From Mugil cephalus (Eukaryota; Chordata; Actinopteri; Mugiliformes; Mugilidae), in NCBI RefSeq assembly GCF_022458985.1, contig NC_061781.1:21043001-21107000 (forward strand): a DNA stretch of 64,000 nt, written 5' to 3'. The translations under genes were made by a program, and so were the position numbers. The notes under the pieces were generated by a model. That model did no database searches. It saw only the letters and a list, made by a program, of their open reading frames with translations, and had not been told where the DNA came from. Shown here in pieces: positions 1 to 64,000 of this stretch. How positions within the stretch are numbered: position 1 is the stretch's first letter; each line of letters begins with the position of its first letter.

Positions 1-870
1 GATTACTTGACCTTGCTTTGGAGGAGAAAAATCATTAAACGTTTGTAGGTGGCACGACAAGTGTGGCTTTTCCACAAAACAGCGTTGCGACATCCGCTAA
101 GGTTTGGGTGTGATCACTGTTTATGTTCACATTTTTTGAGGTACAGAGATAAAAACGACATAAAACCATAGGAATTTTTGTTGGCTTTCCGATGGTGTGG
201 CTCTGATTCCCGTAGGACCTACGGTTTGGACTCCAGGCTCAGCCGAGCGAGGAGTGCGCCGAGCAGTTTTTGAACTTTTCCCCATTCATGTGTACGCAAT
301 AATTCGCTGCCATTCTCTGGGAAAATTCCAAGTGCATGCTCTTCTCTCTCTCGTCACAGCAGCCACAGTTTTCACTGTACATGTGTAGAAGAAACATTAA
401 AACGAAGAGGGCCCTCGACTGTCGCTCATTTTCCTTGTACGACCGGCCATTGAGATATAAGCAGTTGTTCAGAGGTCAAAACCTAAGGTAGAGTATCTGT
501 ACCTAGCCCTCCAGTGCTTAGAGACAACAGCTGCTGACCCTCGTAGCCATGGCAACCTTAATGAGCCACACGCACGCAAAAGATTATGACCCCTTCAGAC
601 ATTAACAGCAATGGAGAAAGAGGTAAGATCTGACATTTGCAGCATTAAATAAGGAGAGGGCGTTTCATTAACACCACAGCTGTAAACCTGGTGGCTATAT
701 CGACACGATGCTGAATCAACTGGACGGCCCAAACATTATGACCAACCTTAGACATTAACAGCAATGGAGAAGGAGGCCAGATCTCACTCCATTAACCCCC
801 CACTGCAGTGTATGACCCCTTGCAAGAACTCTGTTAAAACATTTGGTAGGTAGTAGGATGGGGAGCCTTA
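1..870. other. Intergenic DNA with a short tandem duplication
   Basis: I see no convincing coding exon here. Two imperfect copies of a roughly 50-bp block (about 590-640 and 740-790) share the string attaacagcaatggagaa, and a related block lies near 62800-62890 inside an intron of gene G. This suggests a dispersed or duplicated repeat present at both ends of the window. The short open frame near 197-388 has no recognisable motif and I do not call it. Confidence 0.4.
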
Positions 871-879
871 TTAATGTTT

Positions 880-1950
880 ATTTTTTCTGTTTTGCGAAAA
901 ACAGAAGTGAATGTTCCTGTGAAGACACCACAACATTGTTTGGTTTTATCATGTTTATCTCCCGTTAACAGCTTTGGTGGTTCAGTCCAATGTTGCTATA
1001 AAACTAAACACAGCCACACTTCTGCTTTTGAGTTTAGATATTTCAAGGACCGCATTAGTGTTGCAAGTATTATTAAATCACTGAATCATGAATTACAAAA
1101 AGAACTGCAATTAATTGATGGAAATAGAGTAAATGAAATCTTTTTCATTTACATTAGTTCCAGTTTATATTTTTCCACTGATCATCTTTGTCACGTGAAG
1201 TTGATGCTCAGGTGGTCAGTCCCTCAGTTTGAGAGCCACGGGAATAATCATGTCTTCATTTATGAACACTATTACGACCCCTTCTTTTCTGCCATTTGTG
1301 GCTCACTTTATCACATCCTGCAGAAGCCGGCATTTTCACCACAGATACGTACGACTAACCACACCGGATTTACAGGTCCTGAATAACTAGAAGCCTGTCT
1401 GACTACAGACATGTTCATGATAGTTTACAATATTAAACACTTGTTCCATCTGGATGGAGTTAAATTATATTTATGATATAATTAGGCTTCTTTTATAGTT
1501 TAGAATATTTTGAATGGCAGTCAAAGGTAAAACATGTTTTTCTACCTGCTGAACAGACGTCAGTCTTTTCATTCATTCGCTTCATCAAGAAAGATACTTG
1601 GATTGGTTTGAACGACATAGCAGAGGAAGGGACCTGGAAATGGATTGATGGGACTCCAATGACTCTGAAGTAAGTCTTCATTTCAGTTCAGTATTGACAT
1701 CAAAATGTACATTTGTACACTTGTCTCAATGGCAAATATTGCCATACAGAAATAATGTTGTTGCTGGACTTATACATCAGTGAACACTCGAACTTCAGCC
1801 ACATGGGGGCAGAAGAACTTGATTTCTGTGTTTGACCTATCGACTGTAAAAAGATGGAGGTGGAACTATTCCTCAAAAGTACAACAGAATGCCCTTTATT
1901 GTCATTATATAGTGTACAACAAGTATTTCTAAAACAGTGCAAAGAAGGTA
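880..1950 (+). pseudogene. Lectin receptor relic with one intact orphan CTLD exon
   Basis: This is a plus-strand copy of the sequence that surrounds the CTLD exons in the minus-strand paralogues. Sequence at about 980-1060 matches the TM-neck intron of gene B. The neck exon and CTLD exon 1 are gone; only the end of the exon 1/intron junction survives near 1372-1390. CTLD exon 2 is complete at 1557-1669, preceded by a gaacag acceptor and followed by a gtaagt donor. It encodes the WIGLND and WKWIDGTP strings and is 9 bases longer than its paralogues, in frame. No CTLD exon 3 follows in the relic. It is a broken copy, not a functional gene, unless the exon is spliced into something outside the window. 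Confidence 0.7.
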
Positions 1951-2700
1951 CTATATTAGTTACAAGATATGCAGCTAAAGTTAAAATACAAATACCAAAA
2001 AAATTTAAAATATTAAAATTTTTTTAAATCAATATATTTATAAGTGTAGCAACAGTGATAAAGTGTAAATGTGTAAACATGTATTGCACAAGGTTTTTGT
2101 AATAGTCGGTTAAGACATAATACCAGCTAAAGTCAATGTGGTTTCAAGTCTTGTATTGCACATTATACTGATTGTTACTTGCGGCAGTTCAGGGTGGTGT
2201 GAAAAAATGTGTGAAAACACATTAACTGGAAAACACATTATGTCACTCCATAAAGAGACATAAATAGAATGTGAAGACTGTTAGTTCCATGTTATGAATT
2301 GTTACGATGACAGGGTTTTCACTTTTTGTAGTGGCATTGCATTAGTTGTAATATGTATATTAAATATGAAAAAGTTCTGATATAATTTATGTTTCTTCAA
2401 ACGATAGAAGCGTCTGTATTACAAACCACAACCTCTAAAATAAAAGCACAGCTCTCTCAGTCATGTCCTACTTCCTGTTAACAAGCCCTAATAAAAGCCC
2501 ATATGGCCACAGCACATAGGTGCATGTGCTCTTAACCAGTTTTTTGCCAAGCTTGAATAAAAGCTTTTTATACTTTTTCAGCCACAGAGTGGTTGCAATC
2601 TTTTCTTTTTTGAGCTCTCTCATGTATTGTAAACATATGGTGAATACCATTATCTTCATGAAGATGAGATTTAGTGCAGGGCTATTTTTCACTAGTGGAC
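1950..2700. other. AT-rich spacer upstream of gene A
   Basis: No gene is visible. The part from about 2440 onward resembles the sequence upstream of gene G (about 61350-61560), including acttcctgtt, ggccacag and a long pyrimidine stretch, so it belongs to the upstream region shared by the two plus-strand lectin genes. Confidence 0.4.
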
Positions 2701-2872
2701 CTATGAATTGTCAAGTATGACGATTTGCATGATCACCGCATCTGAAACACATGACTTCCTTGCATGCTAACTTTAAAAAGTGAAACCCACAGTGGTTTCA
2801 TGATTCTTATGAACGTCAATGCTTCAGAGAGAGTAGAGATCATTGCGGAAATATTTTGCATTTATAAGAACA
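2700..2872 (+). promoter_or_regulatory. Proximal upstream region of lectin gene A, conserved with gene G
   Basis: The 170 bases before the gene A start are clearly related to those before gene G (about 61590-61737). Both contain acttcctt (an ETS-type core on the opposite strand), a ttaaaaa A/T-rich box, gaaacccaca, and agagtagagatcatt close to the start codon. Conservation between two genes 59 kb apart suggests promoter or 5' UTR function. No transcript start can be fixed from sequence alone. Confidence 0.4.
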
Positions 2873-5800
2873 ATGGAGAATATTTATGTCAACATTGAAG
2901 AACTCAAACCTGTCAGCCCAAAACACTCAACAAATTGCTCAGATAAGAAGACACAAAGAGGTGAATATTTTATCATCCATCATTTTCACTTATTTTTACA
3001 GAATGTGTTTGTTTTTCACTCTGTTTTTTCTGTTCAGGTCCATGGAGTTTATATTTGGGTTTTACTGTCTTTCTGTGTGTTTTCCTGTTTGCTGGGCTCA
3101 TCATCCTTGGTGTTCTCTGTGAGTCTGGTTTTCATAAATTTACCTCTAACACTCAGTGCCTTCAACCTCCACTGACTGTCACTCACTAACACGGACCAGT
3201 CACAATGATAGCAACTGTCATGGCAGATATATCACACACATTTACAGATAACATTGTTACAAAGGGGTCTTCTCTGTTTCTGAAACATGTATCTTTTAGA
3301 CGTCATCAAAGACAACCTGACTGCAAAGAGAAACTTGCTCAACGCCAACCTGACTAAAGAGTTGGAGAGTTTGTCTGAACACAGTGAGTCTTTGGATTTT
3401 CAAAGATAGTAATAAAATTATATCAGGTGACTACGTCACCGGGCATTGTGATCAGACTTTATATTTTACTGGCCCTGCATTTTCAAAATTTTAAGTCAAA
3501 CTTGATAAATTAAGATTGTAGCACCTCTGCATTGATTAATTACAGCTGAAAATCCTCAATCATTGATAGAGGTCGTATCAATGTAAAGCTTAAAAAAACC
3601 CATGGTTAGTTTATAATGTCTCTTTTTAATGTTTATTTCACATAAAACATGTCTTATAGGTTGGAAAATGTTCAGCTTTGAATCCATGAAGTATTTTGTG
3701 TTTCAAAAGCATGTATGTTTATTTATTTCAGACCGTAAGTTACATGATTCAGTTGCAGAGCTCTCTGCCATCAAAGTTAACTTGACTGAGCTCCTACAGA
3801 CCAGCAACAACAAACTCTCCTCCATGACTGAAGAGAGAGACCTGCTGAACGCAAACCTGGCTAAACTTCGGTGTTTGTTTGAACCGAGTGAGTTTTTGAA
3901 CTTGTTAAAATTTACTTGTTGTTTATCGACGAACATGTTTTACTAAAATACTCATTGGTTAAGCCACCCAGCATGTAAAAAGATCCTTGTTAACATTTGG
4001 TGGCAGGAGGTTACACTTGGGTAAATGAATAAAAACTGAATAGGAACAAAATAATTCATCACAGTAATAAGGCAAATTCCATAATGATTTTATTGATCTT
4101 AACATAAAACTGTAACAACAGTTGGTTTAATTATGTGAGAAGTTTAAAAAATAAAAAGACACTACAACTAAATACTATCCAGCTACCTCAAATCAACATT
4201 GTTCTAGGCGTTTCAAATGGTCATTTATTAATAAATAAATAAATAAATAATTCAGTACTTACACCTCTAACCTCACAAATCCTGGAGTGATTGATTTGTA
4301 ACATCTTGTTTGATGTTTCTTCCAGAGAAAATGTGCCACGGAGAATGGAAAATGTTCAGTTGTTCCTGTTATTTCTTCTCTAAAGAGTCTGGTTCCTGGG
4401 ATAAAGGGAGACAGGACTGTAGAAACAAAGGAGCAGAACTGGTGGTGATAAACAGCCCTGAAGAACAGGTACTGTGTGTTTGCCATTGTGTTTAATGTAC
4501 ATTATTTTCATGTTATGGTACAACACTAAAATTTTTTTTTTTTTTTGTTTTTCTTCATCCTATTGAACAGATGTTTCTATTCAACGTCACCAAAAACTAC
4601 ATGTGGATCGGTTTGAATGACAGAGAAGTGGAAGGAACCTTGAAATGGGTTGATGGGACTCCACTGACTCTGCAGTAAGTCTTCATTTTGGTCCAATATT
4701 CACAATATAATTTAACAGTGTTGTATTATTAGACTTTCTAGATGACAGTTCTCTCAGTCACATGCAGACACCATTAAGCACAAATGACCTCATTGGTGGA
4801 AATCGAATAAGTGGAGACAATCTGTTTTTTTTTTTGACGTTTGATTTACAGTAAGTTTAGAAACATGGGGAGAGAGTACATTGTAAACAACTCATAGCAT
4901 ATGCAACAAATGATCACGTTAAAAATATTTTATGGCAAATATAATGACAACTATTTCCTTTTAACACACTTAGTTGAATTCAACCAACATTAGTTTTGTC
5001 TACAACATAGGTGTTGGATAGAGGTTGGACTCCCATTTATCTGGCAGCTTGTATTTCCCTCACAGTTGAACATTTCTTACAAGCACTCTATCACCAACAT
5101 TGAGGATAGATTGAGTGACTCGTTTGTCATAAACTACTTTGTTCCACTTAGCGGTTTTAGCAACATTTCAACTTGCAATTCAGTAGCTCTATTCCAGGTG
5201 TGCGGTACTGCACTTAATTCAGCCAGTACCATTTTAGGTCGGATGGTTACAGCATGTGCAGTCTCATTATGCAGCACTACTGGAAGGTGACTGAGGTGTT
5301 TAGTTGGTATTTCCATCAATCAACACTTGGTCACTTATGTGTCACGGTGTCTTCACCGTGGGCAAGAACTACCAAAGCAAGCGTGAGAACATCTGATTCC
5401 TTCCCAACACAGTCCTTGCCAGTCCAGTTGTTAGCAACTGGACTGGCAAGGACTAGAAGTAAGCAAGTTGTTGGGTTTTGACTTGTGCTGTGCTTTTGGT
5501 TCCCATAAGCCTTGTTGGGGGTCTACAGTAAGTGTTTGCTTTGGTTACTCTCAATTCTGCTTGCTTTGCAGTAGGACTGTTTCTAATCTTTTCATTGGGT
5601 TTATACTGCCTCTTTCAGTTCCCACCATCTTCTTCAGACTCTTTATCAACAGCAGAACTGAACAGTAGTTTAAAATGCTATGAAGAGCTGCACAGTCACA
5701 TCACGGACTCGTGAAAACATTTTGTTGTTCCTATTGTGATCCTTACTTTCTTCTAGATTGTATTAGTGTTTCTAGTTTCTCTTTTGTCAAAGATAAACAG

Positions 5801-5977
5801 TTTAGTGATTGTGTTGTTCACTGACCTTCCAGGTACTGGACGGAAAATCAGCCTGATAATGGAGGTGGAGTTAATACTAATGAGGACTGTGTGCATACAG
5901 GACATAGACACACCCCTGCTTGGAATGATCTGCCATGTACAAACTCTCTTCCGTGGATTTGTGAAAAACTACCATAA
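2873..5977 (+). CDS. C-type lectin-like receptor A (CD209/CLEC4-like), complete, 7 exons
   Basis: Predicted type II membrane receptor that binds sugars outside the cell. Exons: 2873-2960, 3038-3118, 3300-3383, 3732-3887, 4326-4468, 4571-4674 and 5833-5977; together 801 bases, 266 aa, one open frame. The start MENIYVNIEE matches gene G. Exon 2 encodes a single hydrophobic span ending in GLIILGVLCE. Exons 3 and 4 encode a heptad-like neck with the repeated TEERDLLNANL pattern. Exons 5-7 encode one long-form CTLD: six canonical cysteines plus one extra, WIGLND, QPDN and AWND. QPD plus WND is the galactose-type calcium/sugar site of the family. The exon 1 donor is shifted relative to gene G (see findings). 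The tail carries YVNI. Intron 6 (1158 bases) holds a retroelement relic and a perfect hairpin. Ligand and cell type are not inferable from sequence. Confidence 0.88.
5040..5400 (-). mobile_element. Possible retroelement coding relic in intron 6 of gene A
   Basis: The minus strand reads without stops over 5134-5319. A segment containing LPVVLHNETAHAVTIRPKMV resembles the region around the protease of some gypsy-type polyproteins, where a similar vNxTxxxvTIPPKxVL pattern occurs. No LTR, active-site DTG or neighbouring domain is visible, so this is only a weak call of an old insertion that enlarged this intron. Confidence 0.25.
5411..5454. repeat. Perfect 20-bp inverted repeat with 4-base loop
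   Basis: Bases 5411-5430 and 5435-5454 are exact reverse complements separated by ttag. They would form a 20-bp stem in RNA or a cruciform in DNA. It lies inside intron 6 of gene A. It is too short for a typical vertebrate pre-miRNA and has no bulges; it may be the end of a palindromic mobile element. Confidence 0.85.
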
Positions 5978-6167
5978 CATTGTTGTACAATTTGCTTGAA
6001 GATCAGATATTTACCAGTCTTTTAACTTTAGCTACTGAAGCACTATTCATTTATTCTGCAACTGTAAACTGCACTGACAAAAATATTCATGCTCAATACT
6101 ACCCACATAACACACATATACATATGTGTGTGTATATATACAACACATACAACATTTAATTTAATTA

Positions 6168-6173
6168 AATAAA
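6168..6173 (+). promoter_or_regulatory. Candidate polyadenylation signal of gene A
   Basis: AATAAA lies 191 bases after the gene A stop codon, following a (TA/TG)-rich tract, and a TGTG-rich segment follows about 20 bases later. This arrangement is normal for a vertebrate 3' end. Confidence 0.5.
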
Positions 6174-6179
6174 CCCCAT

Positions 6180-6790
6180 TTCACTGAATCAATTGTGTGC
6201 AAAGTGTGTCTTTGGTACATGTGCTTCTGCAACCTCATGCCCTGCAGTCAGTTGCAGACTTTTCTTTTTTTGAAAAGACTCCTTCAGTTGCTCACCAGGA
6301 TGGGACGTACAGATGTGACATGATTAGAGGTATTTATTGAATAGAAATTCATACGCACATAACATAAAAACTTATTTTATATCAAAAGAAAGAATGATTC
6401 ACAGACCAGAGAGACATGCAAGTGTTATCTATACTACTGGAAGCGAGAAACTTGTCACTTGCCAAGACACCAACAAGGAAGTTGGTCTTGAGCCATATGA
6501 GTCTCACATGAAAATGGCTTTCAGTCCATCAGTCATCAACACTTATAGCACTTACTATTAGAGAGCACATCAATTCTTGAAAGACTTAAGTAGCAGACAC
6601 AACTTCCCCAAACAGCTGTTTCAATCAGGCCTTCAGTTTCTATAGAAGTAAGAAAAAAACAGAAAACTTCTTCAGAAACCCGAAGCTGCATCTCTAACCA
6701 CTACTCCACAGTTCCCCTATTAAAAGTATAGTCTTATATAAAACTGAACTAAAAGACAAAATCAAATTTAGCTTCTATTCATGTGACATT
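6180..6790. other. Spacer between gene A and a LINE relic
   Basis: No splice-site-bounded exon or recognisable domain is visible. The open frame near 6337-6561 has no motif I recognise and is probably chance. Confidence 0.35.
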
Positions 6791-7760
6791 TATTTATCCA
6801 CAAGGGAAATTGCTTGGTCATAGTAGGGTAGTTGTTACAAAAAGATGAGCTGTTATACAGATGGACAGAGTAAGAAATAAAAGAAGTTCTGTAGCGTTCA
6901 CTATGGTAGTCACTGTTGTGCAGATGACAGAAATATTTCTGGTACAGGAGGAAACATTAAACAAGGGGAAATAGTTATAAATGAGGAACTGAAAAACACT
7001 GAAAATATGGCTAGACTGGAATAAATTATCGTTAAATAAGTTCATGGTATTTCGCAAAGGCACAGTGAACACAAAGGTGGGAATAGAAATTGATGGGGTT
7101 GAAACTGAAAGGGTGCATGAAAAAAAAAATTCTAGGGGTTACAGTGCATGACAAGCTAAGTTGGAAACCACACATCAACCCATACAGTCCAAAGTTTCAA
7201 GGAGCACTGCAGTCATTCAGAAATCAAAACAATGACTGGATCATAATTCTCTCCACACACTTGACTGTTCACTGGTTTTGCCATATTTACATTATTGTGC
7301 TGAGTTTTGGGGAAATGTGTTCAAAACTTCATTGTATTCACTTGCCATCCTGCAAAAAAGAGGAATAAGGACTATTCATAAGGTCAACTACTTGGAACAC
7401 ACAAATCCACTTTTTATACAATCAAACTCTGACGTTGTATCTTACTAAACAGCAATCATCTTGGATAAGGCAAAAATCAGACAACAAATATTAAAGAATC
7501 GGGAGGGAGGTTAAGAGGGGAACATGACTTCAAAATCTTAAACATACGAACAACCTTGAAAAGTTCCGCATATCGATAACCGGTGTCAAGCGGTGACAAC
7601 ATCAGTAAGGAACTCAAAGTCAAAAATTAACCAGTTTAAGAAAAGGTATTAAAGGTACAAATGGTTGAATCTGATCAAATACAGTAAAACAGTAAAAATC
7701 TTCTAAATTAAATGTAAACATCACAGAATGTATGGTTTTATACTGGAATGGCAACCATAT
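6790..7760 (+). mobile_element. Decayed non-LTR retrotransposon, RT C-terminal part
   Basis: The plus strand encodes fragments including KILGVTVHDKLSWKPHIN, the conserved segment after the RT catalytic core in CR1/L2-like LINEs. Further downstream come remnants of the ITGVKLWN-type C-terminal motif (about 7570-7600). Frames are broken many times. A related and longer copy is at 24687-26650. It is an old, inactive fragment. Confidence 0.65.
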
Positions 7761-7799
7761 TAAAAAAATTTAGGTATAATGGAACTACATTAAAATATT

Positions 7800-8190
7800 A
7801 ATTTGCATGATTTCCTGTCTGTAACATGTTTTGAGTTTCCTGTTTTATTTCGTTAAGTTTCTTGATTGCCTGTTGTGTTTCCTCATATGTCCATGACTGT
7901 GTCTGTTTTTTATTTTGTGATCATGTTTTGTGTTTCCTGTTTTATTTTGTCAAGTTTCTTAGTTTCCTGTCTGTCCTTCTTCATGTGTTTTTGTCATGTC
8001 TGTCCAGGTCATGTTTTCTGTTTCCTGTTTTATTTTGTTAAATTTCGTATTTCCTGTCTGTGTTTCCTTGTGTGCATCCCTTGATTGTTAATTGGTTTCT
8101 CCTGGTGCCATTGCCCTGATCTGTCTCACCTGTGTCTTGTCATCCCTCGGCCCTCATGTGTATTTATAGCCCTAATGAGTGCACTACTTA
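7800..8190. mobile_element. LTR-like or satellite-like segment with three diverged tandem units
   Basis: A unit containing gtttcctgttttattt and aagtttcttg recurs near 7836, 7931 and 8020. It is followed by cctgtgtcttgtcatccctc and a TATA-like gtatttatagcc. This pattern resembles the U3 part of teleost gypsy-type LTRs such as the one at 31406-31836. No partner LTR or coding region is next to it. Confidence 0.4.
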
Positions 8191-8289
8191 TGGTGCAGGT
8201 AAGATATGCGCTATACCATAACGTGTTTACGTGCACTTACGTTGTCCAGCTAGAGTCCGATTAAGGCAATAATTAGTTTTTTTCACATG

Positions 8290-8460
8290 CATGTAAACGC
8301 ACTGCCTGTTTATCCCTCTTCCATCAGGAAAGAGGTACAGGACCATTAAAACAAGGATAAACAGACTAAGGGACAGCTTCTTCCCCAGAGCTGTTAAAGC
8401 AATCACCCTCCCTCCCCCCATAGTGAAACACTCCCACCCCACCCCCCTACAGAACTTTCA
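8290..8460 (+). mobile_element. LINE fragment, last part of the reverse transcriptase ORF
   Basis: One plus frame reads approximately PSGKRYRTIKTRINRLRDSF followed by FPRAVKAI, the C-terminal signature of Rex1/CR1-type non-LTR elements. It is truncated on both sides and sits where the 3' end of lectin gene B should be, so it may mark the event that removed those exons. Confidence 0.6.
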
Positions 8461-9724
8461 CACACACTTGTTTAATTAATACTAGTCTCTGGTTCACCTC
8501 TACCGGTTACAAGGTAATGTTGGATTATATACTGTCCATATTTTTAAAAATAGTTTTTACAATTCTCACGGAGTAGTTGTCATGGCAACTGGTGGTCGCC
8601 ATTATGTCACATCCTGTCAAAAATATGACACTTGAACATGCATCAACATTATATTAACTACCTAAAATTACAAAAACTATCCTTGACAGAAATTTATTTG
8701 ACGTGTATTTTAGTGGTTTAGTTCCAAGTCCCAACCACTAACAAAGAGGAGGTGGAGCTTATGACCTTTACTGCAGCCAGTCACCAGGGGGAGCTCTACT
8801 TGCTTTGGCATCACTTTTGAGGAGCAGTTCTGCCTCCATCTTTATAAAGTCTATGGATCAAATACAGAAATCAAGTTCTTCTGCCCCCATGTGGCTGAAG
8901 TCCAAGTACATTTTAAAAATGTTGATCTGGTTGATTTTTTTTTTTTACTTGTTCACTGATTAATACTGTAAACTATCATGAACATGTCTGTAGTCAGACA
9001 GGCTTCTAGTTATTCAGTACCTGTTCTTCAGGGCTGTCTATCACCACCAGATCTGCTCCTCTGTTTCTACAGTCCTGTCTGCCTTCATCCCAGGAACCAG
9101 ACGCTTCAGAGAGGAAATGACAGGTGCAACTCAACATTTTCCATCCTTCACGGCATGTTTTCTCTGGAAGAAATCAATCAATCAAGTGATTTAGAAACCT
9201 GACATGCCAGATGCCACTTCTTCCATTTATGAGTAAAACAGGTAGACTGATGAACAGCTCGTAAACCACAAGACATCCAAAGACTCACTCTGTTTAGGGA
9301 AATTCTGAAGCCTTTCCATCTCTTTAATCATTTTAGTCAGGTTGGCTTTCAGCAGATCTCTCTCCTCAGTCATTTTAGTCAGGTTGGCGTTCAGCAGGTC
9401 TCTCTCCTCAGTCACGGAGGAGAGTTTGTCGGTGCTGGTCTGGAGTAACCCCACGTTGTCTTTGACGTCAGAGAGCTCTGCAGCTGAGTAACCATCTGAA
9501 ATGAATAAAAAGATGGCTTAGATATATACATACATCTAATATATATATCTATATATAAGGCAAGACTATTCCTATGGCTCTCAAACCGGAGGACTGACCA
9601 ACTGAGTGTCAACTTCAGAGTGACAAATATGATCAGTGGAAAAATATAAACCGGAACTAACGTAAATAAAAATGATTTAAATTACTCTATTCCAATAAAT
9701 TAATGGTAGCTCCTTTTGTTTTTA

Positions 9725-9905
9725 ATTATTTTTTGGGGCTTTTTTGGTCAGCAAAGTGAAGAATGACAGGAAATGGGGAGGCAGACAAGAGCGGAACAAC
9801 ATGCAGAACGGGCCCCTCGGTGCGGGACTCAAACCAGCGAGGACTGTAGCCTCTAAACATAAGGTGGGTGCTCAACCCACTGAGCTAAACACCACCTGCT
9901 ACCGC
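9725..9905. mobile_element. Dispersed SINE/MITE-like repeat
   Basis: The segment runs from a T-rich ttggggcttttttgg through gacaggaaatggggaggc to ccactgagctaaacaccacc. A shorter relative is at 32640-32740 with the same order of blocks. The final gctcaacccactgagctaaa block looks like a tRNA-derived region on the opposite strand. It lies in the TM-neck intron of gene B. Confidence 0.5.
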
Positions 9906-10099
9906 CTTTTGTATTTCAATAGTCAGCAGTTTAGTAGATCTTGCAACACTAATTCAGCCCTTGAAATATCTAAACTCAAAAGCAGAAGTGTAGCTGTGTT
10001 TAGTTTTATAGCTTCACTGGACTGAACCACCGCAGCTGTTAATGTTAGATAAACATGATAAATCTAAACAATGTTGTGTTGTCTTTATAGGAACATTCA

Positions 10100-10350
10100 C
10101 TTCTGTTCACTTTTATTTTTTTCCGTACATAGTCCACCCATATGTGAACTGTCTGTGTGATCGCTGAATGTCTCTGCTGCTTTTAAAGATAGAAATTTTC
10201 CCATTATGGGATGAATAAAGGCATATTTTATCTTATCTTTTGTTTTGTGAAGAGTGGCTTTTTCAGAATGGAAGAAACCACTCGGGCAATGAAACGTCTT
10301 CTCAGAAAACTCTACAAGTCCAGTTCCCTTTTTTTAAAAGCCTTTTGGAC
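10100..10350 (+). repeat. Retroposon 3' tail followed by a PLE-type tail, intron of gene B
   Basis: First comes a LINE/SINE-like end: a stretch with cccatatgtgaactgtctg, then ccattatgggatgaataaag and a (TATCT)-type terminus. It is followed directly by a block with gaaacgtcttctcag and tacaagtccagtt, closely resembling the 3' end of the Penelope-like elements in this window. The same composite is present in genes C (18630-19260) and E (42970-43230), so it was inherited through duplication. Confidence 0.55.
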
Positions 10351-10827
10351 CACGCCTGTGTATGTCTCTATTGAAAAGGTTTAAAGAATAATTATTAGAG
10401 ATGAGTGTTAGAGGGTTAACTTAGAAAAAAGCAGACTCACAGAGGACACCAAGGATGATGAGTCCAACCAACAGGAAAACACTGAGCAGTCCCAGAAAGA
10501 TAGTAAAACCTGAATATGAACTCTTCTCAGAGCTCGTTGGACCTGAACAGAGAAAACACCAATGAAACCAATAACATCTACAACACTGATAATAAAGAAG
10601 CATAACATACCTCTCAATAAATTCATCCTTACCTGTGTGACTTGTTGAAGCTTTTAGGTTGGCGGATTTGAGTTGATCAAGATTTTCATAAATTTCCTCC
10701 ATTGTTCACAAGGATGCAGGTTATTTTCTAGATGAGCTCCGTTCTCTGATGTGCAGCATGCACTGCTGTACATCTAATCTGTGAAGCCATGGGTTTCAGT
10801 TCTTTTATCTCGTTGTTTTTGATGGAC

Positions 10828-10880
10828 CTGCTAGAAAGTAACATGTTTCAGATGTGATGAATGCAGCTTCCTGAATAACC
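10828..10880 (-). promoter_or_regulatory. Conserved upstream module of gene B, ETS core mutated
   Basis: This matches the upstream module of genes C-F but reads tagaaagtaacatg where the others read taggaagtcac(a/g)tg. The second ETS-type core, cagcttcctgaata, is kept. Loss of one core agrees with the broken coding region. Confidence 0.45.
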
Positions 10881-12360
10881 AAGTTGAGCCCAGCAGAATA
10901 AAAAGGTCTATACGTTGTGTTGAGGGGAGGGGCCTCTGGGGGTCATCCCACAGATACTTAATCAGTTTGGGATCTAGTTAATTTGGAGGCCAGGTCAACC
11001 TTGTGCTGTCCTTCATGTTTTTTTTAAGTTGCTCCTAACGTGTTTTTGTGTATGTGTGTCTGTGTCAGGCCGCTATGGTGTGGGGGTGTCTGGACCGGTC
11101 TAGTTGGGTGCTATATGTCAACCCACTGCCTAAGTAAGGAACTTTTTTTTTTTCCAAGTTCCTCTCAGCCACCTCTCTTCTGGGTTCAAGTTTAGACCAG
11201 TAAAACCTCAAAATAGAAAGAAGACCTCTCATATGTTGTTAAATGATGCCTCTGATGCAGAAATTGAAGGGTTACCTATTTTGTAATGTTTTAGTCTGTT
11301 TTTACAGAAATGTTGCTGGACATTAAAAGGATGATGAGGAGTGATCGCAAATATTCAGTTACTTGTTTTATTATTTTATTTCTTGTTGGAACTGAAATAG
11401 ATACTGTCTGCCATAAATATGCCAAAACAACAACATCGACAAAGTTATCTGACAGTGCTCCAGGATGTAACTTAACCCTTATGCCCTCCTCAAATTTTGA
11501 CCCCTCTGGACACCATCATGTGAAAAATGTAAACGCATGAAGTCATGAAATCCTCATTCTAGATATTTATTTCTACTTTTTTTTCATGAATCACTGAAAC
11601 AACTTCAGACTTAATCAAAGCAACTAAAATTTTAAGAGTTTTCAGGCTTTTAACCATTTTAACCACTTAAACAACTTCAGACCTGCTCAAAACTACTGAA
11701 ATATCAATAATTTTCAGGATTTTAATGTCAGTCTGAAAATATTTTAAAATAAGTTTTAAACGTTTTTTTTTTTTTTCTTTTTTACAAAAAATGATAAAAA
11801 CCGAATTATTTTCCATAAAATAAACACTAGGTGTATGGGACTTTGGTGGTAATTGGAGTCTTGGATATGTCAAAGATTAGCAATTGATTTGATTGCATTA
11901 GTATTTTTTATGTAGCGCCAGATACTCCCTCTGGACACCTTTGTGGCCAAAAATGCCCCATAGACTCCCATTATAACTATATTTATTAATTTGGCTGCAA
12001 TTCCAGTATAAAACCATGCATTATGTGATGTTAATGTTTAATTTAGAGGAAAAGTAGTGATATTTGACATTTACACTGTATTTGATCAGATTCAACCATT
12101 TTCTCATTGTAGGTTGATGCATGTAATTGTAAATTTCTCATTTATTATAATGGGGCTATGTTACTACCGGGGACACCAAGTGTGAGTGTGTCTGTGTGTA
12201 TGTGTTAAAGTGTGTTAGTGTGTGTGGTGTGTGTCTGTGTGTGTGCTTTTGTGTGCGTGTGCAGGAGAGATAGTGTGTAGCATGAACGGATCATTTCATT
12301 GTTGATAAAGAATATCCTACTTTGATGGATGTTTTTCTTGTTTTGTTAGAGGGCAGCAGT
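10880..12360. other. Non-coding spacer with repeat remnants
   Basis: No supported gene. At 11474 the string ttaacccttatgccctcc resembles one end of piggyBac-type elements, but I see no matching far end. A GT-rich tract lies at about 12180-12265. The segment 11220-11300 resembles 32300-32370, another copy of unit-flanking sequence. Confidence 0.3.
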
Positions 12361-12481
12361 CAGATGGATCCCATCTAGTTCAAAGCTGAGTGTCGGTCTC
12401 CTGCAAACCGTTCTTCTCCCGAGATTCACCAACTTACATTTCACTCATAACTACACTTCGCTGATGTTCCCCTCAAAGGTA

Positions 12482-12742
12482 TCACCTCTCAAAAGACCCA
12501 CTCTGCATGGTCCCAGTCAGCCAAAGGGACATCAGATAAGGACTATCCACTAGCAGCAGTCCACGGTGCACCGGAGGAGGGCACTTAGGATTTTCTCTCT
12601 GTTGATGAGGTTTCTCATCAGAGCACAGTGGGCATTCTCCAACCTTTGCATGTACCTCATTGCCTTTGGTTACACCTGTTTCTAATTTGTGGCTATGACA
12701 CTGGTATTCCTTTTGTTTATAACCTTTTCCATATCTGCCCAA
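12482..12742 (-). other. Conserved small open frame downstream of gene C, function unknown
   Basis: An 86-residue frame that is alignable over nearly its whole length with an 83-residue frame at 54879-55130, which lies downstream of gene F. The two differ by two internal indels, each a whole codon, and share the stop context and the C-terminal string TQSGSFER (here MQSGSFER). It holds two cysteine pairs (QCHSH and CPLC). I recognise no family. It could be a coding exon of a small duplicated gene, or non-coding DNA duplicated recently with the lectin unit. Confidence 0.3.
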
Positions 12743-13106
12743 TTCATTCCTTGTCAGAGTCCTAGGGATCCTTGGGTACCACTCCTAATCTAAACAATGA
12801 AATTCCTAAATTACATATTCCCTTGTTAATGAGCACAGGGTTTAATTTAGAGCAAACAAAAGTATCACTATAATTTAGTTGAAAATGGTGCATATATTTT
12901 TATTATTTATTTTCAGACAGCTGGAATCTCACAAATGTGAAGTTTGTCTTTTTGAGAGACGTCTTCTCAGTCATTTGTTATGTATTTACAAAAAGTTGCA
13001 TTTCGCAGTCACACATGGCTATACTGAATACTAATACTGAAGCTGAAAAGTAAAATATGAATCATTCAATAGCTGAATTTGTAAAACATTTACAAATGTA
13101 ACAATG

Positions 13107-19626
<6,520 letters not shown>

Positions 19627-19750
19627 TGTTTGCAAAGTTGTAGATGAATATCTAGAAGAGCTCAGTTCTCTGACGTGCAGCATGCACTGTTGTACATCTC
19701 ATCTGTGACACTATGGGTTTCAGTTCATTTATCTTGTCTTTTTTGATGGA

Positions 19751-19800
19751 CCTAATAGGAAGTCACATGTTTCAGATGTGGTGAATGTAGCTTCCTGAAT
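19751..19800 (-). promoter_or_regulatory. Conserved upstream module of gene C (two ETS-type cores)
   Basis: ataggaagtcacatg and gtagcttcctgaat are spaced as in genes D, E and F, about 125-175 bases before the start codon, with a catgtttcagatgtg block between them. GGAA cores are the sites of ETS factors including PU.1; that these drive myeloid expression is inference. Confidence 0.45.
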
Positions 19801-19849
19801 AATCAAGTTGAGCACAGCAGAATAAAAAGGTCTATACATTGTTGAAGAA

Positions 19850-20560
19850 TAACAATTTAGGTACATCTTCCTTTGGTTCCATCCACCTCGGAATACACAT
19901 GCTTTGTTATGCTGTTGCTGTTGTCCAAAGGGTTACACCCTCACGTGACTTTAGGTAGCTAGGTAATTCAGTGATGATTCATTGATGTCTGGAAGTTTAT
20001 GGAAATTTCTTGATCCTAACCAAAATGATCTGAAACCTTCATCTAAACCAAACAACTCACAAATATTTCTAAAGAAAACTGGTTTAGGGCCACTCAACTA
20101 AGTAGGATATAGTTGAAAATCACAGAACCTTATGAAAATCAGACTCAGACCGATGGTGAGAGGACCAGAAAATAGTAAAACATTCAGCAGGCCCAGAGAG
20201 ACCGTAGCACCTAAATAGAATCTTGGATTGAAGCAGAGAAACATACAAAGGTAAATAGTCTCCATTCATACAACCGACTTCACTGGCGATGAGCTCTGCA
20301 GCAGGACAAACTGAAAGTGCATGTATGTCAAGTGTGAAAAATTATATTTTCAACCTCTGAGGAGGTGACATGTCTCCAAGCAGATCTCCAAGCTGTACAA
20401 ATATAATCAAACACTCTATAAAGGCAGTGACCTAAACAGAGACAAATGAGTAATGACTAAATTCACACTATGAATTCTTAGAACAGACAGAAACAATGCT
20501 TATCTCTCACCTTCAAACAAGTATATGAAACTCCCCCATGTGTGATTCAGTTCAACTCCT
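19850..20560. other. Unit-flanking sequence upstream of gene C
   Basis: No gene. The stretch from about 19980 to 20560 (gatctgaaaccttcatctaaa, ttcagcaggcccagag, atgtatgtcaagtgtgaaa) recurs at 33450-33720 plus 35336-35640, in part near 44260-44500 and 59680-59720. It is part of the duplicated segment carrying each lectin gene. It also shows the empty site of the intact Tc1 transposon: aaacatacaaaggtaaatag near 20240. Confidence 0.55.
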
Positions 20561-21112
20561 CTCTTTTTTTAGTTTTTTTTTTTTTATTTTTAGGTGAGCA
20601 AAAGTAATGGAACAAATAATCTTTAAGTAAATAACATTTAATTTTCGGTGGCATAACCCTTGCTTGCAATCACTGCCTCAAGTTTGTGACCCATCGCCAT
20701 CCAACTGTTGCATTCTTCATTTGTGATACTATTACAGGCTTCTACCACAGCTTCTTTCAGTTCTTGTTTGTTTTGGGGAGTTTCTCCTTTCAGCCTCCTC
20801 TTCGGGAGGTGAAATGCATGCTCAATTGGGTTAAGGTCAGGTGATTGACTTGGCCAGTCTAAAACTTTCCACTTTTTTCCCCCGAAGAAGTCCTTTGTTC
20901 TGTTGGCAGTGTGCTTTGGGTCATTGTCCTGCTGGATGATAAAATTCCTCCGATTAGTGTGGATGCATTTCGCTGTAAATTGACAGACAAAATGTTTCTG
21001 TACATTTTGTAATTCATTCTGCTGTTACCATCATCAATTACATCATCAATAAATATTAATGAGTCTGTTCCAGAAGCGGCCATGCACGCCCAAGCCAAAT
21101 TATTACATAATG
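20560..21112 (-). mobile_element. Tc1/mariner-like element, C-terminal half of transposase
   Basis: The minus strand reads MAWACMAASGTDSLIF, then in another frame [16 protein letters not shown] and [13 protein letters not shown], ending GYATEN and a stop at 20638. These contain the second aspartate and the glutamate of the DDE triad. The N-terminal half is absent and there is at least one frameshift. It is a different Tc1 family from those in genes C/E and at 33729. Confidence 0.75.
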
Positions 21113-21619
21113 TGACATAAACTAATGATGCAAAGAGATTTTATTCGGAAAAAATTAGCTTCCTAGTTATCTGCGCACAACTGGTCTTTGCCTTTTTTTT
21201 TTAAAAAGTCTATGATTCAAACTAATGCTGCTAATCTCCATGCTCAACTGTCACTTTTTGCCACTCATTGGCCGTAACCATGGAGACATAGTCTCACTTT
21301 GCATTTCGCTTACTATTTCAGATGATGTTTGAGAAAACTACAGTTAAAAATATTTTAAAAATTTCACCCGCCAAAGTGCTTAACCAATATTCACCCATAG
21401 AGAAGTGTAATAACAGAGAATAAAATAGGATTAAAAGTTAAAATATAGCACAGCGCTCAGCCTACAGCTCCAGCACAGGATTGGGAAAACACGGAGGAAA
21501 CTCCACCGTTTCCACAGTGAACAAAATCGGAGAAAGTTAAGGGAGCAGAAGATTGAAGGAAGAACTGGATGTCAGCTGATTTCTACCTGTATGTGAGGCA
21601 AATGTCAATGTCTTTTTAT

Positions 21620-24115
21620 TTCGTTTTCTTTCATTTATCCGGGTCCAGGTCGCGCGGGCAGCTGCTTTAGGAGGGAGGTCCAGATAGCCCTCTCCCCAGC
21701 CACTTCCACCAGCTCCTCCGGAGGAATCCCCAGGTGCTCCCAGGCCAGACAGGAGATATAATCCCTCCATCGTGTCCTGGGGTGACCCTGAGGCCTCCTA
21801 CTGGTGGGACATGCCTGGCACACCTCTAAAGGGAGGCGTCCAGGGGGCATTCTCACCAGATGCCCGAACCACCTCAACTGACTCTCCTCGACATGGTTCT
21901 ACTCTGAGCTCCTCCCGAGTGTCCGAGCTCCTTACCTTATCTCTAAGGCTGAGCCCGGCCACCCTACAGAGGAAACGCACTTTGACCGCTTGTATCCACG
22001 ATCTTGTTCTTTCGGTCGTCACCCAAAGTTGATGACAATAGGTGAGGGTTGGAACATAGATCAACCGGTAATTTGAGAGCTTCGCCTTTCTACTTAGCTC
22101 TCTCTTCACCACGATGGACCGGTTAAGTGCACGCTGCATTCTACCCTCACTCGTGAACAAGATCCCGAGGTACTTGAACTCTTCCACTTGAGGCAGGACT
22201 TCCTCCCCGATCCGGAGTGAGCAATCCACCCTTTTCCTGCTTTACACTCGGCTGCGAACCACCCCAGCAAGAGGTCGCAGTTCGATGAACCTAAGAGGAC
22301 CACATCATCCGTAAAAAGCAGGGATGAGATCCTCTGATCACCGAACTCGACACCCTCCACCACCCGGCTGCACATAGAAATTCTGTCCATAAAAGTTATG
22401 AACAGAACTGGTGACAAAGGGCAGCCCTGGCGGAGTCTAACCCTCACTGGAAACAAGTCCGACTTACAGCCGGCTACACGGATCGAACTCGCACTCCTTT
22501 GGTACAGGGACTGAATGGCCCTTAGCAAGGGGCCATCCAACTCATACTTCCAGAGCAGCCCCCACAAAATCCAGTCCAAATCCACAAAACACATGTGGAC
22601 TGGTTGGGCCATTTCCCCTCCAGAACCCTAGCGAGTGTAAAGAGTTGGTCCATGGTTCCACGCCCGGGGCAAAAACTTCAATGTTCCTCCTTGACCTGAG
22701 GTTCAACTAACGATTGGACCCTCTTTTCCAGCACCCTGGTGTAGACTTTCCCAGGGAGGCTGAAGAATGTGATTCCTCTATAGTTGGAACACAGCCTCTG
22801 GTCCCATTTCTTAAAGATGGGAACCACCACGCCAGTCTGCGACTCCAGAGGCACTGCCCCCAATGTCTATGCAATGTTGCAGAGGCGTGTCAACCAAGAC
22901 AGCCCTACAACATCCAGAGCCTTGAGTTACCCTGGGCAGATGTCATCCTCTCCTGGGGCTCCACCGCTAGGTAGTTGCTTCTCCACCTCAGCTACCTCTG
23001 CCCCAGAGATTGGACGGCCCAACCCCAGGCCCTCCGGCTGTTTCCCCTAAGGAATGCATCTTGGTGGGATTGAGGACCTTCTCAAAGTATTTCTTCCACC
23101 ACTAGACAATAGTCCCAGGAGACGTCAGCAGCTCCCGCCCCCACCGAAAACGGTATGGGCAAGTTGCCGCTTTCTGCCCCTGATGTGCCGGACGGTTTGC
23201 CAGAACCTCTTTGGAGCCAATGGATAGTCTCCTCCCATGCCCGAGTTTTTGCCTCAGCGACTGCCCTGGCAGAAGACCGTTGACCACAGACCAACCATGC
23301 CCTGTAGGCCTCCTTCTTCGACCTGACGGCTCCCTTCCCCTCTGGTGTCCACCAGCAGGTTCGGGGGTTACCACCAGGACCTGCGTGGCGTCTTCCCCCA
23401 CCATCTGATCCAACTTACCACCAGGTGGTGATCAGTTGACAGCTCTGCTTCTCTCTTCACCCAAGTGTCCAGAACATACAGTCGCAGGTCGGATGATATG
23501 ACTACAAAGTCGATCATCGACCTGTGACCTAGGCCATCATGGTGCGAAGTGCCAACAAACTGCAACTTGCACAGATGCCCAATAACTGAACACCACTCGG
23601 GTTCAGATCAGACAGGCCATTCCTCCCAATCACGCCCCTCCAGGTAACGCTGTCATTGCCCACGTGAGCGTTGAAGTCCCCCAGAAGGACAATGGAGTCC
23701 CCAGTTGGGACACTATCCAGCGCCGAAAAGGGCGGGTACTCTGAAATGCTCTTCGGCGCATATGCGCAAACAACAGTCAGGACCTGTTGACCCTACCCGA
23801 CGCCGCAGGAAAGCAACCCTTTCATCCATCTGGGAGAACTCCTACATACAGGCAGAGAGGCCAAAACAAAGGCCAACCCCAGGCCTGGCTCCAGGGTGGG
23901 ACCCCGGTAGCCGTCCGGGCTGGGTACACTGGCTCTCATTTGTGTTAATCATTCAGGGTCTTTGTCTGACCCTTCACCTAGGACCAATCTGCCTTGGGAG
24001 GCCCTAACAGGGGCAAAATGCCCCGAAAAGCATAGCTCTTAGGGTCATTAGGGCACTCAAACTCCTCCACCACGATAAGGTGATGGTTCAAGGAGTAGTA
24101 TAATCACAATATTAA
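21620..24115 (-). mobile_element. Rex3-like (RTE clade) LINE, near full length but frameshifted
   Basis: Read on the minus strand: a 5' start with accttatcgtggtggaggag (about 24080), a broken endonuclease (RRSMIDFVVISSDLRLYVLD and STDHHLVVSWIRW, about 23370-23560), an RT (VRLRQGCPLSPVLFITFMDR, SLLFTDDVVLL, about 22300-22470) and the C-terminal RTE signature (MRWFGHLVRMPPGRL, RWRDYISCLAW, about 21640-21880). The catalytic box is TDD instead of the usual ADD. Several frames are interrupted, so it is inactive. It appears to lie within an older hAT-type repeat whose end is at about 24448. Confidence 0.75.
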
Positions 24116-24179
24116 TGATAATAGTAAATAACAGTAAGACTAGTATTTATAATTTTTCTGAGTAATTTCAAACTTTTAA

Positions 24180-24448
24180 CGGCGATGTATGAACACGGGA
24201 GACTGAGGGGAAGACTCTGTTTGCTACAAAGCATTTTACATGCACAAGACCACCCCCACTCTACATCTGATTAGCTAGTGTATTCGCTTGGAGAGAGAAA
24301 GCTGTGTTACTCTCATTCCATTAGTAGGTGAACTCAATTGACTGCTTAAACCTGGTGAAACAAGTAAAAACGGATGGTGAGCTCAGATCAGACAAGTTTT
24401 GGAGCACCCCCTGTGATCTCCAGGTGGACCCCAGGTTGGGAACCACTG
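24180..24448. mobile_element. hAT-type repeat end
   Basis: The segment ends with ccccaggttgggaaccactg, the reverse complement of the hAT/Charlie terminal motif cagtggttcccaacctgggg. The other end is not clear; it could lie on the far side of the Rex3 insertion. No transposase is visible. Confidence 0.45.
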
Positions 24449-24686
24449 ATTTAGAGCAAACAAAAGTATCACTTTAATTTATTTGAAAATGATGCATATA
24501 ATTTTATTATTTATTTTCAGAAAGCTGCAATCTCACAAATGTAGAGTTTGCCTTCATAGTCATTTGTTGTGTATTTACAAGAAGTTGTATTACACAGTTG
24601 TGCATAGCCAAATACCCAAGTTGAGAATTAAAATATGAATCATTGAAGTAGTAGAATTTGTAAAACATTTACAGATTTAAAAATGT
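24449..24686 (-). other. Displaced 3' UTR of lectin gene D
   Basis: This matches the 3' flanks of genes C (about 12850-13100) and F (about 55250-55485): gagcaaacaaaagtatcac, ttttattatttattttcag (AATAAA on the minus strand) and aacatttaca near the stop. In gene D it is separated from the stop codon by a 1.96-kb LINE. Confidence 0.7.
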
Positions 24687-26650
24687 CAAGTTCATGGAAT
24701 GACAGAAAGCATGGGAATAAAAATGGGTAACAAAAATATAAACAAAGGTTTCCCGAAATGTGGGGGCAAGGAAGAGCTGTGAGGGGTTGTGCCAAACAAA
24801 GAAACAAAGCATTACAAAAAAAAAAAAGGGCTGGCTTATCACTTTATGATGTGAAAAACAAAAGAAACAAAATGTCTGCCTATATTCTCTACAACTGGGC
24901 TTAAACAAAACTTAAATTGGTGGCATCCATCAACCCATTAACTAGGTGTTAACAGTGCAAACTACGTGAGTGCAAAGTGTATATTGTACCCTGGCCTTAC
25001 GTAGGCTCTAACTTCCCACCATAAGCCATTAAAGTACAGGTTGTGGAAATCAAACAATAACAGGGTCCAACAAGCAGGAGGGCATGAGGCAAGAAACAAG
25101 AGATGATAACAAGGAGTTAGAGCCAATACGGTCTCATTCTGGAGCTCATAGGTGGCAGTCAATGTTCCACCATTCACTTGCAGGAAAAGAGGGAGAGAGA
25201 CACACAAATATAAAAGATACAAGAATAAGCTGATATAAAATTAAGCAAAAAAGAATACTATTAAAAGAAACAATACAAAGGGAATATGGAATAAACTAAA
25301 CAACATTATCAGAGATGGTGCTAAACAAAACAAGTTCCCTAAATATGTCGTTATAAATGATATTGAAAATTATAATATGGAAGAGGTGGCAAGCAGTTTT
25401 AATCACTTCTTTGTGGATGTTGGTCCTGATCTAGCAAAAAAACATTCCAAATCCAGTGTCAGATGGAGTCTATATGGATAAACTAATAGAGAAGAATTCC
25501 CACTCAATGTCAGAAAGCAGCAGAGAATGCGTGGGTAAAAAAGTGCAAAAATAAAACATCAACAGACTACAATGGTGTTGATTAAATAGGTCATAGGGGG
25601 GATATCGAAGCCATTAGCACACATGTGCAATTTGTTGTTTAAAACTAGTACATTTCCAAATGTACATTTTTCAAATCAAATGGAAATTGTTAAATTGCTA
25701 TACAAAACTGGGAGCATACACAACTTTACTACAGACCTGTCTTAATAATACCACTACTCTCAAAAATACTGGAAAAGCCTTTTAGACAGATTGGTTTAGG
25801 GTTAATAGATCAACAGCAACATCACAGGCAATAATGGAATCAGTTGATTCACAGATGCAACAGACAACAAAACACATGGTTTGGGGAAATATGTACAAAA
25901 CTTCATTACATTCACTTACCATGCTGCAGAAAAGAGCAATAAGGACTATTCATAGGGTCCACTACTGAGAACATACAAATCCACTTTTTCAAATCAAAAC
26001 TCTTGAAATTCACTGACATAGTATCTTACAGACAGCAATTATCATGTATAAGGTGAAAAACGGACCAGAAAACAATCAAAAATGTAGGAATCAGGAGGGA
26101 GGTTATCAGTTAAGAGGGGAACATAACTTCAAAAAAAAAACAACAAAAACAAACAAACAAAAAACATATTATCAACCTTGAAAAGTTTCTGTGTATCAAT
26201 TACTGGTGTCAAACTATGGAACGAGCTCAGTCAGGAACTGAAGAAAAGTCAAATATCAACCAGTTTAAGAAAAGGTACAAAAATATGTTGTTTATCGGGT
26301 ACAATAATAATTATTAATGATTACTGTGATGATTTATTAACTGATACGGCATACTGGTGACAGGCAGAAGCCTATAGGAATGTCTATGTATTGATATATG
26401 TATATGTATGTAAGTGTGTATATGTATGCGCTCATATATACATATGTGTGTATGTATTGTAACAAAGGGGTGAGAGCTTACAATCTACGCTTCATCTCAC
26501 TCCTTTTCAAATGTGTCATTTGTTTCTATTTTTTCTGTTTTGCTCTTGTTTGCTTGCTCAGGTTTTTGTTTTTGTATTGTGTTTTGTTGTGAGGGGAATT
26601 TGTTTGGTAGCAATTAGGAAGCCTTGTATTGATTGCATATTTGGAATAAA
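24687..26650 (+). mobile_element. LINE (CR1/L2-like) inserted just after the stop codon of gene D
   Basis: Plus-strand fragments include EEVASSFNHFFVDVGPDLAK (about 25380-25445) and VSITGVKLWNELSQELKKS (about 26195-26250), typical of the linker and C-terminus of these LINEs. The right end is A-rich (ggaataaaaaaa). An 8-bp aaaaatgt at 24679-24686 and 26651-26658 is a plausible target duplication. The open frames are destroyed. Confidence 0.7.
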
Positions 26651-26657
26651 AAAAATG

Positions 26658-29600
26658 TTATGGTATTTTTTCACAAATCCATGGTAGAGATTTTGAACAT
26701 GAAATATCGTTCCAATGACTGTTCTCGACAGCTATGAGGTGTACACAGTCTTCTTCCCCCAACTCCGGAAGATTATTTCCATTGTCAGGTTGTTTTAAGT
26801 CCCAGTGGCTGGAAGGTCAGGGAACACAAGATTCATCACTATTTATCATTCAGTGGTCAAACCATAGACTTTATAATATGGATGGCATGTCCCCACTTCT
26901 TCTCACTGGCCAAACTGATACTATTTTTCCAGGGATACAGGCAGCGCTATCTTGTGACTTTGGAGCCAGAGTCTGATCAGTACAATCCAAGAGCGGAGTC
27001 ACTCAGAGCTGTGATATCAATGACCCAGCCACACTTTCTCCAAACTCACTCAAGTTTTGTTTAATTAATAGTAGGCTCTGATCTACCTCCAACAGTTACA
27101 AGGTAATGTTGGATTATACACTGTCCTTATTTTTAAAAATTGTTTTTACAATTCTAACGGAGCAGTTGGCATGGCAACTGGTGGTCACCATTATATCCTG
27201 TTTCTATAGCGTCAAATACCTAACTAAAATGAACTGATACAAAAATGACACTTGAACATGCATCAACATTATATTAACTACCTAAAATTACAAAAACTAT
27301 CCTTGAGAGAAATTTATTTGACGTGTATTTTAGTGTTTTAGTTCCAAGTCTTCACTTTTGAGGAGCAGTTCCACCTCCGTCTTTATACAATCTCTGGGTC
27401 AAACACATAAATGAAGTTCTTCTGCCTCCATGTGGCTGAAGTCCGAGTACATTTTAAAAATGTTGCTCTGCATGGTAATATTTGCCATTGAGACAAATGC
27501 ACAAATGTACATTTTGATGTCAATACTAAACTGAAATGAAGACTTACTTCAGAGTCACTGGAGTCCCATCAATCCATTTCCAGGTCCCTTCCTCTTCTTT
27601 GTCATTCAAACCAATCCAAGTATCTTTCTTGATGAAGCAAGAGACTGATGTCTGTTCAGCAGGTAGAAAAACATGTTTTAGTTTTGAATGCCATTCAAAA
27701 TAATTTTAAATTAACAACTAGAACAGTAACCTAATTGTATCATAAATATAATGTAACTCTATCCAGAGGGAACAAGTGTTTAATACTGTAAACTATCAAG
27801 AACATGTCAGACAGGCTTCTAGTTATTCAGGACCTGTTCTTCAGGGCTGTCTATCACCACCAGATCTGCTCCTCTGTTTCTACAGTCCTGTCTGCCTTCA
27901 TCCCAGGAACCAGATGCTTCAGAGAAGAAATGACAGGTATAACTGAACATTTTCCATCCTTCAGGACACGTTTTCTCTGGAAGAACCAAAAAACACAAAA
28001 CAAAACATGAAGTTGCACATTTACATTGATTTGAAACCAATGCCCACAATTTGCCCACTCAGGTGTAACATAATCAATCAAGTGATTTAGAAACCAGATA
28101 TGCCAGATGCCACTTCTTCAATTTATGAGTAAAACAGTTAGACTGATGAACAGCGCGTAAATCACAAGACATCCAAAGACTCACTCTGTTTAGGCAAATT
28201 CTGAAGTCTTTCCATCTCTTCGGTCATCTTAGTCAGGCTGATGTTCAGCAGGTCTCTCTCCTCAGTCATGGAGGACAGTTTGTCGTTGCTGGTCTGGAGT
28301 AAAGCAGTCATGTTGTCTTTGACGGCAGAGAGCTCTGCAGCTGAGTAACTGCTGTAATCTGTAATGAATAAAAATATGGATTATATATTTAGGTTTTTTT
28401 GAAAGTAATAAAATGTGTGGTCACAAACCGTGAGTTAACTGACAGTTGCAACACTATTTGATCCATGTTTCAAAACGCTTGGTTTTATGAGTCAGTGTTA
28501 ACCATTGTGAAAAAGCGGCTCATGTACTACAGCCATCAAACAAACAATGCGCAGCAGCTATCGACATCATGAGAACCACTTCAGCCTTGTCCTCCTGCAC
28601 CAGTTGCAGCCTCCACAGGTTTTTCTTGGATTATACAAACAAACCCATACCAAAACTGGCAGAAAGGGAGGGGTCATAATAGTGTTCATAAATGAAGAAA
28701 AGATTATTGTTGTGGCTCTCAAACTGACGGACTGACCATCTGAGCATCAACTAGTGACAGAGATGATCAGTGGAAAAGTATAAACTGGCAACAAATAAAC
28801 TACTATTTCATAAATAAGTAAGAATTATTGCTTGAATAATGTGACACTGACTTTTATAGTCAGGATGACCAGTGGAAAAAAACTATAACAAACAATGTGT
28901 TTATAGAAAACTATTTCAAAAAATAAATGAATAATGCAATTGTTCAAAAAATAATGCAGCTGTTGAATAGAATGTGCACCACTGATGCAGTTTTATAGCA
29001 TCACTGGACTGAACCAGTGTGCTGTTAATGGTAGAAAAACCTAATAAATCCAAACAAAGATGTGGTGTCTTTATAGAAACATTCACTTCAGTTTTTCAGA
29101 AAAAAATAAGAAAGTGAAATAATGGCACAAAAGTTTGTTAAAAAAACAAACAAAAGACAACTGAAGAAAGGACAGCATGTCAAAACATTTTCCCTTTTCA
29201 GAGCAGAGTTAGAATCCTGGAAATACCCATCCATCCACTTCTTAACTGAAAAGACTAAGAGTTTGGAAGCATTATTTGCTGCATTGTTTGTTTGTAATAT
29301 ATATACTAATTTGTACTTTTATAAATTTCCATTTTCCTATTTTTTTACTTTAAGACTTTTTAAGAATTATAGAGATAGTGTTAGAGGGTTACTTAAAAAA
29401 AGAGACTCAAGAGGACTCCAAGGATGATAGTCCAACCAAAGGAAAACACTGAACAGTCCAGAAAGATAGTAACACCTAAATATGAACTCTTCTCAGAGCT
29501 CGTTGGACCTGAACAGAGAAAACAGTGAAACCAATAACATCTACAATAGTGATAATGAAAAAGCATAATATACCTCTCAATAAATTCATCCTTACCTGTA

Positions 29601-29665
29601 CGATTTGTTAAACGTTGTGGTCTGTAGGATTTAATTTGGTCAACATTTTCATAAATGTCCTCCAT
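26658..29665 (-). CDS. C-type lectin-like receptor D, complete except a damaged TM exon
   Basis: Minus-strand exons: 29596-29665 (MEDIYENVDQ), 29410-29508 (TM), 28185-28358 (neck, DYSSYSAAELS), 27834-27976, 27548-27651 and 26658-26808. The CTLD has WIGLND, QPDN and WND and ends CEKIP. Compared with B, C and F the TM exon lacks three single bases, scrambling part of the span (FLDCSVFSFGWTIILG), and its donor reads ttgagt instead of gtgagt. Neighbouring intron bases show the same kind of single-base losses, so either this copy is decaying or the assembled sequence is in error here. All other exons are in frame: with a 102-base TM exon the total would be 744 bases. A LINE sits immediately after the stop codon. 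Confidence 0.68.
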
Positions 29666-29790
29666 TGTTCGCAAAGATACAGATTATTTCCTTAATGAGC
29701 TCTCTTTTCCATGTATTGGAGGAATGCACTTGGATGATTGACCGAAACTATACACCCGTGGTTTCAGTTCATTTTACCATCCTTTTGATG

Positions 29791-29845
29791 GAACTGCTAG
29801 GAAGTCACGTGTTTCACTTGTGGTGAATGCAGCTTCCTGAATAAC
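29791..29845 (-). promoter_or_regulatory. Conserved upstream module of gene D
   Basis: ctaggaagtcacgtg followed by tgcagcttcctgaataacc. The E-box-like centre is cacgtg here rather than cacatg as in C, E and F. ETS-type cores are both present. Confidence 0.45.
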
Positions 29846-30024
29846 CAAGTTCCCCTTAAGTTGGGCGGTTCTTTCTTCGTCCCTTAAGCAAACCCTCTGC
29901 ATCTGCTATTTTACCTGGTCTGGTCTAATGTGTGCTACATGTCTAAGTCACATTCATCCTCCTGTCAGTGGTCATAATGATGTGGCTGTTTGGTGTATAA
30001 TAATTTCTCTCAACTCACCACTGT

Positions 30025-31836
30025 GCCAAAACTGCCTTCAGCCAAGGAAGCAGCTGAAATCATGATTAACCACATTTCCAAAGTTCACAGCTTCCCTGAA
30101 GAGATTGTCTCTGGCTAGGGGCCCCAGCTCATGTCCCATTTCTGGAGGGAATTCTGCTGACTCATTGGAGCCAAGGCCAGCCTGACTTCAGGACCAGACC
30201 CAGGGGCCAACGGCCTGTTATCGCAGATAATGATCCCCAAGTGTCTGTGCCTTCCGGCCACAGCATGGGGGCCATTCTGGCCTGCATCGGCTTGTGCTCG
30301 CTTGGTCGGTCTGGGGGTGATCGCCGTCACTCGCCATGTGCGCCGTGCCCCGTGGCTATGGTTGTTCTCTAGTCTTGGTACCGATGCACTCTGCACCGGG
30401 GTGGTGGCTCTCGGGGGCTGGGGCTTCTGACTGGACTCTGGGCCCTGGCAATGATCTCACTCATATTTAAGGAATGCCCACATGCATTTGTGGTGTCATC
30501 TGCCAGCCCGTGCTGGATCAAGAATTGATGAGTCAGGTCTAATAAGGGCTGGACGGTTCCTTCACTCTACCGCTATGTGCCCTATCGCAGACTTCTCTCC
30601 TCTATTGGGGCACCCTATTGGACTCTCCCATCTCTCCAGAGATCCCCCCTCCCCCCAAACCCTGTCAAACCTGAGTGAGGTGACTTGGGAAGCGCAGAAC
30701 CCTACACACCACCACTTCCTGCCAGCACCACAAGTCTCTCTTCCACTGTCCATCCTTCCACATCTTCTCTGTCCTTTGTTCTCCCCCTCTGTTCACTGAG
30801 GTGTAGCACTGCCCTCCCTGCCACACAAGGTCACTCCACTCAGTAAAGATCAACAAGGGCTGGTGATGGTCACACACACACGCACTGAAGTAATAAAATA
30901 TTAAGCTGCAAGAATATAACTGCATCAATCTCATATAATGTTGACACCCTGTAGTGATTAACTATATAGACAATTGCACACAAAATAAATAAATAAATAA
31001 AAACCTCCGTTTAAAAGTCCCATCCAAGAAGTTGGCACCTCGGTTTGTGGGTCCATTCCCCATAACTAAGGTCATTAACCCCTGCAGCAGTTTGTCTTCA
31101 CCCGTCCCGATCCCTTAGCGTTCACCCCACATTCCACGTTAGCCAGGTCAAGCTCACCAGGGAAAGCCCATTGTACCCAGCCATCTCACCCCCACCACCA
31201 CCTGAGCTGGTAGATAGTGATACCAATAACAGGGTGAAGTGGCTGCTGGCAGTATGCAACCGGGACTGGGGAAGGCAGTACTAAAGAGAGACAATGGATC
31301 CCTTCTCGCTGCATTATGGACCCGTGACTTATAGAAGACTATGGTCCATAGGGACCATCCTGACCAGCCTGGGCTGTGAGGTGTTGGCTCTAAAGGGGGG
31401 TGTTCTGTCACAACGCGGTGAGATTTTGTGTTGTTCCTTTTTTGTCTCATGACTTCCTGTTTTATTTTGAAAAGTGGAGTCATTTTTTCTTTTGTTTCAG
31501 GTTACTTGACCTCCCCTCGCGTGTCACCAGTCTGTCTTCCCTGATTTCCAATTGTTTCCACCTGTTCCCCATTTCCTGTATGTGTGTATATATAGTCTGC
31601 GTGGCCCCTTGTCCAGATAGGTTTGTCTGTTGTCATGTGGTTGTTCCAGCCATCCATGGTCCTCAATTTGTCACTTTTGTGAGTTCTAGTCTGTTTTTCT
31701 TTGAACCTCACTGTGAAAGATTTTTGGTTTTCCTCCTTTGGCGTAGTTTTGTTTTGAGATTTTTTTTTTTATCTGGTACCTTTGTTTGCATTTTCTCTCT
31801 CTTAGTTTGAGTTCTGTTTTGAGTCCTGGCATGACA
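30025..31836 (+). mobile_element. 3' part of a chromodomain gypsy element with LTR
   Basis: Order on the plus strand: integrase core fragment (AKEAAEIMINHISKVHSFPE, then QLMSHFWREFC and IGAKASLTSG, 30030-30190); a GC-rich block without recognisable coding (about 30215-31020); integrase C-terminus and chromodomain-like part (HVSQVKLTRESPLYPAI, about 31135-31190, then NNRVKWLLAV about 31220-31260); polypurine tract at 31392-31400; LTR 31406-31836 starting tgtca and ending tgaca. Stops interrupt the coding parts and the left half of the element is missing. The element type (chromodomain-bearing Ty3/gypsy) is inferred from these fragments. Confidence 0.65.
31406..31836 (+). repeat. LTR of the gypsy fragment (431 bp)
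   Basis: Bounded by the inverted pair tgtca/tgaca, preceded by an aaagggggg polypurine tract. It contains a TATA-like gtatatatagtctg near 31590 as expected for U3. No flanking duplication is evident. Confidence 0.6.
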
Positions 31837-32620
31837 ATGGCCAAGTGTTTTCAACTCATGTTTCACAAACACAGAAGACCTTGTGGATTTATATTAATAT
31901 AGTTTCTTTATTTTAGTTTATATAAGTCAAAGACTTTCCAATTGTAATAGAAAATAATGAAAGATGTTCATGAATCAATCAGTTTTTCCCTGTGACCCTC
32001 AAACATTGGAGTTGCCCCCTTCAGATGGATGAATTTAGAGTTTGCTCCTCCTAGTTTTACTAATGACTCATAAAAGTGTGGCGGTGGATATGAACAGTTT
32101 TGGTCATTGAAATTGAGTTGCTAGGAAAAAATATATGAACATATCTTGAGCCTAACCAAAATCATCAGTAACCTTCATCTAAACGAAACTGAATTAAGTG
32201 GGATACAGTTGAAAATCACAGAAAATGCTTAATAAAACATAGTCAAGTCTGATAAAAGAGTTTCTTTAAAAGGAGAAATGATGCTTGTGACTGTAAAACT
32301 TCTCATATATTGTTAAATGAGGCCTCTGATACAGAAATTGAAGGGCTACCTATTTGTTTTATGTTTAAGTAAGTTTTTTACATTGGGCCTGGATGGGAGC
32401 AGAATTTGTGTATTTGCACTCATGGTGTCAACAAATATGCTGAACTACTAAATTTCTACTGTGGATTGCTCACAAAGCTCTGTAACAGCAAATATCATAA
32501 TGCACCCATTTTAAAAACAGTTTTTATCGCACTGCCCAATATATTCCCTTGTCAGATCTAGGGCTCCTTGGATACCACTCCCAATGTAAACATTGAAATT
32601 TTGTTGAAATGTTTTTTTTT
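31837..32620. other. Duplicated unit-flanking DNA without a lectin exon
   Basis: Starts with ggccaagtgttttcaactcatg, the same sequence found upstream of genes E (about 43945) and F (about 59448). This shows that another duplicated unit lay here and lost its exons; the orphan CTLD exon at 36230-36305 may belong to it. No gene seen. Confidence 0.45.
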
Positions 32621-32629
32621 TGTTTGTTT

Positions 32630-32745
32630 GTTTCTTTCTTTTTTTGGGGCTTTTTAGCCTTTAATTGAAAGGACAGTACAGACAGGAAATGGGGAGGCGG
32701 GGGGGTGCTCTACTCACTGAGCTAAACACCACCCCAGCATCCTGA
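32630..32745. mobile_element. Second copy of the SINE/MITE-like repeat
   Basis: Same block order as 9725-9905 (tttttggggcttttt, ggacagtacagacaggaaat, ctcactgagctaaacaccacc) with an internal deletion. Confidence 0.5.
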
Positions 32746-32924
32746 ATGTTGAGGCAGATTCTATAGCATAAGGAAAGAGTGGGCTCAAGTAGCATTCCAT
32801 AGGGATCCATTTCGATTTGTAAAATCGCTATTTGGTAAATAGAAGAATGGCAGTCTGGCAGAGGTTGTCTAGCTTCTTGGACAAAAATGGGTTGATTGAT
32901 ACATCGGTACAAAAAGCTAGAATC

Positions 32925-33335
32925 CCCTGCTTTTCTGGATGCTTAGACACACCAGCATGATCTGGTACCAAATTCAGTTACCAAAGCAAGAGAAGAGAAA
33001 CCTGCATGTGGTATTTCTAGACCTGGTTAATGCATTGGGATCCGTTCCTCACAGTCTGCTATGGGAAGCTCTTGATTTCTTTAGAGTCCTGGGAAATATC
33101 AAAGGTCTAGTCAAAGCCTATATTTCAGATATACAGCTCTGCCTTACCACAGCAGTGTACACTATAGCATAGCAGCAGGTGGAGGTAGGCATCATGGCAG
33201 GGTGTACAATCTCTCCACTAGCCTTTACAATAGTAATGGAGGTGATTATTAGGTGGTAGGTGGAGAAAAGCTGCATGGAGGGCTTCACCTCCCTCCAATT
33301 AGGGCCTGCATGGATGACATGACGCCCTGTGGCCC
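32925..33335 (+). mobile_element. Non-LTR reverse transcriptase relic
   Basis: Plus frame reads LHVVFLDLVNALGSVPHSLL (RT block A), then past a stop GIMAGCTISPLAFTIVMEV and ACMDDMT, matching the order F-D, GC-xSP and Y/F-x-D-D of RT domains. Stops show it is inactive. The clade is uncertain. Confidence 0.6.
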
Positions 33336-33728
33336 TCAAACAGTGGAGGTGCCCCCTCAGATCGGCACGAATTTAGTGTTTGCTCCAACCACTTTTATTC
33401 ATGATTGATAAAAGTATGAACAGATTTGGTAATTGAAATTGAGTTGATAGGAAAAGTTTACGAAAATATCTTTATCTTAAACAAAATGATCTGAAACCTT
33501 CATCTAAACCCAACAATTCACACAAATATTTCTAAAGAAACATAGTTTACGGCCACTGAATTAAGTAGGACACAGTTGAAAATCACAGAACCTAATGAAA
33601 ATCTTACTCACGGGACACCAATGGTGATGAGCCCAGAAAATAGTAAAACATTCAGCAGGCCCAGAAAGATCATAGCACCTTAATTCTAAACCTAAACTCC
33701 TCATTGGACATAAGCAGAGAAATATATA

Positions 33729-35334
<1,606 letters not shown>

Positions 35335-36229
35335 TAAAGGTAAATAGTCTCCACTCACACCACTGACTTCACTGGCGGTGAGCTCTGCAGCAGGACAAAC
35401 TGATAACGTGCATGTATGTCAAGTGTGAAAGTTATTTTTTCAACCTCTGAGGACGTGACATGTTTCCAAGCTGAATAAAGTCCGTACAAATATAATCCAA
35501 TGCTGTATAAAGGAAGTGACCTAAACAGGAACAAATGAGTAATGACTTTAAATTTACACTATGAATTCGTAGAACAGACAGAAACAATACTTATCTCTCA
35601 CGTTCAACCAAGTATATGAAACTCCTCCATGTGATTCAGTTCAACTCTTCTCTTCTGCTTGAGAGACATTTCAACTCCCATTTCAATTCCTTTACTGACC
35701 TGAAGAACTCTCACCATCTCTCATAATATTATCCTCAGTTTTTGTGAAGCAGCAGATTGTTTTTCAGAAGATAACTGAATTGGTGTATTCCTTTATTGGT
35801 GTATTGTTTTATTTCTGACTGTTGTTTCAGACCTACCATGACCTTGCCTGCCTCCTCACTGACCTGCATCCACTTCTCTCACTACTCTCACATTTGAACA
35901 TGCATTAACATTATATTAACTACCTACATTTACAAAAAATATCCTTGACAGAAATTTATTTGACGTGTATTTTAGTGTTTTATTTCGAAGGCTTCACTTT
36001 GGAGGAGCAGTTCCACCTCCGTCTTTATACAATCTATGGGTCAAACACAGAAATCAAGTTCTTCTGCCCCCATGTGGCTGAAGTCCAAGTACATTCTCTG
36101 GTTGATTTTTTTTTTTTTTTAACTTACTCACTGATGTATACGTTCAGCAACAACATAATAATACAATATTTCCCATTGAGACAAATGTACAAATGTACAT
36201 TTCAGCACTAAACTGAAATTAAGACTTAC

Positions 36230-36305
36230 TTCAGATTCATTGGAGTCGCATCAATCCATCTCCATGTCCCTTCCTCTTCTATGTTATTCAAATCAATCCA
36301 AGTAA
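36230..36305 (-). pseudogene. Orphan, truncated lectin CTLD exon 2
   Basis: Minus strand reads WIDLNNIEEEGTWRWIDATP followed by MNLK and a gtaagt donor. The first part of the exon is missing: similarity stops at 36305, where gtaagtaagtaagtatt begins. WIGLND has become WIDLNN and DGTP is DATP, so selection has probably ceased. Flanking intron sequence (35900-36220) matches that of genes B-F, so it is what remains of a further duplicated lectin unit. Confidence 0.75.
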
Positions 36306-37090
36306 GTAAGTAAGTATTAAGTCGATGTTGTCCCAAGCCTTTTATGTCCAACTTCTGCTCAAGTGGTAAAGTCCTGAACCTCACAATAGTCAGGTAGTCC
36401 ACTACCCAAGCTGAAGTGTGAGCTGTAAACGTGCCTGCACACATAGCAGTTCACCAGTCCACGACACTGCAGTTGCAGATCTGCTCGGGTGTGTATCTAG
36501 CGCTTCCAGATGACGTCAACTATTTTTTCGTGGTTAGTGGTTAGACACTAGTTTCATTTATTTTCCACAATATGTTTGAAAGAGATAGCTTGATAAAGTT
36601 TTTTATTTATAATTTTTAATTTTCCACAAAACAAATACAATGACAGCACATTATTCATAAAAATAAAGTAATAAAATTACAAAATAATTTGAGTTTAATC
36701 CATTCATTCGTATTGTAAGCGCAAAAAGATTCCTGTAAAAGGTTAAATAAAAATACGTCTTTTATCAATTTATCCAAAGAATAAAAGGACAAAATAAAAC
36801 AGATAAGTTGCTTTGCTTCGATAATAACTGCTAACCTCTCTTCCGCTGCTTCCTGTTGTCCAACCAATTATAAAACGCAACGTCAGCATCCCTTACAACA
36901 GAAAATCACCTAAGCAGATCTGGTACCTACACAGGCCAGGGCCATCTCAGCTGAGCCCCACGGAGCGCACACAGAAATGCAGCGCCAGGCACACCCCCCT
37001 ATTCACACACACAACTACACTACAACTCTGTCTACAGAGGAAGTTGCATTCATCAAGTAAAAACTGCAGACATTTCATTGGGGACAGAGT
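36306..37090. other. Inserted DNA of unknown type between the orphan exon and gene E
   Basis: No gene recognised. It starts with a short gtaa repeat directly at the exon break, so an insertion or rearrangement happened here. The open frame at 36655-36867 (minus) shows no motif I know. Confidence 0.3.
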
Positions 37091-37093
37091 TTA

Positions 37094-37402
37094 TTATTTA
37101 TTAAATGACAACATTTTTGACACAGAAAAACATAAAAGCTGATAATTCACATCAACACAGCAGCACCCCCTGGTGGGGCCATGCCAGTGGGGCAAAGGGG
37201 CGGTTCTCATGGATGGTTTGATTCCCTCCATTTGATCAGCTGGGGAATCAAGGGTTGTCTGATTCTGTTCGTCCACTAGACCTGCATCTACCTCCTTGTG
37301 ACTTGACTCATTGGTGTTGATTCAATTTCAAGGTCACTCTCTTTGTTTTGGACAGTTTCAATGTCTCTCTCAATATAAACATGTTTCTTTGCTTGTTGCA
37401 TT
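37094..37402 (-). pseudogene. Copy of an unidentified exon found downstream of genes E and F
   Basis: Minus strand from a gaaatggaaat/ttcag-type acceptor at 37403: reads RMQQAKKHVYIERDIETVQN then NKESDLEIES, and meets a stop soon after. The F-unit counterpart is at 54139-54421. Both carry the later string KQNQTP/EQNQTT in a different frame. I do not recognise the protein. The first coding exon present in the F unit is missing here. Confidence 0.35.
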
Positions 37403-37643
37403 CTGAAATGGAAATAATAATGACTTTTGCATAAAAATGCTAAAGTCTAAAACATTTTATTGCAAATGGATGCTAATTATGTGCTACATTCCACTCAAGT
37501 CAAACAATACTGCATGGCTTGCCTAATGTATTCTCAAGTTTACATACTAAATGGATCACACAGACCACTTAGATCAAGAGAGTCCAGAATGTATCAAGTA
37601 TTCTACGTGTAGAATATATAAAACATTTACTAATTTAACAACG

Positions 37644-40600
37644 TTATGGTATTTTTTCACACATCCACGGCAGAGATTTTGAACATGGAACATCGTTCCA
37701 AGGAGAGGAGTGTCTGTTTAAGAATTGTGCACAGTCTTCTTCCCCCCACTTTTGATCTCCATTATCAGGTTGTTTTGAAGCCCAGTATCTGGAAGGTCAG
37801 GGAACACAAGAACCATCACTATTTATCATTCAGTGGTAAAACCAGAGGCTTTTTAAGTTAGGATGGCATATCCCCAGTTCTTCTCACTGGCCACACTGAT
37901 ACTATTTTCCCAGGGATACAGGCAGCCCTATCTTGTGACTTTGGAGCCAGAGTCTGATCAGTACGATCCGAAAGTGCAGCTGAGCTGTGATATCAATGAC
38001 CCAGCAACACTTCCTTTTAAACTCACTCACGTTTTGTTTAATTAATACTAGTCTCTGATCCACCTCCACCAGTTACAAGGTAATGTTGGATTATACACTG
38101 TCCTTATTTTTAGAAATTGTTCTTACAACTCTCACGGAGCAGTTGGCATGGCCACTGTTGGTCGCCATCATGTCACATCCTGTTTCCATAGCGTCAAATA
38201 ACTAAAATGAACTGATACAAAAAAATTACACTTGAACATGCATCAACATTATATTAACTACCTAAAATTCTTTGACAGAAATTTATTATGACGTGTATTT
38301 TAGTGTTTTCAAGTCTCATCCACTAACGTGTAAGAGGTGGAGTTTCTGACCTATACTGCAGCCAGTCACCAGGGGGAGCTCTACTTGCTTTGGCTTCACT
38401 TTTGAGGAGCAGTTCAACCTCCATCTTTATAAAGACTATGGGTCAAACACAGAAATCAAGTTCTTCTGTCCCCATGTGGCTGAAGTCTGAGTACATTTTA
38501 AAAATGTTGCTCTGGCTGACTTTTTATATTTGTTCACTGATGTATACGTCCAGCAACAATATTATTTCTGCATGGCAATATTTGCCATTGAGACAAATTT
38601 TGATTTCTATATTCAACTGAAATGAAGACTTACTTCAGAGTCACTGGAGTCCCATCAATCCATTTCCAGGTCCCTTCCTCTTCTTTGTCATTCAAACCAA
38701 TCCAAGTATCTCTCTTGATGAAGTCAGCGACTGACGTCTGTTCAGCAGGTAGAAAAACATGTTTTAGTTTTTAATTCTAAATTAACAACTAGAACCGTAA
38801 CCTAATTACATCATCAATACCTGTTCTTCAGGGCTGTCTATCACCACCAGATCTGCTCCTCTGTTTCTACAGTCCTGTCTGCCTTCATCCCAGGAACCAG
38901 ATGCTTCAGAGAGGAAATGACAGGTGTAACTGAACATTTTCCACCCTTGAGGACACGTTTTCTCTGGAAGAAACAAAAACCACAAAACAAAACATGAAGT
39001 TGCACATTTACATTGATTTGAAACTAATGCCCACAAATTGGCCACTCAAGTGCAACATAATCAATCAAGTGATCAAGTGATTTAGAAACCAGACATGCCA
39101 GATGCCACTCCTCCTTCAATTCTTGAGTAAAACAGGTGGACTGATGAACAGCGCGTAAATCACAAGACATCAAAAGACTCACTCTGTTTAGACAAAATCT
39201 GAAGCCTTTCCATCTCTTTAGCCATTTTAGTTAGTTCAGCTTTCAGTAGGTCTCTCTCCTCAGTCATGGAGGAGAGTTTGTTGTTGGTGGTCTTGAGTAA
39301 CGCAGTCATGTTGTCTTTGACGGCAGAGAGCTCTGCAGCTGACTGACCATCTGTAATGGATAAAAAGATGGCTTAGATATATACAATGGTGGAAATTTTC
39401 TTTTTGGACATATTGCACAAAGCATCACTCTTAGGTCTTCAGTTGCAATTTGTTTTAGTACAGTCACCGAACAAAATACTAAACAAATCTTCCCCCCATC
39501 AAAAACTTGAAACAAATGGAACATACACCAACATAGTAAAAGTATACATATTTTAAACATAATGACAAGATTTTGAAAATCCTTTCGCCATCATTGTTAA
39601 AACTCATAATCGTTTTAGTATAAGAGGCCTTCTTTAAATTATCATAACTATGTTTAGTGTTTCATGTCCACTTTGAAGTTGAAGTGCTTTTTATTAAAAA
39701 ACTTTTTTTCTGCTGCCGTGCTTTATGTCTTTATAAAGCTAGTACATTTGAAGGTTCTTCAGAGACAAAAATGTTTAAAACGAGGAACCTAACACAGGAA
39801 ACATGTCTGAAGATGCAGATTCTCAGCCAGGAACGGCACAGCTGCTGCCAGAATGCCAGGAAGTGCAGATGCAGTCCATCAGCAGTTGGATCCACTCTGC
39901 AAAAATACAGACAAACTAACAGCTTGGAAGACAAAGGAAGATCTGGGCGTCCAAGGGTTTCTTCAGCAAAAAATTACCACATCCTGATCCACATGTACAG
40001 GGAAAACCACAGAATGACATCACAACAGCTCCAACAGCAGCGCTCAAACCAATTGGTGTCCAGTGTTCCACCTGCACTATATGTGGTCGACTTTTAGATC
40101 TGGCTTAACATCCTACAAGGCTGTCAAAAAGCCCCTGATCAATGAGGGACAGAGGTTAGCCCAGCATCGTTGGGCCCCAGCTCAGAAGAACTGGAAGAAG
40201 ATTCTTTGGTCAGATGAGTCCAGTTTCCAGCTTTATCTTCCTGCTGTCAATGTGAATTCGCAGAAGGTCAGGCCAAGCATTATCTCCAGCATGTACGGTA
40301 CCAACCATCTGTACCCAGGGGAAGCCACACCGTGCATTTATTGACTCCCCAAAATACACAAGGAGGGAGCCCCACTCAGACCCTTTGTCAGGAGTATAAG
40401 CTCAGTCATATACAACATTGCCAAGCATTTGGCATCCATCCTGTCTCCATTGGTAAGCAACACCCCACACCACATCGAAAACTCCAGGGATTTTGTGAAC
40501 AAAGTCAAGAATGTCACACCGGGCCCAGACACCTTGGCCTCAAGAACCAACTTCACCCCAGAACAAGTCTGTGTGTTACTCGACCTGTTCCTGACCACCA

Positions 40601-43550
40601 CCTATTTCCAGTTTGATGGAGGTTTCTACAGGCAAAAACACGGCTGTGCAATGGGGTCACCAGTGTCACCGATCATGGCCAATCTCTATATGGAGGAAGT
40701 AGAGGCGAGAGCCCTGGACACCTTTACAGGTTCCACCCCCAACCCACTGGTACAGGTATGTGGACGACACCTGGGTCAAAATCAGGACAGAGGAGGTGTG
40801 TCTTTCACACAACACATAAATGCAGTGGACAGCAACATCAAGTTCACTAGGGAGGACATCAGCGGGGACTATCTGGCCCTTTTTGGACTGTTCGGTGCAT
40901 GTTGACGAAGACCAAAGCCTCAACATCGGAGTATATAAAAAACCCACGCACACAGACCAGCAATTGTTATTTGATTCACATCACCCCCTGGAACACAAAC
41001 TAGGAGTCAGCAGAACCCTCCAGCACCGAGCACAGACTGTACCCACAAGACAGGATGGCAAGGACAAGGAGGGACAACACATCAAACAAACCCTCAAAAC
41101 ATGTGGATATCCCAACTGGCCCTTTGTCAAAGGCTCAAAAAGATATCCCAGGAAGGACAGGGAAGAGGAGCACAGCGGAAGGAAGAACATCGGCAATCCC
41201 CTACATAGCCGGTGTATCAGAGAATCTGAGGAGAACTTTAGGAAAAAACCACATCCCAGTTTATTTCAAATCTGGCAACACACTAATACAGAAACCAAAG
41301 ACAAAACACCCAGACAAAATCAGAGTAATGTAGTGTATGCTGTTCAGTGTAGTGAGGAATGTACAGACTTGTACATTGGGGAAACTAAATAACCCACCCA
41401 CAAATGCATGGCCCAACACAGGAGAGCCAGCTCATCAGGAAACGACTCAGCAGTCCACCTCCACCTGGACAAAGGACACTCCTTTGAAGATACCAATGCC
41501 AAAGTCCTGGCCAGAGAGAACAGATGGTTTGAGAGATGAGTAAAGGAAGCCATCTATGTCAAAGTGGAAAAACCTTCTCTAAACAGAGGAGGTGGACTGA
41601 GATTTAATTTACCGTCTATTTATAATTCAGTTTTGGCTTCAGCACAATTCAGCACCTTTCACACCTTAAGCCTCCAGGCTCCCTCTGAGCCTCGTTACAG
41701 CTCTATTCATAGGGTAAGTAGCCTACGCACACAGTTTCCCCCCATTCATGGACAGGTAAGTACCAGCTATTATGGAAATAGTGACCCCAGTCTCTGGTCA
41801 AGCAAGTTTCTGGTGGGTATACCCACAGAGTTTTCCTTTTTAAACCTCAATTTCCCACTAGCTTATCAGAATTGAAGAAGCTACTCGGATGAGTGGCGAA
41901 ACGTCTGCAAGAAATCCTACAAGTCCAGCTGACCTTATTCAACGCTTTTTAGATTACCATGACCTGGATGACTGAGAACCTTCACAGATGTACGGTACCT
42001 ACTGTCAAAAATAGTGGAGACAGTGTCATGGTTTAGGGATGCATGAGTGCTGCTGGTGTTGGTCATCTCACTGCCTGTGATGTCACACTGTCAACGTCCG
42101 AACTGGATGGTTCTACAAGACAATGCCAATGGCCACACATCTAGTGCCAGTAGAACCTGGCTGCAGGAGCATAGTATCCAGGTCTTAGAGTGGCCAAATC
42201 AATCCCCGGACATATACTCTATTGAACAACAAAATAAATATATTTTGTATTTGTTTCTATTTGTCTAATGCAGCGACACCTTTTGAAACACAAAAAAAAT
42301 GTTTCCACAAATATTTCATGATAATATTTGAGATTGTGTAAAATTCTAAGGGTGTTTTAAAACTTTTTTCCTCCACTGTATATTTAGGTTTTTATTTTCT
42401 GAAAATAATGAAACATGTTCATAAATGAACGCATGACCAGAGGACTGACCAACTGAGCGTCATCTTCAGAGTGACAAAGATGGTCAGTGGAAAAATATAA
42501 ACTGGAACTGATGTAAATGAAAATTATTTAATTTAATTTCCCTAAATTAATGGTAGCTCCTCTCGTAATTCTATATACAGTGATTTAGTAGCACTTGCAA
42601 CACTAATGCACTCCCTGAAATATCTAAACTCAAAAGCAGAAGTGTAGCTGCATTTAGTTTTATAGCGTCACAGGACTGAACTAGCGCAGCTGTTAATGGT
42701 AGATAAACATGATAAAACAAAACAATGTTGTGGAGTCTTTATAGGATGATTCTGTTTTTCAGTTAAAGTGAAATAATGGCCAGAAACCAGCATTATTTTC
42801 CTCTTGAATGTTACAAAGACTAAACTATTAGACAAAATGAAGAAGACATTTCAGACAACCGAAGAAAGTACAGCATATCAAATAAACACTTAGGTAAAAC
42901 ATTTTCCTTTTGGGAGCTAAGTTAGGATCCTGGAAAGTCTGAGAGTTTCTTGCATTGTTTGTTTGTTATATACAGCATCTTTCCTATTTTTTATATTCTC
43001 TATATTCTTTTTTTCCGTGTGATCACTGAATGTCTCCGCTGCTGTAAACAATGAAAATTTCCCCATTATGGGATGAGTAAAGGCATATCTTATCTTATCT
43101 TTTATTTGTTGAACTGGTTTTGTGAAAGTAAATGCTGCTCTTCTCTTCTGAAGAAGACACTCGGATGAGCAGCAAAACATCTTCTCAAAAAACTCTCTTC
43201 TTAAATGCCTTTTGGACCACATGACGCCTGTTTATGTCGCTATAGAAAATGATTAGAATTATTAGAGATGAGTGTTAGAGGTTTAACTGACTCACAGTGG
43301 ACATTAAGGATGATGAGTCTAACCAGCAGGAAAATACTGAGCAGCCCCAGGAAGGTAGTAACACCTAAATATGAACAGCTCGTTGGACCTGAACAGAGAA
43401 AACACCAGTGAAACCAATAACATCAACAACAGTGTTAATAAAAAAAAGCATCACATACCTCTCTATAAATCCATTCTTACCTGTGTGATTTGTTGAATGT
43501 TGTCTTTTGTAGGATATGACTTGTTCAGCACTTTCATAAATTTCCTCCAT
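37644..43550 (-). CDS. C-type lectin-like receptor E, complete, 6 exons, TM arginine
   Basis: Minus-strand exons: 43481-43550, 43296-43388, 39183-39350, 38821-38963, 38634-38737 and 37644-37788; 723 bases, 240 aa, frame kept. The tail reads [10 protein letters not shown], so the Y-x-N motif of its paralogues is lost. The TM exon is 9 bases shorter (SEK lost) and the span [16 protein letters not shown] carries an arginine. The neck has one [11 protein letters not shown] repeat. The CTLD has WIGLND, QPDN, WND and ends CEKIP; its third exon is 145 bases, as in gene A, not 151. An arginine in the span together with loss of the tail tyrosine motif resembles receptors that signal through FcR-gamma or DAP12; that is inference. 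The TM-neck intron (3.9 kb) holds a Tc1 with a nested PLE. Confidence 0.84.
39384..42378 (+). mobile_element. Tc1-like relic in gene E, same insertion as in gene C
   Basis: Starts caatggtgg at 39384 and ends ctccactg at 42378, flanked by TA. Transposase remnants: [33 protein letters not shown] (an intact GRPR box), [30 protein letters not shown], and after the [21 protein letters not shown] and SQSPD-like [10 protein letters not shown]. Frames are broken. Without the PLE and one target duplication the element is about 1.3 kb, normal for a Tc1 relic. Confidence 0.83.
40303..41987 (+). mobile_element. Penelope-like element 1, inside the gene E Tc1
   Basis: Encodes a PLE reverse transcriptase ([20 protein letters not shown], then [11 protein letters not shown], broken in the catalytic region near 40750) followed by a GIY-YIG endonuclease ([18 protein letters not shown], about 41335-41390) and the RWFER...[19 protein letters not shown]-terminal region. 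The 5' part is truncated. It ends with the tail gaaacgtctgcaag...tacaagtcc and ttcacag. A 12-bp target duplication, atgtacggtacc, flanks it (40291-40302 and 41988-41999). The undisrupted Tc1 in gene C has one copy of this site, near 15745. Confidence 0.87.
42970..43230 (+). repeat. Retroposon tail plus PLE-type tail, gene E intron
   Basis: Same composite as in genes B and C: gatcactgaatgtctc, ccattatgggatgagtaaag, a (TATCT) end, then a tail with agcaaaacatcttctc and ttttggaccacatga. It supports one insertion before duplication of B, C and E. Confidence 0.5.
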
Positions 43551-43676
43551 TGTTTGCAAGGATGCAGACAATTTCCTGGATTAGCTCTGTTCTCTGATGT
43601 GCAGCATGCACTGTTGTACATCTAATCTGTAACACTATGGGTTTCACTTCATTTATCTTGTCTTTTTTGAAGGACC

Positions 43677-43732
43677 TGCTAGGAAGTCACATGTTTCAGA
43701 TGTGATAAATGCAGCTTCCTGAATAACCAAGT
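43677..43732 (-). promoter_or_regulatory. Conserved upstream module of gene E
   Basis: gctaggaagtcacatg and aatgcagcttcctgaataacc as in gene F, about 125-180 bases before the start codon. Two ETS-type cores intact. Confidence 0.45.
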
Positions 43733-43734
43733 TC

Positions 43735-45228
43735 CCCTTAAACTGGACAGTTCTTCACTATTTCTTATTCCCTTAAATAGGCAAACCTTCTGTATCTTTT
43801 ATGTTACCTGGTCTGGTCTAGGTGTTTGGTACATGTCTAAGTCACATTCATCCGCCTGTCAGTGGTCGTAATGATGTGGCTGTTCTGTGTATAATAATTT
43901 CTCTCAAATCACCTCAGGATCACGATTAACACATGACATGGAGGATGGCCAAGTCTTTTCAACTCATGTTTCAAAAACACAGAAGACCTTGTTGATTTAT
44001 ATTAATTCAGTTTCTTTATTCTACTTCAAAATAAGTCAAAGACTTCCCAGTTTTACCAGAAAATAGTGAAAGACCTTCATGAATCAATCAGTTTTTCCCT
44101 GTGGCCCTCAGACAGTGGAGCTGCCACCTCAGAAGGGCATAAGCCTGATCATAATGCCTAAATAGAACCTCCTTCAATACGAACGAATACAAAACAGACT
44201 CCATAACAACACAGAGCATAACAACACCACTGACTTCACAGACAGCGTGCTCTGCAGCACAACAATCTGATACAGTGCATGCATGTCAAGTGTGAAGGTT
44301 ATTTTCTCAACCTCTGAGGATGTGATGTTTCCAAGGTGCTGAATAAAGTTTGTACAAAAATAATCCAACGCTATGTAATAGAGATGACAGAAACAGGAAC
44401 AAAGGAGTAATGACTTTAAATTCTTATCACGTCATCTTCAAACACGTCTATAAAAACTCCTCTCTGTGTGATTCAGTTCAACTCTTCTCTTCTGCTTGAG
44501 AAACATTTTATCTGTGGACATCCTTTACTGACCTGAACAACTCTCACCATCTCAGTTTTTGTGAAACAGCAAACTATTTTTAAGAGGCTATCAGAATTGA
44601 TGTATTTCTTAGCCTTATTTCTAATTGACTGTGCTGCAAAAGGGAACAAATTCCCGTAGACTCCCATGTTAAAAAGCCCAGCTTTACAACATTATTAAAC
44701 ATGTTTACAGCTTGGTTCAAACAATGGTTTTGGTCTCAGTGGTTTATTTCACTATTCATGACAACTGTACAGGGCTGATTTTTTTTTTCTAACTCATTTG
44801 TTTATTTTTTATTAAGACTTTGAGTGACAGGTGACGTATGGGCGCTGCCAGAGGCCGCTAGCTGCTAGCCTTGGTCTCTCTGCTATTCCTCACCTGAGTT
44901 AATGACAACCTCTTGCCTGAGTTTGAGGTTTTGGTCTATTTTGGATTATTTTAAATAAAAAATAATGGTTGTGTGTTTTGCTGCACCTCCTACAAGACCA
45001 TCTGGGAAGTGAATTCTGAGAATTATTTTATGGTTGATGTCAGTGTCCAACATAGCATGGCCTTAGGCTAGCCTTCCAGCGAAGCTTCGGTTTGTTAGCC
45101 AGGCTAACGGGAGGCTAACAGTCAAACCACCACTGAAGTCAGTTTAGGAAATATTAATCCACCACATAATGTCTCGTTCACGTTACTTTTTTCATATGAC
45201 CAATACTACGGTAACAAAGAAGGACTTG
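43735..45228. other. Spacer upstream of gene E, partly duplicated flank
   Basis: The part from about 43740 to 44560 is the shared upstream flank (ggtctggtctag, gtggtcgtaatgatgtggctg, ggccaagtcttttcaactcatg). From about 44650 to 45228 the sequence is different and probably an older mobile element; it resumes at 46806 after PLE 2. No gene is recognised. Confidence 0.4.
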
Positions 45229-46805
45229 TCTGTGAAGGTTCTCAGTCATCCAGGTCATGGTAATCCAAAAAAGCATTGAATAAGGTCAGCTGGACTTGTA
45301 GAATTTCTTGAAGACGTTTCGCCACTCATCCGAGTATCTTCTTCAGTTCTGATAAACTAGTGGGAAATTTGAGGTTTAAATAGGAAAAAAAACCCTGTGG
45401 GTAACACCCACCAGAACAAGTCTGTGTGTTACTCGACCTGTGCCTGACCACCACCTACTTTCAGTTCAAAGGAGGTTTCTACAGGCAAAAACACGGCTGT
45501 GCGATGGGGTCCCCAGTGTCACTGATCGTGGCCAATCTCTACATGGAGGAAGTAGAGACCAGAGCTCTGGACACCTTTGCAGGTTCCACTCCCACCCACT
45601 GGTACAGATATGTGGACGACACCTGGGTTAAAATCAAGACAAAGGAGGTGGAATCTTTCACTAAACACATCAATACAGTGGACAGCAACATCAACTTCAC
45701 CAGGGAGGACATCAGTCTGGCCTTTTTGGACTGTTTGGTGCATGTTGAAGAAGATCGAAGCCTCAACATAGAAGTATAGATCAACACCTGTTATTTGACT
45801 CACACCACCCCCTGGAGCACAAACTGGGAGTCATCAGAACCCTCCAGCACCGAGTACAGATTGTCCCCACTAGACAGGATGGCAAGGACAAGGAGGGAAC
45901 ACACATTAAACAAACCCTCAAGACATGCGGATATCCCAACTGGGCCTTTGTCAAAGGCTCAAAAAGATATCCCAGGAAGGACAGGGAAGAGGAACAAAAC
46001 AAAAGGAAGAACATCACCATCCTCTACATAGCTGGTGTATCAGAGAAACTAAGGAGAATTTTTGGTAAACAGCGCATCCCAGTTTATTTCAAACCTGGAA
46101 ACACACTAAGACAGAAACTGGTCCACCCTAAAGACAAAACACCTAGAGAGAAACAGAGCAATGTAGTGTACGCGGTTCAGTGTAGCGAGGAATGTACAGA
46201 CCTGTACATTGGGGAAACCAAACAACCCCCAAGCGCATGGTCCAACACAGGAGAGCCAGCTCATCAGGAAACGACTCAGCAGTCCACCTCCACCTGAAGG
46301 ACAAAGGACACTCCTTTGAGGATACCAACGTCAAAGTCTTGCCCAGAGAGGACAGATGGTTTGAGAGAGGAGTTAAGGAAGCCATCTATGTCAAAGTGGA
46401 GAAACCTTCTCTAAACAGAGGAGGTGGACTGAGATTTAATTTACCAACTATTTATAATTCAGTTTTGACATCTGTCCCCAAGAAGTTTCAACAACATTCA
46501 CACATTGAGCCTCCAGGTTCCCATGGACAATAGCCTCGTTAGAGCTCTATTCATAGGGTAAGTAGCCTAGGCACACAGTTCCCCCCATTCAAGGACAGGT
46601 AAGTATCAGCCATTATGGTAATTAGTGACCCCAGTTTCTGGTCAAGCAAGTTCCTGGTGGGTGTTACCCACAGGGTTTTTTTCCTATTTAAACCTCAAAT
46701 TTCCCACTAGTTTATCAGAACTGAAGAAGCTACTCGGATGAGTGGCGAAACGTCTTCAAGAAATCCTACAAGTCCAGCTGACCTTATTCAACGCTTTTTT
46801 GGATT
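45229..46805 (+). mobile_element. Penelope-like element 2 with inverted tail copy
   Basis: Flanked by a 13-bp direct repeat aaagaaggacttg (45216-45228 and 46806-46818). It begins with an inverted copy of its own 3' tail (45262-45414 against 46654-46805), then enters the RT at [20 protein letters not shown], continuing [20 protein letters not shown] and the catalytic RYVDDTW (about 45605). A GIY-YIG domain follows ([16 protein letters not shown], about 46180-46235), then the same C-terminal region as PLE 1. N-terminal RT parts are missing and frames are broken, so it is not autonomous. The inverted tail is a known feature of PLE insertion by-products. Confidence 0.87.
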
Positions 46806-46818
46806 AAAGAAGGACTTG

Positions 46819-47093
46819 GTTCAGTTTGATATACTGGTGTTGAGCTGTGCTCAGTTATATTAAAATATGAATATTACAGTATGGATCCAGACATAACTTT
46901 AGTCTAGATGTTGAAACAAGGTTATATGTTAGTAGTTGAAGGTCGAGGAACCAAAATGTGAATATTGGTAATAATATATTATAGGCAGGTTGCTTTGATT
47001 GAGGACTTTAATGGTCTACAATGAGAATTGCTCTAATTGTGTAACTTAAAAAAAATGTTAAATGTTACAATGACCAGAGGTCCCTAGATAGCG
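46819..47093. other. Continuation of the DNA interrupted by PLE 2
   Basis: AT-rich sequence with no open frame or motif I can assign. Confidence 0.3.
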
Positions 47094-47640
47094 TTACCAC
47101 CATTGACCGCACATCGCTGGTGCACCATCCGCCGTTAATCCCAGGAGTTTATTTAATGGCAGCTTCATTTCAGTTACGCATTTGTAAACCTCTTCAAAGA
47201 TTTCCCAGCCTGTGGTTGTGCTGTGTATTGATTTTAATCCCAAAAGTTCCTCCGTAACACACAGACTTGAATCCACTCCACGGATGAAGACTGACTGGGC
47301 AGTATCAGATGTGTCGCTGCTCTCATCCATTGCAAGGGAGAATGCGACGACATCTTTTCCCTTTTCCATAAGCTGGTCATATAGATTGGTGGCAAGATCA
47401 GCTACTGCGTTTCTGCTTAGGCTCACATTTAAAAATGCTTTCTTTTTCTCTGAGCACACAAGCTCACAAACTTTCATCATGCACTTTTTCACAAACTCAT
47501 TGAAGGGTTTTTGATTTTGTGATCTCTGTTGCCACAATAAGGCAGTGCAGTGCCAGTAGTACCACGAGGACACTGTGACTGCTGTTGTAGCCAATAAGTA
47601 GAGGCGGGTAAGGGTTCTGACAGCTTTAGCTATCAACTTG
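47094..47640 (-). mobile_element. hAT-like (GTF2IRD2/ZBED-type) transposase fragment
   Basis: A 180-residue minus frame includes FSLAMDESSDTSDTAQSVFI, RGVDSSLCVTEELLGLKS and KLLGLTADGAPAMCG. These are the first catalytic aspartate block (MDESSD) and the LTADGAPAM block of the hAT catalytic region as found in hAT-Charlie-type elements and the host genes derived from them. N- and C-terminal parts are absent. Sequence from about 47360 onward reappears in scrambled form at 53460-54071. Confidence 0.78.
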
Positions 47641-48111
47641 AAATATTTTATTTATTCAATTTATTCAACCGGAAGTAGCTGTTTTTTCAATCTCAATATA
47701 TCAACAATGAGAGGCACAAACAATCAACAAATGCAATCACTGTTTTAGAACACGTATATTTGTAAAATTAATAAATTAATAAAATAAAATACAATATTCT
47801 CAAAAAGAGAATAGCTGCTGGCCAGCAACCAAAAATGAAAAGGTCTCGTGAGTCTCCAGCCTGTGCGGGCCGATGGGAAAAGGATGCTGGCTGGCAGGAG
47901 GACGTCACCGCTTCCCCGGGTGGACCAGTCCCAGGTAGATGACACGTTCCGACAGCCGGAAGGAAAATGGCGGAAAAACGGTGTCGATGAAATGGCAGCT
48001 AACAGGAAAAAGTATGGCTTGAGGGCGAGGTACAGCAGTAACTACTAACAGCGTGGGCATAACAAGTTCACTGGGAGACCACAGAGCTGAACCCGCTTAT
48101 CAATAGACTAT

Positions 48112-48702
48112 TGTTATGACCCAGGGTCATTGTGTAATATTTGTTTTTGGATGTATGACTTGTCTGTGCTGTTTTTTTTTTTTTTTCCCTTTTCCATGTG
48201 CTGTTCCTCCCTGCCTGAGGGTGGTGCCACCTCTGTTGGTCTCCAGGTGCTGGCTGGCAATTGGTGAATGGGCGGGAGGAAACCCTATAAAATGGCCGTC
48301 ATTATGGAGTTCTTCCTCTCCTCTTGACCCTCCTCCCAACTGAACCAGGCATTTGTGTGTGATTTGGCAATTTGTATTTGTTAGCAGACCAGGTAGTGGT
48401 AAGGGTGAGTAGCTCTTTTTGTTGGGACCTTTTTCTCCTGTTTATTTTTATAGGGAGTCAGGTTAGAAACCTGTATTTTGATTTCCTTTATTTTTGATTA
48501 GGTAAGTCAGCTTGGGGGCACAGTGTTTTTTTGTTTGTTGTTTTGGGCCATGCTCACCCTGAAGCCTATCACTACCATTGTTGATTAAATAAATAATTAT
48601 TTGTTGGTCTGCAGCTCTGTTGTATGGTCTTCCTTGGGAGTGGGAGAGAGAGGGGGGCATCCTTTCCATGTTACATTCGGTTCCCCTAGGTCGGACGTAA
48701 CA
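48112..48702 (+). repeat. 5' LTR of the Gmr1-like element (591 bp)
   Basis: Starts tgttatgacc and ends cggacgtaaca, with the PBS 4 bases downstream. It contains ccctataaaatggcc (TATA-type) near 48285 and an aataaataa signal near 48588, consistent with U3 and R/U5. Confidence 0.78.
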
Positions 48703-48827
48703 TGAATGGGGGCTCGTCGTTCTTTCTCTGTTTCGTTGTGTAAAGTGAATTGACCTTTTCTCTCTCGTGGTCTCTGCTTGTCTGTTTGGCAGTTTTCTTT
48801 TGTGGTGGGGGCAGATGTGTAAGTGGA

Positions 48828-50330
48828 ATGGAGTTCAAATTGGAGGAGTTTGTGGCTAATCCAACCGCAGAGGTTTTAAGAAGGTGTAAAAAAGGCTGAT
48901 TTGGGCCTTATTGCCAGTTCGTTTGAGGTGCATGTGCCAACTGGTGCAAAGAAAGAGGAGATACATGATCTACTCTATGTGAAGCTGAGTGAGAGGGGAT
49001 TAATCGGCGGGCCAGCTCCCATGGTCGGAGCTGAGCCAGGTGATCTTGCAGGTGTTTCTGCCCCACTCCCAACCGCCCAGGCCCAAGCTGGCATGAATGC
49101 AGAGGAGCTGAGGCTCACCCTGCGTATAAAGGAGGTTGAGTTGAGACAGCGGGAGCTGGAGGTGGAGACTATGCACCTGAGAGTAAGGGCTCTGGAGTTA
49201 GAGCGGGGAACTGCTGTAACTGCCAGCCCTGTACCCACGCAGACAACCACGCCTAGTCCCCATGACAGCTTTGATGTGAGCAGGCACATTGCACTAGTTC
49301 CTCCATTCAGGGAATCTGAAGTCGTTTTCATATTTTAGTGCATTTGAACGCATCGCTGCTACACTACATTGGCCAAAGAGTGTGTGGCCTCTGCTACTTC
49401 AGTGTAAGCTAGTTGGGAAAGCACAGGAAGTGTGCAACTCTTTGTCTATTGAAGACAGCCTCAATTATGACTCAGTGAAAGCCACTGTCCTTAGAGCCTA
49501 TGAATTGGTACCAGAGGCATATAGACAAAAATTCAGGAACTGTGGAAAAACTGCCAACCAGACACATGTTGAGTTTGCGAGGGAGAAGAGTGCTCTGTTC
49601 GACAAGTGGTGTCAGGCCAGTAAGGTAACTACTTTTGATCATTTGAGGGAGCTCATTTTGCTGGAGGAATTTAAAAACCGGTTACCTGAGAAAATTGTCA
49701 TTTATCTGAATGAGCAAAAAGTCACCTCACTCACTGATGCTGCTGTGCTTGCTGATGAATTTTTGTTAACACACAAAAGTGTTTTTTCTCCCCCAGTGCG
49801 CCGTGAACCAGTCCCCAGTGGCCGGAGCCCTAGACCACTCAAAAACTCCCGTCGTAACTCCACTGCTGCTTCTGGTGACACTGAGAGACGAGAGTGTTTC
49901 TACTGCCATGAGCAGGGTCACCTCATTGCGGTCTGTCCCACTCTTCGAAGAAAAGACCAATCTAAGAATGTCAAATCACCATCCCCTATCAGTTTCATAC
50001 ACACCAAGCCACATCACCAGCAACAATTGGATGTAGTAGATGGAATTGATGAGGATTTCAAACCATTTGTAACTCAAGGGTCTGTTTCTCTTGAGGGAGT
50101 AGATAAACCAGTTCCTATCACTATCCTTCGGGACACCGGTGCAAAACAGTCCCTTATGTGTGAAGGCATTCTTCCCTTTTCAGCTCAGTCATACTGTGGT
50201 TCTGACATCATAGCATGGGGGGTTAAGCTAAGTGCTGTGCGGGCCCCATTGCATTTCATTCAGCTCACCTCCAAGATTGTGTCAGGCAAATTCAAAGTCG
50301 CTGTGAGACCCCAGCTGCCATAGTTGGTAT
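48828..50330 (+). CDS. gag and protease region of the Gmr1-like element, frameshifted
   Basis: Begins MEFKLEEFVANPTAEVLRRC. The frame breaks at an A6 run (about 48886) and again near 49322. It then reads through a capsid-like region (VWPLLLQCKLVGKAQEVCNS, LRAYELVPEAYRQKFRNC), a CCHC zinc knuckle (CFYCHEQGHLIAVC, 49895-49936) and an aspartic protease start (ILRDTGAKQSLM, DTG at 50132-50140). A further shift near 50322 precedes GIDLILGNDLAGGKV. Breaks are single-base, often at homopolymers, so I cannot separate true decay from sequence error. The product would package element RNA and process the polyprotein. Confidence 0.72.
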
Positions 50331-50775
50331 TGATCTGATCCTTGGCAATGATTTGGCAGGTGGTAAGGTTTTTCCATCCCCAGAGGTAACTGAAAACCCA
50401 GTAACAGATTTGTGCGTTTCCAGCTCTGCTGCACCGGTTCACCTCCTTTATTTCCTGTGTGTGCTGTAACCCGTGCTCAGGCCCGGAAACTTGGAGACTT
50501 GGTGGATCTCAGTGACTCTTTTATGTCCTCTGACCCCACAGATTCTCTCTCAGATGCTAAAGAGAATGTTGTTGTTGAGCTCCAGCCAGATGTTGAAACC
50601 TCACACTTTCAATAGACAGAGAACAACTAATCAAAGCACAGAAAACTGATCCCACTTTGTCTCCATGTTTCTCTCCTGCAACAGATCCAAAATGTGATAA
50701 GTCTGGGTCCTACCTGATAGCTGATGGAGTTCTGATGCGCCGCTGGTCCCTCATCCTGGTCCAGCATATGAGTCT

Positions 50776-51990
50776 GTGACTCAGGTTGTAGTGCCACAGC
50801 AGTTTCGTTCCCAGGTGCTAGGTTTGGCTCATGACCATAGCATGTCCGGTCATTTAGGTATCAGAAAAACCTACAACCGTATCCTCCGTTATTTCTTCTG
50901 GCCAGGGCTTAAGTCAGATGTTGCGAAGTTTTGCCGTTCATGCCACATGTCAGGTCTCAGGAAAACCCAATCAAGTAATCCCTGTAGCTCCATTAAAGCC
51001 AATCCCTATTGTTGGAGAGCCATTCGAACATGTCATCGTGGACTGCGTGGGTCCTCTGCCAAAAACAAAGTCTGGAAATCAGTACATCCTCACTGTGATG
51101 TGTGCCGCGACCCGTTACCCTGAGGGTGTCCCGTTGCGCTCCTTAAAAGCGCGCGCCATTGTAAAAGCGCTCGTCAAGTTTTTTTCCACATTCGGCCTTC
51201 CAAGGCGCATCCAAAGTGACCAGGGATCAAATTTCATGTCAAAATTTTCGCCCAGGTCATGTCAGAGCTAAACGTGAAACACCACACTTCCAGCGCCTAT
51301 CATCCTGAAAGTCAGGGTGCGTTAGAGCGTTTTCATCAAACTCTGAAAGCTATGCTCCGCAAATATTGTACCGAGAACAATCGTGAGTGGGATGAGGGAC
51401 TGCCCCTGTTGTTGTTCGCTGTGAGGGAAACGTTGCAGGAAGCGTTAGGTTTTAGCCCAGCCGATTTGGTGTTTGGCCACACCGTGCGCGGCCCTCTCCG
51501 TCTGTTGCGAGAGAAATTTCTCTCAAATAAAACTAGTTCAAGTGAAAACATCCTTGACTACGTTAGTTCCTTTAGGGAGAGATTGCATCACGCTTGTGAT
51601 TTGGCCCGTGATTCACTCTCCACTGCTCAGTCCAAAATGAAAACGCGTTTTGACCAAAAGTCTGTTGCGCGGACCTTCGCCCCTGGTGAGCGCGTACTAG
51701 TTCTCCTACCTCTTGCTGGTTCTGGTCTACAGGCAAAGTTCTGTGGTCCATATGTGGTTGACCGGAAGCTCAGCGAGACCGATTATGTAATCCACACTCC
51801 CGATCGCAGAAAGAAGACTCGCGTGTGTCACATTAACATGCTGAAGTCTTATGTTGACCGTGAGAAGAGTGTTCCACCTCCCATGGTTGCGCCTGTTGTC
51901 GCAGTGTCGGTTGCACAGCCTCCATACGATCCCTGTGATGACGGGCTGAGTGACAGACGCAGCTCCTTTGCCTGCGCGCGCCTGAGAAAC
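50776..51990 (+). CDS. Integrase region of the Gmr1-like pol
   Basis: HHCC zinc domain (AHDHSMSGHLGIRKTYNRIL and FCRSCHMS), then the catalytic core with D (HVIVDCVGPLP), D (RIQSDQGSNF) and E (ESQGALERFHQTLK), and a GPY/F-type C-terminal segment (AKFCGPYVVDRKLSETDYVI). At least two single-base shifts split the frame (about 50970 and 51240). No chromodomain is evident. It lies upstream of RT, the opposite of ordinary Ty3/gypsy. Confidence 0.78.
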
Positions 51991-52089
51991 TCCGAAATCC
52001 TGTCAAATCTAGAGACCCATTTGGCGCACCTGTCTGACTCTGCCAGATCTGATATTGGCAAACTGGTAAAAAGTTACCCAACCCTATTT

Positions 52090-53345
52090 GGCGACATCCC
52101 CACTCAAACTACGGTGTTATGTCATGATATTGATGTGGGAGATCACCCCCCGATAAAACAGCACGCCTACAGGGTGCCTCCACAAAACGTGCCATCATGC
52201 GACAAGAAGCATCATACCTTGTTGAAAATGGTTTTGCTGTGCCGAGTACTAGTCCATGGAGCTCTCCCTCGCTCCTGGTTCCTAAATCTGACCAGACTCC
52301 CCGTTTCTGTAATGATTACTGTAAGGTAAATGCCGTGACTAAACCAGACTCCTTTCCACTTCCTCGCATGGAGGACTGCGTCGATCGGGTGGGTTCAGCT
52401 AAATATGTCAGTAAGTTAGATCTTCTAAAAGGATATTGGCAGGTCCCCTGAGCCCACGCGCCTCTGAGATAAGTGCGTTTGTCACCCCCGACCATTTCTT
52501 ACAGTACACTGTTATGCCCTTTGGTCTGAGAAACGCCCCAGCCACTTTCCAGAGGCTCATGAGCACAGTTCTTTGCGGGGTGAGAAACTGTGAGGTTTAT
52601 TTGGATGACATTGTGGGCCTATTCATCCAACTGGACTGAACATGTGAAAAACCCTTTCGGAGATTTTTGAACGTTTGTGTAAAGCTTCCTTAACTCTCAA
52701 TCTGGCCAAATGTGAGTTTGGGAAGGCTGTTGTTACCTATCTAGGTAAGATAGTCGGACAAGGACGTGTCTGTCCCGTGACTGCCAAGGTGCAGGCCATC
52801 GTAGATTTTCCAGCCCCCGAACGCGCCGTGAGCTCCGGCGTTTTCTGGGTATGGCTGGATATTACCGTGGGTTTTGTAAAAACTTCTCAGATGTAGTGGC
52901 TCCACTGGACAAGTTTAGCAAGCCCCAAAGTTCCCTTCCAGTGGTCAGAGGAATGTCAGTTTTCTTTTGAGGCCGCTAAAGCTCTCCTCTGTAGTGCGCC
53001 TGTACTTGCCGCCCCAGATTTCGGGCATCCCTTTAAACTGGAGGTGGATGCCAGTGCACTTGGCGTCGGTGCAGTGCTTCTCCAGGAAGATGGGCGTGGC
53101 ATTGACCATCCCATATCCTACTTTTCCAAAAAGCTCAAAAAGCACCAACTGCACTACAGCACGATCGAAAAAGAGGCTTTAGCCTTACTGTTAGCGTTGC
53201 AACACTTTGAAGTGTACCTTGGGTCTAATGCTGAGCCAACCGTTGTTTTCTCTGACCACAATCGCTCGTGTTCCTGAATAGGATGCGAATAGCAATCAGC
53301 GCCTCATGCGCTGGTCCTTGTTGCTCCAGGACTTTAATGTAAACA
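52090..53345 (+). CDS. Reverse transcriptase and RNase H region of the Gmr1-like pol
   Basis: RT begins near HDIDVGDHPPIKQHAYRVPP (about 52123), then SYLVENGFAVPSTSPWSSPS, FCNDYCKVNAVTKPDSFPLP, the block KYVSKLDLLKGYWQVP, MPFGLRNAPATFQRLM and the catalytic YLDD. The thumb/connection has LAKCEFGKAVVTYLGKIVG. RNase H shows FKLEVDASALGVGAVLLQED and HYSTIEKEALALLLALQHFE, then LMRWSLLLQDFNV. Frameshifts occur near 52195, 52445, 52635, 52850 and 53265. As assembled it cannot give a full enzyme. Confidence 0.78.
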
Positions 53346-53459
53346 TTCGGTATTAAAAAGGGTTTTAGACAATGTGTCATGGCGATTGCTTTCCAAGAAG
53401 TTTAGTGCATCATACGATGGTCCTGTGGCAGTAGGAATGTGTTGTTTCTATAGAATGGG

Positions 53460-54071
53460 GGGTGAATGACCCTGTCACTTCTAGTGTATATTGATTTGTG
53501 GCAGATAGACTATGCGTTCTGCTTGGCTATTTTTTTTTTTTTCTGAGCACCATCCTTTCATCATGCACTTTTCACAACTGCATGAGGGTGTTGCATTGTT
53601 GTGATCTCTGGTTGCACATGGCAAGTGCAGTGCAGTAGTCCCAGGGAAACACTATGACTATGTGTCCAATATGAGAAGGTTCTTACTCTTTAGACTCCTC
53701 AACTGAAGGATATTTGTGATTTGCAATTTTAATTTATCAACCGGAAGTAAGGTGTTTTACATCTATTATCATGGGGACCATATGCATCCTGTTTTAATTT
53801 TTTAAAATAGTTTAAAAATGAATAAATATTTGAATATTCCAGCAACAAAAATGATTAAGGTGAAGTCTCAGCCTTGTGGGGCCGAGTGGAAAAGGATTGT
53901 TTGGTATGGGCCATGCTCACGCCCCTGACCTCAGTAGATGACATTGTTGATCGAAGAAAATAAAATTGTGTGAATGGCAGCTACAGAAATGTATGGCTTT
54001 GGGCGAGGTACGCAGAGATACAGCGTGGGCATTACAATGTTCATTCGGTACCCTAGGCTGACCGTTTAAAA
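53460..54071 (+). other. Chimeric consensus where the 3' LTR should be
   Basis: About 600 bases that match neither the 5' LTR nor any single other region, yet alternate short exact matches to the 5' LTR (48112-48702) and to the left flank of the element (about 47360-48111) in co-linear order. Examples: tgatttgcaatttt and gggccatgctcac from the LTR; ctatgcgttctgctt-like, caaccggaagta, and gaaatgtatggctt-like from the flank. It ends ctaggctgacc before the actat target duplication. Interpreted as an assembly artefact at a heterozygous insertion. Confidence 0.75.
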
Positions 54072-54138
54072 ACTATAAAGAAGCCAGCCTAGCTTGGCGG
54101 CTACCTAGCAACACGCTAAAACATCTTTATTATCAACA

Positions 54139-54830
54139 TTAAACTTTTCTAATGTTGTCATTAACATATAAACAATAATTACACATAACCTCCTCAGGGC
54201 AGTGATAGGTCTTTGTGGTATTATTCTCAATGTCCTCCTCATGATCAGCTAGGGAGTTGATGGGTGTCTGATTCTGTTTGTCCACTGGACCTGCATCCTC
54301 TTCCATCTCCTCCTCACCTGATTCGCTGGGGTCTGATTCCATTTCAAAGTTACTCTCTCTGTTTTGGACAGTTTAAGTGACATCTCTCATGATGTAAACA
54401 CGTTTCATTGCTTGTAGCATTCTGCAATGGAAATAATAGTGTTAGAAAATGCTTAAGTCTTAAGTCTTAAGCATGTCGTTGCAAATGAATAACAATTATG
54501 TGATACACTCAAGTGATAATCACATAATACTGTCTGGCTGGCCTAATGTACTCTCTAGTTAACATGATAAAAGGAACACACAGAACATATCACGTATTTT
54601 ACCTGTGGTTAGTAAGGTACAACTGGTATACTATGAGCAGAAAACAACACCTGGTAAACAAATAACTCAGCGATTTTTCAGGTCATGTGAAACAACATTT
54701 TTAGAGACATGCTAAAGAACTTCTTTGCTTACCTGAATGATACAGTAAAGAAGAACACGAACATCACAGTTGGGAAGCTGAGTAGCCTCTGTCCGTCTCC
54801 CCTAAACAGTTCTTTCTTGGGGTTCACCAT
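54139..54830 (-). pseudogene. Unidentified two-exon small membrane-protein-like locus downstream of F
   Basis: Minus-strand exon a (54733-54830) reads MVNPKKELFRGDGQRLLSFP then TVMFVFFFTVSF, a short basic N-terminus and a hydrophobic segment, ending at a gtaagc donor. Exon b (54139-54421) starts after a ttgcag acceptor with RMLQAMKRVYIM and frameshifts within about 50 bases; the other frame continues as an acidic tail (ESGEEEMEEDAG) and ends DNIRKV. A related exon b lies downstream of gene E. I do not recognise the family. The frameshift suggests a broken copy here; an intact parent may lie elsewhere. Confidence 0.35.
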
Positions 54831-54878
54831 CTTTGTTTCATTCATAACTACACTTCTGCTGTGAAACCTTTAAAGGTA

Positions 54879-55130
54879 TCACCTCTCAAAAGACCCACTC
54901 TGTGTGGTGTCCGTCAGCCAAAGGGATTTTGGATACAGACTATCTGCTAGCAGCAGTCCATGGTGCACCAGAGGAGGAGGGCACTTAGGGGTTTCTCTCT
55001 CTAGATAAGGTTTATTTTCAGAGCACAGTGAACATTCTCCAGCCTTTGCATGTACCTCATTACCTTTGGTCACACCTGTTAATTTGTGTCTACAACACTG
55101 GTATTCCCTCTTTTTTATGATCTTTTCCAT
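54879..55130 (-). other. Conserved small open frame downstream of gene F, function unknown
   Basis: 83 residues, counterpart of 12482-12742. Shared strings include VTKGNEVHAK, GECSLCSENKP, ETPKCPPP and TQSGSFER. It lies between the lectin 3' flank and the two-exon locus at 54139-54830, so it may be the 5' part of that gene or untranslated sequence. Confidence 0.3.
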
Positions 55131-55487
55131 GTCTGTCCAATATATTCCTTGTCAGAGACCTAGGGCTCCTTGGGTACCACTCCCAATCTAAACAATGAAA
55201 TTCCTAAATGACCCATTCCCTTGTTAAAGGACACAGTGTTTAATTTAGGTAAAGAAAAGTAATTCATTTGAGAATGGTGCATATATTTTTGTTATTTATT
55301 TTCAGAAAGCTGCAATCTCAAAAATGTGACGTTTGTCTTTTTGGGAGATGTCTTCTCAGTCATTTGTTGTGTATTTACAAAAAGTTGCATTTCGCAGTCA
55401 CACATAGCTAAATAATACTGAAGCTGAAAAGTAAAATATGAATAATTCAATAATTGAACTTGTAAAACATTTACAAATGTAACAATG

Positions 55488-58400
55488 TTACAGTATTTTT
55501 TCACATATCCATGCCAGAGATTTTGAACATGAAATATCATTCCAAGGAGAGTTGCTGCTGGTTGAGATGTGTGCACAGTCTTCTTCCCCCCACCTGCCAC
55601 TTCTACCTCCATTATCTGGTTGATTTCCGTCCCAGTAGCTGGAAGGTCAGGGAACACAAGAATCATCACTATTTATCATTCAGTGGTTAAACCATAGACT
55701 TTGTAAATAAGGATGGGATGTTCCCACTTTCTTTCATTTGACAAACTGATGCTATTTTCCCGGGGATACGGGCAGCACCATCTTGCGACTTTGGAGGGAC
55801 TCATGGAGCAGTTGGCGTGGCAACTGGTGGTCGCCATTATGTCACATCCTATTTCTATAGCGTCAAATAACTAACTAAAATGAACTGATACAAAAAATTA
55901 CACTTGAACATGCATCAACATTATATTAACTACCTAAAATTACAAAAACTGTCCTTGACAGAATTTTATTTGATGTGTTTTTTAGTGTTAAATTTCCAAG
56001 TCTCATCCACTAACATGTAGGAGGTGGAGCTTATGACCTATACTGCAGTCAGTCACCAGGAGGAGCTCTACTTGCTCCTCCTGGAGCATGGGGGGCAAGT
56101 TCTTCTGCCCCCATGTGGCTGAAGTCCAAGTACATTTTAAAAATGTTGCTCTGGTTATTTATTTATTTATTTATTTATTTTACTTGTTCACTGATATATA
56201 AGTCCAGCAACAATATTATAATATGTAGAGGGTTGAAAAATGACCTCTATTAAAAACAAACTAAATGTTGACACCCCTCTTATTTTTTTCGAGAAACTCT
56301 TAAAAAGCTACGGTATAAACAGTCTTCATTTCATTTAATTTCATTTAAATGCTATGATTTTTTGTGACACTAGGTGTTGCCATAATGTCACGTCAGAATA
56401 AAATGGCGACTGAACTGGACACATATTGACAAATTTGTCTTATTCCTCACTGCTCCACAGGTATGTGAAACGTGGTGTACATCAATTAATATTGTGTTTA
56501 CAAACTGATAAGGGGCTAATGAACCATCCAGCTGGATGTGTGTGAGAAATGAAGGGTTAATGGTTGAGTATGACGTAGTTTTGTGCCGAGTTTAACATTT
56601 TAAGCATTTTAAACACCTATTGTTAACATAGTGTAACTCGCAATGACTAAGAGGCAACAGCGTAAAGTGACTGTGTATGTTACGTTCATTTTCTTAAGAT
56701 AATAAGTACATGTCAGGGAAAATATTAGTTGTGAGTTCACAAGGCATGGATGAAATGACCGCGGAAGAGTATTAATGGCGCCGTAGTTTTGTAATGGCGG
56801 CCATCGGGTCATGTTGGTCATGTAAATAGACTGAAGTTGTTTCTAGAGAGAAGAGAAATACAGATATTATTGTTTTATTGTTAGTTTTTGTTGTGTTGTG
56901 TCAACACTTTCATACATTTCAACACTGACTTTTTGTTAAAGTGTCTCGTTAGATAGAAGTTCATTAAATATTCACATTCTGGTAATTGAAGTAACTTATG
57001 TGACAGTCAGAGGAACAGCTAACAATACTGTAAATGTGAAGTGTGCATTATTTGGCTGGAGTATAATTTTATCTTTGAGTGAGAATTGAACGCACGATAA
57101 GAAGTGATGTTAAAGGGTATATCATTTTATTTTTCTATTATTTTTGATACAGAACGTATTTGAGCAATGATTGAAATTGAATACAGTGAATTGTGGTGAA
57201 ATGTATTGTTTCATTTTACGTCAGAATGAAATGGCAACTGAGCTGGACACATACTGACAAACTTGTCTTATTCCTCACTGCTCCACAGTCATCCAGGACT
57301 GTGAAGCAAAATAGCTACTGACCCAGGTATGCCTAGCCCTGAGGCCAGTAACAAATACAATATTTGCCAGTGAGACAAATGTACATGTTGATGTCAACAC
57401 TGAACTGAAATGAAGACTTACTTCAGAGTCATTGGAGTCCCATCAATCCATTTCCAGGTCCCTTCCTTTTCTATGTCATTCAAACCAATCCAAGTATCTT
57501 TCTTGATGAAGACAGAGATTGACTTCTGCGTAGAAAAATATATTTTAGATTTGAATGTCATTCAAAATAAATTTAAATTAACAACTAGAACCATAACCTA
57601 ATTACATCATAAATATAAAGTAACTATATCCAGAGGGAACAAGTGTTTAATACTGTAAACTATTACGAGGCTTCTAGTTATTCAGGACCTGTTCTTCAGG
57701 GCTGTCGATCACCACCAGATCTGCTCCTCTGTTTTTACAGTCCTGTCTGCCTTCATACCAGGAACCAGATGCTTCAGAGAGGAAATGACAGGTACAACTG
57801 AACATTTTCCATCCTTTAGGACATGTTTTCCCTGGAAGAAACAAACACAAAATAAAAAATGAAGTTGCACATTTATATTGATTTGAAAAAAAAAAACAAA
57901 CAAAAAAAAAACGGACCACTCAAGTGTAACATAATCAATCAAGTGATCAAGTGATTTAGAAACATTTCATGCCAGATGCCACTTCTTCAATTTATGAGTA
58001 AAGCAGGTGGACTGATGAACAGCTCGTAAATCATAAGACATCCAAAGACTCACTCTGTTTGAGCAAATTCCGAAGTGTGTTCATCGTTTTAATAATTTTA
58101 GTCAGGTTGGTTTTCAGCAGGTCTCTCTCCTCAGTCATTTCAGTCAGGTTAGTGTTCAACAGGTCTCTCTCCTCAGTCACGGAGGAGAACTCTGCAGCTG
58201 AGTAGCGATCTGTAATGAATAAAAAGATGGCTTGTATATATATATATATTCAATGTACAGTGATTTAGTAGAACTTGCAACACAAATGCAGATCTTGAAA
58301 TATCTAACTTCAAAAGCAGAAGTGCAGATGTGTTTAGTTTTATAGCATCATGGACTAAAGCAGTGCAGCTGTTTACAGTAGAAAAACATACTGAATCCAA

Positions 58401-59054
58401 ACCATGTTTTGGTGTCTATATGAAGATTCACTTCTGTTTTTTTAAAAAAAGTGAAATAATTCCCTGAAACTAGCATTATTTTTCTCTTGAATGTTCCAAA
58501 GACCGAGATGAGAACAAAAATTAAAAGGTTATTAAAGCAGACAACTGAAGAAAAGACTGAATCTCAAATAAATACTTTGGTAAAGCATTTTCCTCTTTGG
58601 GAGCAGAGTTAGGATCCTGGAAATAAGCATTGAACTATTTTTAACCGAAAAGACTGAGAGTTTGTAAGCGTTTTGTTTGAACTGGTTTAGTAACAGTAGT
58701 GTTGCCACGTGATGCCTGTGTATGTCTCTATAGAAAAGGGTTAAAAAATTATTAGAGACGAGTGTTAGAGGGTTAACTTAGGAAAGACTTACAGAGGACA
58801 CCAAGGGTGATGGTTCCAACCAACAGGAAAACACTGAGCAGTCCCAGAAAGATAGTAACACCTAAATATGAACTCTTCTCAGAGCTCGTTGGACCTGAAC
58901 AGAGAAAACAGTGAAACTAATAACATCTACAACAGTGATAATAAAAAAAAAGCATCACATAACTCTCTATAAATGTATCCTTACCTGTGTGATTTGTTGA
59001 AAGTTGTGATTTGTAGGATTTGACTTGTTCAACATTTTCATAAATTTCCTCCAT
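55488..59054 (-). CDS. C-type lectin-like receptor F, complete, 6 exons, short neck
   Basis: Minus-strand exons: 58985-59054, 58793-58894, 58054-58209, 57689-57831, 57422-57525 and 55488-55638; 726 bases, 241 aa, frame kept. The tail reads MEEIYENVEQ (Y-x-N). The span reads IFLGLLSVFLLVGTITLG. The neck lacks the KDN...LLQTSNDKL part present in B-E but keeps two TEERDLL repeats. The acceptor of CTLD exon 2 is rebuilt: the ctgctgaacag of the paralogues is replaced by ctacgcag after a small deletion, and the exon starts KSISVF instead of TSVSDF. The CTLD keeps WIGLND, QPDNGG and WND; one W-adjacent change (GSWYEG for GSWDEG) is seen. A 1.1-kb insertion with 70-bp direct repeats sits in the last intron. 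Confidence 0.84.
56391..57288. repeat. Segment bounded by 70-bp direct repeats in gene F last intron
   Basis: Bases 56391-56460 and 57219-57288 are about 90% identical, both running from cgtcagaat to cactgctccacag. About 760 bases lie between, without a recognisable coding region. The whole block (about 56225-57345) is absent from the equivalent intron of other paralogues, so it is an insertion. Confidence 0.7.
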
Positions 59055-59177
59055 TGTTCACAAGGATGCAGATTATTTCCCAGAGGAGCTCTGTTCTCTG
59101 ATGTGCAGCGTGCACTGCTGTACATCTAAATCTGTGATACCATGGGTTTCACTTCATTTATCTCGTCTTTTTTGATG

Positions 59178-59235
59178 GACCTGCTAGGAAGTCACATGTT
59201 TCAGATGTGATAAATGCAGCTTCCTGAATAACTAA
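59178..59235 (-). promoter_or_regulatory. Conserved upstream module of gene F
   Basis: ctgctaggaagtcacatg and atgcagcttcctgaataac, both ETS-type cores intact, same spacing to the start codon as in genes C and E. Confidence 0.45.
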
Positions 59236-59239
59236 GTTC

Positions 59240-61560
59240 CCCTTAAACTGAACAGTTCTTCACTATTTCTTCTTCCCTTAAATAGGCAAACCTTCTGTAT
59301 CTGTTATGTTACCTGGTCTGGTCTTGGTGGGTGGTACATGTCTAAGTCACATCCTCCTGTCAGTGGTCATAATGATGTGGCTGTTCTGTGTATACACATT
59401 TCTCTCACCTCACTGCAGGACCACGATGGACACACGATGTGGAAGATGGCCAAGTGTTTTCAACTCATGTTTCACAAACTCAGAAGACCACGTGGATTTA
59501 CATTAATACAGTTTCTTTATTTTAGTTCGAAATAAGTCAAAGACCCTCAAATTGTGGAGCTGCCCCCTCAGAAGGCATGAATTTAGAGTTTGTTCCCACA
59601 ATTTTATTAATGATTGATAAAATAATGAACAGTTTTGGTCACTATAACTGACAAAAGTTTATGAAAATATCTTGATCCAAACCAAAATGGTCTGAAACCT
59701 TCATCTAAACCAAACAACTCACATCAATATTTCTTAAGAAGTTTTAAGGGCACTGAAGTAAGTAGGATACAGCAGGATACAGAAAATGCAAAATAAAACA
59801 AACCAGCCTACTAAGGGACTGCCTGACATGAGCCTGATGAAAATGTTTTACAGTAGTGACGAACCGATTATTGGTCACAGATATATCGGGGCCCGATAGG
59901 ACGGCTCCAGTTCTATTGTGTTCTATCGAATCGTGAAATGTTGCGCCGATAGAAAAAACAAAGTGTGACAATGACAAAAGCACCCGCTGGTACTGATTCT
60001 CCTTCCTGTTTGCCTCAAGCTATCCCTATCTAGTACAGGTGCAAATGCCCCCCAAAATTTAAAAAACTTTTTAAATGTAATGACCCTTGTGTATGTGAAT
60101 GAATGTGTGTTTGGTAATCATTAAATAATGATCCCAACACAAGAATGGTGTTTTTCTCAAGGATGATTAGCTGGCTTACCAAAAGGATGTGATCTAAATC
60201 TAATATAAGAAAAAACTGGATTTGGTTATCAGTAAGAACTGAGAATGTCTCTATCTGACTCTAATTATTTAGAATATGTTTATTGCAGTAAAACTAAAAC
60301 CTGCTCCAAGTGCTGAAGCGTGTATTAGTGTGTCTGAAGAAACTGACACGTAAGTACCAGCAGTGACATCACTGGAAGTGTGTTAAATTCCAAAACTGGC
60401 CACTAGGCGTCAAAATCAAAGATGAGCAAAAACGGTAAACACACTTAACACACTTTATTCATAGAATTGTGATGTGTCAGGACATTGTGGATTTCTGGTT
60501 CTGGAGCATCTTTGGGGCGACACCAACACTGTAGAGAGTTTGGAAAAAAGCAGACGTCATTTTTCAAGGCGTCCTGAAATTGAAGGTGTGTTAGAATAAA
60601 AAAGTTCCTGAATTGTCATGAAAACAAGAGCGCGTGCACACACACACACACACATGCACACATACATACACACAAATAAACATTAGTTAGTTAGTCAGTC
60701 AGTGAAAGATCTAGTGCTCAGCAGCTGGACTCTAATAACACCTCTTCAATGCTTACCAGTTTTTACAAGCATTTTGTACACCTATTGTCAACACAGTCCC
60801 TAGAAGCATTTCACTTTTTTTATTTCATAAATATATTTTTGTGCTTCTATCAATTTTACAAAAGCATGCATCAAACACATACACTTTTACATAATGGCAT
60901 AATCATGCAAGTATGTTATTCTTTTCTATTGAAGAAAAAAATCAAGCATTTCAAGATGCATATACTGTAGATCTTTTATTGTTAAACACAACAGTGCCTC
61001 AATGTTTCACAACCCTTTGCCCTTGTTTCATACAACTTATGTATAATTTTATCCTGCAGATGTCACCACATTTAATTACATCAAATGCTTTTAAACACTG
61101 AACCATTTCAAATCAACAGCTTCAGACTGATTCATTGATTCAGAAATCTTTGGTTTTTCTGTCACTAGTTTCTGTCAAAGTCCAGAAGAGATGAACGACA
61201 GCACATCCGGCTGTGTTTAGATTTATATAAGAAAGTGTGTGAAGATATTTTTGATAGAGATGTAATACAAAGTTCAGATTTTTTCTTTCTTCAAATGATA
61301 GAAGTATGTGTACTGCAAACCACCATCTCTAAAATAGAAACACAGCTGAATCAAGAGCTCTCTCAGTCACATCATACTTCCTGTTGCCAAGCCAATATGG
61401 CTACAACATGTAGCTGCCTGTGCTTTTAACCATTTGTTTTTTGCCTGTCTACTTTTTTCAACCAGAGAGTGCCTTTACAGTCTTTTCTTTTTTTGAGCTT
61501 TCTCAGTTACTTTAAACAAATGCTGAATACCATAACCTTCATAAAGACAAGATTTAGTGC
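59240..61560. other. Spacer between divergent genes F (-) and G (+)
   Basis: 59240-59790 is the upstream flank shared with genes C-E. From about 59840 to 61300 I see no gene; a CA-rich tract lies at 60637-60675. 61300-61560 resembles the sequence upstream of gene A, including tcctgttgccaagcc and agagagtgcc. Genes F and G are transcribed away from each other across this interval. Confidence 0.4.
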
Positions 61561-61589
61561 AGGGCTATTTTTACTACTGTACCAAATGA

Positions 61590-61737
61590 ATTGTCTAAAA
61601 CACGTGACTTCCTTGTATGTCAGTTTTAAAAAAAGAGATAAATAAACTGAAACCCACAATGGTTTCAAAATTCATTTGAACGTCCATGCTTCAGAGAGTA
61701 GAGATCATTTAGGAAATACTCTGCATCTTTAAGAACA
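61590..61737 (+). promoter_or_regulatory. Proximal upstream region of gene G
   Basis: Conserved with the region before gene A: cacgtgacttcctt, gtttta and aaaaaagagataaataaac A/T-rich box, gaaacccacaatgg, and agagagtagagatcattt. Shared elements suggest common regulation of the two plus-strand genes. Confidence 0.4.
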
Positions 61738-63268
61738 ATGGAGGAAATTTATGTCAACATTGAAAAAGTCAAACCTGTCAGCCCAAAACATTCAACAAAT
61801 CACGCAGGTGAGAAAAGAGACAAAGAGTCGATGTATTTTATCATCTGTCATCAGAGCCCAGGGGCAACAAACTGGGGCCAGTATTGTTGTACTGCCTGTT
61901 ATTTCTTCTTCTTATTATTTTTAGGGCCACTGGGAAACGCACTGAGGCACTATTGTTATACTGCGTGTTTGTCCTTATTTTTGTCCCTTAACTTGCATTA
62001 TAGTTATAGTTACATATCAAACGTGCAGTTTGATCGGGATCGGTGTGCTATTACTTTTCTCTACAAAATCTGAAAAACTGTGGGAAAAAAAGAGCGAAAA
62101 AGGAAAATCAACAGAGTTTTTCAAGCGTCTACTGCTCAGGCATACTTTCACCTAGAGACGTTTAAAATTAAAACTTTAAACTATAGACACGAGTCTTGCA
62201 TATTGGTGTATTAATTCACGTTTTGATAGGTCATATAGTTTTTCAATCTCTGTTCAATGACCATGATCATTTTTGTTTTTTTCCACAGTTGTAGACAAAC
62301 TTGTTTCTGTCTCACAATGTGCTCAGCAAATCAGTGAGATGTACAGAATTTAAACTGTGAGCCTCTGAGTGCCGTCACGTCTCTCTCTGCTCTCCATTGA
62401 CTATAATGCAAAGATTTTCTCAAAGAAGCAGAAGGGACCCCGGTTCTAAACTCACACGTGTCTCCAAAATATTTACTATAGAAAGACAAAAAACATATCA
62501 AAGTCTTCAGGAAGGTCTTACGCCATCCACGGTCTAGGTGTTTTCCTGATAGGAATACCGTTTTGTCACATTAAGCCCAAACGTGAGACCAGCGCAAAGG
62601 GAGAAAATCAGACTTTTCTGTCCTGGCCCAGTGCGCTTCTGTCGTCATTGACAACCCACCTCAAGTTGCCATGGCAACCCTCAGACCAGAGCCACAGCTG
62701 AGACCACACACACACGCACACTCACAACATAGGTAACTTTGTGATTACAGTTACACACTCACACACACAATCACACACACGGGCTACTATTCTCTCAGAC
62801 TGGTTGCTATGGCAACATAATGCTGAGTCGCCCAAACCACCACAACATTATTAACATCTGAGACATTAGCAGCAATGGAGAGCAGATAGTGACTCCATGA
62901 ACATCAGTGAAAGATGATCATATGTCTGTCTGATTAGCGCTGGTCGTGGATTTGATTCCCATGCTGACAGAGATGGTACCCCCGGCAGTAGTCCCCCCTG
63001 GCCCTTTCAAAACTTCCCAAGGGGAATTTTCTAGTTTACTGTTGTAGACTTTGTTGGTTTTTACTCTGTTTTCTCTCTTCAGGTCCAAGGAGTTTATATT
63101 TGGGTGTTACTGTCTTTCTGTGTGTTTCCCTGTTTGCTGGGCTCATCATCCTTGCTGTTCTCTGTGAGTCTGGTTTTCATAAATTTACCTCTAACACTCA
63201 GTGCCTCCAATCTACAGTTTCACTCACTAACATGGACCAGTCACAGTCAGACTGTCATATCAGAAATA

Positions 63269-63331
<63 letters not shown>

Positions 63332-63903
63332 GAGAGAGAGAGGCTGAATTATTATGTGCTTTTAGTTATCTGTCATTCTGCCTTTTCTTTTTTCAGGTTT
63401 TCTTTTCATTTTTATCCTTTTCTTCTTATCTTTTAGCCACTCATTGGAATGCACACTGCACATACACAAGTCCACACTCACACCAATATACACACTAAGA
63501 GTTGGCAGCAAGATGTGGCAGGACACTGATAGAATAGATTATTTTAATGAAATAGATTATTTTAATGAAGTAGATTGTTTTAATAGAAAATGAAAAAAAA
63601 AATTGTAGCAGCTGTAATGAACATATTTTAATAATTTCTGGAAAGAAACAGATATTTGTGACTTAAGACTAAAAAAACTGTACGGATCTATGAGATCTTT
63701 TTTGTTTGTGATACATGCATCTTTATTTATTTCAGATGGTAATTCAGCTGCAGAGCTCTCTGATGTCAAACACAACCTGACTGTGTTTCTCCAGACGAGC
63801 AACAACATACTCTCCTCCGTGACTGAAGAGAGAGACCTGCTGAACAGCAAACTCACTAAAATGACTGAAGAGTTGGAAGAACTTCAGCATTTGTCTGAAC
63901 AAA
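61738..63903 (+). CDS. C-type lectin-like receptor G, 5' part only (runs off window)
   Basis: Exons 61738-61807 (MEEIYVNIEKVKPVSPKHST), 63083-63163 (81-base TM exon, LYLGVTVFLCVSLFAGLIIL) and 63736-63903 (neck, TEERDLLNSKLTKMTEELEE), all with consensus splice sites and in frame. The CTLD exons would lie beyond 64000. It is the closest relative of gene A: same tail and the short TM exon. Unlike A it keeps the usual exon 1 donor (cag|gtgaga) and has no equivalent of A's small third exon. Intron 1 is 1275 bases against 77 in gene A. Confidence 0.8.
61855..63030. other. Insertion in intron 1 of gene G
   Basis: About 1.17 kb absent from the equivalent intron of gene A. It contains attagcagcaatggag near 62865, related to blocks at 600-790, and several CA/AC-rich stretches. 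No open frame or terminal repeat is convincing. Confidence 0.4.
63270..63342. repeat. Compound microsatellite (CA)n(TA)n(GA)n
   Basis: About 47 bases of perfect ca repeat, then ta and ga runs, inside the TM-neck intron of gene G. Confidence 0.95.
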
Positions 63904-64000
63904 GTGAGTCTTTGGACATGTTAAACTTTACTTGTTGTTTATTGATGAACATGTTTTACTAAAATGTTTAATGGTTAAGCATGTGAGACACTACTTCTGG

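Follow-up and report, generated by a model that had tools for sequence, protein, structure and literature searches.

An LTR retrotransposon and its target site

The window (the whole stretch of 64,000 nucleotides of Mugil cephalus DNA analysed here) contains a retrotransposon insertion with a span of about 5.96 kb. Its 5′ LTR is intact-looking, 591 bp long (48112–48702, forward strand) and bounded by TGTTA and TAACA. The target-site duplication ACTAT, read directly from the sequence, stands immediately to the left of this LTR (48107–48111) and recurs at 54072–54076, after which the right flank begins at 54077. Compared with what is expected of an LTR pair (TG and CA termini enclosed by a target-site duplication), the 5′ LTR and the ACTAT duplication are present, and the 3′ LTR is blended with other DNA. 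The first 23 bases of the 5′ LTR have a single occurrence in the window when up to three mismatches are allowed. On the forward strand, a purine-rich tract (53452–53462), which is likely the polypurine tract, precedes the expected position of the 3′ LTR (53463–54071). Based on the alignments, controls and simulations described below, we interpret the sequence at that position (hereafter, the blend) as a consensus of the 3′ LTR and of the left flank that precedes the insertion (47340–48111).

The coding domains of the element all lie on the forward strand. A SCAN domain (PF02023; E-value = 8.7e-15) is located in the gag region at 49511–49777. It is followed by three parts of an integrase, which sit in differing open frames: the H2C2 zinc-binding domain (50791–50949; E-value = 3.6e-20), the core (51020–51244; E-value = 1.3e-9) and the p58 C-terminal domain (51745–51846; E-value = 3.1e-9). 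The start of a reverse transcriptase (PF00078) is weakly matched at 52278–52448, with 19.2 bits falling below the family cut-off of 29.6. RNase H (52942–53262; PF17919, E-value = 6.3e-33; PF17917, E-value = 2e-24) is the final coding part ahead of the 3′ end, and its open frame stops at 53277, near the left edge of the blend at about 53300.

An integrase encoded ahead of the reverse transcriptase is the defining order of Gmr1-like elements. Here, the integrase (50791–51846) precedes the sub-cut-off reverse transcriptase match, with RNase H after it, and the gag region carries the SCAN domain, which is common but not universal in the group. Judged by this domain order and by SCAN in gag, the element is a predicted Gmr1-like member of the Ty3/gypsy retrotransposons. 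It resembles other Gmr1-like elements of vertebrates in having the integrase before reverse transcriptase and RNase H, and the Gmr elements of frogs in the SCAN domain, which was described in over half of those elements and in these only (PMC4131045). Its length is near the 6.06–6.47 kb of pufferfish Gmr elements, whereas its LTR of 591 bp is outside their reported range of 337–518 bp (PMC11117352). The same source counts Gmr1 among very young invaders. A further difference is that the copy studied here has broken reading frames in the assembly: the coding region (48880–53277) is split over several frames, even though the insertion looks polymorphic. These breaks may represent either decay or further consensus errors.

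Two ordered sources at the expected 3′ LTR

The region 53000–54120 has local alignment scores of 407 to the left flank (46000–48111) and 220 to the 5′ LTR; the best of 100 shuffles reached 38 and 47, respectively. The blend itself (53463–54071) aligns from end to end with both the left flank (approximately 47340–48111) and the 5′ LTR (48112–48702). For base counts, controls and simulations, the flank was taken as 47340–48110 and the LTR as 48111–48704, that is, from one base early to two bases past its end. Among the 617 bases at 53461–54077, 386 fit both sources, 163 fit the flank only, 66 fit the LTR only and 2 fit neither. The claim of the initial annotation that the site of the 3′ LTR mixes the 5′ LTR with the left flank, both in order, is thus borne out by 615 of the 617 bases.

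Chance similarity as the cause of the blend is ruled out by the shuffles and by controls with natural sequence. When 617-bp stretches from 89 other places in the window were put in place of the blend, at least 56 bases of each were left unexplained (mean 76). Pairing the true flank with 78 other 594-bp stretches in the role of the LTR left at least 14 bases unexplained (mean 25), and pairing the true LTR with 60 other 771-bp stretches in the role of the flank left at least 34 (mean 48). Of the 68 bases without a flank match, 66 are matched by the LTR; shuffled LTRs matched a mean of 36 per cent and a maximum of 72 per cent of these bases (100 shuffles).

Both sources are incompletely retained. 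The blend keeps 549 of 771 flank bases and 452 of 594 LTR bases, so that about 29 per cent and 24 per cent, respectively, are missing. The flank gives more to the blend than the LTR does, with flank-only bases outnumbering LTR-only bases in five of six bins; the exceptional bin (53667–53769) has 16 flank-only and 17 LTR-only bases. The longest unbroken run of blend bases is 70 for the flank and 19 for the LTR. The blend is not a product of clean switching between segments, and the two sources interleave every few bases. This corrects the earlier list of stretches that each follow one source.

The same annotation had described the two sources as unrelated, and our comparisons agree. Three 200-bp pieces of the LTR scored 33, 27 and 33 against the flank at 44000–48111, with maxima of 41, 34 and 38 over 30 shuffles, so that no homology between LTR and flank above the level of shuffles was found for these pieces and this range. 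A global alignment of flank and LTR scored 21 (shuffle mean, 10), and one 24-base pair (47355–47378 and 48183–48206) is 88 per cent alike.

Extent of the blend

The LTR part of the blend begins at about 53463, directly after the purine-rich tract, and the right end of the blend coincides with the ACTAT duplication at 54072–54076. To the left, a weak tail with traces of flank 47108–47344 extends into the end of the element (53300–53462). The flank signal was 70.5 vs. 47.7 (standard deviation 5.3) at 53380–53464 and 127.5 vs. 96.4 (standard deviation 6.8) at 53300–53464, and in both cases none of 300 shuffles was as high. The signal was marginal at 53250–53420 (reached by 16 of 300 shuffles), and no flank signal was found at 53100–53300 (189 of 300 shuffles). 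In an anchored test with 100 shuffles, cumulative z remained at 3.1 to 4.1 down to 53185 and then dropped. Individual 40-base steps of this test were noisy, with z-values of 3.1, 1.4, 0.3 and 2.2 down to 53305, and of 0.3, −0.3, 1.9 and −2.3 beyond it. We place the left edge of the blend at about 53300, with an uncertainty of some 100 bases. The left bound drawn initially, at the start of the LTR, was thus too sharp.

A mirror effect, in which the right flank would be overlaid on the 5′ LTR, was also considered and rejected: the 5′ LTR holds no trace of the right flank (z from −0.5 to −2.1), and the 5′ junction is clean. This asymmetry could reflect extension in one direction, or clipping of reads at one end, by consensus tools.

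Predictions of a consensus vote

An alignment of flank and LTR made independently of the blend predicts which bases the blend retains. Where a flank base is paired with an identical base of the LTR, it was kept at a frequency of 0.779, compared to 0.636 for other flank bases; LTR bases were kept at 0.808 when so paired and at 0.656 otherwise. In neither test did any of 300 shuffled partners yield a difference as large.

We also simulated pile-ups of noisy reads under assumed error rates, in which the flank served as the backbone and supplied 5, 6 or 7 of the 20 reads (8 runs each). With the real LTR, the choice of kept flank bases in the simulated consensus agreed with that in the blend, with a mean phi of 0.24, 0.25 and 0.23 for 5, 6 and 7 flank reads. 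With a shuffled LTR under the same settings, mean phi was 0.09, 0.09 and 0.08, and the ranges do not overlap with those of the real LTR (at 5 or 6 flank reads, 0.21–0.33 for the real LTR and 0.02–0.12 for the shuffled LTR). At 5 and 6 flank reads, the simulated sequences were 600 and 619 bases long, with flank-only shares of 0.22 and 0.28 and LTR-only shares of 0.11 and 0.07; the blend has 617 bases and shares of 0.26 and 0.11. Shuffled-LTR pile-ups reached similar values (614 and 621 bases; flank-only, 0.25 and 0.27; LTR-only, 0.09 and 0.07). Length and shares therefore carry no evidence for the LTR and show only that a vote can generate such sequences; in the simulation, the choice of kept bases alone is specific to the real LTR.

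An equal-share vote (10 to 10 reads) gave a near-pure flank or a pure LTR, depending on the backbone, and did not reproduce the blend. When aligned to the blend, the simulated consensus sequences scored 361, 393 and 453, and the plain flank scored higher (511). Given the failure of equal shares and these low scores, the exact consensus step behind the artefact stays generic.

Origin of the blend and alternative explanations

Since no biological mechanism known to us would switch back and forth between two unrelated sequences at intervals of a few bases, we read the blend as a consensus artefact. The 386 bases that fit both sources at once are expected of gapped alignment followed by a vote that keeps shared bases, and would not be expected of recombination. 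The presence of ACTAT on both sides, the termination of the blend at this duplication and the mere 2 bases that fit neither source indicate that the second source is the same locus without the insertion. There are few visible differences between the flank part of the blend and the local flank (2 bases without a source, compared with 163 specific to the flank), although differences that coincide with LTR bases would be hidden. With a probability of about 0.88, we propose that reads of the locus with and without the insertion were mis-stacked, and that the empty site is the other allele. An origin of the artefact in reads of an insertion-free version had been suggested at the outset, and the prediction of kept bases, the phi values of pile-ups with the real LTR and the ACTAT on both sides all speak for it. 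Points against it are the missing mirror effect at the 5′ junction, the failure of the equal-share vote, the low scores of the simulated consensus and the multi-frame coding region, which would not be required of a young polymorphic copy.

The artefact could have arisen as follows. The sequenced DNA would have contained two versions of the locus, one consisting of the left flank, 5′ LTR, interior, 3′ LTR and right flank, and the other empty, with one ACTAT. Because the right flank is common to both kinds of reads, an assembler or polisher would stack them there. To the left of the junction, the 3′ LTR of one kind would face the left flank of the other, and gapped alignment would force an overlay. 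A base-by-base vote would then produce an intermediate sequence that is present in neither version. Further leftward, the insertion-free reads would end or be clipped, and the blend would fade within the last part of the element. The noisy long reads, the vote and the clipping are presumed steps of this scenario.

The insertion-free reads might have come not from the other allele but from a recent duplicate or homeologous locus, or from pooled animals. At the level of sequence, an allele and a near-identical second locus look the same, and the flank may itself be mobile DNA, as the open frame at 47094–47651 matches DUF4371 at 24.9 bits, short of the cut-off of 32.1, and this domain accompanies hAT transposons. 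With 2 bases fitting neither source and a shared right flank, such a duplicate would have to be both long and recent. We regard this variant as unlikely; the simplest source of the empty version would be the second allele carried by the animal that was sequenced, and a duplicate or pooled animals would be a less simple one.

Much more improbable is a real 3′ LTR that has degenerated or has recombined with the flank by gene conversion or template switching. Stretches of tens of bases that track one source, such as the longest runs noted above, are compatible with it. Such an LTR would nevertheless require that, along 600 bp, the sequence changes source in register at intervals of a few bases, even though the two sources show no detectable relation; bases that fit both sources at once, as 386 of 617 do, are not a product of recombination, and neither process accounts for the prediction of kept bases from the flank–LTR alignment. 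The least credible explanation is that a duplicated and since diverged left flank lies to the right of the element, with a chance resemblance to the LTR. It draws on the stronger match to the flank (407 vs. 220) and is already refuted by the match to the LTR, in which the score of 220 far exceeds the shuffle maximum of 47 and almost all non-flank bases (66 of 68) are matched, at a level above every shuffled LTR.

Relation to known assembly errors

Haplotype switches at the breakpoints of heterozygous structural variants are a described assembly error (Inspector; PMC8590762), and heterozygosity between haplotypes has been named a major cause of assembly errors in vertebrates (PMC8081667). The blend is like the haplotype-switch error in being a sequence between haplotypes, found in neither of them, at an insertion breakpoint: it is intermediate between its two sources in nearly all of its bases and in order, and it ends at ACTAT. 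That its two sources are two haplotypes is our inference. It differs from that error in that it was deduced here from the assembled sequence alone, and in that a blended LTR is absent from the available part of the published description (PMC8590762). In limited literature listings, no title or beginning of an abstract proposed that a blended LTR could reveal a segregating insertion without recourse to reads, a scope too narrow for a claim of novelty.

The retrotransposon is probably inserted on only one of the two chromosomes, and the insertion is thus probably recent. The blended 600 bp is not itself a real genomic feature and is unfit for dating by LTR divergence, for repeat libraries and for calls of regulatory sequence. 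We offer as a tentative idea, which may well prove wrong, that heterozygous insertions systematically leave blended LTRs behind in collapsed long-read assemblies, as a scar that can be recognized without reads. Were this true, scanning genomes for LTRs that mix the partner LTR with the adjacent flank would list segregating insertions and still-jumping families in single animals.

Other features of the window

A scan for other blends, in which 200-bp pieces were compared to 9 kb on each side, returned 152 matches with scores of at least 85, and the 45 richest in gaps were viewed. Five aligned pairs outside the locus resemble diverged or simple repeats in which well-matched islands occur. Two adjoining A+T-rich stretches (28797–28899 and 28907–29064) have an identity of 1.00 over 100 bases with 25 gaps, 23 of them one-sided; their likeness is probably due to low complexity. 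A search for the empty-site junction in viral contigs gave no matches, as expected for such a collection, and no RNA families were found at 46000–57000.

The window also carries other repeats. An uninterrupted frame of 357 codons at 34045–35118 encodes Tc1/mariner transposase domains (Sleeping-Beauty-type HTH, Tc3-type HTH and DDE) and is possibly an intact DNA transposon. Direct repeat copies at 40554–41996 and 45405–46838, approximately 4.85 kb apart, have an identity of 0.89–0.95 in aligned bases (200-bp pieces), and the open frame 40345–40905, located at the first of them, has a weak, below-cut-off match to reverse transcriptase. At 9328–9414, 14563–14652 and 58095–58179, a similar 42-bp unit is repeated in tandem as a pair, with 89–95 per cent matches within arrays; at a guess, these might be repeats in the coding sequence of a gene family.
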